Positions 1 to 64,000 of a DNA stretch of 64,000 bases are shown here, piece by piece. The translations under genes were made by a program, and so were the position numbers. Numbering within the stretch: the stretch's first letter is position 1; every line of letters begins with the position of its first letter. A model generated the notes under the pieces. That model was not told the origin of the DNA and searched no databases. It was given only the letters and a program-made list of their open reading frames with translations. Location of the stretch: the NCBI GenBank assembly GCA_947625475.1, contig CANQOL010000012.1, forward strand, positions 1 to 64,000, in the 5' to 3' direction. This DNA comes from an uncultured Acetatifactor sp. (lineage in GTDB: Bacteria; Bacillota; Clostridia; Lachnospirales; Lachnospiraceae).

Positions 1-21
1 ATAAAGAAAAACTGTGTGATT

Positions 22-48
22 GGGAAGAGGTTTCGGCCTCTTCCTTTT
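22..48 (+). terminator. Rho-independent terminator
   Basis: An 8-bp inverted repeat, GGAAGAGG and CCTCTTCC, around a short loop is followed by TTTT on the plus strand. It would end a plus-strand gene lying left of the window. The reverse orientation also forms the stem and could serve the leftward subtilase half ending at 89. Confidence 0.6.
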
Positions 49-88
49 AGTTTGCCAACTATAATTTTACACTAACTAAGGGGACAGA

Positions 89-1481
89 TTATCCCCCCGG
101 TATACTGTCCGCCACGCACAACGCCCCGTATCCAACCCTGTCGTTGGGATAGGCTTCCTCCCCCCGGATAGGCTTCGCTCCGGCCCGCAGATACGCCTTC
201 AGCTTCTCCCCGTACAGGAAAGGGTCCTGCCCCCGCACGATCCCCCACTCCATCAGCAGCGCCGCGCTCCCCGTGACAATAGGCGTTGCAAAGGAGGTCC
301 CCGTCACCGGCTGATAGCCCCCATAGAGGTCCGGGGCCAGGATCCCCACCCCGGGGGCCGCCAGATCCGGCTTGGTAAGCCCGGAGGGAGCCACCCCCAC
401 CATCCTGCGGGGATCCACATATCCTCTCCCGGAGAAATCCGCATATGCCTCGTAGGATGCGTCGCAGGCCCCCACCGTAATCACCTTTGCCGCAGTGGAG
501 GGAATGGTCAGCGTCACATCGGGGGTGGGATTATAAAAAGCGGTGCGCAGGCTGCGGGCTCCCTGGGCCGGCAGATAAAAATAGTATTCCCCCGTGACCA
601 CCCGCACCGGATCGATCTCAAACTGCCAGACCCCGCTGTCAATATAGCTTCCCCTGAGGGGAAGAAGCTCTAAATAAATTTCCTGGGCTGCCGAGTAGGG
701 AGCCGGCTCCCCGAAATACACCAGCACCTGTGTCCCCTCCAGGGTGAGGGTGTATTTTCCCTGCTCCGCCAGACTTGGAAGCTCCAGAGAGATACCGCCG
801 GGCGAGCGCAGACGGATCCGGTATCGGTCGGAGAAATCCTTCCAGAGCTGGACGCTGAGGGAGGTCTCATACTCCCCCACCGCCAGCTCCACCACTCTGG
901 AGCTCTCCACATTTCCCGCCACATGTCCGGCGGAATCCCCCTCATTGCCGCTCCCCACACAAATCACCGTCCTGCCGATCTCGGCCGCATTGTCCAGAAA
1001 GCGCTCCAGCAGGGAGCTGCCGTCGTGGGAGCCGTAGCTGTTGCCGAAGCTGAGATTAACCGCCAGAGGCCGTCCCAGGGAAACCGCCTTTTTCACCGCA
1101 TAGGCCACGGCCCGCATGATCTGGGTGGTCCTGGGAAAGCCCTGGGCCTGGGGGGCCCCCAGCTTCACCACAAGAAGCTCCGACTGGGGAGCAATCCCGC
1201 TGTATGCCTGCGTCCGGCTCCCCGCCGCAATACCTGCCACCGCGGTGCCGTGTCCGCTCACATCCCGGCTGGGCACCAGCCGGTAGGCCGCCTGGGAGGT
1301 GGGCGCCTGCAGGGCCAGATTGATCTGCTCCCGGTCAAACTCGATTCCCCTGGCAAAGCCCTGGGGCGGGCCCCAGCCGGTGTCCGGGTAGCTTTGGGGA
1401 TCCAGGCTCTGGTCCCAGAGGTACAGGATCCGGCTGGCCCCATCCGCCCTGCGGAAGTCCTCCCGCCGATAATCAATCCCC
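89..1481 (-). CDS. C-terminal half of a split S8 subtilase (Csp-like)
   Basis: This is about 460 codons of a subtilisin-family serine protease without its own N-terminus. It begins at IDYRRED, the sequence expected right after the catalytic-Asp motif. It contains the His motif (SGHGTAVAG) and the Ser motif (GTSFATP), so it holds two of the three catalytic residues. The missing prodomain and Asp motif lie at 8547-8164 on the same strand. Joined, the two pieces give about 590 residues, the usual size of Csp-type clostridial subtilases, which act in spore germination or related processing. The open frame extends upstream to 1783, but that part overlaps the recombinase in another frame and has no protease similarity, so I exclude it. 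As it stands the half-gene has no recognisable ribosome binding site and is probably silent until the element excises. The Csp assignment comes from architecture; another S8 subgroup is possible. Confidence 0.85.
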
Positions 1482-1501
1482 TCTCCCGCAAAATAAGTGC
1501 A
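1478..1501 (-). other. Left junction (attR-like) of the intervening element
   Basis: Read on the minus strand, the element end runs TGCACTTATTTTGCGGGAGA, then GGGG, then ATTGATTATCGG, which is subtilase coding sequence. The TGCACT half-site is mirrored at the other junction (8144-8149). The boundary was set by where subtilase similarity starts. Confidence 0.75.
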
Positions 1502-1511
1502 AAAATTTTTC

Positions 1512-3941
1512 TCAGGGCCCACCTCCCCTGGCCCCGGCCCCCTGTCCATGGCTCTTTTCGTAGGCGGCCGCCCTTCGGAGGGCCTCCCCCCTGCGGGAGC
1601 GGGAGCCTTCTTCCCACGGGGCTCTCCCCCCGAAAAGGCTCTCCCCCAGATCCTTGTTTCCCAAATATCCGCCTCCGAAAACTCTCTTCCCGGGGCGTCC
1701 GTCCTCAATGGCACCTTCCCGCGGCATACTTCCTCCGGCCCTTTTCCCTCTCTGAACCTGCGCGAAATCCTCCCGGGACACAAGGGCCGGATGCTGGTTC
1801 GGGAACACCTGCCAGCTCTCCCTGGCCTTCAGGCGGTTTCTCCCCCCCACCCGCTCCCTCTCATATTTTCCGTAGACCATATCCCCTGTGTACACGGGAT
1901 CCCTCAGAATCCGGCAGACGATCCCCGGGCTCCAAAGGGGCTTTCCGGCCTTAGGCCAACCGGGTTTCACCGGCCTGATCCCCCTTTTGAACCCGGCGGG
2001 TGTTTTCACTTCCCTCCGGTTCAGCGCCCGGGCGATCTGCCCGGAGGACGCCCCCGCCAGGGCCATGGCAAAAATCTCCCTGACCACCTGCGCCTGGGCC
2101 GGGCACACCGTCAGCCGATGCCTGTCCCCCTTCTCCCTCTCATAGCCGAAGGGCACGCCGCCGCTCACCCACTCTCCCGCCGCCCGGCGCGCCCCCAGCG
2201 CCTCCTTCACCTTTGCTGAGAGATCCCTGCTGTAGAGATCGCCCAGCAGGCTCTGAAAGCATGTCTCTAAAGACCCGCCCGCCGCCCGGCCGCTGTCATA
2301 GCCGTCGTTCACGGAGATAAACCGTACCCCCAGGCGGGGCAGGATCCGGTTCAGATAATCCCCCAGCTCAATGTAATCCCGGGAAAAACGGGAGAAATCC
2401 TTCACCAGGATACAGTCCAGCTCCCCCGCCCGGGCCTTTTCCAGCAGGGCGGCCACCCCCGGCCTTTCCAGGCTGGTGCCCGAATACCCGTCGTCCCAAA
2501 ACTCCAGGATCTGACAGCCCTCCAGATGCCTGACGGCAAACTCCCGCAAAAGCTCCCTCTGCCTGGCGATGCTGCCGCTCTCCCGCCTCTCAGGCTCCGG
2601 GAGGGTGCCGCCCCCGCCGGCCGGGCCCTCATCCGCCTTGGACAGGCGCATATAGAGGGCAGCCCGGTACTGCCTGCCCTGCCCCTTCCGGTTTCCCCGC
2701 TGTTCCTCTTTCCGCTGTTCCTCTTCCCGCTGTTCCTCTTCCCGCTGTTCCTCCTTCCGCTGTCCGCAGGCTGATGTTTTTCTCTCCCCCTGGGGAGCGG
2801 TCCCCTTTTCCCCTGAGGCCCCCGTCTTTTGTCCGGCATACCTCAGTCCCGCCTGCAGTCTTTGATGTGCCAGCCCTCGCCCATGTCCTCGCCCGGCGGC
2901 CTCCTGTCCGGGCGGGGCTGTCCCTTTTGCCGGCGTCCCCGGCCGTGACCCGTCTCCCCTCTTCCCCGATCCCCTGGAGGGGAACGGCCCGCTTCCTCTC
3001 CCTGTGCCCTTCCCCTCCCCCAGGCCCGCGCCGCCTTCCCCCCTGTCCCCCGCTTCCGCCGTCCCGGCCTGTGCCAGCCGAAACATCTCCGCCGTCACCA
3101 GCGCCTCATGGCTTTTTTCTCCTGTCCCGCCCAGGAATCCCAGATACACCGGATTTCCCAGCAGTGCCCTGAGGGTGCCGGGGGACCAGCGCCCAAGCGC
3201 CTCCCCCGGCGCCCTGAACACATGTCCCAGCCTTCCAAAGTCCCGGGGAGTGTGGACCTGTCCCTCCCAGAGCCGGGAGGCCATCCAGGCAAGGCTTCTT
3301 CCCTCCCCCGCCCGGGCGAACAGCTCCCTGACCACATCGGCGGCCTCCCTTTGGGGCTCCAGATACCGCAGCCCTCCCGGCCCCCTCTCCACCCGATAGC
3401 CATAGGGGGCCCGGGCGCCCAGGTAATCCCCCCTCTTTCTCTGCAGCCGGCGGACGCTCCGCACTTTCATGGAAATATCCCTGGCATACAGATCATTGAT
3501 CAGATTCCTCAGGGGAAGCTCCAGCCCCTCCCGCCCCTCTCCCAGGCTGTCATAATTTTCTGCCAGGGAAATAAAGCGGACGCCCAGGCAGGGGAACACC
3601 TTCTGAAGATATCTGCCCGTCTCAATGTAATCTCTCCCCAGCCGGGAGAGATCCTTGACGATCACACAATCCACCCGCCCCGCCCGGATGTCCCCCATCA
3701 GTCTTTGAAAACCCGGACGCTCAAAATCGGTTCCCGTCCTGCCCAGATCCCGGTAGCATCCCCACAGTCTCATGTCCCCGCGCTCCTTCAGCCATGCCTG
3801 CGCAATCTGGATCTGTGTCTCGACGGACTCATTTTTCCTGACATAGCTGCCCAGCCGGCGCTCCACCGACAGCCTGGCATAGATGCCCACAGAATAGATC
3901 TTCCTTCCCCCGTTCTCTCTCTTAAGGCTCTCCATCCCCAT
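1512..3941 (-). CDS. Fused tandem large serine recombinase (two modules)
   Basis: This 809-residue protein contains two complete recombinase modules. The first (about residues 15-300) has the catalytic-Ser strand YARLS and a resolvase core (KDLSRLGRDYIETGRY), then a recombinase domain. A low-complexity linker (about 310-440) ends in repeats of EEQRE. The second module (about 440-740) has YMRLS, KDFSRFSRDYIELGDY and another recombinase domain. Neither shows the Cys-rich zinc ribbon of typical large serine recombinases. Large serine recombinases cut and rejoin DNA at short att sites and are usually 450-600 residues with one catalytic domain, so this fusion is unusual. It starts 5 bp after the stop of the upstream recombinase, in the same operon, and lies beside the left junction. 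Either ATG at 3941 or the next one 6 bp on could be the start. It is a strong candidate for the excision/integration enzyme. Confidence 0.85.
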   Translation of the reverse strand: MGMESLKRENGGRKIYSVGIYARLSVERRLGSYVRKNESVETQIQIAQAWLKERGDMRLWGCYRDLGRTGTDFERPGFQRLMGDIRAGRVDCVIVKDLSRLGRDYIETGRYLQKVFPCLGVRFISLAENYDSLGEGREGLELPLRNLINDLYARDISMKVRSVRRLQRKRGDYLGARAPYGYRVERGPGGLRYLEPQREAADVVRELFARAGEGRSLAWMASRLWEGQVHTPRDFGRLGHVFRAPGEALGRWSPGTLRALLGNPVYLGFLGGTGEKSHEALVTAEMFRLAQAGTAEAGDRGEGGAGLGEGKGTGRGSGPFPSRGSGKRGDGSRPGTPAKGTAPPGQEAAGRGHGRGLAHQRLQAGLRYAGQKTGASGEKGTAPQGERKTSACGQRKEEQREEEQREEEQRKEEQRGNRKGQGRQYRAALYMRLSKADEGPAGGGGTLPEPERRESGSIARQRELLREFAVRHLEGCQILEFWDDGYSGTSLERPGVAALLEKARAGELDCILVKDFSRFSRDYIELGDYLNRILPRLGVRFISVNDGYDSGRAAGGSLETCFQSLLGDLYSRDLSAKVKEALGARRAAGEWVSGGVPFGYEREKGDRHRLTVCPAQAQVVREIFAMALAGASSGQIARALNRREVKTPAGFKRGIRPVKPGWPKAGKPLWSPGIVCRILRDPVYTGDMVYGKYERERVGGRNRLKARESWQVFPNQHPALVSREDFAQVQRGKRAGGSMPREGAIEDGRPGKRVFGGGYLGNKDLGESLFGGRAPWEEGSRSRRGEALRRAAAYEKSHGQGAGARGGGP
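2698..2772 (-). repeat. 15-bp tandem repeat in the recombinase linker
   Basis: About five imperfect copies of a 15-bp unit (plus strand CGCTGTTCCTCTTCC) encode a run of EEQRE/KEEQR pentapeptides. They form a charged flexible linker between the two recombinase modules. Copy number could vary by slippage in steps of five residues without breaking the frame. Confidence 0.8.
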
Positions 3942-3946
3942 TTCCC

Positions 3947-5644
3947 TTATTTTCCCCCATTTTCCTCATCTTCCCCATTTTCCTGCCTGACTGCCTTCCG
4001 AGGCCAGCCCCCCTTTGACCCCCCGCAGGCTTCACACCCCTCACCGTTCTTCTGCCCTGAAAGCTCCACCTGGATCCGGCCTCCCTCACAGACCCAGATT
4101 CTCTCCACCGCCCCGAGCCGGGCCCGGTTCAGCCTGCTCTCACAGACCTCCGCCGGTACCGTTCTCTCCTTTATCAGAGCCTGCTCCTGGCGCCGAATGG
4201 CTTCCTCCAGGCCCTGCTGGCGCTCCCGGTAGATTTCCTCCAGCGCTTCCCCCTCTTCCCCGCTCAGGGCCCCGCCCTTCACATCCTCCCTCACGCAGCT
4301 TCTCAGGAAAGGATAGCGCGCCGCCTCCCGGCGGACTCTCTCAAGCTCCGCCTCCAGCAGGGCGGTCCTATCCTCCCCCAAAATCCTTCCGCCGCGGGAT
4401 CCGTACCGCCCAAGGACCGCCCCGGGCTCCCGCTCACAGCCGCCCAGGCCCTCCCCTTCGGACTTCTCTCCTTCCTCCTTCCGCTCCCGGAGCTTCAGGC
4501 TCTCTTCCACCTGGCGCTCCAGTTCCTCCCTCCGGATCGTATGCCGCCCGCAGCCCCCTCCCCGGTTGGCGGTGCCGCAGATGTAGGACACCCTCTCGGC
4601 TCCTTCCCGGCGACAGCTTCTGCGCACCATGGTCCCCCCGCAGTCCCGGCAGTACAATAGCCCGGCAAACAGATCAATCCCACAGTCCCCGCCCGGCCGG
4701 GCCCTGCACCTGCCCAGCTCCTGAACAGACCGAAACTCTTCCGGGGACACAATGGCCTCATGGGTATGCTCCGCTCTCACCCACTCTTCCCTCGGGCGCA
4801 TCCTGCGGATCTTCGTCCTGTGGCTGAGCTTACAGCTTTTCCCCTGAACCAAAGTCCCGGTGTAGGTCTCGTCGGAGAGGATCCTGCCCACAGCCGCGCC
4901 GGACCAGCGGCTGAAGGGATGGACCGCAAAGCCAGTGGCAAAATTCTCCCCCCGGCAGCGCCTGTACTCCAGCGGGCATAGGATTCCCCGCAGGTCAAGA
5001 CGCCTGGCGATCCCCAGGGCGCTCATGCCCTCCCTTCGCCAGGCAAATATGTCCCGCACCACCATGGCGCCGTAGGGCTCCGGCGTCAGCCTCCCCCGCT
5101 GCGACGGATCCCGCCTGTATCCGTACACCGGAAAAGCTCCGATGAACTCCCCTCTCTCCCGCCGGATCCTCTGCTGGCTTCTCACCTTCTGGGAAATATC
5201 CAGGCAGTAAGCGTCGTTGACAAAATTTTTTACCGGCACCACCAGGGAGGTCTCCCGATAGTCCGCTGTCAGCGAGTCAAAACGGTCCGTCACCGCGATA
5301 AAGCGCACACAAAGAGCCGGAAAGATCCTCTGTATCAATCTTCCGGCCTCGATATAGTCCCGTCCCAGGCGGGAGAGATCCTTTACCACCACACAGTTGA
5401 CCTTTCCGGCCCAGATATCCGCCATCATCCGGCGAAACTCCGGCCTGTCGAAATCCGCCCCTGAAAAGCCCTCATCCACGTAGGTGTCGTACACCTCCAT
5501 ATCCCCCTGCTCCCGGACAAATCCCCCGCAGAGCTCCCTCTGGGAACGGATGCTGTTGCTCTCCGCCTGCCAGTCATGCCTTCCCTGATCCTCCCGGGAG
5601 AGCCTCACATAGATCCCCGCCCTATAGCCTGTCTTTTCTTCCAT
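3947..5644 (-). CDS. Large serine recombinase with zinc ribbon
   Basis: This 565-residue protein has a standard large serine recombinase layout: an N-terminal resolvase domain with catalytic Ser in YVRLSREDQ and KDLSRLGRDYIEAGRL, a recombinase domain (about 170-290), a zinc ribbon (YCRDCGG and YICGTANRGGGCG, about 330-375), then a Glu/Arg-rich probable coiled coil (about 385-500). It is the first recombinase of the element's operon, 5 bp upstream of the double recombinase. Together they supply three catalytic modules, like the serine recombinase triplets on some Firmicute integrative elements. Only this protein carries the zinc-ribbon/coiled-coil region that controls recombination direction in relatives such as phiC31 integrase, so it may be needed alongside the double protein. 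The ATG at 5644 has only a short AGGA close upstream. Confidence 0.9.
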   Translation of the reverse strand: MEEKTGYRAGIYVRLSREDQGRHDWQAESNSIRSQRELCGGFVREQGDMEVYDTYVDEGFSGADFDRPEFRRMMADIWAGKVNCVVVKDLSRLGRDYIEAGRLIQRIFPALCVRFIAVTDRFDSLTADYRETSLVVPVKNFVNDAYCLDISQKVRSQQRIRRERGEFIGAFPVYGYRRDPSQRGRLTPEPYGAMVVRDIFAWRREGMSALGIARRLDLRGILCPLEYRRCRGENFATGFAVHPFSRWSGAAVGRILSDETYTGTLVQGKSCKLSHRTKIRRMRPREEWVRAEHTHEAIVSPEEFRSVQELGRCRARPGGDCGIDLFAGLLYCRDCGGTMVRRSCRREGAERVSYICGTANRGGGCGRHTIRREELERQVEESLKLRERKEEGEKSEGEGLGGCEREPGAVLGRYGSRGGRILGEDRTALLEAELERVRREAARYPFLRSCVREDVKGGALSGEEGEALEEIYRERQQGLEEAIRRQEQALIKERTVPAEVCESRLNRARLGAVERIWVCEGGRIQVELSGQKNGEGCEACGGSKGGWPRKAVRQENGEDEENGGK

Positions 5645-5664
5645 TTCCTGCGCCCGGACAAAAT

Positions 5665-5704
5665 CCGGCCCCCGCTATGTCCCTTCAACATATGCGGGAG
5701 CCGG
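5665..5704 (-). terminator. Stem-loop after the glycosidase-like gene
   Basis: On the minus strand CCGGCTCCCGC and its near complement GCGGGGGCCGG form a long stem, followed by ATTTTG. It lies between the glycosidase-like gene and the recombinases and could separate cargo from recombinase transcription. Confidence 0.5.
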
Positions 5705-5765
5705 ATCGTCCCATTCCTGACCGCAGAAATCCGCGGGTCTTTTTCTCAAATATTCCGCGCAGGCG

Positions 5766-7178
5766 CTACAAAACCACGCCGGGCGCCTCGTAGCGGATCC
5801 GAAATACGGGGGGCGCCGTCAGCTTCTCCCGATAATTCACCGCCCAGTCCTCACTGCCGTCCTGCCGGTTCTCCCCCTCTGCAGGAGTGGCAAAAATCCG
5901 GATCTTCACGGTCTCTCCCGGGGCGGCGGGCCGCTTGAAGAAGGCCGGCATCATGTCCACGGTCTTCACCTGGGGAGCCTTGTAGAACCACCGGTCCCGG
6001 CACTGGATCATCAGGCACAGCGGCTCCTCCACCGTGATCTCGAAAAACTGAGGCATTCCCTCCAGGACAATCTCCGTCTCCAGCCCCTCCGCATCCTCGG
6101 AGCCGCCCCACCGCAGAGCGGCAGGGAAGGCGCATTCCTCCCCGGCCTCCATGGCAGGCATAAAATAGGGATCAAAGAGCAGCTCCCGGTAATCCTCCAA
6201 AATAGGCTGTTCAATGCCCACAGAGGCATTGTTGGGATCCTCGATTTCCAGCCCAAGCCGTCCTCTGTCCCGGAACTGATATAGGGAAATCCCCTGGAAC
6301 CAATCTGCCTTCCGATCCCGGACCATATGGGCAAAGCGCTTCACCGAATCCCCCTGGGCCAGAGGGCCCGTCACATCCCCGTCCGCGTTGAATTCCGCCG
6401 TAGTCATGGGCTTGTCCCCACACAGCTCCCGCAGCCGCCGGGCTGTCCCCTCAAACTTTTGGAAATTCTTCTCCACGGTAGTGTAGGTGTACTGGCCGCT
6501 CTCCTTCTCCGCCACATCGTAGGGCCAGCCGAAGTGCAGGGCCAGATAGGCGTCCGCCGACCAGATATCCGCCGCCCGGTAAGCCTCCAGGAACTCGTCC
6601 TCATACTCCACCCGGCCGTCCTCCTTGATCATCCCGGCACAGAACACGGTGCTCACATTGGGGGCCTCCTCCTTCAGGATCCTTTGAAAACGCACGAAGA
6701 ACCTGCCTACCTCTTCATAGCTGAAACGCCTGTTGTGGGTAAACCAGTTCCCCGCACACTCATGGTTGATCCGGATCCTCATCCGGCCAAAGGGCCGCAG
6801 ATCCCTGGCCACCTGGCGCAGCTCTTCATCGCTCAGGGAGCAGTCCACCGTCAGGGTCAGCAGCACATCCTGGCCGTGGCGGCGGATATCCCGCATCTGC
6901 TCAAAGGGCTGCCCATCCGCCCCGTAAGGAAAATAGTCGTCATAGGGATAATCCCACTGAAAATGTATCTCCATATCCCGGCAGGCCTGACTGATCCTCT
7001 GAGGCCACTGCTCGTCGTGGGGATAGAGGGTGTACATAATATTGACGCAGCGGTGGGGTCTTCCCAGCTTCTGCAGGATATAGTCCTGACACACATACTC
7101 CGCCCTCTCGCTGCCGTCCCCCAGGTCCAGGCCGCAGAGAGCCGGTCCCATATGGACTCTGCGAAAAATCTGCTCCAT
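5766..7178 (-). CDS. Putative glycoside hydrolase, TIM-barrel (GH-A clan-like)
   Basis: This 470-residue protein has no signal peptide. Its middle resembles clan GH-A glycosidases such as GH26: RIRINHECAGNWF looks like the strand-4 motif with the acid/base Glu, and TTAEFNADGD like the strand-7 nucleophile region. The last ~120 residues look like a beta-rich accessory domain. The role would be cytoplasmic cleavage of a short glycoside, but I cannot name a substrate and family assignment is uncertain. The start is well supported by GGAGGACAAGGT before ATG. It lies 17 bp downstream of the short-chain dehydrogenase in one operon, and both are cargo of the recombinase element. A polysaccharide-related enzyme on such a small element is unexpected, as these usually carry little beyond recombinases. 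Confidence 0.6.
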   Translation of the reverse strand: MEQIFRRVHMGPALCGLDLGDGSERAEYVCQDYILQKLGRPHRCVNIMYTLYPHDEQWPQRISQACRDMEIHFQWDYPYDDYFPYGADGQPFEQMRDIRRHGQDVLLTLTVDCSLSDEELRQVARDLRPFGRMRIRINHECAGNWFTHNRRFSYEEVGRFFVRFQRILKEEAPNVSTVFCAGMIKEDGRVEYEDEFLEAYRAADIWSADAYLALHFGWPYDVAEKESGQYTYTTVEKNFQKFEGTARRLRELCGDKPMTTAEFNADGDVTGPLAQGDSVKRFAHMVRDRKADWFQGISLYQFRDRGRLGLEIEDPNNASVGIEQPILEDYRELLFDPYFMPAMEAGEECAFPAALRWGGSEDAEGLETEIVLEGMPQFFEITVEEPLCLMIQCRDRWFYKAPQVKTVDMMPAFFKRPAAPGETVKIRIFATPAEGENRQDGSEDWAVNYREKLTAPPVFRIRYEAPGVVL

Positions 7179-7195
7179 ACCTTGTCCTCCGTATC

Positions 7196-7996
7196 CTAGG
7201 GCCTCAGACCCATGCCGCCCTCCAGGGTCAGGGTCTCTCCGCTCATAAACTTAAAGTCAGGGGAAGCCAGCTGCACGCACACCCGCCCGATCTCCAGCTC
7301 GGAGTCGCCGTAATGGCCCATGGGAGGCATATGCACGTTTTTCTCAAAGGCATCGGGATAGGCCTTCTGGAACTGCTCCAGCTGAGCGGTCCAGGCCAGA
7401 GGGCAGATCACGTTCACGTTGATGCCGTCCTTGCCCCACTCGTTGGCCGCCACACGGGAGAGACCCCGGATCCCCTCCTTGGCAGCCGCGTAGGCACACT
7501 GCCCGAAGTTGCCGAAAAGCCCTGCCCCGGAGGCAAAGTTGATCACGGTCCCCTTGGTCTCCTTCAGATAAGGATAGCAGGCCTTCATGTAATAGAATAC
7601 CGCGTACAGGCCGGAGTACATGGCCAGATTGAACTGGTCGGTGGTGTGCTGGGCCAGAGGCACCCCGGAGGCAGATGCCTGGGCGTTGTTGATCAGCACG
7701 TCGATCCGTCCAAAGGTGTCCACGGTCTGTCTGACCACCTCTCCCACCACAGCCTCATTGTCCGCGCCCGCGTTCACATCGGCCTGGAGGATCAGCACCT
7801 TGATGCCGTAGAGGCGCTCCAGCTCTTCCTTGGCGTCCTCCAGCTTTTTTACGTTGCGGCCGGTGATGACCAGATTGGCCCCCTCCTTGGCGTAGGCGGT
7901 GGCGATGCCGTAGCCGATGGAGCCGCACCTGCCGTCACTGAGCACGGCCCGGCCTGCTCCTGTAATGATTGCTGTCTTTCCTGTCAAAAATCCCAT
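7196..7996 (-). CDS. Short-chain dehydrogenase/reductase (SDR)
   Basis: This 266-residue classical SDR is an NAD(P)-dependent oxidoreductase. It has the N-terminal cofactor motif (KTAIITGAGRAV, then GSIGYGIA), the NNAQ motif (DVLINNAQ), and the catalytic Tyr-Lys pair (CAYAAAKEGIRGLSR). The start at 7996 (MGFLTGK) is chosen because GGAAGGAAGAG sits just upstream and the fold begins there; the longer open frame adds 44 unrelated residues. The ~17-residue stretch between TGAGRAV and IGYGIA is longer than usual and resembles enoyl-ACP-reductase-like SDRs. It is the first gene of the element's cargo operon, behind its own promoter near 8070, followed by the glycosidase-like protein. Substrate unknown; a sugar or polyol is a guess from the neighbour. 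Confidence 0.85.
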   Translation of the reverse strand: MGFLTGKTAIITGAGRAVLSDGRCGSIGYGIATAYAKEGANLVITGRNVKKLEDAKEELERLYGIKVLILQADVNAGADNEAVVGEVVRQTVDTFGRIDVLINNAQASASGVPLAQHTTDQFNLAMYSGLYAVFYYMKACYPYLKETKGTVINFASGAGLFGNFGQCAYAAAKEGIRGLSRVAANEWGKDGINVNVICPLAWTAQLEQFQKAYPDAFEKNVHMPPMGHYGDSELEIGRVCVQLASPDFKFMSGETLTLEGGMGLRP

Positions 7997-8068
7997 TGTT
8001 TCTCTTCCTTCCTTTTTGTGTATTGTGTCTGGAACCGCGCCCCTTGTCTCCAGGGCTGAATCATAAAC

Positions 8069-8077
8069 AGTATAACA
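8069..8077 (-). promoter_or_regulatory. Extended -10 promoter for the element cargo operon
   Basis: TGTTATACT (TGn plus TATACT) lies on the minus strand about 75 bp upstream of the dehydrogenase start and inside the element. The -35 region is weak (TTTTAA at 17 bp). It would allow the cargo to be transcribed independently of the split subtilase. Confidence 0.5.
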
Positions 8078-8124
8078 GACTTTCCCGGATTTTAAAAGAA
8101 CAATTTGCATTTTTCGCGGCTGTT

Positions 8125-8547
8125 TCATCCGCCGCCCGGCCGCTGCACTAATCTCCCGCCATCCCCCGAGTCAATGACGGCCACCAGAGTACCCTCCCCG
8201 GTCAGGTACGGCTCCCGGAGGGTCGCCGGATAAATACAGGAAAACGCCTTGGCTTCCTCCAGAGAGTAAAAGAAGCGCTTGGGCTTCTCCATATACTCGA
8301 TCTCCTCCCGGGCGGCCACCTGTTCCACTTTTCCCTCCGGGACGGTCAGGATGGCGTAGCCGGCGATCAGCCTCTCCACCTCCACCCCCTCCTGTTCCAG
8401 GGCCTCCAGGCTGCCGTGATACTTAACGATCACCTCCCAGGTCCTCTCCCGGCTGTCAAAGCCCACATTCAGGTTCTCCGTCTGCTCCCGGACCTGCTCG
8501 GGAGTCTCCAGGGCTAAATTCAACATATTTTCTATCTTCTGACTCAT
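8125..8547 (-). CDS. N-terminal half of the split S8 subtilase
   Basis: This 140-codon frame encodes the subtilase prodomain and first catalytic motif. About 120 residues of propeptide-like sequence (including EVIVKYHGSLEAL and IAGYAILTVPEGKVEQV) are followed by GTLVAVIDSG, whose Asp would be the first triad residue. After IDSG the frame enters the element and stops 12 codons later. The start at 8547 is set by GGGAGGCAAG just before ATG; the upstream in-frame codons are unlikely to be used. If translated now it would give a catalytically dead propeptide-like fragment of 140 residues. With the element excised it joins the fragment ending at 89, giving about 590 residues with the full Asp-His-Ser triad. 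Confidence 0.85.
   Translation of the reverse strand: MSQKIENMLNLALETPEQVREQTENLNVGFDSRERTWEVIVKYHGSLEALEQEGVEVERLIAGYAILTVPEGKVEQVAAREEIEYMEKPKRFFYSLEEAKAFSCIYPATLREPYLTGEGTLVAVIDSGDGGRLVQRPGGG
8144..8167 (-). other. Right junction (attL-like) of the intervening element
   Basis: On the minus strand, subtilase codons for VAVIDSG run into GGGGG, followed by element sequence ending AGATTAGTGCA. AGTGCA is the inverted copy of TGCACT at the opposite end, and both half-sites lie 22 bp from the centre of the deduced circular site. The frame then reads 12 foreign codons to a TGA at 8125. Confidence 0.75.
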
Positions 8548-8632
8548 CTTGCCTCCCACGGGAAGCCGCGGCCTCTCCGGCCATGCCGGAAAAGCCTGCC
8601 CCGCACTCTCTTTCTATATAAAATGCGGAGGA

Positions 8633-8666
8633 CAAAAAAGAAGTGAACCCGCCGGCGGATCCACTT
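8633..8666 (-). terminator. Terminator of the M18 aminopeptidase gene
   Basis: On the minus strand AAGTGGATCCGCC pairs with GGCGGGTTCACTT, followed by CTTTTTTG. It begins 8 bp after the aminopeptidase stop codon and separates it from the split subtilase. Confidence 0.8.
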
Positions 8667-8673
8667 CCTGTCC

Positions 8674-10146
8674 TTATTCCCCATAAAAGGTCTGAAACAT
8701 TCTGACGGCGTACCCCGTGTCCGCGCTCCCCGCCGTCTCCACCGCCGAGTGCATGGCCAGCTGGGGCAGTCCGATATCCACGGAGGGTACGGACACATGG
8801 GCGGCGGAGATATGGCCCAGGGTGGAGCCTCCTGCTATGTCGGACCGGTTGGTGTAAATCTGGCAGGGCACCCCTGCCTTTTGGCACAGGAGCTTGAATC
8901 TGGCGGCGGAAACCGCGTCCGTGGTGTACCGCAGGCCCCCGTGGTATTTTAAGACGATCCCTCCGTTTAAGTATGGACGGTTCACGGGATCCGCCTTCTC
9001 GGGACGGTTGGGATGCACCGCGTGGGCGTTGTCCGCCGATATGAGGAAGCTGCCTGCGATCTGACGCAGATACCGCTCCCGGCCGCTCTGGCTGACCTGC
9101 TCCCGGCCGGGAAGCCCCGCAGAATCTTCCTCCGATCCGCTGCACCCGGCAGTCCAACCGCTGCACCCGATGGGCCGGTTCTCGGATCCGGAGGCCGGGC
9201 CTGCAGCCAGGCTGATCCGCTCCAGCACATCCTCCAGGAAGGTAGAGTCCGCACCCTTGGCAGAACCGCTCCCCACCTCCTCGTTGTCAAACACCGCCAG
9301 CACGCTGCAGAACCGCTCCGGCCTGGCCGAAGCAAAGCCCTCCGCGGCGGCATACACACACTGGAGATCGTCCAGCCTGGGGCTTAGGATGAGTTCTCCC
9401 TTCTCCCCCAGGATCCGGCCCTTCTCCCTCACATACACATAGATATCCTGATCCAGAATATCCTCCGGGGCCACCCCGGCGGCCTCCGCCAGCAGGCGCC
9501 TCAAGGCTCCCTTCCCGGCAGATAAATCCGCCATGCCAAGCAGGGGAAGCATGTCCGTCTGGGGATTGAGCTCCACCCCCTTGTTCATATCCCGGTTCAT
9601 ATGGACGGCCAGGCTGGGGATCACCAGAAGATCCCGGTCCACGTGCACCAGCCGGGTCTCCACCTCTCCCTCCGGCCCGGCCAGTGCCAGACGCCCCGCC
9701 ACAGACAGGGGCCGGTCCAGCCAGGTGGACAAAATCATCCCGCCGTATTTTTCCGTATTCAGCTTGGCATACTTGTCCTCCAGCCAGATTTCCGGCCCTT
9801 CCTTCACCTTAAAGGCCGGGGAATCGCTGTGAACTGCCCCGATGTGAAAGCCCTCAGGCTCCCTCCCGGGCAGCCGGAAGGCAATCAGAGAGGAACCGCC
9901 CCGCAGGGTAAAGTATCCCTCCCCGGGCCGGAGCCTCCAGCCGTCCCGCTCCCTCAGTTCCTTAAATCCTGCCCGCAGCAGGCGCCGGCGCAGGTTCTCT
10001 GCCACGTGAAAGGCGCTGGGGCTGGCCTCAATAAACCGCAGCAGTCCGCTGTTGATCTCTCTCTCCTGCAACGCACCTTCCTCACCGGCACTCTTGCCGG
10101 CTTCCTCGGCTGTGTCCCCCCAGTCCGTTCTCTTCTCCGTCTCCAT
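8674..10146 (-). CDS. apeB: M18 family aminopeptidase
   Basis: This 490-residue cytoplasmic zinc aminopeptidase of family M18 removes N-terminal residues, often acidic, from peptides. Visible family motifs are the metal-ligand His in AVHSDSPAF, the bridging Asp in TWLDRPLSVAGR, the Glu pair in DNEEVGSGSAKG, the Asp in SADNAHAVHP and the C-terminal His in LAMHSAVETAG. AAGGAGG precedes the ATG at 10146. The protein is longer than the usual ~430-460 residues because of a hydrophilic N-terminal ~30 residues and a Gly/Ser-rich insertion (about residues 320-355) before the SADNAH motif. It has its own terminator and reads as a single housekeeping gene. Confidence 0.93.
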   Translation of the reverse strand: METEKRTDWGDTAEEAGKSAGEEGALQEREINSGLLRFIEASPSAFHVAENLRRRLLRAGFKELRERDGWRLRPGEGYFTLRGGSSLIAFRLPGREPEGFHIGAVHSDSPAFKVKEGPEIWLEDKYAKLNTEKYGGMILSTWLDRPLSVAGRLALAGPEGEVETRLVHVDRDLLVIPSLAVHMNRDMNKGVELNPQTDMLPLLGMADLSAGKGALRRLLAEAAGVAPEDILDQDIYVYVREKGRILGEKGELILSPRLDDLQCVYAAAEGFASARPERFCSVLAVFDNEEVGSGSAKGADSTFLEDVLERISLAAGPASGSENRPIGCSGWTAGCSGSEEDSAGLPGREQVSQSGRERYLRQIAGSFLISADNAHAVHPNRPEKADPVNRPYLNGGIVLKYHGGLRYTTDAVSAARFKLLCQKAGVPCQIYTNRSDIAGGSTLGHISAAHVSVPSVDIGLPQLAMHSAVETAGSADTGYAVRMFQTFYGE

Positions 10147-10174
10147 CCTATCCTGCCTCCTTAAGAGTCCGTCC

Positions 10175-10723
10175 TCACCGGTACACGACGGCGGCCGCCT
10201 GCTTCCTGGCCTCCTCCGCCCCGCAGAGCGTCTCCACCAAAGTCAGGGAAAAATCCACGGCACAGCCCATGCCCCGGGAGGTGATCACATGATCCGACAC
10301 GCACACCGTATCCCGGGAAACCTGCGCCCCCTTAAGGTGCTCCTCCCAGCCCGGATAACAGCATGCCTTCCGCCCCTCCAGAATCCCTCTGTGGCCCAGA
10401 ATACTGGGAGCCGCACAGATGGCCGCCACATACTTCCCCTGCCGGTAAAAATCGTCCACCAGGCTCATAAGCCCCTGATGGGCCTCCAGATTCTGCGTGC
10501 CGGCCTTGCCGCCTGGCAGCACCAGCATATCCAGGCCGTCAAAATCCGTCTCCGAAAAGAGCCGGTCCGCCAAAACCGTGATATGATGGGAGCCGGCCAC
10601 CTCCCTGGTCTCCCCCACGGAAACCGTAATCACCTGGATCCCCGCCCTGCGGCAGAGATCCACCGGGGTCAGAGCCTCAATCTCTTCAAACCCCTCCGCC
10701 AAAAAAACCGCTATTCTGCTCAT
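10175..10723 (-). CDS. DJ-1/PfpI family protein
   Basis: This 182-residue single-domain protein belongs to the DJ-1/ThiJ/PfpI superfamily. It begins MSRIAVFLAEGFEEIEA, which contains the conserved Glu, and has the nucleophilic-elbow Cys in AAICAAPSILG. Relatives act as glyoxalase/deglycase-like enzymes or redox-stress chaperones; the substrate cannot be told from sequence. Start 10723 has an ideal ribosome binding site (GGAGGTGGCGT before ATG); the open frame continues upstream but covers the promoter. It lies 28 bp upstream of apeB on the same strand and may be cotranscribed with it. Confidence 0.9.
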   Translation of the reverse strand: MSRIAVFLAEGFEEIEALTPVDLCRRAGIQVITVSVGETREVAGSHHITVLADRLFSETDFDGLDMLVLPGGKAGTQNLEAHQGLMSLVDDFYRQGKYVAAICAAPSILGHRGILEGRKACCYPGWEEHLKGAQVSRDTVCVSDHVITSRGMGCAVDFSLTLVETLCGAEEARKQAAAVVYR

Positions 10724-10751
10724 ACGCCACCTCCTGATGATCGCTGCCATC

Positions 10752-10780
10752 AGTATAATCAAAAAACGGACAAATGTCAC
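10752..10780 (-). promoter_or_regulatory. Promoter of the DJ-1 gene
   Basis: On the minus strand GTGACA, a 17-bp spacer and TATACT form a good sigma-A-type promoter about 30 bp before the DJ-1 start codon. Confidence 0.65.
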
Positions 10781-10811
10781 TCTTTTTTTTTCAGAAAAGC
10801 TGATGTATAAT

Positions 10812-10909
10812 GTCCACAGGCAAGAGCACCTGTGGACTTTTGATTCCATGTGCGCCTGACGGCGCACGGTAATGCGGTATAATGTCCACAGGGAAAAACA
10901 CCTGTGGAC
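10812..10909 (+). promoter_or_regulatory. Duplicated TATAAT-linked palindromes (operator-like)
   Basis: Two copies of a 9-bp perfect inverted repeat, GTCCACAGG-N8-CCTGTGGAC (10812-10837 and 10884-10909), each directly follow a TATAAT box (10805-10810 and 10878-10883). Their spacing is 72 bp. Between them is another small hairpin (TGCGCC, four bases, GGCGCA; 10851-10866). They lie upstream of the CYTH gene. The layout suggests two promoters each overlapped by the same dimeric-regulator site, or two RNA hairpins at the transcript 5' end. No regulator gene is adjacent. Confidence 0.6.
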
Positions 10910-10934
10910 TTCGCAAGGAGGAAGAAAGATTCCT

Positions 10935-11429
10935 ATGGAAATCGAAAGAAAATTTACCTTAAAGACACTGCCGGAGGATTTGAGCAGCTATCCCTGCCGC
11001 CACATTGAGCAGGCATATCTGTGCACGGAGCCGGTGATCCGGGTCCGCAAGGAGGACGAGGAATACTACCTCACCTACAAGGGAAGCGGTATGCTGGCCC
11101 GGGAGGAGCACAACCTGGCCCTCACCCGGGAGGCCTACTATCATCTGCGGGAGAAAGCGGACGGCAATATTATCTCCAAGCGCCGTTATCTCATCCCCTT
11201 GCAGCACCCGGGATTTAAGCCAGGCTTTCCCACTCCCCCGGAGGATTACAGCCTCACCATCGAGCTGGATGTGTTCGACGCCCCCTTTGCCCCCCTGATT
11301 ATGGCGGAGGTGGAGTTTGGCAGCCGGGAAGCCGCCGAAGCCTTCCTGCCCCCGGAATGGTTCGATCAGGACGTGACCTACCGGCAGGAGTACCACAACT
11401 CCTACATGGCCATGATGCAGCGCCCGTAA
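10935..11429 (+). CDS. CYTH domain protein
   Basis: This 164-residue protein starts MEIERKF, the ExExK signature of the CYTH fold (triphosphate tunnel metalloenzymes). Paired charged strands follow: IRVRKEDEEYYLTYKG, SKRRYLIPL, SLTIELDVF and IMAEVEF. Members bind metal-chelated triphosphates and include triphosphatases and CyaB-type proteins; the exact substrate is not predictable. Start 10935 has AAGGAGGAAG upstream; the extra in-frame codons back to 10872 lie within the palindrome region and are not coding-like. It is one of very few plus-strand genes here, divergent from the DJ-1 gene, and ends at a strong bidirectional hairpin shared with malQ. Confidence 0.9.
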   Translation: MEIERKFTLKTLPEDLSSYPCRHIEQAYLCTEPVIRVRKEDEEYYLTYKGSGMLAREEHNLALTREAYYHLREKADGNIISKRRYLIPLQHPGFKPGFPTPPEDYSLTIELDVFDAPFAPLIMAEVEFGSREAAEAFLPPEWFDQDVTYRQEYHNSYMAMMQRP

Positions 11430-11499
11430 GGCGCTGCCGTCCCGGATTCGATTCATGACTGCTCCCTCTGTATTTTCGTATCCATCCCACAGGTAAAAC

Positions 11500-11527
11500 T
11501 TAAGGCTGCGCCGGTGCGCAGCCTTAA
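11500..11527. terminator. Bidirectional terminator between CYTH gene and malQ
   Basis: A perfect 12-bp inverted repeat (TTAAGGCTGCGC / GCGCAGCCTTAA) with a 4-base loop lies between convergent genes. A second hairpin (ACGGAAGGC / GCCTTCCGT, 11544-11567) overlaps the malQ stop codon. Confidence 0.75.
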
Positions 11528-11554
11528 ATTGATCGTTTCCACTTACGGAAGGCC

Positions 11555-13039
11555 CTAAAGCCTTCCGTATCTTTCCGTCATCTGATAAATCCGCTCCGCC
11601 AGCTGGGGGGTGCAGTCCCTTCCGCTCATGCGCCACTGCCAGTTGCCGCCCAGGGTGGAGGGCGTATTGAAACGGGCCTCATTGCCCAGGCCCAGATAGT
11701 CCTGGAGAGGGATCACCGCCGTCTGGGCCACACTGGAGAGGGCCGCCCGGATCAGGGCCCAGTTCACATCCTTCCTGCCTGTGATGCCCAGGTACTCCTT
11801 CACCTGCCTTCTGGCCGCCCGGTCCAGCCCCCGATACCACCCCATCACCGTCTCGTTGTCGTGGGTGCCGGTGTACACAATACAGTTTTCATACAGGTTG
11901 TGGGGCAGATACTCATTGTCCGCACTGCCGTCAAAGGCAAACTGCAGAATCTTCATGCCCGGGTAGCCGGTTTTTTTCACCAGCCGGACCACACTGTCCG
12001 TCAAAAAGCCCAGATCCTCCGCGATCACCTTCTTTTTCCCCAGGCTCTCCCGGATGGCCCGAAACAGCTCATAGCCGGGCCCCTTCACCCAGCGGCCGTT
12101 CACCGCCGTCTCATCCCCGTAGGGCACGGACCAGTACTCATCGAACCCCCGGAAATGGTCGATGCGCACAATATCATAGAGCTCAAAGCAGTGGGCGATC
12201 CGGCGGATCCACCACTGATATCCGGTCTCCTTATGGTACTCCCAGCGGTACAGAGGGTTCCCCCAGAGCTGGCCGTACTCACAGAAGGCGTCCGGCGGGC
12301 AGCCCGCCACGCCGGTGGGCAGATTGTTCTCATCCAGCTGAAACAGCTTCGGCCCCGCCCAGGTGTCCGCGCTGTCAAAGGCCACGTAAATGGGGATATC
12401 CCCCACAATCTCTATGCCCTGGGCGTTGGCGTATGCCTTCAGGGCCTGCCACTGGGTAAAAAACAGATACTGCTGGAAGCAGTAAAAGTCTGTCTCCTCC
12501 CGAAACCGCTCCCTGTATGCCTTCAGGGCCTTTGGCCGGCGCAGGCGGATCCCCTCCTCCCACTCTGCCCAGCTCCTGCCGCCGAAATGATCCTTCACCG
12601 CCATGTACAGGGCGTAGTCCGGCAGCCAATGGGCGTTTTTCGCCACAAACGCCTGATACTCCGCCCCTTCGGTGAGCCCCGCCTTTTTGGCCGCCCGATA
12701 TGCCTTTTTCAGAATCCGGAAGCGGGACCGGTAAATTTTCTCATAGTCCACATACCCGGGATCCTCTCCCCAGTCCGCCTCTTCACAGTCCTGCCGGGTC
12801 AGATACCCCTCCCGGATCAGAGCCGTCAGGTCAATATAGTAGGGGTTCCCCGCAAAGGTGGAGAAGGACTGGTAGGGCGAATCCCCGTAGCCAGTGGGCC
12901 CCAAGGGCAGGATCTGCCAGATCCTTTGCCCCGCCTGCTTTAAAAAATCCACAAATTCATAGGCCTCTTTGGAAAAGGTTCCAATCCCATAGGGGGAGGG
13001 CAGACTGGAAACGGCCAGCAAAATACCGCTCTTTCTCAT
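11555..13039 (-). CDS. malQ: 4-alpha-glucanotransferase (amylomaltase)
   Basis: This 494-residue GH77 enzyme transfers alpha-1,4-glucan chains between maltooligosaccharides, producing longer chains for phosphorolysis plus glucose. It begins MRKSGILLAVSSLPSPYGIGTF, typical of the family, and contains IWQILPLGPTGYGDSPYQSF, the nucleophile region VRIDHFRGFDEYW, the Glu in VIAEDLG and the transition-state Asp in TGTHDNETVMGW. The start at 13039 has GGAGG seven bases upstream; the longer frame overlaps the end of glgP. It follows glycogen phosphorylase by 20 bp, so both belong to one glycogen-breakdown operon. Confidence 0.96.
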   Translation of the reverse strand: MRKSGILLAVSSLPSPYGIGTFSKEAYEFVDFLKQAGQRIWQILPLGPTGYGDSPYQSFSTFAGNPYYIDLTALIREGYLTRQDCEEADWGEDPGYVDYEKIYRSRFRILKKAYRAAKKAGLTEGAEYQAFVAKNAHWLPDYALYMAVKDHFGGRSWAEWEEGIRLRRPKALKAYRERFREETDFYCFQQYLFFTQWQALKAYANAQGIEIVGDIPIYVAFDSADTWAGPKLFQLDENNLPTGVAGCPPDAFCEYGQLWGNPLYRWEYHKETGYQWWIRRIAHCFELYDIVRIDHFRGFDEYWSVPYGDETAVNGRWVKGPGYELFRAIRESLGKKKVIAEDLGFLTDSVVRLVKKTGYPGMKILQFAFDGSADNEYLPHNLYENCIVYTGTHDNETVMGWYRGLDRAARRQVKEYLGITGRKDVNWALIRAALSSVAQTAVIPLQDYLGLGNEARFNTPSTLGGNWQWRMSGRDCTPQLAERIYQMTERYGRL

Positions 13040-13059
13040 GGAGGGCACCTCCTTTTTTC

Positions 13060-15357
13060 TCATAGCTTCCAGATATCCCGGTTGTACTCCCGTATGGTCC
13101 GGTCAGAGGAAAAGAAGCCTGCCATGGCGATGTTCACCAGGCTCATCTGCTTCCACTTCCTGCGCTTCTCATAGTCCCGCAGCACCCGGTCCTTGGTGCG
13201 GATATAGTCCTTGAAATCCAGCAGGGTCATGAACCAGTCCTTGTTCAAAAGCTCCCGGTAGAGCCTCTCCAAGTTCTCCTTATGCCCCACCGCCAGAGCC
13301 TGCTCTCCCACGATAAAGTCCACCGCCTCCCGGATCACTTTGCTCTTTTTGTAATACTGGCGGGACACATAGTCGCCCTGCTCATAATGACGGATCACCG
13401 CGTCGGATTTTTCCCCGAAGATGTAGATGTTGTCTTCTCCCACCAGGTCGCCGATCTCCACGTTGGCCCCGTCGCTGGTGCCCAGGGTCACGGCGCCGTT
13501 TAACATAAACTTCATATTGCCGGTGCCGCTGGCCTCCTTGCTGGCCAGGGAAATCTGCTCGGAAATATCACAGGCGGGAATCAGCTTCTCCGCATAGCTC
13601 ACATTATAATTTTCCACCATGACCACCTTCAGATACGGGGACACCTGGGGATCGTTGTTTACGATCTTCTGGAGCACCAGCAGCAAATGGATAATGTCCT
13701 GGGCGATCACGTAGGCAGGTGCCGCCTTGGCCCCGAAAATAAAGGAGATGGGGCGCTTAGGAAGCTTTCCCCGTTTCACCTCCAGATACTTGTGGATAAT
13801 GTACAGGGCGTTCATCTGCTGGCGCTTGTACTCATGGAGGCGCTTGATCTGGATGTCGAAAATGGAATTGGGATCCAGCTCAATCCCCTCCTTCTCCAGA
13901 ATATAGTCCGCCAGTTGACGCTTCTTCAGCTGCTTGACCGCCTCCAGAGCGTCCAGGGTCTTTCCGTCCCCCCGGTAGGCCAGGAGCTTTTCCAGCTCCC
14001 CGGCGTCCTTCCGAAAGCCCTCCCCGATCTTCTGGGTCAGGAGCCTAGTCAGCTCCGGGTTGCAGGATAAGAGCCACCGGCGGAAGGTGATGCCGTTGGT
14101 CTTGTTGTTGAACTTCTCCGGGTAAAGCCGGTAGAAGGCGTTCAGTTCGTTCTCCTTTAAAATCTGGGTGTGGATGGCAGCCACCCCGTTGACGGAAAAG
14201 CCGTAGTGAATGTCGATATGGGCCATGTGCACCCGCCTCTCCCCGTCGATAATGGCCACCTTTTCGTCGCCGCTAAGAGCCTTTTCCCTTGCGTCCAGCT
14301 CCCGGATAAAAGGCGCCAGCTGGGGCACCGCCTTCTCCAGATAGGAAAGGGGCCAGGTTTCCAGAGCCTCCGCCAGAATGGTGTGGTTGGTGTAGGCGCA
14401 GGTTCCGCTCACCACCCGGATGGCCTCCTCCATATCAAAGCCCTCCTCCTGGGTCAGGATGCGGATCAGCTCCGGGATCACCATGGTGGGGTGGGTGTCG
14501 TTGATCTGGATCACCGCGTGACGGTCCAGCTCATGCAGATCGTGTCCCAGACGCCTCTGCTCGTCCAAAATCAGGCGGGCGGCGCTGCTGACCATAAAAT
14601 ACTGCTGATAAATCCGCAGCTGGCGGCCGGCCTCGTCGGAGTCGTCCGGATACAAAAACAGGGTCAGATTCTTGGAAATCTTTTCCTTGTCGAAGGAGAT
14701 CCCCTCCTCCACAATCGACTCGTCCACGGATTCTATATCAAACAGATGGAGCTTGTTGACTCCGTTTTCATAGCCCACCACATCCATGTCGTAGAGACGG
14801 CTCTTTACCTTCTTTTTGCCGAAGCACACCGTGTAGACCACGTCCGTCCGGGTGAGCCAGGAACGCTTCTCGATCCAGTCGTTTTTCTCCGCCTTCTGGA
14901 GCCCGTCCTCAAACACCTGCCGGAACAGGCCGAAGTGATAGTTGAGGCCGATGCCGTCCCCGGGCAGTCCCAGGGTGGCGATGGAGTCCAAAAAGCAGGC
15001 CGCCAGACGTCCCAGGCCGCCGTTTCCCAGAGAGGGCTCCGGCTCCGCCTCCTCCACCTCATTTAAGCTCTTGCCCTGCCGGGAGAGGATCTGCTCCATC
15101 TCATCCCGCAGTCCCAGATTGATCAGGTTATTGTCCAGGAGCTTTCCGATGAGAAACTCCGCGGAGATATAGTAAACCTTCCGCTGGCCGGTGATGACGG
15201 GGCGGGCGGCTATATATTCCTTTACGGTGCACAAAACACTGTCGTACAGCTCCTTCGGGGAGCAGTCCGCGATCCTTTTGTGATAGAGCTTTTTGGTCCA
15301 GCGGGCCAGCGTCTGCTCCAGCTGGGACTGGGACGCGGCTGCAGAAATCTTGTTCAT
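13060..15357 (-). CDS. glgP: Glycogen/maltodextrin phosphorylase
   Basis: This 765-residue GT35 enzyme releases glucose-1-phosphate from alpha-1,4-glucans using phosphate and pyridoxal phosphate. Clear family motifs are [16 protein letters not shown] near residue 95, [15 protein letters not shown], the active-site segment [11 protein letters not shown], and the pyridoxal-phosphate Lys motif [13 protein letters not shown]. The start [12 protein letters not shown] at 15357 is preceded by GGAGG; an upstream ATG seven codons earlier lacks a site. It heads the glgP-malQ operon behind a consensus promoter. It is slightly shorter than the ~800-residue norm, mainly at the N-terminus, like many clostridial members. 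Confidence 0.96.
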
Positions 15358-15472
15358 AGAAACCTCCATTCCAAACATTCAAAGCGCCGGCCGGCTGCCC
15401 AGGGGTCCTGGGCCGGGCGGCATGCTTCCATTTTACGGATCCTGCCGCTTCGGGGGAAGCGGCGTTAGCATT

Positions 15473-15502
15473 AGTGTACTATCTGGCCCCTTTCTTGTCA
15501 AA
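15473..15502 (-). promoter_or_regulatory. glgP-malQ promoter
   Basis: On the minus strand TTGACA, an approximately 17-bp spacer and TACACT lie about 115 bp before the glgP start. The resulting leader contains a small hairpin (GCCGCTT / AAGCGGC, 15447-15465) but nothing I recognise as a riboswitch. Confidence 0.7.
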
Positions 15503-15533
15503 TCCTTCCTTCCCATTTCAGGGCCTTCAAAAG

Positions 15534-15580
15534 GAAAAAACATGGAAAACCAACAAAAAATGTTGATTTCCCATGTTTTC
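15534..15580 (-). terminator. Terminator of the CaCA antiporter gene
   Basis: An imperfect inverted repeat (ACATGG...CCATGT with paired CAACA/TGTTG inside) is followed by TTTTTT on the minus strand, immediately after the antiporter stop codon. Confidence 0.75.
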
Positions 15581-15581
15581 G

Positions 15582-16733
15582 CTACATCGTAAACTGAATC
15601 ACACAGAAGGCCCCATATATGATCAGCAGGAGGATCCCCTGAGACCGGTAGAGCCTTCCCTTGGCCAGGGCAGGCACGCACAGCAGGGCCATCGCCGAAA
15701 ACATCACCGGCATATCCAGCACCAGGGACGCATTGTGCCCCAAAAGCACCGCGCTCTGGGGAATCTGAAAGGGGGAGAGGGTCACGGACAGGCCGCTCAC
15801 CAGCACCAGATTAAACAGGTTGGCGCCGATCACATTCCCCAGGGACAGAGCCCCGTGGCCCTTGATCAGGGAGGTGATGGCTGTCACCAGCTCCGGCAGG
15901 GAGGTTCCCAGGGCCACAAAGGTCAGGGCAATCACCGACTCCGGCACCCCCAGGGCCTGGGCAATCAGGGTGCCGTTGTCCACCAAAAGGTCTGCTCCCA
16001 CGGCGATCAAGGCCGCCCCCGCCACCAGCTTTGCCAAAAACACCGCCAGACCGCCCGGCTCCTTGGGGGGATCCTGGGTGGGCGCGCCGGCATCCTGACC
16101 GGATCCTCCGGGGCCATCCTGACCGGGCGCTGCAGCCTCATACTCTGCTGCCCGAAGTTCCGGCCGGACCGCCGTCTTCCCCTTCGAAGAACCTCCTGCC
16201 CTGCTGGCCGCGGCCTCCTCCAGTGCACTTTCCCGGGCATTCCCAGAGGCGTTCCCAGGATCACTTCCCGCCGCCTTGGGCATCCGCGTCACCTGCACCA
16301 CATTGATCACCATATAAATCAAAAATACCGCCAGCAGGACCACCCCCACCGCCCGGCTGAAATATCCGGTCAAATAGGCCACCCCCGCATAAAACACCGC
16401 CGTCAGAAAGAAGAAAATCACCGGCGTGCGGAGGGCCTTGGGATCCACCCTGCCGGGCCGCACCGCCACCGTCAGCGCCGCGATCAGGGAGGTATTGCAG
16501 ATCACGGAGCCCACCGCGTTGCCGTAGGCGATCTCCCCGTGGCCGCTGAGAGCGGAGGCGGCAGAAACCATCACCTCCGGCAGAGTCGTGCCGATGGAAA
16601 CCACCGTGGCCCCGATCAGCAGCTCCGGGATGCGGAACCTGTGGGCAATGCCCGTGGCCCCGTCCACAAACCAGTCGCCTCCCTTAATCAGCAGCACCAA
16701 TCCTACAAGAAACAACAGTACCGGTATCCCCAT
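15582..16733 (-). CDS. CaCA-family cation antiporter under Mn2+ riboswitch
   Basis: This 383-residue membrane protein of the Ca2+/cation antiporter superfamily (YrbG type) has two homologous halves of about five helices. Each holds an alpha-repeat: VSIGTTLPEVMVS near residue 45 and VALGTSLPELVTA near residue 270, with GNAVGS and GNVIGAN companions. A hydrophilic loop of ~80 residues (about 155-235, rich in Gly, Ala, Ser and Pro) separates the halves and is longer than usual. YrbG relatives exchange Ca2+ for Na+, but this gene sits behind a yybP-ykoY riboswitch, which senses Mn2+. I therefore infer a role in Mn2+ (or Mn2+/Ca2+) export. It is a single-gene unit with its own promoter and terminator. 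Confidence 0.9.
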   Translation of the reverse strand: MGIPVLLFLVGLVLLIKGGDWFVDGATGIAHRFRIPELLIGATVVSIGTTLPEVMVSAASALSGHGEIAYGNAVGSVICNTSLIAALTVAVRPGRVDPKALRTPVIFFFLTAVFYAGVAYLTGYFSRAVGVVLLAVFLIYMVINVVQVTRMPKAAGSDPGNASGNARESALEEAAASRAGGSSKGKTAVRPELRAAEYEAAAPGQDGPGGSGQDAGAPTQDPPKEPGGLAVFLAKLVAGAALIAVGADLLVDNGTLIAQALGVPESVIALTFVALGTSLPELVTAITSLIKGHGALSLGNVIGANLFNLVLVSGLSVTLSPFQIPQSAVLLGHNASLVLDMPVMFSAMALLCVPALAKGRLYRSQGILLLIIYGAFCVIQFTM

Positions 16734-16790
16734 ACGCTTCTCCTCCCACTCTTTTTCGTCCTATGTGAACCCCGTGCCGGGCCTTCCTTC

Positions 16791-16936
16791 CAAACAAAAA
16801 GACCCTTAACACAGTCCCTGTGCTAAAAGTCTTGTTCTTTCGGGTCCCGAAAGCGTGCAGCCACGGCGCCGCCCCTCAAAAGGGACCGGGCCGGGGAATG
16901 TTGACCGCACGTTGCAACTACTCCCTCTTAACTGAA
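16791..16936 (-). ncRNA. yybP-ykoY manganese riboswitch (antiporter leader)
   Basis: The minus-strand leader contains the conserved yybP-ykoY pieces in order: GGGAGTAG, GTCAACA, a GC-rich arm, a CTTTCGGGACCCGAAAG arm and AACAAGACTTTT. It is followed directly by a terminator hairpin (AGCACAG/CTGTGTT with flanking GACTTTT/AAGGGTC) and TTTTTG. This class binds Mn2+ and typically switches expression on by preventing termination. It lies 58 bp upstream of the antiporter start. Recognition is by motif, not covariance scoring. The copy before mntP at 52277-52427 shares the same motifs. Confidence 0.85.
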
Positions 16937-16940
16937 ACCT

Positions 16941-16969
16941 ACCTTACCACATCCGGCAGTTTTTGTCAA
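16941..16969 (-). promoter_or_regulatory. Promoter of the riboswitch-antiporter unit
   Basis: TTGACA, a 17-bp spacer and TAAGGT on the minus strand lie just upstream of the riboswitch aptamer. Confidence 0.75.
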
Positions 16970-16992
16970 GCAAGAACCCATTTGACCCTTGC

Positions 16993-17031
16993 AAAAGGGA
17001 CCTTCCCCTTAGGAGAAGGTCCCCGTTTTTT
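16993..17031. terminator. Bidirectional terminator after the giant surface protein
   Basis: A 9-bp perfect inverted repeat (GGGACCTTC / GAAGGTCCC) is followed by a T run on both strands. It lies between the end of the surface-protein gene and the antiporter promoter. Confidence 0.75.
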
Positions 17032-17054
17032 ATTCTGCTTCTGTTAGTGCTTCT

Positions 17055-20000
17055 CTACTTCTTTTTCCTCCCTCTGCCCTGGGAAGCGGCTTGGCTTCTT
17101 TCCGAAAGAACCGCCATGATTCCTGCCGAAAGGGCTGCCAGGAGCGCTGCACCGGCCAAAGGCATGGGATCCTCTGTCTTGGGCAGCTTCTTCTGCCGGT
17201 TGGCATCCACCACATCGCCGTTCTCATCGTAGGTCAGGTTCGGATCCCGCAGGGGCTCCGGAGACGGCGAAGGCGCAGGCACCGGTGTCACAACGGGCTC
17301 CGGTGTGGCCGTGGCCTCAGGGGTCGGCCCAGGGGTCTTCTGAGGCGCGGGCGCAGGCGTAGGAGCCGGTGTGGGTGCTGCCGTGGGCGCCGGTGCAGGC
17401 GTTGCCGTGGGCGCCGGTGTAGGTGTTGCCGTGGGCGCCGGTGTAGGCGCTGCCGTGGGTGCAGGCGTAGGCGCTGCCGTGGGTGCCGGTGTAGGCTCCT
17501 CAGCAGGCCCGGTTGTGGGCTCTGTGGATGGATTCACAGTAGGCTCCGTCGTAGGATTCACAGGCCCCTCAGTGGGCTGCGCAGGCTCCTCGGTAGGCTG
17601 CGTGGGCTTCTCGGTGGGCTGCGTGGGCTCCTCAGTGGGCTGCGTGGGCGGATTGTCTTCTTCCTTCTTTACATTCACAAAATCCGCACGGGCCTCCCCG
17701 TTCGCCGGGACGGTGCCGTCTGTGATTCTGCCCTCTGTGAGAGCGCCGTCCGCTCCTTTATAGTGGGACGTATATTCTTTGTTTTCATCCTCCGTCACGG
17801 TATAGGTCAGTCCCGCGGGCAGCCCGGAGGCCGTCACGGTCTCGCCGTCGTGCAGATCTACACGGGCAATGCCATCCGTGAAGGTTATAGCTCCGTAGAG
17901 TCCGCTGATGCCCGTATCGCTCAATTCTATTGTAAAGCCAAAGGTGACGTCAGACCGGATCTTGGTTTCTCCGGATATATTCTTGGGCATGGTTTCCGAC
18001 AGTAGGTTAAATCCACCCTCTAAATGACTTCCAAGGTTTTCCGAAACCGGGCCGCTGCCGCCGGACACACTACCGCCAATCGTATAAGGACTTCCCTGGG
18101 GATTGCCGCCCGACACGTTTCCTCCGGATACATTGCCGCCGGATACGTTTCCGCCCGGTGCATTGCCGCCAGATACGCTTCCTCCCTGCATGTTACTGCC
18201 AGACACACCGCCGCCGACAACTTCATTCTTCGGCTGCTGAGCGTTCGGCTCATTGGCCGGGGACGTCCCGGAGGCCGGCGTCTCCTCCACCGTCTTGCTG
18301 ACGGCAAGCGAACCGTTGGGTGCCTCATAGATATTGACAAACTGAGCTCCGTTCTCGTCTGTAACCTTCTCGCCCGGATTCTCGCCGTCCTTGCTGTACA
18401 CATGACTGGTCACCTGAAGAGCATGATTTACATCTTCTTCGACCTTCACCTCCAGCGTCCACCGACTGGTATCAAAGGTGTACCCGCCTGCTGTAGACGG
18501 TTCCTCCGCAATCGTGTAGCGATAGGTTCCCGCCTGAGTGTAGGTTATTTCTCCGAAGCTGCCGGTCACAGGACCCAACTGACCCTCTTCCATCGAAATC
18601 TCCACCCGGTTGTTATAATCTTCCGGAAGCTTCTCCGGATTTTCGACCTGTTCCTCTAGAGTAAAGGCAAAACTTACTTCTTCGTGGGGAGCCCCTTTCA
18701 GAATCTTCTCCCGAATCGCCTTGCTCACCCCAGGAGTATAGCTGACAGGCGCCGGATGGTACACATTGGTGAATTCCGGCATATCCGCCGTCGTACCGGC
18801 GGTTTCTCCCTCCGCATTCTTTTCGCAGACCGCCGTCACGACGGACAGCACATGGTCATTCTCTTCCACAGTAACCGTCCAGGTCCAAACACTGTCATCA
18901 TATTCATAAGTATAAGCAGGCTCAGACGGCGCGCTGCCCGCATCCGGCTTCTTTTCCCGGACCTCAAAGGTATATATGCCGGGCTCCTTAAAGAACAGCT
19001 CTTCAAAAGATCCCTGCCCCTCTCCGGTGACAGAAGTCGCCAGATCCACCAGCTTCTTGTAAACGCCCTCCTGGGACTGCGTATACACGACCACATTCTT
19101 CGACGCACTGCTCAGTTCAAAGTTAAATGTATCTGTCTGAGGGGCCATACTCCCCTCTATGGTCTTTTTGACCTTTGGCGTCCACCCTACAGGAACCGGG
19201 CTCTCGTTGGTAAAGATAACCTCGGTGTTTTCAGCCAACTTCTGTTTTTCATTCTCCAAAGTACTCGGCTGATAAGAATTTTCTCCGATCCTGACGCTGA
19301 CCGCGTATTTGTCCTCGTCACCCTCTCCCAGGGTTTCCTTCACGGTATAGCTGGCTCCGCTGGGCAGTCCTTTGACAGTCAGGCTCTGGCCATCTTGCAG
19401 GCTAAATTTGAGACTTCCGTTTTGCACCCGATTATCGGTTTCCGTCCATTCACCAACGCCATAAGGATATTCCCCGGTCAGAGGTTCTCCTGCGCTGTCA
19501 AACAGCTTCAATTCAAAGGAAAAGTCCTTGCTCGTATCTCCGAATATGCCCTCCACCTTCTTGGACACCGTCAGAGACACAGACTGATACTGATTGGTAA
19601 AGGCCGCCTCAGTAACGGTTTGCGGCGCGCCGGTTTGCGGGGCGCCGGTTCCCGTCTCCTTCTCATAGCTGACGGACCCCACCTGGAGTTTTCCGCCTAT
19701 ATCCATCACCGGCACCGTCAGCTTCCAGACTGACGAATCGTAGTTATACCCAAGCAGAGGACTCTTTTGATCCTCCTTAATATAGAACACATAGATCCCC
19801 GCCTCGGTAAATTTAATCCCGTCAAACGTTCCCGTTCCGTTTCCCGTGCCGGCGGCCGCATCGACTGTGATCGGCAGCGTTGTTACAGTGGGAAGATCCA
19901 CGCCTTTGGGATTATTCTCATCCGCCGTCAGAATAAAGGTAAAGGTATCCTTCCTGGACAGGCCGTCCTCTCCGGTCACTGTCTTGCTGACAGCGGGCTG

Positions 20001-23000
20001 ATAGAAGGCAGGTGTCACCTCATATTTGTTGGTAAAGAGAATCTTCGATGCAGAAGATCCGGCCGCCTCATAGGAAGAGGCTGCCTCCAGCACACCGTCG
20101 TTATTATCCGTTACCACCACGGTCCAGGTCCATTCTGTGTTATCATAGGTAAATCCGTTTTCACTGTCGGCCTTTTCTTTCACTGTAAACTGATAGATGC
20201 CCGGTTTGGTAAAGATCAGATTCCGATCCGTAAAGCCGCCCCAGTCCGCCGAGTCCGTTCCCTTGGAAACCGTAACGGTAAACTCAGTGCCATCAAAGGA
20301 TGTATCGTCTGTGCTCTGGCTGCTCGACCGAAGAAGCACGTACTGTTTCAGGGCCGTCAAGTCCGAATTTTGATTCATCTCCGCCGCCCAGTCGAGGGTA
20401 AAGGTAAATACCTTATCTGTCGTCAAACGGGCTCCCTCCACCTGCTTGGTCACCACCGGAACGGCTTCCGCCTCCTGCGGGTTGTAAGTGTTTGTAACCG
20501 TTATCACAACACTATTTTCCTTGATCTCTGCCGAAGTAGGATCAATACTGGCCGTATAGCCAGGGTATGACCCTGTCTCATCCACCTTGCACTTAGTGCC
20601 TACAGGCAGATCGCTGAAGGTAATGCTTTCCCCGTCTTTCAGAGTAAAGGCGGCTGTCATATAAGTGCCGTTGTTATTGTTTGTCAAACTCAAGGTGCCG
20701 TCAGAGGACGTGCCGCTGGTGCCGCCGGTCTTCGTGTAAGAAACCGTGCTCAGCTTCACTCCTTTAGGAGGTGTGAGTGTGGCCGTAAACGAGAACTCTC
20801 TGTCATCATCCTTGCCAACTACCTCCTTAGTCACCGTCAGATCTCCCAGCTTGTGGGTGTTGGTAAACTTCACCTCAGCCGTGCCGCTTCCGATTGTGCC
20901 AGAACCCACGCCTTCACTCGGCTCCACCGTGTAGCGGGAAGTGTCTGTGCCTTTCTCCGTCACCTCGTATGCAGTCCCCTGTGGCAGTCCCACAATCGTC
21001 AGGGAATGTCCCCCCTGAAGAGTCACAGCTGCTTCGCCATTCACATCAAATGACAAAGTCTTCTCATACGGCGGCACTGTATCACTGTCCTCGTAATAAT
21101 AAAAGGTTTTTGCCAGAGGACTACCATCCTTTGTCAGTTTGACCGTAAAGGTAAATTTTTCCTCCGTATCAACGCCTGTCACCACCTTTGACAAAGTCAG
21201 AGATCCAGTCTGAGGCGTGTTGGTGACTGTCACATTTTCTTTCGCCTTATCGCCATTCAACTCCACCTGAGCCTGGGAGGTCGGCGATCCTGCAGGAGTA
21301 TAGCCTACATCATAGGTATAGGTATTCTCTGAATTATCTTTCTCCGTCACAACAGCCTTGGTTCCTACCGGCAGGCCCTGAATCTGCAGAGAGCCTCCCG
21401 CCTTGAGCGTAACCTCCGTCGCAAGAGCAGTCTCTGCCCCCTCCGCCTGGAAGGTAATCGTTCCCTCACCTGCCGCAGGGGTCACGCTGTCCGTTCCTGT
21501 GCAGGAGAAGGTTCCCGTGAGCGGTTTGTCGCCGTAGGTCAGCGTGACCTCCAGCGTATAGGTTTCGCCATCCGTCTTGATCTGATCCGAGTTCACTTCC
21601 TTTTTAATGAAAAGGGACGCCGTCTTGTGAGCGTTTGTGATTGTCACAGAGCGGTCTTTCAGGATATCATCACCGGTTCCCTGTTCTGCTCCAATCTCAA
21701 AGGATCCAGTCGTCTCCTTTGCCTGGGGATCCGCCAGTTCATAGGACGCAGTATACCTGGTATCCAAAGGAGAGCCCAGTTCTTCCGTTACGCTTACTTG
21801 AGTTCCCAGAGGCAGGCCCTCTATTTTAGCACTCTGTCCCTTTTTCAGGGTCAGGGTTCCGACAAATGTCCCGTCACTGCCTGCCAGCGTAATACTATGC
21901 GGCTTCGTCGGATTCTCAGGGGTTACGGTATAAGAATATTCACTATCCAGTATCACACCCGCAGGCGCAGTGAGTTCCACTTTGACGGTAAATTCTTCAT
22001 CCCCGTCATAGGCTTCTGAATTATTCTTTCCGTTTAACGTAATCTTCTTGGAGACTGTCAAGGAACCTGTATCCAGGTCTCCTGTGATGCGGGCAAGGCC
22101 ATAACGCTTGTTGGTATACTCCGGCGGCGTGTACTCGCCCGATCCCGTCAGCGCAGCAGCGCCGCTCCCCGGGGCCAACATGCCCAAATAAATGATTCCT
22201 TTTGTCTTGTCCGTATCCGCGTAATAGGTTGCAAAACCAGCCTGGTAATTGGAATTCCCGGCTTCTTTCTCGGTCACATATGTATTATACTCATCGCTGA
22301 TATTACTGTTATTTGCCTCAGTGCTTATGTCAAGAACCTGTACCTGATCGGCAAAATGGAAGATTGCAGGTGCTGTCGTATTACTGTTCTTTTCCAATGT
22401 GTATTGACCGATAGGCAGACCCTTGGCAGTACTATCATACAAGAAACTAGAATTCTTCTCCAGTTTCCCATACAAGCGGACGCCATCTGCCGTCTTTTCC
22501 ATATTATCAGGCACCGAATTGTCAGGCACCGAAGTACTTCCCCATACATTGGCAAGATCAGAAACCTTTGCGCTGACAGTAAATGTCCCTGCTGTCTCTT
22601 TGGAACCGCCATAACTGCGCTTCAAATCCGCACTGTAGGTGAGCATCTCGTCCTCATACCCATGTTCATTCAGGTATGTAATAGTCCGCCCATCGATCAA
22701 CATCTCCAGCACGATCTCACCCTTGACAATCTGGGTGGTATAGGTGCCACTGGCCTGCAGCAACTCTTCATTAAAGGTCTGTTCATCACCTGCCGCAGGC
22801 TTACGCTCAGGATTCCACCGATAAGTTTCTTCCTCCTGATGAATCTCTTTATTAAGGTGCTCTCTGTCCGCTTCCCCCGCAGCTGATGTTTCCAAAATGC
22901 CTGCTGTCTCTTCATTCTTGGTTGGCAGCGGAACATACCGCACATACAGAGCTGACCTTCTTAAGTCTGTATCTGTTGTTTCTTTGCTTTCCGAATCCGG

Positions 23001-26000
23001 ATAACCCTTGGCATCCCCGCCGCTGACGGTCTCCCACTTAAAGAACAATGTTCCAAGCCGATCTTTTTCGTGGTCAACTGTACCTGTCTGCGCCGTTTCG
23101 CCCTCATCAGGCAGATAGTAATAAGGCAATTCCAGTTCACTTTTACTCTCCGCAATAGCAGCTATTATACTCTTGAAATCAGAGTAGTCTGTCTTGCCGG
23201 ATTTTACCAAGCGCTTCAGATAATCCCAATACCACTTTGTAGGAGTTTCCTCCCCGTCAGCCCACTCCTGAAGAATAGTGCTCCAATTGTCAGTGACTTT
23301 TTCAACGGTCAGTTTTTCTCCCATGAAGATCAGCTGCTCGCCGTTTCCCATTTTCAGTTCCGGCACCGTTACGTTGACTGTGGTCCTGGGGAAACCCTTG
23401 GAAGGATTTTGTCCCTCTGTTTTCTTAGCCTTTTCAGTGCCAGAAACGTTTTCGTCTTTGTTGAGAGAATCATCAGGGTCACACACAGCAGGGTCATATA
23501 CAAAGTTTTGAATCGCATCGTTGCCATTGGTCAGCACTGCATTGCCGCCAATAAAATCTTCCTTGGCCTGCACCGTCACCCGCGCATTCCAAACTGCCAG
23601 CCTGGGAGCATTTTCACTGCAGCCAGGAATTGTCTGATCTGTCCACCGCAAATAATACATATTATTTTCATTATCATAGTACAGTGTCGCATTTGTTCCC
23701 TCCAGAGAAGAATCAGAAGAATCCGAAAGGACAATCTTCTCTCCTACTGTTGCGGATAATGTATTTGATAACGGGGTTTCGCCAACCGTCACCTTACCGC
23801 CGTTTTCCAGCTTCCATACATTACCCCCTGCATCTACCAGATTAAACCGGGGATCTATGTAGTCCTGGACGGCATAAGATTCCAAATTGTCCGCAATTTC
23901 CTTTGTGATTTGGTCAAAAATATCCAACAGATCATCTGTGCCATTAGCAACATAAACATTTTGATAATTTGTTCCTTTGCTTCCTTTTACATTAGCAGGA
24001 TCTCTATCTACTGTGTCCCAGTCTTCCTCGCCTGACAACGCCGCCAGAAATTTCAAAGACTGATTATAATCCTTCGTACCTTCCGCCACGCTGCCTCCTG
24101 CCAGCATCACAGTAAAAATAGTGTAATTCTTCTCACCGCGAAGGCTCTCCGCGGTCTTATATGCATCCAGTCCTTTTATTTTATCATTTAGGACCTCGTC
24201 ATTTTGTCCCTTCATTGCTGCGCTTAAACGCGTATCTTTTCCGTCCGTAAAAATAATCAAATATCTTTTCTCACCATCAGCCGGCTTATCTGCTAACTGC
24301 TCCTTAAACACTTTTAAGCCTGTATACGTATCTGTTCCGCCTGTAAGACTATAATTATACTGCTGTATTCCTCCCAAAGACACGTCAGAGCTTCCAGTCG
24401 TGCCTACATTATCGCCTATCTCTTTTCCCCGCGTTAAATTCATCATACCAGCGCTTTCACTCGCATCGCTAGTCCAGTCCTGTAATATAAGTTTTAAGTA
24501 TTCAACTTCACTATTAGTTAAATCCCGAATTTTTTCCGAGCTAAATCGCACCGCTGAAATCTTGCTGGTAGGGGATGACGCCTCCAAATTGGTGACAAAC
24601 CGTCCCAATGCTTGCTGCAGGGATTCCGCCTTGGTTATCGAATTATCATTTTTTCGATAAACATACGACCACCCACATCGGTTTTCCTCGTTGCCTCCAT
24701 TATTAAAGAAGCAACACAAATCCCCCTCTTCGTTTACAAAGAAACGAAGAGGTCCATTTCCATTATATCCTAGTGAAGTACTCGGATTGTAATCATATGC
24801 TGCGGTGCCATCTGTATATTTATCGGAAATCTTGTCGCTGTTCTTTCCGCCATAGTAATAATGTAAATCACCTCCGCTATTTTTTTTCTGATCCAAAATC
24901 CCGCGGAAATTCTTTGCCGTACCCAGGCGCATATTATTCTGATCCCAATCCGACGTAGAATTGACATAGTACCAACCGGCCAAATTGTCATTACTGCCAT
25001 TTCGAACAGCGTATTGTTTTTCATCAAGTGTCGCAACGTTCTTTCCATTTAACTGAAAATAATTTCGATTATTACTATCATCCTTTAGCCAAATCTCTTT
25101 GCTTTTTTGTTTTCCTTTCTTTTGAATTGTGTATAGCTTATTAACTTCATCCAGATTTAATGCACAATCAAAAACATATATATCATCTACATAAATACTG
25201 CTAGAATCATACAAATCACTGACACCATTTAATACAATATTAATATCTTTCCCTAATTCAATTGACCCAGTATTTATGCTATTTAAATCCTTTGATACAC
25301 TCCCATCCTCATATATATTTAATGTTTCTCCATCATATACTACTGTCACATAGAGTGGTTCCTGCTCTTTAAATACCTCACGCAACTGGACAATTTGATT
25401 GGTATTTTCCTTTCCTACACTTGATATAGCCAGATGATTTCTACTGCTTCCATATCTGCGATATATATTTATCCCCGTTGCCGACTTCAAAGGACCAATA
25501 TATATCATGCTATCCGTTGGGGTTGTTTTTTTTGCATCGTCACCTTCATATTTTTCAGAATCTTTCTTGGGTTTGTGCAACTTAAATGCTATTGTAAACT
25601 CCCCACTTTCAGGAACTGCATCCAGCAACAATCCCCTCTCTGCCGGAGTGTTACCAGCTGCATATGATGTATCAAAACCCTCAGCCGTATCGAAATGATA
25701 ACTACTATCCTGCTTAGTTACCTTGGGTCCTATTTCTGAAAATGAATCATCGCTACTCGCTACCTGCCCTACCGAATTTGCGTAATCCATCGTTACCAAA
25801 TTTAGCGCCCAGTCTCTTGAAGTATCATCATGTTCTCCCTTTTGGAAGGGATAAAATCCTATTAATTTATCAGGTTGAGGAAATTCATCAACGTAAGTTT
25901 TTTCTGTCACACCATATCCGCCATCCCAATACCCAAGCGGAACATATTCATTTGTTTCAGGCCGGGCATCAAAAATATAGTAGGTGTAGTCATTGTAGCT

Positions 26001-26387
26001 CATTTGAGAATAGTCTGTATTGTGAGGATCCATGAGTTCCTTCAATTGTTCCGGCGTAAGGAACCATTCCTCTTCAAACTCTGTCTTCCCCGTTGTAAGT
26101 GCGTCAAGTTTGTGGACGCTCTCCCCCGCAAGTGTATTACCTTCAACCTTAATCTTATTATCTTCAATATTTTCCTTTGCAAAAGCCATGCTGCCGGAAG
26201 CATCCAGCACCATGCCCACATTGGCAGTATTGTTCCCTACAAACCAGGACTCAAGATCCAGATCAAAGGTACGCCCATCATCCTTAAATTCTTCCCGCTC
26301 GGTGACACTGGCCGTCTTGTCCGTATGCAAACCTTCAGTTGTACGGTAAAATTTTACAGTATTAAGGGAAATTACATCCCATATACC
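17055..26387 (-). CDS. Giant LPXTG adhesin body (VWA, LamG, Cna-B/FctA-like repeats)
   Basis: About 3,110 codons of a cell-wall-anchored surface protein. From the N-terminus: a von Willebrand A domain with MIDAS motif DASGSM near residue 80 (numbered from 26432); an insertion of ~500 residues with a LamG-like sandwich (about 250-450); the rest of the VWA domain (GGTDTYTG, IIFTDGKDT); then from about 1450 to 2920 ten Cna-B/DUF5979-like and FctA-like repeats (GLPxGTxxxVTE, EFTN and GIYxFxVxE patterns). A Gly-Asn-Val-Ser-rich insert lies near 2740-2800, a Pro/Thr wall-spanning region near 2927-3047, then LPKTE, a hydrophobic helix and RGRKKK, a sortase signal. No sortase gene is in the window. 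The layout matches pilus-tip or stand-alone adhesins. It lacks a start and signal peptide, which lie in another frame upstream of a run of nine G; one G fewer gives a ~3,396-residue protein. The 5' third is clearly AT-richer than its surroundings. Confidence 0.9.
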   Translation of the reverse strand, partial: GIWDVISLNTVKFYRTTEGLHTDKTASVTEREEFKDDGRTFDLDLESWFVGNNTANVGMVLDASGSMAFAKENIEDNKIKVEGNTLAGESVHKLDALTTGKTEFEEEWFLTPEQLKELMDPHNTDYSQMSYNDYTYYIFDARPETNEYVPLGYWDGGYGVTEKTYVDEFPQPDKLIGFYPFQKGEHDDTSRDWALNLVTMDYANSVGQVASSDDSFSEIGPKVTKQDSSYHFDTAEGFDTSYAAGNTPAERGLLLDAVPESGEFTIAFKLHKPKKDSEKYEGDDAKKTTPTDSMIYIGPLKSATGINIYRRYGSSRNHLAISSVGKENTNQIVQLREVFKEQEPLYVTVVYDGETLNIYEDGSVSKDLNSINTGSIELGKDINIVLNGVSDLYDSSSIYVDDIYVFDCALNLDEVNKLYTIQKKGKQKSKEIWLKDDSNNRNYFQLNGKNVATLDEKQYAVRNGSNDNLAGWYYVNSTSDWDQNNMRLGTAKNFRGILDQKKNSGGDLHYYYGGKNSDKISDKYTDGTAAYDYNPSTSLGYNGNGPLRFFVNEEGDLCCFFNNGGNEENRCGWSYVYRKNDNSITKAESLQQALGRFVTNLEASSPTSKISAVRFSSEKIRDLTNSEVEYLKLILQDWTSDASESAGMMNLTRGKEIGDNVGTTGSSDVSLGGIQQYNYSLTGGTDTYTGLKVFKEQLADKPADGEKRYLIIFTDGKDTRLSAAMKGQNDEVLNDKIKGLDAYKTAESLRGEKNYTIFTVMLAGGSVAEGTKDYNQSLKFLAALSGEEDWDTVDRDPANVKGSKGTNYQNVYVANGTDDLLDIFDQITKEIADNLESYAVQDYIDPRFNLVDAGGNVWKLENGGKVTVGETPLSNTLSATVGEKIVLSDSSDSSLEGTNATLYYDNENNMYYLRWTDQTIPGCSENAPRLAVWNARVTVQAKEDFIGGNAVLTNGNDAIQNFVYDPAVCDPDDSLNKDENVSGTEKAKKTEGQNPSKGFPRTTVNVTVPELKMGNGEQLIFMGEKLTVEKVTDNWSTILQEWADGEETPTKWYWDYLKRLVKSGKTDYSDFKSIIAAIAESKSELELPYYYLPDEGETAQTGTVDHEKDRLGTLFFKWETVSGGDAKGYPDSESKETTDTDLRRSALYVRYVPLPTKNEETAGILETSAAGEADREHLNKEIHQEEETYRWNPERKPAAGDEQTFNEELLQASGTYTTQIVKGEIVLEMLIDGRTITYLNEHGYEDEMLTYSADLKRSYGGSKETAGTFTVSAKVSDLANVWGSTSVPDNSVPDNMEKTADGVRLYGKLEKNSSFLYDSTAKGLPIGQYTLEKNSNTTAPAIFHFADQVQVLDISTEANNSNISDEYNTYVTEKEAGNSNYQAGFATYYADTDKTKGIIYLGMLAPGSGAAALTGSGEYTPPEYTNKRYGLARITGDLDTGSLTVSKKITLNGKNNSEAYDGDEEFTVKVELTAPAGVILDSEYSYTVTPENPTKPHSITLAGSDGTFVGTLTLKKGQSAKIEGLPLGTQVSVTEELGSPLDTRYTASYELADPQAKETTGSFEIGAEQGTGDDILKDRSVTITNAHKTASLFIKKEVNSDQIKTDGETYTLEVTLTYGDKPLTGTFSCTGTDSVTPAAGEGTITFQAEGAETALATEVTLKAGGSLQIQGLPVGTKAVVTEKDNSENTYTYDVGYTPAGSPTSQAQVELNGDKAKENVTVTNTPQTGSLTLSKVVTGVDTEEKFTFTVKLTKDGSPLAKTFYYYEDSDTVPPYEKTLSFDVNGEAAVTLQGGHSLTIVGLPQGTAYEVTEKGTDTSRYTVEPSEGVGSGTIGSGTAEVKFTNTHKLGDLTVTKEVVGKDDDREFSFTATLTPPKGVKLSTVSYTKTGGTSGTSSDGTLSLTNNNNGTYMTAAFTLKDGESITFSDLPVGTKCKVDETGSYPGYTASIDPTSAEIKENSVVITVTNTYNPQEAEAVPVVTKQVEGARLTTDKVFTFTLDWAAEMNQNSDLTALKQYVLLRSSSQSTDDTSFDGTEFTVTVSKGTDSADWGGFTDRNLIFTKPGIYQFTVKEKADSENGFTYDNTEWTWTVVVTDNNDGVLEAASSYEAAGSSASKILFTNKYEVTPAFYQPAVSKTVTGEDGLSRKDTFTFILTADENNPKGVDLPTVTTLPITVDAAAGTGNGTGTFDGIKFTEAGIYVFYIKEDQKSPLLGYNYDSSVWKLTVPVMDIGGKLQVGSVSYEKETGTGAPQTGAPQTVTEAAFTNQYQSVSLTVSKKVEGIFGDTSKDFSFELKLFDSAGEPLTGEYPYGVGEWTETDNRVQNGSLKFSLQDGQSLTVKGLPSGASYTVKETLGEGDEDKYAVSVRIGENSYQPSTLENEKQKLAENTEVIFTNESPVPVGWTPKVKKTIEGSMAPQTDTFNFELSSASKNVVVYTQSQEGVYKKLVDLATSVTGEGQGSFEELFFKEPGIYTFEVREKKPDAGSAPSEPAYTYEYDDSVWTWTVTVEENDHVLSVVTAVCEKNAEGETAGTTADMPEFTNVYHPAPVSYTPGVSKAIREKILKGAPHEEVSFAFTLEEQVENPEKLPEDYNNRVEISMEEGQLGPVTGSFGEITYTQAGTYRYTIAEEPSTAGGYTFDTSRWTLEVKVEEDVNHALQVTSHVYSKDGENPGEKVTDENGAQFVNIYEAPNGSLAVSKTVEETPASGTSPANEPNAQQPKNEVVGGGVSGSNMQGGSVSGGNAPGGNVSGGNVSGGNVSGGNPQGSPYTIGGSVSGGSGPVSENLGSHLEGGFNLLSETMPKNISGETKIRSDVTFGFTIELSDTGISGLYGAITFTDGIARVDLHDGETVTASGLPAGLTYTVTEDENKEYTSHYKGADGALTEGRITDGTVPANGEARADFVNVKKEEDNPPTQPTEEPTQPTEKPTQPTEEPAQPTEGPVNPTTEPTVNPSTEPTTGPAEEPTPAPTAAPTPAPTAAPTPAPTATPTPAPTATPAPAPTAAPTPAPTPAPAPQKTPGPTPEATATPEPVVTPVPAPSPSPEPLRDPNLTYDENGDVVDANRQKKLPKTEDPMPLAGAALLAALSAGIMAVLSERSQAASQGRGRKKK

Positions 26388-27246
26388 CCCCCCCGGTACC
26401 TGTAGATGAATACGCAGACAGATCCACGCCATCTATCGTAATATACTCACCCGATTCAGTTTTTTGCAACTGCTCCTCTATATATTTCTTCGCTTTTTCT
26501 TCCCCATTCGAATCACTTGCCAAAAAATACTTGTCATCGCTCCGGATTGCCGTTCCACCGATATTTTTGCCATCTTCTCTGCCGCCATGCTGCACAGTTC
26601 CGTCCGGATATGCGTAAACTAACTCTGTATCCTGTTCAGGGTTTGCCCCCACAAACAGGTTTGAGCTTCCTGCCACAGTGTCATCCGGCTGCCCTGCCAC
26701 ATACATACTTTCATTTCTGTAAAATATTTGACTCTTTACCAGATGAATATTAGGGTCATATGTGATAGTTAAAATAAGTGCATTTTCATCATAGGAAACT
26801 GCTTCATGTCCCGCAGACACAGAAAATCCTGAAAAAGATTCCAAAGCCTTTCCTTTGCTGTCCACACTGGGAGCTACATTAAACGTAATTGAGCCATTTA
26901 CCAAGTCAACAGCACTTACATGACAGTCGGAAGAGCCAATGTTCACCGGGGTCAGTGACTCATATTTATTCCCCTTCCCTTTTCTAACGAATATTTGATA
27001 GCCGCCGCCATCGGCATGTTCAATATATCCCTCTATTTCTTCTTCCTCCGGGGCCACTGTATGCCAATGTTTGACATAAAAGTGCAGCGCATTCTTCCCG
27101 TTAGTAGACTCAGATTCGTGCACTCCTGCCGCCTGGGCAGTCCCTCCTCCGATCCATTCCACCAGCGGACTCCCCAGAGAAGTAAAAAACATCGCCGCCG
27201 CAAAAACCATCGCCAACACTTTTTTCACAGTTCTCCTAGCCTTCAT
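26362..27246 (-). CDS. N-terminal segment of the giant adhesin (signal peptide)
   Basis: This 294-residue frame begins MKARRTVKKVLAMVFAAAMFF, a clear signal peptide with a cleavage site near TAQAAG. It continues with a secreted, beta-rich sequence and then reaches a GGGGGGGGG run encoding Gly-Gly-Gly, after which it stops within about seven codons. The next frame is the VWA/Cna-B giant protein, whose coding potential starts exactly at the run, so this is the N-terminus of the same gene. In the present nine-G state the product would be a short secreted protein with no wall anchor. The gene has its own promoter (27372-27400) and an ATG at 27246 preceded by GAGGTGAAAGA. No domain was recognised in the ~260 mature residues. 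Confidence 0.85.
   Translation of the reverse strand: MKARRTVKKVLAMVFAAAMFFTSLGSPLVEWIGGGTAQAAGVHESESTNGKNALHFYVKHWHTVAPEEEEIEGYIEHADGGGYQIFVRKGKGNKYESLTPVNIGSSDCHVSAVDLVNGSITFNVAPSVDSKGKALESFSGFSVSAGHEAVSYDENALILTITYDPNIHLVKSQIFYRNESMYVAGQPDDTVAGSSNLFVGANPEQDTELVYAYPDGTVQHGGREDGKNIGGTAIRSDDKYFLASDSNGEEKAKKYIEEQLQKTESGEYITIDGVDLSAYSSTGTGGGYMGCNFP
26386..26394 (-). repeat. Nine-G homopolymer at the adhesin frame break
   Basis: Nine consecutive C on the plus strand (G in the coding strand) lie at the exact point where the signal-peptide frame and the giant-protein frame meet. Eight or eleven G would fuse the frames; nine or ten would not. Such runs are classic slipped-strand phase-variation sites, but a sequencing error would look the same. 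Confidence 0.85.
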
Positions 27247-27371
27247 AGATCTCTTTCACCTCGTCTAAATCATTTTTTACATCACGCAAAGGCACTCAAG
27301 TAAATACCCGTGCCTTTTTCCGGTTTGTAAAATATATTTATGTTCTTCTTTCATCAGGAAGATGTAATTAG

Positions 27372-27400
27372 ATTCTATCACACACTCCTATAAAAATCAA
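27372..27400 (-). promoter_or_regulatory. Promoter of the giant adhesin
   Basis: TTGATT, a 17-bp spacer and TAGAAT lie on the minus strand about 125 bp upstream of the start codon. The leader contains a hairpin (AAAGGCAC / GTGCCTTT, around 27283-27318). The stretch 27247-27474 otherwise shows only AT-rich sequence. Confidence 0.6.
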
Positions 27401-27474
27401 TCAATTCTGCCGGTTTTTTCCTGCTATTTCAATTATTATTTGTGCAATCTGTCCATTTGAATAAACCGGAAACG

Positions 27475-27501
27475 AAAAAGAGCGGAGTTTCCGCTCTTTT
27501 T
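27475..27501. terminator. Bidirectional terminator between Rpn array and adhesin
   Basis: A perfect 12-bp inverted repeat (AAAAAGAGCGGA / TCCGCTCTTTTT) with a 3-base loop lies between the last Rpn cassette and the adhesin promoter. It should end transcription of the array. Confidence 0.85.
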
Positions 27502-27535
27502 ACTCTCTTCCCTTTACTCCCTCCAATTTGGAATC

Positions 27536-27769
27536 CTAGAGTTTCCCTCGCTTTCCGAGGTGCAGTTCCTCCTCGCTGATTCCGGCCACTGCACGGGCAG
27601 CCTCCGGGGGCAGATTCAATGCTAAAGCTCGCAAATATTGGCGCAGCTTTTCCTCCCGCACTGCTTGCTCCAGGCCCTCACGCCATCCTTGCTTAAACCC
27701 CTCGCGCCATCCTTGCTCAAACCCCTCGCGCCGTGCGTCCTCCACCAATTCCCTCAATGCCGTACACAT
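27536..27769 (-). CDS. Orphan Rpn C-terminal cassette 3
   Basis: This 77-codon frame encodes only the Rpn C-terminal module: MCTALRELVEDARREG, then heptad-like EGFEQGWREG repeats suited to a coiled coil, then LPPEAARAVAGISEEEL. No nuclease domain remains. AGGAGGGATACAAT before the ATG at 27769 is a good ribosome binding site, so it could be translated as a small protein. It is the most diverged module of the array and the last before the terminator; its coil resembles the GLEQGLERGLKRG coil of the 30803-29739 gene more than the EEGREEG type. In E. coli, as I recall, small C-terminal Rpn products made from internal starts inhibit the nuclease; such a role here is inference. Confidence 0.7.
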   Translation of the reverse strand: MCTALRELVEDARREGFEQGWREGFKQGWREGLEQAVREEKLRQYLRALALNLPPEAARAVAGISEEELHLGKRGKL

Positions 27770-27825
27770 ATTGTATCCCTCCTGATCTCTTCCTGTCAAA
27801 AATACTACTGCTTGGACACTCCAAT

Positions 27826-28035
27826 TTAAATCTTCCCCTGCTCCCTGAGATGAATGGCTATCCTGGCCTCTTTCTCGCTGATTCCGGCCACTGTACGGGC
27901 AGTCTCCGGGGGTATGTGGAGCGCTATGGCACGTAAATAGCAGCGCTGGCCTTCCTCTTCTCTGCCCTCCTCTCTGCCTTCTTCTTTACCTTCTTTTCTG
28001 CTGTCCTCCAGTAGTTCTCTCCACGCCGTACACAT
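27826..28035 (-). CDS. Orphan Rpn C-terminal cassette 2
   Basis: This 69-codon frame starts MCTAWRELLEDSRKEG and ends AGISEKEARIAIHLREQGKI. It is almost identical to the C-terminus of the full Rpn gene just upstream but has fewer EEGREEG units. AGAGAGGGATACAAT precedes the ATG at 28035. The 61-bp spacer from the upstream stop retains sequence similar to the codons preceding the module in full genes, so it looks like a duplicated cassette that kept its internal start. Possible small Rpn inhibitor or a recombination donor. Confidence 0.7.
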   Translation of the reverse strand: MCTAWRELLEDSRKEGKEEGREEGREEEGQRCYLRAIALHIPPETARTVAGISEKEARIAIHLREQGKI

Positions 28036-28096
28036 ATTGTATCCCTCTCTGATATCTCTCTTCCTGTCAAAAATACTACTGCTTGGGCACTCCGAT

Positions 28097-29182
28097 TTAA
28101 ATCTTCCCCTGCTCCCTGAGCTGAATGGCAATCCTGGCCTCTTTCTCGCTGATTCCGGCCACTGTACGGGCAGTCTCCGGGGGTATGTGGAGCGCTATGG
28201 CCCGTAAATAGCAGCGCTGGCCTTCCTCTGCTCTGCCCTCTTCTCTGCCCTCCTCTTTACCTTCCTCTCTGCCTTCTTCTTTACCTTCTTTTCTGCTGTC
28301 CTCCAATAGTTCTCTCCACGCCGTACACATATTGTATCCCTCTCTTTCCTGATATTTTTCTTTCCGTCCCTCAAAGTCCTTCATTCCAATCAGCACGCTG
28401 GCCGCCCTGGCTGTTTCCTCGTCCAGGAAGCGGTATGCCGCATTCCCCGAGATATACTCTCTGAGTCCCTTCTTGTCCTTCCGATAGGGGATCAGCCCAA
28501 ACAAATCCTTCAGCGGGCTTTTGAAACAGTCAAAGTCCTTCATCTCATTCAGACACACCAGATGGATTCGATAGTCCGAAAACAGCTTCTCCCACTTCTC
28601 CCCATCCTGGCCAAAGTCCATCATATCCTTCAGGCTTCGGGGCCCGTCCCAGGGCTCCTCCCCGTGGTACAGGCACAGGGTGAACACCGGCACCAGCCGG
28701 TCCTCCCTGCGCAGCCCGCACATCCGCTCCGCGCTGCTCTCCAGGCGTTTTTCCCTTTTGTTTTCCCGGCGCAAGCGCCTCACCTGCTCCCCATACTGGA
28801 GATCGTCGTAATTCATCCCGCGCCAGTGAAGCGCGTAATCTACCTGGCTCTGGTTCTCCGCCGCCAGAATCCGCAGCTCACAGCCGCTTCGCATCCATTT
28901 CTTGATATCCCGGGTTCGCAGGATCGTCCTGCTGCCGGAACTTTTACTGTTTCGCCCTGATCCTTCTTTCCCTCCGCCAAAGCTCTTTCGGCCCCCGCCA
29001 AAATCCGGTCTGTCACCCAAACTTTCTTCCCGGGACAGTCCCTCCACAGAGACCTCGGAGCCCTCAAAGAGCTCATCCGCTTTAATCACACGTTCTCCTC
29101 CGAAGAGTGCTCCGTTAAACAAATCCGCAAAGCGGACATTGTCCCTCAGGTAATCCATCAGGACATCATTTACCTCGCCCAT
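28097..29182 (-). CDS. Rpn family nuclease/putative transposase (copy 1)
   Basis: This 361-residue protein of the Rpn/PD-(D/E)XK transposase-like family is a recombination-promoting DNA nuclease type. The N-terminal nuclease region has RFADLFNGALFGG, a Gly/Ser-rich insert, and the catalytic-type ELRILAAENQSQVDYALHWR. The middle carries VPVFTLCLYHGEEPWDGP, and the C-terminus holds the MCTAWREL module with repeated EEGREEG heptads. Start 29182 (MGEVNDVLMDYL) is set by AAAGGAGGAAAGTAC; the ORF upstream is leader sequence conserved between both copies. An internal ATG at 28330 with GAGAGGGATACAAT could give a separate 77-residue C-terminal protein. Nearly identical to the 30803-29739 copy except in part of the nuclease insert and the C-terminal coil. 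Rpn proteins are linked to phage defence and toxin-like activity. Confidence 0.9.
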   Translation of the reverse strand: MGEVNDVLMDYLRDNVRFADLFNGALFGGERVIKADELFEGSEVSVEGLSREESLGDRPDFGGGRKSFGGGKEGSGRNSKSSGSRTILRTRDIKKWMRSGCELRILAAENQSQVDYALHWRGMNYDDLQYGEQVRRLRRENKREKRLESSAERMCGLRREDRLVPVFTLCLYHGEEPWDGPRSLKDMMDFGQDGEKWEKLFSDYRIHLVCLNEMKDFDCFKSPLKDLFGLIPYRKDKKGLREYISGNAAYRFLDEETARAASVLIGMKDFEGRKEKYQEREGYNMCTAWRELLEDSRKEGKEEGREEGKEEGREEGRAEEGQRCYLRAIALHIPPETARTVAGISEKEARIAIQLREQGKI

Positions 29183-29400
29183 GTACTTTCCTCCTTTTTT
29201 TCGGGCAGGAATGTCATGGGCCGACGCCGCCCATACATTTCTGCCGCATGTTTCATTGTCTGATTTCCGGTAAAAACGGCAGAAATGCCGGCGAAAATCG
29301 CCACAAGCAACAAATGAATTGAAAATAGAATGTAATTTATGTTTATGGAATAATTTAACTATAATATGGTTTTCGACTTTTGTCAATATAAAATTTGAAT

Positions 29401-29454
29401 TTTGCTATGATAATTTAAATTTTGTTATGATAATTTAAATTTTGTTATGATAAT
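29401..29454. repeat. 20-bp tandem repeat upstream of Rpn copy 1
   Basis: About 2.7 copies of TTTGTTATGATAATTTAAAT (one base changed in the first copy) lie in the AT-rich spacer between an orphan cassette and the upstream region of Rpn copy 1. It is absent from the corresponding position upstream of copy 2. Confidence 0.8.
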
Positions 29455-29476
29455 CACAACGGGGGCCAATATAGGG

Positions 29477-29677
29477 TCAGGGTTTCCCCTCCTGCTCCCT
29501 GAGCTGAATGGCCTCCCTGGCCTCTTCCTCGCTGATTCCGGCCACTGCCCGGGCAGTCTCCGGGGGCATGTGGAGCGCTATGGCCCGCAAATAGCAGCGC
29601 CGGCTTTCCTCTGCTCTGCCCTCTTCCCTGCCCTCTGCTCGGCTGTCCTCCAGTAGTTCTCTCCATGCCGTACACAT
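29477..29677 (-). CDS. Orphan Rpn C-terminal cassette 1
   Basis: This 66-codon frame begins MCTAWRELLEDSRAEG with the shortest coil of the array, then CYLRAIALHMPPETARAVAGISEEEAREAIQ. GGGAGGGATACAAT lies just before the ATG at 29677. It sits 61 bp after the stop of Rpn copy 2. Like the other two orphans it lacks any nuclease residues. Whether it is translated cannot be told from sequence, but start, ribosome binding site and frame are intact in all three, arguing against simple decay. Confidence 0.7.
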   Translation of the reverse strand: MCTAWRELLEDSRAEGREEGRAEESRRCYLRAIALHMPPETARAVAGISEEEAREAIQLREQEGKP

Positions 29678-29738
29678 ATTGTATCCCTCCCTGATATCTC
29701 TCTTCCCGTCAAAAATACTACTGCTTGGGCACTCCAAT

Positions 29739-30803
29739 TTAAATCTTCCCCTGCTCCCTGAGCTGAAGGGCAATCCTGGCCTCTTTCTCGCTGATTCCGG
29801 CCACTGCACGGGCCTCCTTCGGGGTCAGGGGCAGCTTCAGGGCCCGAAGGTAGCAGAGCTGCTTTTCTTCTCTTTTGCCACGCTTCAGACCACGCTTCAG
29901 ACCACGCTCCAGGCCCTGCTCCAGGCCCTCAAGCCTGCCATCCTCCACTAACTCTCTCAACGCTGTGCACATATCGTATCCCTCTCCTTCCTGATATTTA
30001 TCTTTGTCTTTTTCAAAATTCTTCATCCCCACCAGCACACTGGCCGCCCTGGCCGTTTCCTCGTCCAGAGAATGATATACCGCGTTCTCTTCCAAATATT
30101 TCCTGAGCCTCTGCTTGTCACTCCGGTAAGGAACCAGCCCAAACAAATCCTTCAACGGACTTTTGAAACAGTCAAAGTCCTTCATCTCATTCAGACACAC
30201 CAGATGGATTCGATAGTCCGAAAACAGCTTCTCCCACTTCTCCCCATCCTGGCCAAAGTCCATCATATCCTTCAGGCTTCGGGGCCCGTCCCAGGGCTCC
30301 TCCCCGTGGTACAGGCACAGGGTGAACACCGGCACCAGCCGGTCCTCCCTGCGCAGCCCGCACATCCGCTCCGCGCTGCTCTCCAGGCGTTTTTCCCTTT
30401 TGTTTTCCCGGCGCAAGCGCCTCACCTGCTCCCCATACTGGAGATCGTCGTAATTCATCCCGCGCCAGTGAAGCGCGTAATCTACCTGGCTCTGGTTCTC
30501 CGCCGCCAGAATCCGCAGCTCACAGCCGCTTCGCATCCATTTCTTGATATCCCGGGTCCGCAGGGTCGTCCTGCTGCCGGAACGCTTACTGTTTCGGCCT
30601 GATCCTTCTTTCCCTCCGCTAAAGTCCAGCCCGCTGTCCCCAATCCCTTCCCGGGACAGTCCTTCCACAGAGACCTCGGAGCCCTCAAAGAGCTCATCCG
30701 CTTTGATCACACGCTCCCCTCCGAAGAGCGCTCCGTTAAACAGATCCGCAAAGCGGACATTGTCCCTCAGGTAATCCATCAGGACGTCGTTTACCTCGCC
30801 CAT
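29739..30803 (-). CDS. Rpn family nuclease/putative transposase (copy 2)
   Basis: This 354-residue protein is a second full-length Rpn. Residues from MGEVNDVLMDYL through the nuclease region (RFADLFNGALFGG, AAENQSQVDYALHWR) and the middle domain are nearly identical to copy 1. It differs by a shorter Gly-rich insert near residue 70-90 and by its C-terminal coil, built of EGLEQGLERGLKRGLKRG instead of EEGREEG. That swap of the C-terminal module between otherwise near-identical genes is the pattern expected from cassette exchange. The ATG at 30803 has AAGGAGGAAAGTAC. An internal start at 29972 (GAGAGGGATACGAT then ATG) would give a 77-residue C-terminal product. Confidence 0.9.
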   Translation of the reverse strand: MGEVNDVLMDYLRDNVRFADLFNGALFGGERVIKADELFEGSEVSVEGLSREGIGDSGLDFSGGKEGSGRNSKRSGSRTTLRTRDIKKWMRSGCELRILAAENQSQVDYALHWRGMNYDDLQYGEQVRRLRRENKREKRLESSAERMCGLRREDRLVPVFTLCLYHGEEPWDGPRSLKDMMDFGQDGEKWEKLFSDYRIHLVCLNEMKDFDCFKSPLKDLFGLVPYRSDKQRLRKYLEENAVYHSLDEETARAASVLVGMKNFEKDKDKYQEGEGYDMCTALRELVEDGRLEGLEQGLERGLKRGLKRGKREEKQLCYLRALKLPLTPKEARAVAGISEKEARIALQLREQGKI

Positions 30804-31096
30804 GTACTTTCCTCCTTTTTTTCGGGCAGGAATGTCATGGGCCAACGCCGCCCATACATTTCTGCCGCATGTTTCATTGTCTGATTTCCGGTAAAAACGG
30901 CAGAAATGCCGGCGAAAATCGCCACAAGCAACAGATGAATTGAAAATAGAATGCAATTCACGTTCTTTAGATAAATTAAGTATAATCAGATCCGATGTTT
31001 TTGTCAAAATAGAATTTTAGGTTTTTACAAAGAATTCCTATGATCCTGGATTTCCATGCACACAACTTTCCCATCAGCTGGCGGCCAGAGTCATCG

Positions 31097-31225
31097 CTAA
31101 GCTCTCTCAAAGCACCCACAATTACCCGGACGGCAGACGTCCCTTTCCTCCGGATTGGGCTCCATCAGGGCTGCCTCGTCCGGGTACCGTTTCGCGCTTC
31201 TCTCCAAATATTCTGTTACAGGCAC
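31097..31225 (-). pseudogene. Remnant N-terminus of an acyl-CoA synthetase
   Basis: A 42-codon frame starting with GTG at 31225 reads VTEYLERSAKRYPDEAALME, which resembles the first residues of AMP-dependent acyl-CoA synthetases, then runs into unrelated sequence and a TAG. The rest of a ~500-residue enzyme is missing. It follows the alpha/beta hydrolase stop by 31 bp, so the two may once have formed an operon. The break faces the Rpn array, suggesting that arrival of the array deleted the rest. The match is short and judged by eye. Confidence 0.5.
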
Positions 31226-31256
31226 GGTCGCATTCCCCGCCCCTTCCCTTGGTAAG

Positions 31257-32141
31257 TCACTGCTCTAAAAACCTCCGGAAAAATCCGCATTCCTCGTCAT
31301 TGCACAGGCGGGCGTCCTCCGAGCGCATATCGCAGTGGAACACATGGCCCAGCAGATGCTGCGCGTCCCCGTAAAAATGGTAGGTGAAGGGCACGTTCTG
31401 TTCCGTCAGCTTTGCCGCCACGGTCAGAGCCTGCTGCTTCAGGAAATCTCCGCTGCTGGTCATCAGAAAGACAGCCGGATACCGGGAGGTAATGTGTTCC
31501 GGCACGTCCAGCAGCGCTTCCTCCCGTGGGGAGCCTCCCTCCGGCAGATACTCCGCTGTCAGGCTGGCGTCTCCCCCGCCGTAGGCCCTGCGGATATTAT
31601 AAGCGCCGCAGTTGAAGGCCACCGCCTTGGGTGCAAAGTTCTCCGGAATCCGAAACGGATAGGCGGCTCCGTAGGCCGGATCGGTGCAGGCGGCGCAGTA
31701 CAGACCCAGTATATGGGCCCCCGCCGAGTCTCCCACCCCGAAGATATGCTCCCGGTCCATCCCGTACTCCTCCCCGTGGGAGAGGATCCAGGCGAACACG
31801 GAGTTGGTATCCTCCAGGGGAGCCGGGAACAGATTCTCCGGAGCCAGCCGGTAGGAAAAATTCACCACGGCGAAGCCCCGCTGGGCCAGGCTCATGCAGT
31901 AATACTGATACCGCTCCTTGTCGCCGTACACCCAGCCCCCTCCGTGGACGCTGACAATCACCGGCAGCAGCCTGTCCCCCGCATTCCTTGGCCGGTACAC
32001 GTCCAAAGACTGCCATATGGGATCCTCCCCATAGACAATATCGTCGTACCGCACAATATCCTCCGGCGTGGCAAGCCCCGCATCCCGGATATCGTCCGCC
32101 GCCTTGAAGCTCTTTCTGATCTGATCGCTCAGCTCTGACAT
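31257..32141 (-). CDS. Alpha/beta hydrolase (HSL-type esterase)
   Basis: This 294-residue cytoplasmic esterase/lipase-like protein of the hormone-sensitive-lipase group has the oxyanion-hole motif SVHGGGWVYGD near residue 60, the nucleophile elbow GVGDSAGAHI near residue 140, and a likely C-terminal acid and His (QHLLGHVFHCD). Relatives hydrolyse short-chain esters or acetylated sugars. Start 32141 (MSELSDQIRK) has GAGGAGG upstream; the ATG seven codons earlier lies inside that site. It is transcribed toward the acyl-CoA synthetase remnant. Substrate not predictable. Confidence 0.9.
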   Translation of the reverse strand: MSELSDQIRKSFKAADDIRDAGLATPEDIVRYDDIVYGEDPIWQSLDVYRPRNAGDRLLPVIVSVHGGGWVYGDKERYQYYCMSLAQRGFAVVNFSYRLAPENLFPAPLEDTNSVFAWILSHGEEYGMDREHIFGVGDSAGAHILGLYCAACTDPAYGAAYPFRIPENFAPKAVAFNCGAYNIRRAYGGGDASLTAEYLPEGGSPREEALLDVPEHITSRYPAVFLMTSSGDFLKQQALTVAAKLTEQNVPFTYHFYGDAQHLLGHVFHCDMRSEDARLCNDEECGFFRRFLEQ

Positions 32142-32268
32142 GGACTTGTCCTCCTCACGCATATGTTATTTTCTATTATAGTACGGCCCCGGCAGAAAGC
32201 GCAATCCTTTTTCCCGTCAGACCTTTCCGGCTTTTAATTTCCTCCATCTGCAGCCCTGCCGCGGTCGT

Positions 32269-32994
32269 TCACTCAAACAAAATCTCATCCACCGTCACAA
32301 ACACATACCCCTCTTTTTGCAGCTCATCCACCACCTGGAGGGCAGCCGTCACGGAGGTGTCATAGTAATCGTGGAGCAGGATAATCTCGTTTTCCCCCGC
32401 CTTCTCCAAAATCCGCCGGGTCACGCAGCCCGCGTTGTGGGAGCACCAGTCCAGGGGATCGATGGTCCAAAGCACCGGGAACATGTTCAGCTCCGCTTCC
32501 AGGCTCTTGTCCCAGGAGCCGTAGGGAGGCCTCACAAATTCCGTCTCCTGCCCGGTGATCTCCTGTATGATTTGGTTGGTCCGGACAAGCTCCTCCTTAA
32601 ACTGTTCCCGGTTCTTCTTCGTCAGCTGAATATGGCTGTAGGTGTGGTTGCCGATCAGATGGCCCTCCTCCTGCATCCTCCGGATCACGTCCGGGTGAAG
32701 GCCGGCGTGCTCTCCCGTCACAAAAAAAGTGGCCGCCACCCCTCTCTCCTTCAGCCCGTCCAAGAGCTGTTCGGTATAGTAGGGATGGGGCCCGTCGTCA
32801 AAGGTGAGGGCAATCTTTTTCTCCACAGCAAAAGCCTGTTCCGCCGTCTGAGCCGCGGCCCGGGCATTTCCTGTCCAGGCCTCCCGGAGATCGATCCCGG
32901 AGAAATGTGACATCAAAAGGCAGGATACCAGCATACAAAGCCCCGGCAGGGCCGCCCGCCAGACAGCGCACCGGCATCCTCCGTCCTTTCTCAC
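32269..32994 (-). CDS. Polysaccharide deacetylase, membrane-anchored
   Basis: A ~241-residue CE4 (NodB) protein with an N-terminal hydrophobic segment (ALPGLCMLVSCLLM) that acts as anchor or signal. The five CE4 motifs are visible: TFDDGPHP (catalytic base Asp and metal Asp), NHTYSH (metal-binding His pair), RPPYGSWD, the W-D segment LWTIDPLDW and LLHD. It would remove N- or O-acetyl groups from peptidoglycan or another envelope polymer outside the cell. GGAGG lies eight bases before the GTG at 32994, which I prefer to the ATG at 33009. Similar to clostridial PdaA/PdaB-like enzymes, but no sporulation context is adjacent. Confidence 0.92.
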   Translation of the reverse strand: MRKDGGCRCAVWRAALPGLCMLVSCLLMSHFSGIDLREAWTGNARAAAQTAEQAFAVEKKIALTFDDGPHPYYTEQLLDGLKERGVAATFFVTGEHAGLHPDVIRRMQEEGHLIGNHTYSHIQLTKKNREQFKEELVRTNQIIQEITGQETEFVRPPYGSWDKSLEAELNMFPVLWTIDPLDWCSHNAGCVTRRILEKAGENEIILLHDYYDTSVTAALQVVDELQKEGYVFVTVDEILFE

Positions 32995-33110
32995 GCGCCG
33001 CACCTCCAAATCTGTCTGTTGTCACAGTCTATGCGGCTGCGGCGGCCAATATGAGCCGGGGGCCGACCCCGGGAACGCGGACCTGGAACAACCGCCTAGG
33101 CCAGAGCCGC

Positions 33111-34907
33111 CTACTCAAACTGGGCGTTGTAGAGCCTCCGGTACATGCCGCCCTTCTCCATGAGCTGGGCGTGGGTGCCCTGCTCCACCACCTCCCCGTC
33201 GTTCACCACCAGAATCAGATCCGCGTTCTCAATGGTGGAGAGACGGTGGGCAATCACAAAGCAGGTTTTGTCCTCCATGAGCTTTCGCATGGCCCTCTGG
33301 ATCTCCCGCTCCGTGCGGGTATCCACGTTGGAGGTGGCTTCGTCCAGAATCAACATTCTGGCGTCCAGCAGCATGGCCCGGGCGATGGTCAGAAGCTGCT
33401 TCTGCCCCTTGGAGATATTGGTGCCCTCATCCGTCAGCAGGGTGTCATACCCCTGGGGCAGCCGCCGGATAAAGGAATGGATGTGGGCGGCCTTGGCGGC
33501 TGCCTCCACCTCCTGCAGGGTGGCGTCCTCCTTCCCGTAGGCCAGATTTTCGTACACGGTCCCGTGAAACAGCCAGGTATCCTGAAGCACCATGGCGTAA
33601 GCCTTGCGCAGGCTCCGGCGGGTGAAGGACTCCGCCGGCTCCCCGTCCACCAGGATCTCCCCCGCGGAGGGGTCGTAAAAGCGCATCAGCAGATTGATCA
33701 GGGTGGTTTTGCCCGCCCCCGTAGGGCCCACAATGGCGATGAGCCTGCCCGGCTGGGCCAGGAAACTCAAGTCGTGGAGAATGGTCTTGCCCTTCTCGTA
33801 GGCAAAATCCACATGGCGCACCTCCACCTGTCCCCGGGCACAGGCCAGCTCCCGGGCGTTTGGAGCGTCCGCCCGCTCCGGCTCCTCGTCCAGCAGCCGG
33901 AACACCCGCTCCGCGGCGGCCAGGGCCGACTGGAGCTCGCTGATAATATTGGCCGCCTCATTGATGGGGCCGGAAAACTTCCGGGAGTAGAGCACGAAGG
34001 AGGAAATATCCCCGATGGACATGCTGCCCGCCAGGTACAAAAGGGCTCCGAACACGCTGATCAGGGACAGGGACAGGTTGTTGATAAAGTTCACCGCCGG
34101 GCCTGTGATGCTGCCGTAGTACTCCGCCCTGTAGTAGGCGTCCACCGCCTCCCGGTTTTTGCCGTCAAAGCGTCCGATGGTGTACTCCTCCCGCTCATAT
34201 GCCTTCAGGGTCTTCTGGCCGGTGATCATCTCCTCCACAAAGCCGTTGAGCTCCCCCAGCTTGGCGGAACGCTTCCGGAACAGCGGTCTGGTCCTTCCGG
34301 TGATATACCGGGTCAGCAGCACGGACAGGGGCACCGTGAAGGCGAACACCAGCACCAGCCTGGGGGAGATCACCACCATCATAGCCAGGGCCCCGGCCAC
34401 GGTAATCACCGTGGTCAGCAGCTGCACCGCGTCATTGGACAGGGAGGCGTTCACCGTGTCGATATCGTAGGAGATCCGGCTGATAATATCGCCGGTCTGA
34501 TGCACGTCAAAATATCCCACCGGCAGGGACAGGAGCTTTTCAAACACATCCTGGCGCATCCGGTAGACCACCTTGCGGCTGACGGTGATCATCAGCACCT
34601 GCAGCCCGTAGGACATGGCGGCGGAGAGGACATAAAAGCCCGCCATCCAGGCCGCATAGTAAAAGACCGTATGGAAATCCACCCTGCCCGGGCCCGGCTC
34701 AATGGCCCCGATGCAGTACCCCGTCAGCATGGGCCCCACCAAGGCGAAGAGATTGCTCCCCAGCGTGCAGATCAGGGCCAGCAGCATCAGCCACTTATAC
34801 TGAAGGATATATTTTCCCAGCCGGATGCAGGTCCCCATGGAGTAGCGCCTGCCGCCCCCCTCCGGGATCTGTCCGCCCGGCCGCAGCGGATTGCTCTGCC
34901 TAGGCAT
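33111..34907 (-). CDS. ABC exporter half-transporter, consensus Walker B subunit
   Basis: This 598-residue type IV ABC exporter has six helices in the first ~320 residues and a C-terminal nucleotide-binding domain: Walker A GPTGAGKTT, Q-loop VLQDTWLF, signature NISKGQKQ, Walker B MLILDEATS and the switch His in VIAHRLS. The signature deviates from LSGGQ while the catalytic Glu is present. The partner at 36750-34900 shows the reverse pattern, so they form a heterodimer with one degenerate ATP site, as in BmrCD or TM287/288 multidrug exporters. Start 34907 overlaps the partner's end by 8 bp with AAAGGAGG upstream, indicating translational coupling. Confidence 0.94.
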   Translation of the reverse strand: MPRQSNPLRPGGQIPEGGGRRYSMGTCIRLGKYILQYKWLMLLALICTLGSNLFALVGPMLTGYCIGAIEPGPGRVDFHTVFYYAAWMAGFYVLSAAMSYGLQVLMITVSRKVVYRMRQDVFEKLLSLPVGYFDVHQTGDIISRISYDIDTVNASLSNDAVQLLTTVITVAGALAMMVVISPRLVLVFAFTVPLSVLLTRYITGRTRPLFRKRSAKLGELNGFVEEMITGQKTLKAYEREEYTIGRFDGKNREAVDAYYRAEYYGSITGPAVNFINNLSLSLISVFGALLYLAGSMSIGDISSFVLYSRKFSGPINEAANIISELQSALAAAERVFRLLDEEPERADAPNARELACARGQVEVRHVDFAYEKGKTILHDLSFLAQPGRLIAIVGPTGAGKTTLINLLMRFYDPSAGEILVDGEPAESFTRRSLRKAYAMVLQDTWLFHGTVYENLAYGKEDATLQEVEAAAKAAHIHSFIRRLPQGYDTLLTDEGTNISKGQKQLLTIARAMLLDARMLILDEATSNVDTRTEREIQRAMRKLMEDKTCFVIAHRLSTIENADLILVVNDGEVVEQGTHAQLMEKGGMYRRLYNAQFE

Positions 34908-36750
34908 TTCCCACCGCCTCCTTTCCCACGCTCCCGGGAGCCGCGCCGGGGTCTTTGGCCTGCGCCTGGGCCCTCCCCGGTTCTCCGCTCCCGGCAAAAT
35001 CTCCCGGGGCCGTCTCCCCGGTCTGGGAGCGGGCGATCTCCCCGTACACCGGGCAGTCCCGCATCAGCTCCTGATGGGTGCCGCAGCCGATCACCCGGCC
35101 GCCCTCCAGCACCAGGATCCGGTCCGCATTCCGGATGGAGCTGATCCGCTGGGCCACAATGATCAGAGTGGTATCTGCCATGTAGCTGCGGATCCCCTTT
35201 CGCAGGGCCGCGTCCGTCCGATAGTCCAGGGCGCTGGTGGAATCGTCCAGAATCAAAATCTCCGGCTTCTTGGCCAGGGCCCTGGCAATGAGCACCCTCT
35301 GCTTCTGGCCGCCGCTTAGGTTGGCCCCCCGGATGTTCAGGGCTTCCTCCTCCTGCTCCCCCTTTTTCTCCACAAAGTCCATGGCCTGGGCGTAGGTGAG
35401 CGCCTGGGTGATCTGATCCCTTGTCATCTCCCGTCCCAGGGTCACATTGCCCATGATGGTATCCTCAAAAATGGTGTCGTTCTGAAACACCACCCCAAAT
35501 TTTTCCCTCAGCTCCCCGGCCTCATAGCTTCTCACATCCCGCCCCTCCAGCAGGATCCGCCCCCCGGTGGCGTCGTAAAAGCGCATGAGCAGAGAGATCA
35601 GGGTGGACTTGCCGGAGCCGATCTCCCCGATAATGCCCAGGGTCTCCCCCTTCTTTAGAGAGAAGCAGATATCCTCCAGCACATATTTGTCGTCCCCCCG
35701 GTAGGAAAAGCTCACATGGTCGAAGAGGATCTGGTCCGGGCAGGGCTTCGATGCTTCTCCCAGTGCCAAGGGCACATCCTCCTCCGCCTCCAGCCGGGGC
35801 ATATCCTCCCCTGACTCCAGCACCTGCCGGATCCGGCCTGCGGAGGAGATGGCCTTGGACATCATTTCAAACATCCGGGAGACGGACATAACCGCGTTGA
35901 GGATAATGGTAAAATAGGTGGTGAAGGCCAGGATCTTTCCCACCTCGGAGGTGCCCGCGTTGACCCGCCAGGCTCCCACCAGGATCACCGCCACCAGTCC
36001 CAGGTTCAGCAGAATATTCATGGAGGGGTTGATCACCGCCATCAGCATGCCGGTGCCCTTCTCCCTGCGCACCACCTCCCGGTTGATCTGCCGGAATTTC
36101 TCCGTCTCATAGTCCGTCTTGGACAGGGATTTGATCACCCGGATGCCGGCAATATCCTCCCGGACCATGCGCACAAACCGGTCAATGGCCTCCTGGAGCT
36201 TTCCGTAGAGGGGGATGCTTTTCCGGGACACCAGCACGATCACCAGAGTCAGCAGGGGCATCACCCCCAGCAGCACCGCCGCCATGGCCGGGTCCAGGGT
36301 GAAGGTCACACACACGCCTCCCACCAGCAGAATAGGGGCCCGCACCCCCAGTCTCTGCATCATGCCGATAAAGTGGTGCATGTTGTAGGTGTCCGTGGTC
36401 ATCCGGGAGATCAGGGAGGGCTTGGTGAAGGCGTCCGTCTGCCGGTTGGACAGGTACATAATCCGCCGGAACAGATCGTGGCGGATGTTCTCCGTGGCGC
36501 ACCGGGCCACCCAGGAGGCCATCCGGTTGGCAATGATATTGAAGGACACCGCCAGCACGGAGCAGAGCACCATCAAAAGGCCCCACAGGAAGATCAGATT
36601 CCCCCGCCGAAGGGGAATGACCGTATCGATAATGTGGGCCAGAATGTAAGGGATGCACAGATCCATGACGGTCCCGATGAATTTGATGACAAAGCCCACT
36701 CCCATCCGGGGAAAATAAGGTTTTATGTATCTGCCGATCAGAAGCTTCAT
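34900..36750 (-). CDS. ABC exporter half-transporter, degenerate-site subunit
   Basis: This 616-residue exporter half has six N-terminal helices and a nucleotide-binding domain with Walker A GEIGSGKST, Q-loop VFQNDTIF, signature NLSGGQKQR, and Walker B ILILDDSTS in which Asp replaces the catalytic Glu. The switch region is IVAQRIS, with Gln in place of the His. Both changes mark the degenerate ATP site of a heterodimeric exporter. The last ~30 residues form an Ala/Gly/Pro-rich tail. AAGGAGACAGGAT precedes the ATG at 36750. First gene of the two-gene operon; substrate could be a drug, lipid or peptide. Confidence 0.94.
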   Translation of the reverse strand: MKLLIGRYIKPYFPRMGVGFVIKFIGTVMDLCIPYILAHIIDTVIPLRRGNLIFLWGLLMVLCSVLAVSFNIIANRMASWVARCATENIRHDLFRRIMYLSNRQTDAFTKPSLISRMTTDTYNMHHFIGMMQRLGVRAPILLVGGVCVTFTLDPAMAAVLLGVMPLLTLVIVLVSRKSIPLYGKLQEAIDRFVRMVREDIAGIRVIKSLSKTDYETEKFRQINREVVRREKGTGMLMAVINPSMNILLNLGLVAVILVGAWRVNAGTSEVGKILAFTTYFTIILNAVMSVSRMFEMMSKAISSAGRIRQVLESGEDMPRLEAEEDVPLALGEASKPCPDQILFDHVSFSYRGDDKYVLEDICFSLKKGETLGIIGEIGSGKSTLISLLMRFYDATGGRILLEGRDVRSYEAGELREKFGVVFQNDTIFEDTIMGNVTLGREMTRDQITQALTYAQAMDFVEKKGEQEEEALNIRGANLSGGQKQRVLIARALAKKPEILILDDSTSALDYRTDAALRKGIRSYMADTTLIIVAQRISSIRNADRILVLEGGRVIGCGTHQELMRDCPVYGEIARSQTGETAPGDFAGSGEPGRAQAQAKDPGAAPGSVGKEAVGNA

Positions 36751-36805
36751 ATCCTGTCTCCTTGCTGTTTCCTCACCGTTTCCCTGTCATTGCCGTCCCC
36801 AAGGC

Positions 36806-38020
36806 CTACGGCCCCGGCCTGAAGTACATTTCCTCTATAAAAAGCTGGGAAAACCGGGGGCACCGGGCCAGATTCCGGGTCTGCACCAGAGCGCAGATCT
36901 CCTCCGCCTCCCGGATGGCCTCCTCTCTTCGCCCGCACTCCCAGGCCCCCGCCAGAGCCGTATTCCCGGCGGCCCTCACCCGGCCTAGGAAACTCCCGGG
37001 CAGAAGGCCGGTTGCCACAGCCGCCGCTGGATCCAGGAAATAGCCGAATCCCCCCGCCAGATACACCTGATCCACCTGCCCGGGGGTGATGCCGTACTCC
37101 TCCAGAAGCACCCGGATCCCCGCCGCCACGGCGGCCTTGGCGGTCTGGAGGGCCCGTATCCTCTCCTGGGAGAGCCGCACTCCCCCTGCCCGGATCCCCC
37201 GCTCAAAATAAGGATCCGCCAGAAGGCCGGTCTCGTCCATCCGCCCCTCCCGAAGGAGCCTGGCAAGAAGGCCCAGCAGATCCGACCCGAAGGCCCTCCC
37301 TTCCTCGCCCTGCTCCCGCCAGCCCTCAAAGGCCGGGCCCGCCGCCGTGCCGCAGGCCAGGATTTTTTCCCCATTCCCCAGGGCCAGCTCCCCGTTGGTG
37401 CCCAGGTCGATGAGCAGGGTGATCTCCTTTTTCCTGTGCATGCCGCAGGCCAGGATCCCCGCCGTAATATCTCCCCCCACAAAGGCGGAGATCCCTGGCA
37501 GCGTCCTGGCGGGCACGCCCCCGATCTCCAGGCTCTGGCTCTCCAGGCGGCTGGCCGAAAAGGGCGCCGTCCCCAGTTCCCCCGGGTCATATCCCATGAG
37601 CAGATAGACCATGGTGGTGTTGGCGGCAATCCAAAGCTCCCCCGCGGCTTCTCCCCCCCGGCACAGCTCCGCCAGCCCTTCCTCCAGCGCCCCTCTCACC
37701 TGACTGCGCATCTGCCCAAGGATCAGCGGATTGGCCCCGGCCCGGATCCGGGAGATCACATCCGCCCCGAAAAAGGCCTGGGGATTGGGACGGGAAAAGA
37801 CCCCCATCCGGTTCCCGGCGCTGTCGTAGAGCTCCATGGCCAGGGTGGTGGTGCCCACGTCCGCCGCCGCAAAAGCCCCCCTGCCGGGCCGGGGCTCTCC
37901 CCCCTGCCCCCTCTCCGGCTTCAGAAAGGAGCGGGTGATCACCCGCATTTCCCCTCCCCCCGGGGCGCAGCGCCCGCAGCCGGTACAGATCTCACATTCC
38001 TTTCCCCGAAAGCCTTCCAC
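36806..38020 (-). CDS. ASKHA-domain protein, RACo-like corrinoid activator
   Basis: This 404-residue protein resembles the C-terminal part (DUF4445/ASKHA ATPase fold) of RACo, the ATP-dependent reductive activator of corrinoid methyltransferases. Visible motifs include ADVGTTTLAMELYD (phosphate 1), LLIDLGTNGELALG (phosphate 2) and VYLAGGFGYFLDPAAA (adenosine). Full RACo proteins carry an N-terminal [2Fe-2S] ferredoxin domain; here the N-terminus has only CEICTGCGRC, a short Cys cluster. GGGAGGTGAG before the GTG at 38020 sets the start; the longer frame would run through a stem-loop. No corrinoid protein or methyltransferase is in the window. It lies 56 bp upstream of the ABC exporter genes and may be cotranscribed. 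Confidence 0.8.
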   Translation of the reverse strand: MEGFRGKECEICTGCGRCAPGGGEMRVITRSFLKPERGQGGEPRPGRGAFAAADVGTTTLAMELYDSAGNRMGVFSRPNPQAFFGADVISRIRAGANPLILGQMRSQVRGALEEGLAELCRGGEAAGELWIAANTTMVYLLMGYDPGELGTAPFSASRLESQSLEIGGVPARTLPGISAFVGGDITAGILACGMHRKKEITLLIDLGTNGELALGNGEKILACGTAAGPAFEGWREQGEEGRAFGSDLLGLLARLLREGRMDETGLLADPYFERGIRAGGVRLSQERIRALQTAKAAVAAGIRVLLEEYGITPGQVDQVYLAGGFGYFLDPAAAVATGLLPGSFLGRVRAAGNTALAGAWECGRREEAIREAEEICALVQTRNLARCPRFSQLFIEEMYFRPGP

Positions 38021-38052
38021 AGCCTCACCTCCCCCAAAACCTGAATCAGGCA

Positions 38053-38092
38053 GGGACTGCCCCTCCTTTTTTCCAAAGGAAAGGGCAGTCCC
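38053..38092 (-). other. Stem-loop between DUF4250 and the RACo-like gene
   Basis: A perfect 10-bp inverted repeat (GGGACTGCCC / GGGCAGTCCC) with an inner paired segment lies just downstream of the DUF4250 stop. It has no T run, so it may be a processing or weak termination signal at the end of the mannan operon. Its presence argues against starting the RACo-like protein upstream. Confidence 0.6.
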
Positions 38093-38106
38093 CCCAAAGG
38101 ACACTT

Positions 38107-38280
38107 CTATTTAAACTGATTTCCCACAGGATCGTACCGAAAACCGGCGGCGGCAAGGGAATCGGTCAGCTCCTTTTCCTCCACGTCCATATCCCGGCAC
38201 AGCTCCTCCAGGCTTTCATACTCATCCCGCAGCTTCGTGTTCACCACGCTGAGCCGCATCATCGGATCCGAAGGCAGCAC
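38107..38280 (-). CDS. DUF4250 family small protein
   Basis: This 57-residue protein reads LPSDPMMRLSVVNTKLRDEY near its start and ends FRYDPVGNQFK, matching my recollection of DUF4250, a small family in Clostridia. The N-terminal segment fits a short helical bundle with a conserved VNTKLRD core. A GTG at 38280 with GGAGGGAGG upstream is the likely start. It lies 19 bp after manA and is probably the last gene of the mannan operon. Function unknown. Confidence 0.8.
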   Translation of the reverse strand: MLPSDPMMRLSVVNTKLRDEYESLEELCRDMDVEEKELTDSLAAAGFRYDPVGNQFK

Positions 38281-38299
38281 GGCCCTCCCTCCTTTCCTC

Positions 38300-39259
38300 T
38301 CACGGCTTTTCCACGGCGGTGGAGGCGATGCACTCCATCTCCCCCGTCAGGCTTACGGAGCCGTACCCGCAGGGGATCAGCATGTGATCTCCCTTTTTCA
38401 CAGGGCGGCCCTCCAGAGTACCGCTCCCCTCCAGCACGCTCAGAATCAGGAAGGGGTGCTCCTGGACAAAGGAAAACTCCCCCTTTACGTTCAGCTTCCA
38501 CACCTTATAATAGGGGCTCTCCGCCAGCAGATTCCAGGCGTTCTCCGGCAGGGGCGCCGCCTTTTTCACGGCCTCCTCTCCCGACCGGTCGGGCACCCGG
38601 ATCACGTCTATGCTCTGGCGGACGTGGAGCTGTCTGGGCTTTCCGTCCACCAGGCGGCCGTAATCGTACACCCGGTAGGTGATATCGCTGTTCTGCTGGG
38701 TCTCCAGGATCAGGAAGCCTCCCTTGATGGCGTGGACCGTGCCCGGGTCAATCTGGATCATATCCCCCTTCTGCACGGGCACCTGGCGGATCAGCTCCTC
38801 ATACCGCCCCTCCTCGATCATCTGCCGAAGTTCCTCCCGGGTTTTTGCATTGTGGCCCACCACCAGGGCGGCGTCCTCCGGGCAGTCCATAATGTACCAG
38901 CACTCGGTCTTGCCGAAGGGGGCCTTCTCTACTGCCCGGGCGTAGTTGTCGTCCGGATGCACCTGAATGCTCAGGTCCTGGCGGGCGTCTATGATCTTGA
39001 CCAGCAGGGGGAATTCCTCATAGGAAAGATTCCCGAACAGATCCCTTCTCTCCCGGTAGAGCTGGGAGAGGGTCATTCCCTGAAAGCTCCCCTCCTTCAC
39101 CGCACAGTCTCCGTGGGGATGGGCGCTGACCGCCCAGCACTCCCCGATCCGCTCCGCCTCCGACTCATAGGGGAACTCGGTGACCAGGCGTCTTCCTCCC
39201 CACACCAGCTCCTTCAGCACGGGGTTTAAAAATAAGATTTCTTTTGCTGTCTGATTCAT
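38300..39259 (-). CDS. manA: Mannose-6-phosphate isomerase, class I
   Basis: This 319-residue zinc-dependent cupin enzyme interconverts mannose-6-phosphate and fructose-6-phosphate. Family motifs are LVWGGRRL near residue 20, IQVHPDD (two zinc ligands), GKTECWYIMD, and IDPGTVHAIKGG, which supplies the last His. GGAGATTGGG precedes the ATG at 39259; the four upstream codons overlap that site. It follows the SGNH esterase by 44 bp. In the mannan operon it would take mannose-6-phosphate, formed from the mannose-1-phosphate released by GH130, into glycolysis. Confidence 0.95.
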   Translation of the reverse strand: MNQTAKEILFLNPVLKELVWGGRRLVTEFPYESEAERIGECWAVSAHPHGDCAVKEGSFQGMTLSQLYRERRDLFGNLSYEEFPLLVKIIDARQDLSIQVHPDDNYARAVEKAPFGKTECWYIMDCPEDAALVVGHNAKTREELRQMIEEGRYEELIRQVPVQKGDMIQIDPGTVHAIKGGFLILETQQNSDITYRVYDYGRLVDGKPRQLHVRQSIDVIRVPDRSGEEAVKKAAPLPENAWNLLAESPYYKVWKLNVKGEFSFVQEHPFLILSVLEGSGTLEGRPVKKGDHMLIPCGYGSVSLTGEMECIASTAVEKP

Positions 39260-39303
39260 CCCAATCTCCATTCCAGTGTGATTTACACACTACTCTCAGG
39301 CCC

Positions 39304-40410
39304 TCAGGCGGTGATCAGCGATACCAGGTAGAAGGGCACCGCGTCGTCAGGGTGTGTCTCGGTGAGCTCGATGCTCACATGATGGGGCCCGGGAGCCTCG
39401 CTCTCATAGACGGTCTGCAGCTCCAGCAGATCCCCCCAGGTCTCGTCAAACTCGCCGTTTAACACCGCAGCCTTCTCCCCGTCCACTGTGACGGTGGCGG
39501 AGGGGGCGGGCTTGTGCATGCTGCGGCGGAACTGAACGGCCAGGCAGGCCGCATCGACATCGCACTCTATACAGGCCCCCTTCTGGGAGGCCGTCCAGCC
39601 ATGGCGGAAGATCTCCGTGATATGATTCTGCACCGTCCGGTCAGGGGTAAAGCCCTCTATGCGGACAGGGGCCAGCTCTTCATTGCGCAGACGCACGGAA
39701 CCCTCGTACCGGTTTTTGGTGAGAGGCTTTTCCGGGAAAGGCGTCTGGGACTCCTGACGGGAGGCGTCGGCCCAGACCTGGCCTAAGAACCACTTGACGG
39801 TGTCCGCCAGCATCTCATGTCCCCTGTCGTTGGGATGGAGATTGTCGGGGGTGATATCCGGCCCGTACACCTCCCCCGCGGCCACCTTGGCGTAGACGCT
39901 GTTTTTAAAGCTGACGCAGGGCAGATCATAGTACCGTCCCAGGGCGCTGTGGATTTCCTCGGCGCTGCGGCCGTCGTCGTAAAAGGCGTTGTGGAGCAGC
40001 ACCAGGGCGGGGGCGGTTTCCGATTTCCAAAGCCTGCGGATCAGGCCCTCATAGGTCTCCTGGAAATGCCCCGTGTTGTCGTCGTTGACGCTGAATTCCA
40101 CAAACACCACATCCGGCCGGGCGGGAAGCAGGTCCTGGGCGGCCCTGGCCACACCGAACTGGGAGGTGGTAGCGCCGATGCCGGCGTTGACAAAATTCAC
40201 CTTGGCCTGGGGGAAGGTCTCCTTCCACCACAGATGGCTTAAATAGGCGTAGCACAGCTCCTGACGGGTGGCAACGCTGCCCATGGTGATGGAGCCTCCC
40301 AGATACCCCACAGTGACCTCTTCTCCCCCCTCGGCCCGGCTCATCACCTGCTTTAATCTGTTCCAGCATCCCCGGTTTACCAGGCTGGATTCTACATACC
40401 GATCTCCCAT
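39304..40410 (-). CDS. SGNH esterase (CE17-like acetyl-mannan esterase)
   Basis: This 368-residue cytoplasmic SGNH/GDSL-type esterase has block I VGYLGGSITMGS near residue 40, block II NAGIGATTS, block III FSVND and block V DNLHPNDRGHEM with the catalytic Asp-His. The last ~130 residues look like a beta-sandwich carbohydrate-binding region. Size, layout and neighbours match CE17 acetyl-mannan esterases of Roseburia mannan loci, which work with a CE2 enzyme; here the CE2 gene is immediately upstream. It would remove acetyl groups from imported manno-oligosaccharides. GAGGGAAAAAT precedes the ATG. Confidence 0.85.
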   Translation of the reverse strand: MGDRYVESSLVNRGCWNRLKQVMSRAEGGEEVTVGYLGGSITMGSVATRQELCYAYLSHLWWKETFPQAKVNFVNAGIGATTSQFGVARAAQDLLPARPDVVFVEFSVNDDNTGHFQETYEGLIRRLWKSETAPALVLLHNAFYDDGRSAEEIHSALGRYYDLPCVSFKNSVYAKVAAGEVYGPDITPDNLHPNDRGHEMLADTVKWFLGQVWADASRQESQTPFPEKPLTKNRYEGSVRLRNEELAPVRIEGFTPDRTVQNHITEIFRHGWTASQKGACIECDVDAACLAVQFRRSMHKPAPSATVTVDGEKAAVLNGEFDETWGDLLELQTVYESEAPGPHHVSIELTETHPDDAVPFYLVSLITA

Positions 40411-40484
40411 ATTTTTCCCTCTTTTCCGCTGCCCGAGGCAGCTTGTCTCTTTTATGATTGGAAGCCCAAGGCTTCTTTGTTGAC

Positions 40485-41573
40485 TTACCAGAAATGATAC
40501 CGGCTGTTTTGCGCCTCTATAAAATCCCCCAGCTCCCGGGCCATCTGCTCCGCCTCGGGCCTTCGGATATGTCCCTTGGTCCCCACGCTGTTGTTGCTGT
40601 AGGCAAAATAGTGGACCCTCTCCTGCCCCAACTCCCTCACCGTCTCCTCTATGGCCCGGTCCCAGCTGGGGTCATGCTCCAGGATGGTGGTCTTGCAGAC
40701 GATGTGGGCCTTGGGGTAAATGGCCAGAAGCTGGCGGAGGAACTCCCCGTAGCGCTCCCTCCAGTACCGGGCCTTCTCCCCCTCATAGTCCTGGGCCATA
40801 TAATCCTCCGGATAATGGTCGTTCTGGCCGATGGCCACCACCACCACCTGGGGCACATACCGGGAGAAATCCCAGAGCTTCGGCCGGCACAGGGCGGGCT
40901 GATACTGGATCTTGTCATAGAGCCAGGTCATGCCCAGGGCATGGGGATCGTTGAAGTAGCCCGTCCTGTTTAACAGGGCCACGCCCCCCTGGGCGATATC
41001 GTGCAGCTGGGCCCCCAGCCTTCTGGCCGTGAGCCAGGCGTAGGAGTAATAGCTGTTGGAAAACTCCCCGTTGTGCTCCGGGTCCGGCTGGCCGCAGTAA
41101 TCCACCGCCTCCGACACCTCCCCGGCGGACACGGAGTCCCCGTAGACCTCCATTCTGCGCCCGCTCTGGGGCAGAGGCTCCAGCAGCTCCCCGCCCTCCA
41201 GCAAAAAGCCGTGGAACAAAACCATATGGCAGGAGTCCATCCTCTTAAAAAGGCAGATCTCATGGCTGCCCTCGGGAAGCCCCTCCGCCAGAGTCAGGCA
41301 GGTAACCCCCTCCGGGGCCAGATCCCCTCTGTGCTCCTCCCCGTCCGTAAGCCACCCCAGAGAGCTGTTCCAGTAGCTGCGGATGTTGGTGACCAGGGCC
41401 CGGAGGGTTCCCCCGGTAAAGCGCACCTTCACATAGCTGCAGGGATACACCCACAAGATCCCGTCCTCCCGATCCTCATCCATCCGGCCGCAGTACACCA
41501 GCCGGGGATCCTGCCAGGGAATGACCTGCTGGCTCTCTCTCTCCCTGTATTGATTCAGTATTTGGGTATTCAT
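40485..41573 (-). CDS. CE2 family carbohydrate esterase
   Basis: This 362-residue protein has the CE2 layout: an N-terminal beta-sandwich jelly roll (residues ~1-135, RLVYCGRM...[10 protein letters not shown]) followed by an SGNH domain with [11 protein letters not shown] (nucleophile Ser), VVVAIGQND and a C-terminal His in [12 protein letters not shown]. No signal peptide is seen, so it is intracellular. CE2 enzymes remove acetyl groups, often at O-6, from xylan or mannan sugars. Start 41573 overlaps the stop of the upstream fusion gene by 4 bp (ATGA), indicating coupling; the 171 extra in-frame codons upstream are antisense-free shadow of the GH130 gene and excluded. Confidence 0.9.
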
Positions 41574-43987
41574 GCCTTCTCCCTCTGTCCTTCCTCCCGC
41601 AGGAGCGCCAGGTTCCGGTCGATCAGGGCGCATCTCTGGGCCACGCACTCCACGCTGCGCAGAGGGTCCTCCGGGGTGTTGAACACATAGTCCGTCAGCT
41701 TCTCCAGTGTGGTGGTAGCCACATGCATGCGGGTGTCGCTGGCGGCGTAGTAAATATATACCTCCCCGTTGTCCAGGGCCACGGCGCCGTTGGTGAAGAC
41801 CACGTTGGACACGTCTCCCACCCGCTCCCAGCCTCTGGGTCCGATGAGCAGGCCCGAGGGCTCCGCGATCACCCGGGAGGGGTCCTCCAGGGCCGTGGCA
41901 AAGGCATAGATCACATAGCGCAGCCCTGCCGCCGTGTTCCGCACCCCGTGGGCAATGTGGATCCAGCCCCGGTCCGTCTTGATGGGCACGGCGCCCGCCC
42001 CGTTTTTCACCTCCGTCAGGGTGTGGTACTTCCTCCGGCTGGTGATGATCTCCTGATCGATCACCGGATGGGTGATGTCCTCGCACAGGCCGAAGCCGAT
42101 GCCTCCGCCGGAGCCGGTGTCAATAAAGTCGTCCATAGGCCTGGTGTAGAAGGCGTACTTGCCGTCCACAAACTCCGGGTGGAGCACCACATTCCTCTGC
42201 TGGGGAGAGTTCAGGGTCTTTAGGTTGGGCAGCCGCTCCCAGGTCTTCAAATCCCTGGTGCGCACAATGCCCGCCGCCGCCACCGCCGCGGACAGATCGC
42301 TCACGGAATTGTCCTTGCTCTCGGAGCAGAACACGCCGTAAATGTAGCCGTCCTCATGCTTGGTCAGACGCATATCGTACACATTGGTTTCCTCCGGGCA
42401 GGTATCCTCCAGCAGGATCGGGTAATCCCAGAAGCGGAAGCCGTCCACTCCGCTCTCACTCTCCGCCACGGCAAAGAAGGATTTTCTGTCGTTCCCCTCC
42501 ACCCGGGCCACCAGATAAAACTTTCCGTCCAGCCAGATGGCGCCGGAATTCATCACCGCGTTGACTCCCAGCCGCTCCATAAAGTGGGGGTTGGTCTCCG
42601 CATTCAGATCGTACCTCCAGTGCAGGGGCGTGTGCTCCCTGGTCAGCACCGGGTATTGATAGCGGTCGAACAGGCCGTTGTAAAAGCTCTCGTCCTTTTC
42701 ATTTTTCCTGGCAAGAAGCGCCTCCTGCCGGGCCAGCTCTTCATAATATTTCGGATGAATCATTTTAACCTCCATTCCGGAGCGCTCTGCGCGGCTGGGC
42801 GATGACGGTATCTCCCGCCCGCGTCTCATAATCTCCATACACATGCGCCCGTTGTGATAAGGGCACTTCCAGGGCTCCACAATGGGCTTGTCCAGATCGG
42901 GGCGCCCCTGGGCGTCCGTGCGCCAGAACCACTCGGAGCCGGGAGCCGGGTCCACCAGATGGGCCTTGATAAAGCCCCAGATATCCAGGGCCGCGTCCCT
43001 GAAGTAGGTTTTTTCCGGATGCTTGCTCCAGGCGTTGTAGAAGCCCACCACCGCCTCGGCCTGCACCCACCAGATCCGGTCCTCGTTGTCCACCCCCCGC
43101 TCGCACTCGTTTTTCAGGGAGTGGGCGCTGTAGGCGGTCTCGTACACATTCTGCTCCAGGTCGGCGGTGATAGGAGCCATTTTGGCCTTGTAAGCCTCGT
43201 CTCCCAGCACATCCGTCCCCCGGTCCACCAGCCAGGCGGTCTCAATGTCGTGGCCGTAGGAGTGCAGATCGATCAGGCTGTTCATGTCATTGTCGAAAAA
43301 CACCTCCTGGCGGTGCCGGGCGGGATTGTAGATTTTCTCCGCGATCAGATCCATCATCCAGCGCAGCTTCCGGCCCGCCGTCTCGTCCTTCGTCACCCGG
43401 TACAGCTCCGTGTATGCCTCAAACACATGGAGCAGGGTGTTCATGGTCCGGTCCGCCATCACCCCGTTCTCCGAGAGCTTGTCGTTTTCCGCCGGCTCAA
43501 AGGCAATGTCCAGGGCCTCCTTGTAGCCTCCCTCATCAAAGCACCTGGTCTCAATGGTCTCCCGCAGGGCCAGGGCCAGCTCCAGGGCCTCCCTGCTGCC
43601 GCTCACCGCATAGTAGGAGGACAGGGCGTAAACCGCAAAGGCCTGATTGTAGGTGTGCTTGGTGGTATCCTCCGGTTTCCCGTCGTATGTCACGGACCAG
43701 TACACCCCTCCCCTCTCCCGGTCATAGCAGTGATCCTTTAAAAAGGCGAAAGCGTGGTCCGCATACTCCCGCAGGCTCTCATCTCCCAGGGCAGCCCAGG
43801 CGTTTGAGAAAAACCACAGGATCCGGCTGTTCAAAATACAGCCCTTCACCGCCTTTTTGTCCACCCTTTTGTCCGAATCCACCCAGCCGTAAAAGCCGCC
43901 GTACTCCGAATCCCTAAGCCCCTTCCAAAAGGGAAGCAGCACCCCCTCCAGGTGCTCCCTCATCTCCCCCTGCAGCCCTTCGCTCAT
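41570..43987 (-). CDS. Epimerase-GH130 mannosylglucose phosphorylase fusion
   Basis: This 805-residue frame joins two enzymes normally encoded separately. Residues 1 to about 390 form an N-acylglucosamine/cellobiose 2-epimerase alpha6/alpha6 barrel ([21 protein letters not shown]-like [27 protein letters not shown]). Residues 409-805 form a GH130 phosphorylase ([39 protein letters not shown]), closest in appearance to 4-O-beta-mannosylglucose phosphorylases. The epimerase converts mannobiose-type ends to mannosylglucose and the phosphorylase releases mannose-1-phosphate. The ~18-residue linker ([17 protein letters not shown]) is translated from a partial copy of a repeat also present at 56914-57193. 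GGAGGTTAAA then ATG at 42763 shows the phosphorylase kept its own ribosome binding site, so both a fusion and a separate GH130 protein may be made. Confidence 0.88.
42769..42815. repeat. Partial copy of the ~140-bp repeat at the fusion joint
   Basis: The plus-strand segment CTCCATTCCGGAGCGCTCTG and the following ~18 bases match, with a few changes, the start of the repeats at 56914 and 57056. It lies exactly between the epimerase and GH130 coding regions, supplies the linker codons and carries the GGAG of the GH130 ribosome binding site. Confidence 0.75.
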
Positions 43988-44037
43988 GTAACCGATCCTT
44001 CCTTTCTTTTCCCTCCCGGCCTCCGGCCGGGGCAGCT

Positions 44038-45045
44038 TTATCTTCTGGCCACACTCTCCCGCAGCACCAGATGACCGTCAATCACCTGCATGCCGCTCCA
44101 GTAGGCCTCCCCTCTGATTTTTTTCACCAGCATCCGGATTCCCACGGCGGCCATTCCCGCCATGTCCACGGAGTAGGTGGTGATCCCCACATCGCACAGG
44201 CCCGGGTGCAGGAAATCGTCATAACCCGCCACGGAGATATCCTCCGGCACCCTTTTGCCCGCCGCCCGAAGGGTGCGGATCAGGATGCTGGCGGTCAGGT
44301 CGCAGTTGCACACAAAGGCCGTGGGCAGCTCTTCCGGCAGCGGGATCTGGTCAAACATGGTCACCTGCTGGTCCCGGTCCGGCAGAATCCAGTCCTTCCG
44401 AATGGGCAGCCCCCTCTCCAGCATGGCCTTCTGGTAGCCGAGGAAGCGATCCATGATGCTTCCCGTGGCCCACACCGTCCCCACAAAGCCGATATCCCGG
44501 TGCCCCATATCCAGCAGGTGGCTGGTCACATGATAGGCTCCGTAAAAGCTGTTGCTGACCACACAGTCCCCCTTGACCTGATCGTCGTAAAAATCCATGC
44601 ACACAAAGGGCACCCGGGCCTTTTCCTCCAGCATTTTCAAATACCCGGTCCGCACGCTCCCCAGCACGATGAGCCCGTCGATTTTGTCCACCTGCAGCAT
44701 CTTGGGTTCCTCCAGGGCCTCCTCCGCCGCCAGGGGCAGCACCTCCAGGATGCCGAAGCAGTCCTCCTTCACCGCCTCCATGCTGAGCTTCTGGTACATC
44801 TCCCAGTAAAAGGTGGCATATTTTTCCACATAGGTTTCCTCCATGAGGATCCCGATGTGATAGCTGGACCTGACGTCCCCCTTCTGGGCCGAAAAGCTCT
44901 TGTAGCCCATCTCCAGGGCCAGCGCCTTGATCTTATCCCGCATTTCCTCGCTGACTCCCTTCTGGTCCGCCAGCGCCTTGGACACCGTAACCGTGCTGAC
45001 CCCCAGCCGGTCCGCTATGTCCGACATTCTCACTCCCTTTGCCAT
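44038..45045 (-). CDS. LacI-family transcription regulator
   Basis: This 335-residue regulator has an N-terminal helix-turn-helix ([20 protein letters not shown]) with the hinge following, then a periplasmic-binding-protein-like sensor domain ([33 protein letters not shown]). It sits between GH36 and the epimerase-GH130 gene in the same operon and is the obvious local regulator; the ligand is probably a mannose-containing oligosaccharide or breakdown product. A candidate operator lies at 47452-47468, just downstream of the operon promoter. GGGGGACAGGT precedes the ATG. Confidence 0.93.
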
Positions 45046-45116
45046 ACCTGTCCCCCATATCTGTAAATCCCGGGAGAACCCGCCGCCCTGCCGGGCCCGC
45101 CGGTCCTCCCAGAACT

Positions 45117-47357
45117 TTACTCCTGCTTCTCCTGCAGCCAGAAAAGCCTGGCCTGAAAATCTCCCCAGGGCCTGTCGATCACAAGCCCTCCGTTCATCAG
45201 AAGGTCTCCCCCGAAGGAAAGGCCGCTCTCCCGGATGATATCCTGGGTATCCTTCCCGTCCATGACCACCTCCCGCAGGTCATAGGACCGGTCCCCGGCA
45301 AGTCCCTGGAGCTTTACAATCCGGGACTTCTGGTTCACCTCCCCCAGCACCTGCACGAAGAATATCAGGCTTTCCTTTTTGTCCCTGCTCACCACCTGGA
45401 AGCAGTCAAAGAGGTGATTGTCCCCGAAGGAGGCGATCCGATAATAGTCTCCCTCCCGCACCAGATCGTTGAACCGATGGTACATGACCACCTGCCTGCG
45501 CACCGTCTCCTTGTCCTGGGGGCTCAGCTTCGTCACATCCAGCTCATAGCCGAAGGTCCCCGCCAGCGCCACGAATCCCCTGGTGGCAAAGGGGGTCACC
45601 CGGCCCACCGCATGGTTGGGGCACACGCTCACATGGGCCCCCATGGTGGAGAGGGGATAGATCAGGGCCGTGCCCTCCTGGATCCGCAGCCTCTCGATGG
45701 CGTCCGTGTCGTCGGAGCACCAGATCTGAGGGCTGTAGTAGAGCATGCCCGGGTCAAACCTGGCGCCGCCGCCGGAGCAGTTCTCCAGCAGAAGCTCCGG
45801 GAACTCGGCCAGGAGCCTCTCCTGCATCTCATACATGCCCAGCACATATCTGTGATAGAGCTCCCCCTGGCGGCCTGCGGGCAGCGCGGCGCTGCCGAGA
45901 TCGCTCAGGGGCCGGTTCATATCCCACTTCACATACCGGATGTTGGCGCTATGGAGCACCCGGAACATCTGATCCAGGATACAGTCCCGCACCTCCCTGC
46001 GGCTCACATCCAGCACGTACTGATTGCGGGCCCGCCCGGGCTCTCTGCCGGGCACGGCGATGGCCCAGTCGGGATGGGCCCTGTACAGCTCCGACTCCGG
46101 GGAGACCATCTCCGGCTCAAACCAGATGCCAAAGTCCATCCCCAGTCCGTTCACCCGGTCCACCAGGGCCTTTAAGCCCCCCTTCAGCTTTTCCTCGTTG
46201 ACCTTCCAGTCTCCCAGGGCCCGGTTGTCGTCAAAGCGGTTCCCGAACCACCCGTCGTCCATCACCAGCATCTCGATGCCCATCTGGGACGCCTCTTTGG
46301 CAATGTCAAACAGCTTATCCTGGTCAAAATCAAAGTAGGTGGCCTCCCAGTTGTTGATCAGGATGGGCCGTTTTTTGTTCCGGTAGGGGCTGCGGATCAG
46401 GTGCCGCCGGTACAGATCGTGGAAGCTGCGGCTCATGCCCCCCAGCCCCTGGCCGGAATACACCAGAATCATCTCCGGGGCCTGGAAGCTCTCCCCCTGG
46501 CACAGGGTCCAGGCAAAGTCCTCCGGGTTGATGCCCATAACCACACGCACGCTGTCAAACTGGTTGACCTGGGCCTGGGCGATAAAGTTGCCCGAATACA
46601 CAAAGTGGAAGCCGTACACATCCCCCGCGGTCTGGGTGGCCGTGCTCTCCAGCAGGGCCATAAAGGGATGCTCCTGATGGCCGCTCTCCCCCCGCAGGCT
46701 GGAGACGCTGTGGACGCCGTGGCCCAGCTTTTTCCGTTCTATGCGCCTCTCCCTGGCCCAGGAGCCGTGAAGGGTAATCATGTCAAAGTCCCTGTTGTCC
46801 ATGTCCAGGCAGCCGCTCATCACCTTCTCCAGCACCAGGGGCTCCTTCCCCAAATTGGTCAGGCGCACGCTCCTGGCGATGGCGTCCGTATCCTCAAACA
46901 CGCTGTACTCCAGCACCGCCTCCAGGCCGACGGCATCGTCCCGGCAGGTGATGGCCAGAGTAGCCGCCTCATCCTTTGTCCCGAAGGTGGCGGGCAGCCC
47001 CTCCAGCTTTCTCTTCCCCTGATAAATCTCATGGGATCTGTAGGTCAACAGCACGGCGCTGTGGCCCCCGCTGTCCTTCACCCGGATGCTGCTCTCCCGG
47101 AAATCCCCCACCCCGTGGCCCGAATATTCCATGGGGAAGCAGTCCAGGAAGGAGAGCCTGTCCCGGTTGTAGACCTGCCAGTCCTCCAGGGGGCGGTCCA
47201 CCCGCAAAAGCCGTTCGGCCCCCTGCACGCCCGAAAGCCTCTTTCCGTAGTACACATGGCCCAGGAAGCCCTCCTGATCCGCAATGCCGATCACATAGCT
47301 GGTGTTCGGCGTGTCCAGCTGAAACATTCTCTCCTTCTCCCAATACCTGATGCCCAT
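45117..47357 (-). CDS. Alpha-galactosidase, GH36
   Basis: This 746-residue GH36 enzyme of typical length has an N-terminal beta-supersandwich, a catalytic barrel and a C-terminal beta domain. Signatures are NNWEATYFDFDQDKL, MLVMDDGWFG, the nucleophile Asp in YVKWDMNRP near residue 480 and the acid/base Asp in CSDDTDAIERL near residue 550. No signal peptide, so it acts in the cytoplasm, removing alpha-1,6-galactose from galactomannan fragments or raffinose-type sugars. ATG at 47357 has GGGAGCGGATT; the N-terminus MGIRYWEKERMFQLDT fits the family, so I keep it rather than the internal ATG at 47327. First gene of the mannan operon. Confidence 0.94.
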   Translation of the reverse strand: MGIRYWEKERMFQLDTPNTSYVIGIADQEGFLGHVYYGKRLSGVQGAERLLRVDRPLEDWQVYNRDRLSFLDCFPMEYSGHGVGDFRESSIRVKDSGGHSAVLLTYRSHEIYQGKRKLEGLPATFGTKDEAATLAITCRDDAVGLEAVLEYSVFEDTDAIARSVRLTNLGKEPLVLEKVMSGCLDMDNRDFDMITLHGSWARERRIERKKLGHGVHSVSSLRGESGHQEHPFMALLESTATQTAGDVYGFHFVYSGNFIAQAQVNQFDSVRVVMGINPEDFAWTLCQGESFQAPEMILVYSGQGLGGMSRSFHDLYRRHLIRSPYRNKKRPILINNWEATYFDFDQDKLFDIAKEASQMGIEMLVMDDGWFGNRFDDNRALGDWKVNEEKLKGGLKALVDRVNGLGMDFGIWFEPEMVSPESELYRAHPDWAIAVPGREPGRARNQYVLDVSRREVRDCILDQMFRVLHSANIRYVKWDMNRPLSDLGSAALPAGRQGELYHRYVLGMYEMQERLLAEFPELLLENCSGGGARFDPGMLYYSPQIWCSDDTDAIERLRIQEGTALIYPLSTMGAHVSVCPNHAVGRVTPFATRGFVALAGTFGYELDVTKLSPQDKETVRRQVVMYHRFNDLVREGDYYRIASFGDNHLFDCFQVVSRDKKESLIFFVQVLGEVNQKSRIVKLQGLAGDRSYDLREVVMDGKDTQDIIRESGLSFGGDLLMNGGLVIDRPWGDFQARLFWLQEKQE

Positions 47358-47451
47358 AATCCGCTCCCTTCCCTGATTGATGGGCGGACCCGGCCAAAGG
47401 CCGCCCGCCCTGCGCTTTACAGCATTGATTTATATTTTAAGTTAAAAAAAT

Positions 47452-47468
47452 CTCGGTTTACCTAAATC
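47452..47468. promoter_or_regulatory. Candidate LacI-type operator
   Basis: CTCGGTTTACCTAAATC lies about 15 bp downstream of the GH36 operon -10 box. GGTTTACC resembles the half-sites used by sugar-responsive LacI regulators, though symmetry is imperfect. A bound repressor here would block transcription. Confidence 0.35.
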
Positions 47469-47477
47469 ATCACCTTA

Positions 47478-47506
47478 ATCTTAGCAAATACCGGCGGGTA
47501 ATACAA
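47478..47506 (-). promoter_or_regulatory. Promoter of the mannan operon
   Basis: TTGTAT, a 17-bp spacer and TAAGAT on the minus strand lie about 120 bp before the GH36 start, between that gene and the clpB terminator. Confidence 0.6.
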
Positions 47507-47554
47507 CTGGCATTTTGGGAAAAACAGGAGTTTTTTTTTTGCCGAAAATGCCCA

Positions 47555-47606
47555 AAAAGAAAAAAGAGGGCTTCCCCCGGCAGGAGGAAACCCCTCTTTT
47601 TCTTTT
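47555..47606. terminator. clpB terminator
   Basis: On the minus strand AAAGAGGG-type arms (AAAAAGAGGG / CCCTCTTTTT with paired inner GGAA/TTCC) are followed by a T-rich run, six bases after the clpB stop. Confidence 0.85.
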
Positions 47607-47611
47607 TGAAG

Positions 47612-50218
47612 TTATGTCTCAGGGGCCCTTTTCACGGCCTGGGCCCTCAGCTCTCCGTTTTCCACTCCGATGCGGATGATGTCGCCCTCCCCCACGCCGT
47701 CACTTAAGATCAGACGGGCCGCCAGGGTCTCCACATGCTTCTGGATGTACCGCTTTAAGGGCCTGGCTCCGTACACCGGATCGTATGCCTTCTCCACAAT
47801 CAGGCGCTCCGCCGCCTCCGTCAGCTCAATCTTCAGCTCCCGCTCCTCCAGCCTGCGGTTCAGGTCCGCGATAATCAGGCCCACAATCCCGCTGATATTC
47901 TCCCTGGTGAGAGGCTTGAAGATCACGGTCTCGTCCAGCCGGTTTAAAAACTCCGGCCTGAAGTGCATCCGCAGCTCCTCCGTCACCTTCTCCACCGCCT
48001 CCCCGGCGATGGTGCCGTCCTCCCGGATCCCCTCCAGCAGATAGGAGGCCCCGATGTTGGAGGTCATGATCAGGATGGTGTTCTTAAAGTCCACCGTCCG
48101 GCCCTGGGAGTCGGTGATCCGCCCGTCGTCCAGCACCTGCAGGAGCACGTTGAACACATCCGGATGGGCCTTCTCGATCTCGTCAAAGAGCACCACCGAG
48201 TAGGGCTTTCTGCGGACGGCCTCCGTGAGCTGCCCCCCTTCCTCGTAGCCCACATATCCGGGAGGCGCTCCGATCAGGCGGGATACGGAGAACTTCTCCA
48301 TGTATTCGCTCATATCGATCCGGACCATATTGTTCTCGTCGTCAAAGAGGGCCGCCGCCAGGGATTTGGCCAGCTCCGTTTTGCCCACGCCGGTGGGCCC
48401 CAAAAACAGGAAGGAGCCGATGGGCTTGGAGGGATCCTTGATCCCCGCCCTGGAGCGGATGATGGCCTCCGTCACCTTGGTCACCCCCTCATCCTGGCCG
48501 ATGACCCTTTTATGGAGCTCCTCGTCCAGGTGGAGGGTTTTGTTCCTCTCGCTCTCCGTCAGCTTGGTCACCGGGATCCCCGTCCACCGGGACACGATCC
48601 GGGCGATCTCCTCCTCGGAGACCCGCTCATGCACCAAAGTAAGCTGGGAGGCGTTCACCCGATCCTCCGCCTGCTCCAGCTGCTTGCGCAGGCTGGGCAG
48701 GGTGCCGTAGGAAAGCTCCGCCGCCTTCTCCAGATTGCCCTCTCTCTGGGCGATCTGAATCTGGCTGTTCACCTCGTCTATTTTCTCCCGCAGGGATGAA
48801 AGTTCCTCCACGGATTTTTTCTCATTGTCCCACTGGGCCTTCCGGCCGGCCAGCTCCTCCTTCTGCTCCGCCAGCTCCCGCTGAAGATCCTCCAGCCTCT
48901 CCCGGCTTAAGCGGTCGTCCTCCTTCTTTAAGGCGGCTTCCTCGATCTCCATCTGCATGACCTTCCTCTGGAGCTCATCCAGCTCCGTGGGCATGCTGTC
49001 CAGCTCGGTCTTGATCAGGGCGCATGCCTCGTCCACCAGGTCGATGGCCTTGTCCGGCAGGAAACGGTCGGAGATGTACCGGTTGGAGAGCACCGCCGCG
49101 CTCACCAGGGCGTTGTCCATGATCTTGACCCCGTGGTAAACCTCGTAGCGCTCCTTTAAACCCCGGAGAATGGAGATGGTGTCCTCCACGGTGGGTTCCT
49201 CCACCATCACAGGCTGGAACCGGCGCTCCAAGGCCTGATCCTTCTCGATGTACTGCCGGTACTCGTCCAGGGTGGTGGCCCCGATGCAGTGGAGCTCCCC
49301 CCGGGCCAGCATGGGCTTTAACATATTGCCCGCGTCCAGGGCCCCGTCCGTCTTGCCGGCCCCCACAATGGTGTGCAGCTCGTCGATAAAGAGGATGATC
49401 TGGCCGTCGGAGTTCTTCACGTCCTCCAGCACCGCCTTCAGCCTTTCCTCGAACTCGCCCCGGTACTTGGCCCCCGCCACCAGGGCCCCCATATCCAGGG
49501 CAAAAATTTTCTTGTCCTTCAGCCCCTGGGGCACGTCGCCCCGCACAATTCTCTGGGCCAGCCCCTCCACCACGGCGGTCTTGCCCACCCCCGGCTCCCC
49601 GATGAGGACCGGGTTGTTCTTGGTCTTGCGGGAGAGGATCCGGATCACATTCCGGATCTCACCGTCCCGGCCGATGACCGGATCCAGCTTCTGGCTGCGG
49701 GCCTTCTCCACCAGCTCCTGGCCGTACTTCTCCAGGGTGTCGTAGGTGGCCTCCGGGTTGTCGCTGGTGACCCTCTGGTTGCCCCGCACGGTGGAGAGTA
49801 CCTTCAGGAAACGCTCCCTGGTGATGCCGTACTCCCGGAAGATCTCCCCCAGGGCCCTGTTGGGATTTCTCAGCATGGCCAGGAACAGATGCTCCACGGA
49901 CACATACTCGTCCCCCAGCTGCTTGGCCTCATCCTCGGCGCCAATGAGGGCCTTGTTCAGGTACTGTCCCACATAGACCTGGCCCCCCTGGACCTTGACC
50001 CGCTGGCGCAGGGCCTGCTCCGCCCGGTTTAGAAAATGCTCCTTCTGGATCTCCATCTTCTCGATGAGCTTCAGAATCAGGCTGTCCTCTATGGTCAGCA
50101 GACTGTAGAGCAGGTGCTCCTGCTCGATCTCCTGGTTGCCGTACTCGTAGGCGAGCTTTTCCGCCCCCTCCACGGCCTGCATGGACTTCTGCGTAAATTT
50201 CGTCAGATTCATATTCAT
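47612..50218 (-). CDS. clpB: ATP-dependent chaperone ClpB
   Basis: This 868-residue AAA+ disaggregase rescues aggregated proteins with DnaK. It has an N-terminal Clp_N repeat region (1-150), AAA1 with Walker [14 protein letters not shown] and Walker B LFIDELHT, a coiled-coil middle domain (about 400-530, [20 protein letters not shown]), and AAA2 with [12 protein letters not shown] and [13 protein letters not shown]. The coiled-coil length and absence of a ClpP-binding IGF loop identify ClpB rather than ClpC. Upstream, TATAAT at 50256-50261 is a likely -10; I found no CIRCE (HrcA) site, so heat-shock control may be by another route. Single-gene unit. Confidence 0.97.
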
Positions 50219-50346
50219 ACCCCCTTTGTTTGATCTGTTCTATATTCACTATAACATTATAGGTGCAAAAAGCAATAGGGGAATTCTAAATTTTTTATAA
50301 ATCCCGCTCTGACGCTTCCTCCGCGGCCCTCCTGCCCCGCAGGGAT

Positions 50347-50925
50347 CTATACCACCCACAGGCAGTCCTGGCCGTTCTTCACCCGCTCCCTGTCCGTGAC
50401 CTCGATCTCCCGCCGGCCGTCGCCGCTCTCCAGGGTCATCTGAACCGAGTAATCGCACCCCTGGGCAGCCAGTCTCTCCCGGTCAAACTCCAGCAGGAGC
50501 TTTCCCTTGTTCACCACCTCGTTGCGCACCACCCTGGGGCGGTAACAGCGCTCCGCCATGTCCTCGTCGCTTCCGCCCACCTGCAGCCGCAGCTCCATGC
50601 CCAGATCCGTCCGCAGCAGAAACTCGTTGCCCGCGGGGCAGAGCCGGACGATCTTGCCGGACACGGGGGAGAACACCCTGCCTTCCTCCGGGAGGATGGT
50701 GACGCCCCGCTTCCCGCCCTCGCTTAGGACCTTCACAACGCCCGATACCGGGCTGGCGATGGCCTTGCCCATACGGCGGGCCAGCCTCTCCTTCTCCGGG
50801 GCCTGCTCCCCTTTTCTGCCTGCCGGGAGCCCTCCCGCCAGCTGCAGGCGGGCCAGGCCAAACCCGCACAGGTAGGCCGCGCTGATCAGCCCTCCGAAAA
50901 CCCACGCGCTCAGTGTAATTCCCAT
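50347..50925 (-). CDS. Membrane-anchored degenerate EIIA-Glc-like protein
   Basis: This 192-residue protein begins with a hydrophobic helix (MGITLSAWVFGGLISAAYL), then a charged linker and a domain of about 125 residues resembling the PTS glucose-type EIIA fold (SPVSGVVKVL, FSPVSGKIVRLCPAG, VVNKGKLLLEFDRERL). The region matching the phospho-His segment (HxGxDT in real EIIA) reads LRLQVGGSDED, so the phosphorylated His is absent, as is the other active-site His. It is thus unlikely to carry phosphate. I infer a regulatory or structural role at the membrane, not sugar transport; no PTS permease is adjacent. AGAGGAAGCT precedes the ATG. Confidence 0.7.
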   Translation of the reverse strand: MGITLSAWVFGGLISAAYLCGFGLARLQLAGGLPAGRKGEQAPEKERLARRMGKAIASPVSGVVKVLSEGGKRGVTILPEEGRVFSPVSGKIVRLCPAGNEFLLRTDLGMELRLQVGGSDEDMAERCYRPRVVRNEVVNKGKLLLEFDRERLAAQGCDYSVQMTLESGDGRREIEVTDRERVKNGQDCLWVV

Positions 50926-50982
50926 AGCTTCCTCTTTTCCGCGCCCAAGGCGCTTTTTTCTATGGGAATTAGTATTCCACCG

Positions 50983-51081
50983 GTCCCGCGGGATTATCCC
51001 TGGGGCTTTCCCTCAGTCCCGCGGGGTTATCCCTGGAATATTCTCCCCGTCCCGCAGGGTTATCCCTGGGGCTTTCCCCCG
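50983..51081 (-). repeat. Three 33-bp direct repeats at the barstar 3' end
   Basis: Three consecutive 33-bp units start at 50983, 51016 and 51049, each opening GTCCCGC(G/A)GG(A/G)TTATCCC. Two lie within the barstar-like gene, where each encodes 11 residues (GITLRDGENIP-like), and one lies just past its stop. The 11-codon period means copy changes keep the frame. Confidence 0.85.
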
Positions 51082-51450
51082 ATCCACAGGGCGGAGGCGT
51101 CGATCTTCTTCACCCGGGAAAAGCCGGTGAATCCCATGATCAGAGCCAGTTTTCTCTTCCTCCGGGCACACCAGCCCAAGGGCCGGGTTTGCCCGGCTGG
51201 CTTCCTCCAGCACCCGCAGCACCCTTTCCCCGTAGCCGCCCGCCCGGCGCAGTATCCCGGCCCCCTCCACCACCAGCGTGCACTCTCCCAAATCTGTCAG
51301 GCAGTCGTAGAGAGCGTCCAGGTTCTTTCCGTAGTAAGCCGGGAAATCCAGCATTTCGGCCAGGTAGGGATGGGCCGTATCCCGGGAAAGCAGCTTCTCC
51401 CAGCGCAGAACCACCCTTTTGCCCCTATCGCCGCATACTTCCCTGTTCAC
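51013..51450 (-). CDS. Barstar-like ribonuclease inhibitor
   Basis: This 145-residue protein has a barstar core (about residues 10-95) with the family's hallmark FPAYYGKNLDALYDCLTDLG, whose helix plugs the RNase active site. It lies 12 bp downstream of a barnase-like lipoprotein gene, so the pair forms a nuclease-inhibitor unit; barstar would protect the cytoplasm. A GTG at 51450 with AAGGAGGCGGTACA is the start. Canonical barstars are about 90 residues; the extra C-terminal ~45 residues include two 11-residue repeats from the 33-bp DNA repeats and are probably dispensable or recently added. Confidence 0.9.
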   Translation of the reverse strand: MNREVCGDRGKRVVLRWEKLLSRDTAHPYLAEMLDFPAYYGKNLDALYDCLTDLGECTLVVEGAGILRRAGGYGERVLRVLEEASRANPALGLVCPEEEKTGSDHGIHRLFPGEEDRRLRPVDRGKAPGITLRDGENIPGITPRD

Positions 51451-51462
51451 TGTACCGCCTCC

Positions 51463-52149
51463 TTATTCCACCGCGGCCTCCAGGGAGTAATCCTGCGTCA
51501 CCCTGATCTCCCGGAAGCTCTCATAGTGGTCCGATGTATAAAAATACAGTCCGTCGCTGGAGAACACCAGCCTTCTGGAGCCCCGGGACCCGTAGCCGTC
51601 TGTGTCAATATCGCACTCTGTGTAGGTCCGCCCCGGCGCCTGGGGAAGCAGTCCCTCCCGGTTGCCGAAGGTATCCCCGCCGATGGCCGCCCCCTCCCGG
51701 CAGTCCTCCACGGAGCCCCCCTCCCAGCCAAGCTCACGGGCCTCCTTTTTGGTGATATAATTGGGGGGCAGCTCCTGATACAGCTCCAGGTACAGGACTA
51801 CATTTTCCAGATCGTAGTAGAACTCCCCGTAAACCGGCAGGTCTGCCCGGACATCTGCGGGGACTTCGGCCTCCGCCTCCCCAGGGCTTTCCTCCCCCCG
51901 GCCCCCGGTCTGGCGGCGGGCCTCTTCGGGCGGCGCCTGTTCAGCTTCCTCCCCATGGAAGCTGCTCTCCGGCAGGGAACTGCTCTCCGGCAGGGAGCTG
52001 CTCTCCTCCTGAACCTGCTGCCCCGTCTCCCCGTAAGCGGCCGCCCCGCCGGATCCGTAATTTCCTACCTCAGGCTCTGCTCCCCCGCAGGCTGTCAGAA
52101 GCGCCAGCAGCAGGGCAAGGCACAGACCCATTATTCCTCTTTTCTTCAC
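51463..52149 (-). CDS. Secreted lipoprotein ribonuclease (barnase family)
   Basis: This 228-residue protein has a lipoprotein signal peptide with lipobox LLTACGG, a disordered Ser/Glu/Pro-rich linker (about 25-100) and a C-terminal barnase-type guanyl-specific RNase. It includes LPPNYITKKEARELGW, IGGDTFGNREG LLP and GRTYTECDIDTDGYGSRGSR with the catalytic Glu and Args, and the catalytic His in YTSDHYESF. It should be tethered outside the membrane and cleave extracellular or competitor RNA. GGAGG precedes the GTG at 52149. The following barstar gene provides self-protection. Known barnases are mostly freely secreted, so lipid anchoring is a notable variation. Confidence 0.92.
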   Translation of the reverse strand: MKKRGIMGLCLALLLALLTACGGAEPEVGNYGSGGAAAYGETGQQVQEESSSLPESSSLPESSFHGEEAEQAPPEEARRQTGGRGEESPGEAEAEVPADVRADLPVYGEFYYDLENVVLYLELYQELPPNYITKKEARELGWEGGSVEDCREGAAIGGDTFGNREGLLPQAPGRTYTECDIDTDGYGSRGSRRLVFSSDGLYFYTSDHYESFREIRVTQDYSLEAAVE

Positions 52150-52238
52150 CTTCTCACACCTCCTGTCAACAGCTTACTCTGCACCGGCGCCCCTTGTCAA
52201 CACCCTTTGGCACCCTGCGGAAACTCTCCGTTTTCCTA

Positions 52239-52267
52239 TTGACAAACCCTCTCGAATGCCCTAAGAT
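52239..52267 (+). promoter_or_regulatory. mntP promoter
   Basis: TTGACA, a 17-bp spacer and TAAGAT lie directly upstream of the riboswitch; the same architecture as the antiporter unit on the other strand. Confidence 0.8.
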
Positions 52268-52276
52268 AAATACATC

Positions 52277-52427
52277 CTGTTTCTACCGCTATGGGGGAGT
52301 AGTTAGCAGCCCCGGCTGCGATAATGTCAACAGAATGATGTACTCCATCTGGCATTATCTAAACACGAAGGTGTGAAAATGAGACTCATAGACAAAGGCC
52401 CATGTCCGTTGTCTGTGAGTTTTTTTA
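52277..52427 (+). ncRNA. yybP-ykoY manganese riboswitch (mntP leader)
   Basis: The leader carries GGGGGAGTAG, GTCAACA and a closing AAATGAGACTC, the yybP-ykoY core elements. A strong terminator follows (ACTCATAGACAA / TTGTCTGTGAGT, then TTTTTTT). In the Mn2+-bound state the terminator is expected to be disrupted, allowing mntP transcription. This gene pairing is classic for the class. Identified by motif. Confidence 0.9.
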
Positions 52428-52486
52428 TTCATGACAGGATTGCAATGACAGGATTGGAATGACAGAATTGTAACAGGAGGGAGTCT

Positions 52487-53059
52487 ATGAGTCTTTTGAG
52501 TCTGTTTTTGATTGCGGTGGGCCTTTCCATGGACGCCTTCGCCGTAGCCATCTGCAAGGGGCTGGCCATGGACCGGATCCGGCTGCGCAGCGCCCTGACG
52601 GTGGGGCTCTGGTTCGGGGGCTTTCAGGCACTGATGCCCGCGGCGGGCTACCTGCTGGGCAGCCAGTTCGACCGGTACATAACAGGGATCGATCACTGGA
52701 TCGCCTTTATTCTGCTGGGCATCATCGGGGGAAACATGGTCAAAGAGGCTCTCTCCGGACAGGAGGATAAGACCGGGGATTCCCTGGCCTTCAAGGAAAT
52801 GCTGATCCTGGCGGTGGCCACCAGCATAGACGCGCTGGCGGTGGGGGTGACCTTCGCCTTCCTGCAGGTGGACATTGTGCCCGCCGTGCTGTTTATCGGG
52901 TGCATCACCTTCCTGCTCTCCGCTCTGGGGGTGAAGGCGGGCAGCCTGTTCGGCAGCCGTTTCAAGGCCAAGGCGGAGCTGGCAGGAGGGATTCTTTTGA
53001 TCCTCATGGGCTGCAAGATCCTGCTGGAGCATCTGGGGCTGATCCCTCCCGTCTTCTGA
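52487..53059 (+). CDS. mntP: Manganese efflux pump MntP
   Basis: This 190-residue membrane protein of the MntP/YtaF family has six predicted helices in two repeats, each with the conserved metal-path motif: [14 protein letters not shown] near residue 13 and [13 protein letters not shown] near residue 105. It exports Mn2+ from the cytoplasm. AGGAGGGAGTCT precedes the ATG. It is preceded by a Mn2+-sensing riboswitch, which strongly supports the assignment. Single gene, one of three plus-strand genes in the window. Confidence 0.96.
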
Positions 53060-53096
53060 GCCCCGCGGGCTATGGCAGGATCCCCCTTCCGCCCTG

Positions 53097-53951
53097 TCAG
53101 ATCACGGAGATATGCCCCATCCCCATCAGCGCACAGATCAGATAGAGCAGCAGCAGATGGAGGGGATAAAACAGATAGAACACATATTTCAGCGGCAGCC
53201 CCCTCTTCCCGTTGTAAAAGCCCACCAGGATAAAGGCCAGGGGCGCCGTCCACTCCCAGGCGAAGGACACGCATCCGGCTATAATCTGCAGGACCTTCTT
53301 TCTGCGGAACACGTACAGGGCCATAATACAGGCCACGCCCCTCCAGTCGTAGTCCGTCTTCATAAAATAGGCGGCCGTCATGCCCGCCAGCAGAATCACC
53401 CCGTCCAGCAGCACCGCGGGGACAAAGGGGATCCGCAGCTTTTCCACGCGGGAAAAGCCCAGCATGGTCAGCAGGCCGATCAGCAGGGTGAACATTACGT
53501 TCTGATATCCGAAATAAAAGGGTTTGCCCGCAAAGGCAAGATCAAAGGGGATTTCCGTCAGGACCGCGAACAGGGCCATGCGCAGAAGGTATCGGCCCAC
53601 GCTGTGGGTGCGCACAAAGCCCTCCACCAGCAGGAAACAGAAGATGGGAAAGGCAATCCGGCCGATGTAGCGCATCACATAATAGGTGAGGATCAGGGGC
53701 AGATGGGCCATCTGAAACTGCAGATAATACTCCGGGCTGCCGGAGTAGGCGGCCGCGTACAGTCCCTGGGAAATCAGGATCCGGTAGAGCACTGCGGCCC
53801 CTGTATGATCAATGAACATGGTGATAATGGCCGCCAGCTTGAGAGTGCTGCCGCTCAGCCCTCCCTGCTTTCCCTCCCCCTTCTGGGGGATTCTCTGGGT
53901 CCAGGTGCCGGTCTCCGGGACGTTTTGGGCAAGTGCCGTCTGTGGTGACAT
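53097..53951 (-). CDS. TraX family membrane protein
   Basis: This 284-residue protein has about eight hydrophobic helices and TraX-family features: SGSTLKLAAIITMFIDHTGA near residue 35, RYIGRIAFPIFCFLLVEGF and TEIPFDLAF. TraX acetylates F-pilin in E. coli, but chromosomal clostridial homologues occur without pili or conjugation genes and probably acylate another substrate. Start 53951 (MSPQTALAQ) has GAGGAG ten bases upstream. Convergent with mntP. Confidence 0.88.
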   Translation of the reverse strand: MSPQTALAQNVPETGTWTQRIPQKGEGKQGGLSGSTLKLAAIITMFIDHTGAAVLYRILISQGLYAAAYSGSPEYYLQFQMAHLPLILTYYVMRYIGRIAFPIFCFLLVEGFVRTHSVGRYLLRMALFAVLTEIPFDLAFAGKPFYFGYQNVMFTLLIGLLTMLGFSRVEKLRIPFVPAVLLDGVILLAGMTAAYFMKTDYDWRGVACIMALYVFRRKKVLQIIAGCVSFAWEWTAPLAFILVGFYNGKRGLPLKYVFYLFYPLHLLLLYLICALMGMGHISVI

Positions 53952-54132
53952 AGGCAAAGTTCTCCTCTTTTGATTCAGAATTCGGTACTCCCCTATTTTA
54001 ACACACACCTTTTCCCATTACAAGACACAGGAAGGCACCGGAAGACCTTTTTTCGCACTCTCCCGGACGGGGCGCCCTCTCCGCACCCTCCCGGGCAGGA
54101 AATCCCCGCACTCTCCGGGCCGGGCTCCCCTC

Positions 54133-54831
54133 TCATCCCACCCGGTAGCCTGTCCCCCACACCACCTTCAAATACCGGGGCTGCTTGGGATTGCTCTCGA
54201 TCTTTTCCCGGATGTGACGGATATGCACCGCTATGGTATTGTCCGCCCCGATGGCCTGCATATGCCAGATGGCCTCATAGATCTGCGGGATGGAGAACAC
54301 TCTCCCCCTCTCCCTCACAAGCAGCCTGAGGATCTGATACTCGATGGGCGTCAGCCGCACCTCCCGTTTTCCCACAGACACCTTCCTGGTATTGTCATCT
54401 ATTTCCAGATCGTCTATCCGATAGATCTTGTCAATATTCCTGCACATGCTCACCAGCTGATTGTACCGTCTCAGCTGGGATTTCACCCTGGCCAGGAGCA
54501 CTAACGGGTTGCACTCGGAGGAAACGAAATCGTCCGCCCCCGCGTTCAGGGCCCGGATCTTGATCTCCTCCTGCTTTAGATCCGACACCACCATGACCGG
54601 CACGCTGCTGACGGAGCGAAGATGACTGATGCAGTCCAGCCCCTCCTGCACGTCCTGGCCCTCCATCACCACATCCGTGATGATCATCTGCACCCTGCCC
54701 TCCCGCAGAAGGGTCTCCATCTGGGCCACGCTGCCCACGGCGGCCAGCTCATAGCCCTCTCCCTGAAACAGAGGTTTCATGCGATCCATAATACCGGTAT
54801 AATTACGAAATACCACAATATTTTTGCCCAT
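54133..54831 (-). CDS. Atypical OmpR-type response regulator (orphan)
   Basis: This 232-residue protein has a receiver domain (1-120) and an OmpR/PhoB winged helix (about 135-232, VRLTPIEYQILRLLVRERGRVFS and IRHIREKIE). The phospho-acceptor Asp seems present (IITDVVM), but the N-terminal acidic pair is missing (KNIVVFRNYTG instead of a DD-containing strand) and the conserved Lys of the KP motif is replaced (FVSSECN). Such receivers are usually not controlled by ordinary phosphorylation. No histidine kinase is adjacent. AAGGAGGTCATT precedes the ATG. Target genes unknown. Confidence 0.88.
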   Translation of the reverse strand: MGKNIVVFRNYTGIMDRMKPLFQGEGYELAAVGSVAQMETLLREGRVQMIITDVVMEGQDVQEGLDCISHLRSVSSVPVMVVSDLKQEEIKIRALNAGADDFVSSECNPLVLLARVKSQLRRYNQLVSMCRNIDKIYRIDDLEIDDNTRKVSVGKREVRLTPIEYQILRLLVRERGRVFSIPQIYEAIWHMQAIGADNTIAVHIRHIREKIESNPKQPRYLKVVWGTGYRVG

Positions 54832-54950
54832 AATGACCTCCTTCTTTTCCTATGTTAGACCAAAAGTGACAAAATCCTGCATCATTTTTGTGAATAATCT
54901 GCATCATTTTTGCAACATCTCCCGCCGGGCCGCAGCCGCGGTTTGTCCAT

Positions 54951-54992
54951 AAAAAAAGGACCTGTCGCTCTGTTAGACAGAGAAACAGGTCC
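54951..54992 (-). terminator. Terminator of the tig-truA cluster
   Basis: On the minus strand GGACCTGT and ACAGGTCC arms with an inner CTCTGT/ACAGAG pair are followed by TTTTTTT, six bases past the truA stop. Confidence 0.9.
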
Positions 54993-54997
54993 CTCGG

Positions 54998-55744
54998 TTA
55001 CAGCTTTTCATAAAATACAGCCTCCAGCATCAGCCCCTTTGCGGGAGCCAGGGCGCCGGCGGCCTCCCTGCTGCGCGCCGCCAGGATTTCCGGCATGCTG
55101 CGGGGATCCCTCTCCCCCAGCCCCACCTCCAGCAGGGTTCCCGTCAGGATTCTCACCATATGATAGAGAAAGCCATTGCCCTGAAAGGCGAGGGTGATCA
55201 GTTCCCCCTGCCGGGAGACGGTGATCTCGTCCAGCCTGCGGACGGTGGACTTCCTGCCCTTCTTCGCGGAGGTGAAGGACTGGAAATCGTGCTCTCCCAA
55301 AAGGTACGCGGCGGCCTCTCTCATGGCCTCCGCATCCAGGGGCTCCTGCACCCAGTGGGCGTATCTGCGCCAGAACACATTGGGCACCGGGGCGTTTACC
55401 ACCCGGTAAGCATACCGCTTCCCCCGGGCGCACAGACGGCTGTGAAAACGCTCCGGGACCTCCTGGATCTGCGTGACCGCAATGTCCTCCGGCAGATACC
55501 GGTTGATGTAAGCCTGCATCTGGGGCAGGGTGAGCTCACAGCGGGTGTGAAAATTTGCCACCTGGCCCGACGCGTGGACCCCCGCATCGGTCCGCCCGCT
55601 CCCCTTCAGCTCCACTTCCTCCCCGCACATCCGGCTAAGAAGGCTCTCCAGCCTTCCCTGGATCGTATTCTCCTTCCCCTCCTGGCACTGCCATCCCTGA
55701 TAGCGGGTTCCCTCGTAGGCGATCGAAAGTCTGATATTTCTCAT
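54998..55744 (-). CDS. truA: tRNA pseudouridine synthase A
   Basis: This 248-residue enzyme makes pseudouridine at positions 38-40 of the tRNA anticodon arm. It has RLSIAYEGTRYQGWQCQ at the start, the catalytic Asp in GSGRTDAGVHASGQVANF, and NGFLYHMVRILTG. Length is typical. Its start overlaps the YtvI-like stop by 4 bp (ATGA), so the two are translationally coupled. Last gene of the cluster, before a strong terminator. Confidence 0.97.
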   Translation of the reverse strand: MRNIRLSIAYEGTRYQGWQCQEGKENTIQGRLESLLSRMCGEEVELKGSGRTDAGVHASGQVANFHTRCELTLPQMQAYINRYLPEDIAVTQIQEVPERFHSRLCARGKRYAYRVVNAPVPNVFWRRYAHWVQEPLDAEAMREAAAYLLGEHDFQSFTSAKKGRKSTVRRLDEITVSRQGELITLAFQGNGFLYHMVRILTGTLLEVGLGERDPRSMPEILAARSREAAGALAPAKGLMLEAVFYEKL

Positions 55745-56910
55745 TGCCTGTCGGCTCCTCCTCCCAGGCCCTCCAGATCCTCAGGCTTCAGCCGTCTGAA
55801 GCTGTTCAGCCCTTCCGCCAGGATCCGCACGCTGTTTTTGGTGGTGTCAAAAACCCCCTCTTCGTACATTGTGTACAGGATGATCCCAAGGGGCACCGCC
55901 AGGATCATACCCAGCACGCCTCCCAGCCGGTAGCCCGCATAGAGCAGGATCAGGGTGGGAAGAGGCGGCATCCCGACGGAATCCCCCATGATCTTGGGCT
56001 GTATGATCTGACGCACCAGCTGGCCCACTCCCCATATGATCAGCAGGCCCACCGCCATCCTGTAGTCGGCACTGAGGATCTTAATGACCGCCCAGGGCAC
56101 CAGGACGGTCCCCGTCCCGAAGACCGGGAAAAAGTCCAGCATGGCGATGCCCAGGCCGATCAGCAGGCCGTAGTTGACCCGCAGGATTGTCAGGCCGATG
56201 ACAATCAGCAGATACATCCACATCTCAATCCTAAGCTGGGCCTTAAAGTAGCCTCCCACCGCCCGCAGCAGGCTCCTGCGCAGCATATCGTACCGTGACA
56301 GCACCGTCCGGGGCATATGCCTGTGCAGCCAGGCGCCGATCTGTTCCCGCTCCGCCACAAAAAAGTAAGCGGAGAGCAGGCTCATGATGATGGCGATCAA
56401 AATGGAAGGAAGCTGCATGGCAAGGCTCCCCGCCGCGGCAATCGTAGGCGTCCCGATCATGCCCACCAGCTGTCCCAGGGCCTCGCTGGCACTGTTCGAC
56501 ATCTGGCTGATGGCATCCTGCATGTTCTGGGGCAGCTTCTCGTAAATCACGCTGAAATTCCTGGCGATCTGCTCAAAATCCCCCTCCATGGACTCCCACA
56601 TGTCAGGCAGGGCGCTCAGAAGCCCCAGCCCCTGATCCAGGAGAAGGGACCCCGCCGCATAGATGGCCAGCACCACCAGCCCCACGACCATCACGATCAC
56701 GAAGGCGCTGCCCGCCTTTCTCCGGATTTTCAGCTTCTTCTCAAAGAAATGTACGATGGGATTGGCGATCCAGGCTATGATCCAGCCTGCCACAAAGGGC
56801 GCGAAAAAGACCACCAGCCTGGGCAGCAAAAAGAGGATCAAGAGCAGCACCGCTGCCGCCACACCCAAGTTTACCAGGGCCTTGTAATATTTCCTGCCGG
56901 AATTCTTCAT
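55741..56910 (-). CDS. AI-2E/YtvI-like membrane protein
   Basis: This 389-residue protein of the AI-2E transporter superfamily has about eight helices with the usual long extracytoplasmic segment between the second and third, and conserved DFFPVFGTGTVLVPWAV and QPKIMGDSVGMPPLPTLI. Its form is closest to YtvI, the sporulation-linked clostridial/bacillar subgroup. Start 56910 (MKNSGRKYYK) has GGAGATATC directly upstream, and that ribosome binding site lies inside the repeat element at 56914. The extra 22 upstream codons are repeat sequence. Substrate unknown. Confidence 0.85.
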   Translation of the reverse strand: MKNSGRKYYKALVNLGVAAAVLLLILFLLPRLVVFFAPFVAGWIIAWIANPIVHFFEKKLKIRRKAGSAFVIVMVVGLVVLAIYAAGSLLLDQGLGLLSALPDMWESMEGDFEQIARNFSVIYEKLPQNMQDAISQMSNSASEALGQLVGMIGTPTIAAAGSLAMQLPSILIAIIMSLLSAYFFVAEREQIGAWLHRHMPRTVLSRYDMLRRSLLRAVGGYFKAQLRIEMWMYLLIVIGLTILRVNYGLLIGLGIAMLDFFPVFGTGTVLVPWAVIKILSADYRMAVGLLIIWGVGQLVRQIIQPKIMGDSVGMPPLPTLILLYAGYRLGGVLGMILAVPLGIILYTMYEEGVFDTTKNSVRILAEGLNSFRRLKPEDLEGLGGGADRQ

Positions 56911-56913
56911 GAT

Positions 56914-57193
56914 ATCTCCATTCCGGAGCGCCTTGCGCGACGGGGCGATGAGAAAGTCGCGAATGCGATTTCTCATCTGCCATCAGGAGAATTTGTGGCG
57001 CTCCGGCACAAATTCTCATGTGAAAAATCAGCACATCAGTGTGATTTTTCACATTATCTCCATTCCGGAGCGCTTTGCGCGACGGGGCGATGAGAAATTC
57101 GCGAATGCGATTTCTCATCTGCCATCAGGGCCGTCCGCGACGCTCCGGCGCGGACAGCCCTCTGAGGGATCGGCACATCCCCGTAATTTTCAG
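56914..57193. repeat. Two tandem ~140-bp hairpin-rich repeats
   Basis: Two copies (56914-57055 and 57056-57193) share a ~75-bp start (ATCTCCATTCCGGAGCGC... to CTGCCATCAGG) and differ in their later hairpins. Inside are a 9-bp arm pair (GATGAGAAA/TTTCTCATC), an 11-bp pair (GAGAATTTGTG/CACAAATTCTC) and GTGAAAAATCA/TGATTTTTCAC in copy 1, and GTCCGCG/CGCGGAC in copy 2. They lie between engB and the ytvI-like gene; a partial copy lies at 42769. The minus-strand GGAG beside the genes acts as ribosome binding site. REP-like; family not recognised. Confidence 0.8.
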
Positions 57194-57798
57194 ATATCTC
57201 CACCCTCCCGCGCAGGCTGGAGCACCCCGTCCAAAATCCCGTAGATTTCCTCTCTCCCCTGCCTGGTCTGGGCCGAAAAGGGGATCACCGGGGCGGAACC
57301 GCCCGCCTTCAGGGTATCGCGGATCAGCTTTACCTGCCTGGCCGTCTGGCTGCGCCCAATCTTATCCAGCTTCGTGGCGACGATGATGGGATCAAAGCCC
57401 TGGGCCCTGATCCAGTCGTACATGAGGCAGTCGTTGGCCGAGGGCGCATGGCGGATATCCACCAGCAGGAACACCGCTCTCAGCTGCCTGGACCCGCGGA
57501 GATACCGCTCTATCATCCTCCCCCAGTCCGCCCTCACGCTCTCGCTCACCCTGGCGTAGCCGTACCCGGGCAGATCCACCAGGTAGAGCTCTCCGTTCAC
57601 GTTGTAAAAATTGATGGTCTGGGTCTTGCCGGGCTGGGCGCTGGTCCTGGCCAGGGATTTTCGGTTGACCAGACCGTTGATCAGGGAGGACTTCCCCACA
57701 TTGCTCCTGCCCGCGAAGGCCACCTCCGGCCTGGTATTGCGGGGCAGGGAGCTGGTGATCCCGCACACGGTCTCCAGACTGGCTTGCCTGATGATCAT
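57190..57798 (-). CDS. engB: Ribosome biogenesis GTPase EngB (YihA/YsxC)
   Basis: This 202-residue GTPase assists large ribosomal subunit assembly. It has the G1 motif AGRSNVGKSS, G2-region TSAQPGKTQTINFY, G3 DLPGYGYARV, G4 TKLDKI and G5-like FSAQT. AAGGAGGAAACCT precedes the ATG at 57798. It follows clpX in the common clpX-engB order, though a hairpin at 57824 lies between them. Its last codons overlap the edge of the repeat. Confidence 0.96.
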   Translation of the reverse strand: MIIRQASLETVCGITSSLPRNTRPEVAFAGRSNVGKSSLINGLVNRKSLARTSAQPGKTQTINFYNVNGELYLVDLPGYGYARVSESVRADWGRMIERYLRGSRQLRAVFLLVDIRHAPSANDCLMYDWIRAQGFDPIIVATKLDKIGRSQTARQVKLIRDTLKAGGSAPVIPFSAQTRQGREEIYGILDGVLQPAREGGDI

Positions 57799-57823
57799 AG
57801 GTTTCCTCCTTGCCTGACTGCAA

Positions 57824-57848
57824 AACGCCGCCGGCTTCCGGCGGCGTT
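57824..57848 (-). terminator. Hairpin between clpX and engB
   Basis: AACGCCGCCGG and CCGGCGGCGTT form a perfect GC-rich stem, followed by TTGC on the minus strand. It could attenuate transcription from clpX into engB; the T run is short. Confidence 0.65.
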
Positions 57849-57851
57849 TCC

Positions 57852-59117
<1,266 letters not shown>

Positions 59118-59199
59118 GTCTCTAACTCCTGTCGATTGTCTACCTATTTTATTCCTCCGGCACTCCCGGGCCCCTCTCAGCCCCCGCCGGAACGCCGCC

Positions 59200-59793
59200 T
59201 CAGTCTATGGCCGCGTGAGAAGTAATCACCTTGTCGATAAGGCCGTACTCACATGCCTCCTGGGCGCTCTTCCAGTTGTCGCGCTCCGTGTCGGCGCAGA
59301 TCACCTCATAATCCCTGCCGGTATTCTCCGCCAGCATACGGTTCAGCTTTTCCTTGGTCTTTAAGATATGCTTTGCCGCGATCTCGATCTCCGTGGCCTG
59401 ACCCTGGGTGCCGCCCAGAGGCTGGTGGATCATGATCTCCGCGTTGGGCAGGGCGTATCTCTTGCCCTTGGCGCCGCCCGCCAGCAGGAAGGCTCCCATG
59501 CTGGCCGCCATGCCGATACACACGGTAGACACGTCGCACTTGATATATTTCATGGTGTCATAGATCGCCAGGCCTGCGGTGACGCTTCCTCCCGGGCTGT
59601 TGATATACAGATGGATGTCCTTATCCGGATCCTCGGACTCCAAAAACAGAAGCTGGGCCACCACCAGGCTGGCCGTCACCTCATTGACCTCCTCGCCAAG
59701 GAAAATGATCCTGTCCTTCAGCAGTCTTGAGTAAATATCATAGGATCTCTCGCCCTTGCTGGTCTGTTCAATGACATAAGGTACTAAACTCAT
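59200..59793 (-). CDS. clpP: ATP-dependent Clp protease proteolytic subunit
   Basis: This 197-residue serine protease forms the ClpP tetradecamer. The catalytic Ser is in [12 protein letters not shown] near residue 97 and the His in [14 protein letters not shown] near residue 122. The start region [21 protein letters not shown] is typical. Standard length, between tig and clpX. Confidence 0.98.
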
Positions 59794-59866
59794 CTTTCCT
59801 CCAATCTGCCCGCTCGCCGGGCATTCCCAATTTATTATACCAATCCTGTCTCAATTCATGTATGTT

Positions 59867-61156
59867 TTATTCGGTCTCCACGGCGTTCTCCACCACCAGG
59901 TCCAGAGCCTTTTTCACAACAAGGTCCTCCATCACCTGCTTTCTGCCGTTCTCACCCAAAAGCTCCCTTACCTTGTCGGCCTCCAGCTTGTAGCTCTCCG
60001 CCATCTTGTCCACCTCTGCCTGGAAATCCTCCTCGGTGGCCTCCAGCTTCTCGGCGGCCGCCACCGCCTCCAGCACCAGGCGGGACTGGATTCTCTTCAG
60101 CGCCTGAGGCTTCATCTGCTCCAGCATCGCCTCAGAGGTCTGGCCGGTAAACTGCAGATACTGTTCCAGGGTGAGGCCCTGGGACTGCATCCTCTGGGCG
60201 AAATCCTCCAGAAGCTGTCTCTGCTGGGTCTCCACCATAGCGTCGGGGATCTCCATGGAGGCGCCCGCGATCACGGCATCCACCGCCGCATCCTCCTTGG
60301 CATTTGCGGCCTCAGCCGCCTTTTTCTCCTCCAGCTTTTTCCGGATATCTTCCTTATATTCCTCCAGCGTGTCGAACTCGGACACCTCGCTGACGAACTC
60401 GTCGTCCAGCTCGGGCAGCTCCTTCTCCTTGATCTCCTTCACGGTGCACTTAAACACGGCCGCCCTGCCCGCCAGCTCCGCTGCCTGGTAATCCTCGGGG
60501 AAGGTCACGTTCACATCCGTCTCCACGCCGATCTGCGCGCCGATCAGCGCCTCCTCAAAGCCGGGAATAAACGCGCCGGAGCCGATCGTGAGGGGATAGT
60601 TTGTCCCCTTGCCGCCCTCAAAGGCCTCCCCGTCCACGAAGCCCTCAAAATCGATCACGGTCATATCGCCGTCCCTGACCGGCCTGTCCTCCACGGTGAC
60701 GGTGCGGGCGCTGTTCTCCCTCTCCTGGGCGATCTGGGCGTCGATCTCCTCCTCGGTGACCTGGGCTGAGGTCTTCTCCACCTTGACGCCCTTGTACTCG
60801 CCAAGGGTCACAGGGGGCTTTAAAGCCACTTCGGCGGTAAAGATAAAGGGCTTGCCGGCCTCGACCTGGACCACGCTGATCTTGGGGGAGGACACAATCT
60901 CCTCCGTGCATTCCTCCAGAGCCTTCTCATAGCTGTCGGGGAGCAGATCATTTACCGCATCCTCGTAGAAAACCTCCCTGCCGTACATCTGTTCAATCAG
61001 CCGGCGGGGCGCCTTGCCCTTGCGGAAACCCGGGATGCTGATGCTGTTCCTGTTCTTCTGGTATGCGCCCTCGATGGCCTTCTCCAGCTCCTGGGCCGGG
61101 ACCTCGATCGTAAGCCTCGCCATGTTTTTCTCTAATTTTTCTACCTGTAAGCTCAT
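59867..61156 (-). CDS. tig: Trigger factor
   Basis: This 429-residue ribosome-associated chaperone and peptidyl-prolyl isomerase has an N-terminal ribosome-binding domain with the signature PGFRKGKAPRR near residue 43, an FKBP-like domain (about 150-240, RDGDMTVIDFEGFVDGEAFE), and a helical C-terminal chaperone domain. AAGGAGGAACTTTTATA precedes the ATG at 61156; the longer frame upstream overlaps the promoter. First gene of the tig-clpP-clpX-engB-ytvI-truA cluster. Confidence 0.97.
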   Translation of the reverse strand: MSLQVEKLEKNMARLTIEVPAQELEKAIEGAYQKNRNSISIPGFRKGKAPRRLIEQMYGREVFYEDAVNDLLPDSYEKALEECTEEIVSSPKISVVQVEAGKPFIFTAEVALKPPVTLGEYKGVKVEKTSAQVTEEEIDAQIAQERENSARTVTVEDRPVRDGDMTVIDFEGFVDGEAFEGGKGTNYPLTIGSGAFIPGFEEALIGAQIGVETDVNVTFPEDYQAAELAGRAAVFKCTVKEIKEKELPELDDEFVSEVSEFDTLEEYKEDIRKKLEEKKAAEAANAKEDAAVDAVIAGASMEIPDAMVETQQRQLLEDFAQRMQSQGLTLEQYLQFTGQTSEAMLEQMKPQALKRIQSRLVLEAVAAAEKLEATEEDFQAEVDKMAESYKLEADKVRELLGENGRKQVMEDLVVKKALDLVVENAVETE

Positions 61157-61209
61157 TATAAAAGTTCCTCCTTCATTCCCTTCCGGTACCGTATCACAAT
61201 CGTTTAGCA

Positions 61210-61238
61210 ATTATATCACATGCGCCGAAAATCTGCAA
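61210..61238 (-). promoter_or_regulatory. tig-clpP promoter
   Basis: TTGCAG, a 17-bp spacer and TATAAT with an extended -10 (TGA before TATAAT) on the minus strand, about 55 bp before the tig start. Confidence 0.8.
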
Positions 61239-61288
61239 TTGATTTTTGCAGGAATCCAAATTCCGGCAAAAAAATGGAAAAAATCCTG

Positions 61289-61316
61289 TTGCTTTTATGG
61301 CATGATTATGTATAAT
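61289..61316 (+). promoter_or_regulatory. pckA promoter
   Basis: TTGCTT, a 16-bp spacer and TATAAT lie about 55 bp before the pckA start, divergent from the tig promoter. Confidence 0.75.
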
Positions 61317-61369
61317 AAGGGGTAGTGAGGAAAACCGACACTACATTTTAAAAGGAAAGAGGTATAAAG

Positions 61370-62974
<1,605 letters not shown>

Positions 62975-63006
62975 TGGGTAACAGCCGGAACATAAGCTGA
63001 CTTTAA

Positions 63007-63043
63007 GGGCCCCGGGAAGCGGCTGCTTCCCGGGGCCCTTTTT
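63007..63043 (+). terminator. pckA terminator
   Basis: A perfect 14-bp inverted repeat (GGGCCCCGGGAAGC / GCTTCCCGGGGCCC) is followed by TTTTT. Confidence 0.95.
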
Positions 63044-63062
63044 CGATCGGAAGGCCGGCTCC

Positions 63063-64000
63063 CTATCTTCTCCGTCCCAGCCCTGCCGTCCGCGACATGT
63101 TCTCCCTGACTCGCTCCGGCCTGCCGAACCTGGGCTCCGGGGGCTTCGGCTCCGCTATCTTGTCCTTGCAGTCCTCCAGCGTAGGCGGCAGCTGGGAGCT
63201 GTGCTTTAAGAAACTCCGCATGCCGATACTGTCTGCAAAGCTCCTGTCCAGATGATAGGTAACCGCAGTGGCCGCCTTATCCCTGATAATTTCCCCTTTC
63301 TCCTGCAGCGTCTCCCTCCCGTCCTCCCCCACCTGGACGGTCCACCCCTTCTTCTTGGACTTATAGGGGTATTTCACCTCATGGGTGACCGGCTTCATAT
63401 TATCGAAGAGCTCTCCGCTTAGGTAGCCCTCCCGGATTTTCGCATGGATGGCAGGATCCTTCTCGCAGGCATCGCTTATCGCCTGCACAAGACTGTTGGT
63501 CTTGGCGTTAATCTCCACCATATCCAGGCTCAGAGCGGGATCTGTGCTGGCAAACTGGGGCATAACGTTTAGTACGCCGCCGGGCTTTCCGCTCACTTTG
63601 TCCAGCACAATCTCCTGCAGCATGCTCCTGCCGATTGCATCCTCCAGATTGAGTTCCCCGCCCTTGCGCATGGCGGATCTGTCGGAAATCACCTTGTCCA
63701 GATAGGACAGGGCACCGACCTTGGGCAGATCCTTATCATAAAACTCCAACGCCTGCTGCAGAGTAGATCCGTCCCGTTTGGCCGCTTCACAGAAGGCCGG
63801 AAAATTTTTACCTCTGCTGCACTCCTGGAAGATATCAAACACGGCGGCCGTCCCCAGACTGATGGCAGGCATCAGCCCGGTGCGCACAAGAGGGTCCCTG
63901 AGATTCACACCGTCGGTAAGCCGGTTGATCTCGCCCATGATCTTATGGCTCCCCTTCCAGAACCGGTCGCTGACCCAGTCCAAATCACCCGCAAAGGTCT
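63063..64000 (-). CDS. Unrecognised protein, 5' end beyond the window
   Basis: About 312 codons are visible. The frame stays open to the window edge, so the N-terminus is missing; the TTG at 63983 need not be a start. The sequence is soluble-looking and mainly helical, Lys/Asp/Glu-rich, with no signal or membrane segment, and ends in a basic Arg/Pro-rich tail (PKPPEPRFGRPERVRENM, then GLGRRR). I recognise no domain. It is convergent with pckA, 20 bp beyond its terminator. It could be the C-terminal part of a much larger protein. Confidence 0.7.
   Translation of the reverse strand, partial: TFAGDLDWVSDRFWKGSHKIMGEINRLTDGVNLRDPLVRTGLMPAISLGTAAVFDIFQECSRGKNFPAFCEAAKRDGSTLQQALEFYDKDLPKVGALSYLDKVISDRSAMRKGGELNLEDAIGRSMLQEIVLDKVSGKPGGVLNVMPQFASTDPALSLDMVEINAKTNSLVQAISDACEKDPAIHAKIREGYLSGELFDNMKPVTHEVKYPYKSKKKGWTVQVGEDGRETLQEKGEIIRDKAATAVTYHLDRSFADSIGMRSFLKHSSQLPPTLEDCKDKIAEPKPPEPRFGRPERVRENMSRTAGLGRRR

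Follow-up and report, generated by a model that had tools for sequence, protein, structure and literature searches.

In an uncultured Acetatifactor sp., two stretches of DNA that read as parts of one subtilase gene lie on either side of a set of serine recombinase genes, which raises the question of whether this gene has simply been inactivated by an insertion or is rejoined by excision of the intervening DNA. The 64-kb stretch analyzed here (64,000 nucleotides, further referred to as the window) forms the start of contig C12 (CANQOL010000012.1) in an assembly of 3.09 Mb and 78 contigs, and the original prediction for it was that of a subtilase split at its catalytic Asp by an element of approximately 6.7 kb with three serine recombinase modules. 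Both halves were indeed recovered on the minus strand, each with its own Pfam match, and the intervening element encodes the three modules in a large recombinase and a two-module fusion (Table 1). The gene starts at 8547 and is broken within the Gly codon that follows the catalytic Asp and its neighbouring Ser, from where the N-half frame runs on into the element up to a stop at 8125. The C-half carries the motifs IDYRRED, GHGT, SGNEG and GTSFATP and ends on a stop at 89–91, so that the catalytic Asp, His and Ser of the S8 domain are all present across both halves. In a tblastn comparison, the N-half matched residues 1–127 of an intact orthologue (L007) at 67%. A chance fusion at the contig edge was dismissed: the window does start 88 bp past the C-half stop, but both junctions are internal to the contig.

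Table 1. Features of the split csp-like gene and its intervening element (window coordinates).
Feature	Position	Strand	Remark
N-half, csp-like subtilase: CspB prodomain and catalytic Asp (VAVIDSG)	8164..8547	-	PF18425 CspB_prodomain, 115 bits
C-half, csp-like subtilase: His, Asn and Ser motifs	89..1480	-	PF00082, 99 bits
Left crossover core GG (bases 1 and 2 of the Gly codon that follows Asp-Ser)	8165..8166	-	
Right crossover core GG	1479..1480	-	
Intervening element, 6,686 bp core to core	1481..8166	-	Four ORFs, co-directional with the split gene
Cargo: short-chain dehydrogenase/reductase	7196..8128	-	PF13561, 153 bits
Cargo: 470-aa protein	5766..7178	-	Neither Pfam family nor PDB relative by sequence
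Promoter-like dyad ATGGGAC-N13-CATATGTT ahead of the recombinase genes	5687..5714	-	Layout as found ahead of DUF6870/recombinase operons in related elements
LSRC, large serine recombinase, 565 aa	3947..5644	-	PF00239, PF07508, PF13408; catalytic YVRLS
LSRA-LSRB, 809-aa fusion of two serine recombinase modules	1512..3941	-	PF00239 (twice), PF07508 (twice)
Degraded -35 half of circle-junction promoter, TTTGCG	1487..1492	-	
Degraded -10 half of circle-junction promoter, GAGATT	8150..8155	-	

The longest string common to both ends of the element is GGGGAT. Rejoining at the shared G run, as had been proposed, holds for a crossover on GG, with TCG GGG ATT GAT as product, but fails for one on the full six-base match, the product of which would read a stop. 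Because only the former leaves the product in frame, the crossover was placed on GG. The joined flanks then translate as EGTLVAVIDSGIDYRREDFRR, restoring IDSGIDY, and shifting both cores by one base yields an identical product. Relatives back this placement, since an element arm ending in GGAGAG abuts the same codon in 6 of the 10 C-halves compared. Uninterrupted loci read DSG at this site in 35 of 37 cases and DTG in the other 2 (two genomes being counted twice).

The split gene likely encodes a Csp-like protease linked to germination, as also anticipated in the original prediction. Apart from the CspB prodomain match (PF18425), the C-half aligned to the NCBIfam CspBA model (NF040809) with 311 bits over positions 97–518, i.e., the CspB part, although the C-half alone stays below the curated cut-off of 1250 bits for this model of 1,099 positions. 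Likewise, the C-half alone scored 173 bits against the CspC model, which is named for a non-triad pseudoprotease and has a curated cut-off of 675 bits. The best PDB relative was 9sj6 (a 'subtilisin-like serine germination related protease', 270 bits), followed by CspB itself (4i0w, 253 bits). The sporulation gene product SpoIVA was found in all eight genomes tested, including the window's own.

Uninterrupted homologues, for which a search in relatives had been advised, turned out to be numerous. With the C-half as query, a match was obtained in 35 of 41 genomes, and with a full-length orthologue in 134 of 138 congeneric genomes, with unbroken coverage of the full protein at dozens of the places listed (49–83% identity). 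Intact orthologues, of approximately 590 residues, occur commonly across the genus. Most of the named relatives are MAGs of Lachnospiraceae, with a few labelled Acetatifactor, others Clostridium sp. or Eubacterium sp., and one Gastranaerophilales.

Mapping of an intact orthologue onto the fetched loci moreover revealed interruptions of the gene, located at element ends, for at least 13 out of 138 congeneric genomes (G000, G014, G048, G049, G083, G084, G106, G115, G120, G148, G149, G152 and G153). Besides the catalytic Asp codon (core GG), cut sites were located near residue 288 (between LD and NA; core AA), near residue 537 (between EW and GI; core GG), near residue 547 (between FL and YG; core TA) and near residue 573 (between VG and WG), the latter seen solely from C-terminal fragments in G084 and G044. 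Five genomes (G115, G148, G152, G120 and G014) carry two elements or element ends in one csp gene. Among metagenome proteins, at least six of the 120 listed begin at the Asp-site junction (P0021, P0024, P0032, P0052, P0065 and P0093), with P0032 being the G153 copy. Since the same codon is interrupted in other congeneric genomes and uninterrupted orthologues are common, the split at the Asp site is more than chance, and, on the sequences compared, the window case is one member of a family that recurs at several sites and in several genes. For all 10 junction pairs of which both ends were available, a 2-nt core is common to the two ends and the joined product is in frame, although in-frame rejoining is predicted for any conservative serine-recombinase insertion and is thus by itself no evidence of selection. 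Orphan C-terminal tails next to an intact copy (G010 and G075) were left out of the count of 13. The one in G075 adjoins a recombinase trio, and the possibility that it and the intact csp gene are cut and uncut copies of one allele was rejected, as their common 113 nt are only 86.7% identical.

The intervening element also carries a short-chain dehydrogenase and a 470-aa protein that the original prediction had not described. Of its recombinases, LSRC is the only one in the window with all domains. The 809-aa fusion keeps both catalytic serines (YARLS and YMRLS), and no zinc ribbon was found in either of its modules (i.e., no PF13408 match and no CxxC). In three relatives, a zinc ribbon was matched in 8 of the 9 recombinase modules, two of these matches lying just under the cut-off. 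A DUF6870 gene precedes the recombinases in 22 of the 24 elements read (G000 and G112 being the exceptions), and none was found anywhere in the 64-kb window, which leaves the directionality factor of the window element unrecognised; the assignment of that role to DUF6870 is a guess. Loss of the zinc ribbons and the missing DUF6870 could mean either that the element is dying or that LSRC works alone without DUF6870. The window recombinases together comprise 1,374 open codons with three YxRLS catalytic serines, and their GC content at third codon positions (GC3 of 0.75–0.76 vs. 0.77–0.80 for host genes) is host-like, as expected under long residence in the host, all of which argues against a dying element. 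A GC-rich donor would be an alternative source of this high GC3.

A phage origin was also considered and rejected: the element contains no phage genes and found no near match among 50,697 phage records, and a single-protein query with LSRC yielded no close relative in the viral collection. Runs of recombinase genes do occur on short unannotated scaffolds from human faeces labelled Bacteriophage sp., and in the five of these that were read neither a terminal repeat nor a circle promoter was found.

Whether interrupted copies are decaying could be judged from the pair G115 and G048, two related species which share an insertion at the Asp site. Over 6.28 kb, their element sequences share 84% identity, up to approximately 250 bp short of the C-half, after which the alignment resumes at the element arm and continues into C-half DNA that is 83% identical (the part of the element read for G048 is its right end, without recombinases). 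This shared alignment fits inheritance from a common ancestor. Over 407 codons and with two methods, the two C-halves differ by a dN of 0.036–0.045 and a dS of 1.23–1.28, corresponding to a dN/dS of approximately 0.03, a value that is approximate because dS is high. These values indicate that constraint on the C-half persisted after the split. Near residue 537, where G115 carries a second element, the site is empty in G048, and an uncut metagenome protein (P0109) is approximately 91% identical to both copies.

In a relative-rate test with the neighbouring M18 peptidase as reference (G148 and G056 being partial), the ratio of C-half to M18 distances was 0.84–1.08 for interrupted copies (n = 8) vs. 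0.92–1.18 for intact ones (n = 16), and the corresponding N-half ratios were 0.95–1.25 and 1.00–1.30. Simple inactivation, which the original prediction had kept as an alternative, is thus disfavoured, as interrupted copies stay constrained by both measures. Furthermore, a cut metagenome protein (P0065) agrees at 461 of 462 residues with an uncut one that has its prodomain (P0070; on a contig of different length), from which it appears that one other species occurs both cut and uncut, either via excision or through strain difference.

The element arms differ between sites in what they would form upon circularization. For all six pairs from the sites near residues 288, 537 and 547, joining of the arms on the circle would create TTGACA-N17-TATAAT, with neither box deviating by more than one base, and this promoter would read toward the recombinase genes. 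In all four Asp-site pairs, the -10 half carries 2–5 mismatches at N17 spacing (with the G115 arm having TATAAT three bases further along), and the window version, TTTGCG-N17-GAGATT, has three mismatches in each box. Transposons of the Tn4451/Tn4453 type carry a single serine recombinase, TnpX, and resistance cargo. As reportedly described by Lyras and Rood in 2000, their circle junction makes a promoter for TnpX. A circle promoter made by the 288, 537 and 547 arms would resemble that of Tn4451, whereas the window's copy is degraded.

A different motif was found in front of the recombinase genes themselves. Of six Asp-type elements, five have the CATANNNT motif ahead of their recombinase operon (0.67 expected from shuffles), as do 10 of the 24 elements read in total (2.2 expected). 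Among the csp orthologues, 24 of 39 carry the motif in their upstream region (shuffles gave 5.5 on average), while its reversed and complement forms, used as controls, occurred as often as expected by chance; its exact form was not found in the csp upstream region of the window. A wide dyad, AT(A/G)GGAC-N13-15-ATANNN(T/A), occurred 31 times in the 1.21 Mb examined, 25 of which were within 500 bp upstream of a mapped gene. Leaving aside one that precedes a csp gene and counting once two that are the same DNA, 23 separate places remain, all ahead of DUF6870 or recombinase genes, whereas the reversed pattern occurred 5 times and never within 500 bp upstream of a mapped gene. The window copy ends 43 bp before LSRC. 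The idea that this dyad is a general host sigma box was abandoned because its stricter form is not enriched genome-wide (10 matches vs. 26 for the reversed form in 12 genomes).

Upstream of csp, a sigmaK-type box (AC-N15-17-CATANNNTA) was present in 2 of 39 orthologues (0.2 in shuffles, maximum 3) and a sigmaE-type box (ATA-N15-18-CATANNNT) in 4 of 39 (0.7 in shuffles, maximum 5), numbers that are too small to choose between sigma factors. For C. difficile, a published study describes very similar -10 elements for sigmaE and sigmaK promoters with ATA as the sigmaE -35 element, one sigmaE promoter reading ATA-N16-CATATATA, and a csp operon that fits the sigmaE consensus (PMC3789822).

Products of excision were sought as well. 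Allowing up to 2 mismatches, both the circle junction and the rejoined junction were missing from the window's own assembly. No rejoined allele was found for the window's species either, as the protein closest to the C-half was a 486-aa cut form (100% identity) and the next reached 72%. A search of the 138 genomes for circle junctions used the pattern of the 288, 537 and 547 arms, to which circles from the Asp site would not conform, and yielded 24 matches spread over 21 genomes. By eye, none of these had element arms, and judging from their sequence they look like ordinary promoters.

Taking the split, the matching cores, the in-frame product, the uninterrupted orthologues, the recurrence at sites and the constraint in two species together, we consider it probable that the element splitting the csp-like gene is retained as one of the skin/gin type, which is predicted to leave by GG-core recombination in the sporulating mother cell and thereby to restore the protease. 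Counting against this view are the missing zinc ribbons of two window modules, the lack of a recognised directionality factor and the absence of either excision junction from the window's assembly. Of the skin-type element originally proposed, the location within a gene, the recombinases, the cores, the in-frame product and the orthologues were thus borne out, while excision during sporulation is what we infer from them. An element recombinase, most likely LSRC, would do the cutting, and the promoter-like dyad ahead of it may turn on its expression in the mother cell. GG-core recombination during sporulation would then restore the full protease in the mother cell, and the restored product would presumably have a germination role similar to that of CspB in C. 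perfringens and C. difficile. The mother cell is bound to die, so that losing the element would be of no cost to it, while the spore would retain the element.

Three other explanations were weighed against this one. It is rather unlikely that the element is an ordinary mobile element that uses conserved subtilase codons as attachment site, with the gene inactivated and its halves still intact because the insertion is recent. Many different serine recombinases can use one conserved coding site, as exemplified by a prolyl isomerase gene in an earlier report (PMC10083194), the near-consensus circle promoters of elements near residues 288, 537 and 547 would be a sign of live mobility, and two of the window modules are without zinc ribbon. 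Inactivation by a recent arrival is nevertheless at odds with the low dN/dS in the interrupted C-half shared by G115 and G048, with the match in relative rates between interrupted and intact copies, and with the host-like GC3 of the window recombinases. Reversible phase variation in growing cells, by which part of the population would have a working protease as a form of germination bet-hedging independent of the mother cell, is in our estimate improbable. The nearly identical cut and uncut proteins of one species would suit it, as would the circle promoters at the other sites, which would aid re-integration, and in C. botulinum the yin element was found both integrated and excised at every time point (PMC10747680). 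It would fit less well with the degraded or shifted -10 halves of the Asp-site pairs, with the CATANNNT motif before the recombinase genes of most Asp-type elements, and with the window's assembly, in which no mixed state was found.

Finally, the halves might be made separately and form a permanent two-chain protease for which DNA excision is unneeded, a scenario to which we attach hardly any probability. In its favour, CspB keeps its cleaved prodomain bound, and the element arm of several relatives has a TTG in frame with the C-half (TTGACAGGAGAGGG, which reads MTGEG). However, the cut parts the segment with the catalytic Asp from the remaining domain, the N-half bears an element-derived tail, and the further cuts in this gene, near residues 288, 537, 547 and 573, yield pieces that could hardly assemble.

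A retained element that leaves during sporulation has parallels in gin within gerE, yin within yabG and skinCd (described in PMC5595907, PMC10747680 and PMC5025042, respectively). Like the window element, gin of Bacillus cereus ATCC10987 is a non-phage element with three serine recombinases and a short core in a sporulation-type gene, and it was shown to excise in mid-sporulation (PMC5595907). It differs by its 28.6 kb and 31 genes, its 9-bp overlap and its directionality factor GirX (PMC5595907), compared with 6.7 kb, a 2-nt core, a csp-like instead of a gerE target and no recognised directionality factor for the window element. Unlike gin, relatives of the window element have DUF6870 and strike one gene at up to five sites. 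The skin elements of B. subtilis and C. difficile likewise encode a large serine recombinase and sit in a mother-cell gene that is restored by excision, yet they are prophage-like, with one recombinase and sigK as target, the directionality factor in C. difficile being controlled by sigmaE and SpoIIID (PMC5025042). The yin element of C. botulinum also interrupts a sporulation-type protease gene and has its recombinase gene downstream of the 5' part in the same orientation, as in the window; it is prophage-like, with one recombinase described, and comes from a single strain (PMC10747680), whereas the window family spans several genomes, sites and genes. Searches of the open literature found no publication on an intervening element in a csp gene and none on DUF6870. 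As far as these searches show, the csp target, the several codons hit in one gene, the double insertions and the several sporulation-linked genes hit within one genus are new.

Programmed excision in sporulating bacteria has so far been described a few genes at a time. A broader reading, which we regard as plausible but put forward tentatively, is that of genus-wide DNA splicing of the germination machinery, in which elements with recombinase trios would have been captured repeatedly (in up to five codons of one protease, in SpoVT, in cell-wall enzymes and in protease paralogues) and would be spliced out by the dying mother cell, with old Asp-site elements having swapped their circle promoter for a mother-cell switch. 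If true, the vegetative cell would carry its germination genes in pieces. That one likely germination protease gene is hit at several codons in many species, with interrupted copies staying under strong selection, makes it testable whether intervening elements are parasites of genes needed only in dying cells or serve as switches for the timing of germination. In gut spore-formers, moreover, such split genes may be mislabelled as broken by automatic annotation, which matters for predicting which gut bacteria form germinating spores.

The survey of other targets comprised 40 further loci around recombinase genes (L102–L141), and a target was identified in 17 of these and in the remaining 23 not; as it was seeded with the window's recombinase, the target proportions are biased. 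Taking these together with the loci fetched before, elements of the same type were found in a CspA/C-like paralogue, at its Asp site (G016, G147 and G153), in a shorter subtilase that we take to be AprX-like (G019 and G049, and G083 from a 12-residue tail only), in an M23 peptidase at two sites (one in G081, the other in G084 and G095), in an Amidase_3 gene (G041, G085 and G120), in a polysaccharide deacetylase (G084) and in a flavodoxin (G006). It is possible that the deacetylase, amidase and M23 targets act in sporulation. In G112, the target was SpoVT (TIGR02851, with 221 bits vs. a cut-off of 235.9), which is cut after approximately three residues. The element arm there supplies a new TTG start, so that the SpoVT gene may not be inactivated.

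Immediately upstream of LSRC, a large serine recombinase, 22 of the 24 elements read encode a small conserved DUF6870 protein, which is a candidate directionality factor of the recombinase elements. A search of the open literature found no paper on DUF6870.

The Asp-site element common to G048 and G115, two related species, apparently carries chemotaxis cargo (CheR, CheB, CheA, CheW and a receptor), these names having been assigned by eye from the ORFs, without a family call. In the congeneric genome G014, the csp gene holds both an Asp-site element with five recombinases and a second insertion of ~96 kb near residue 547. Orphan C-terminal csp tails adjoin element arms in G010 and G075, alongside an intact csp gene, and are perhaps old insertions for which a second copy made the repair.

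Serine-recombinase runs were also present on short, unannotated human-faecal scaffolds labelled Bacteriophage sp., one of which carries DUF6870; these scaffolds may represent serine-recombinase elements of the present kind rather than phages.

Features and their locations
Feature	Genome	Location
DUF6870 upstream of LSRC (examples)		L109:9453-9761; L112:4001-4273
Putative chemotaxis-gene cargo, Asp-site element	G048, G115	L082 1-6265, L085 1189-7445
~96-kb second insertion in csp gene	G014	C77:367422-463101 (loci L066, L067)
Orphan C-terminal csp tails	G010; G075	L069 107-238; L132
Bacteriophage sp. scaffolds with recombinase runs		L196-L200 (MT837953, MT837243, MT838759, MT837168, MT836038)

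Genome-wide, recombinase-domain matches numbered 30-45 in some congeners (G041, G042 and G014), whereas the window's genome had 4. Within the window, GC content fell to 40-47% at 22000-28000, the rest of the contig being mostly at 52-64%.
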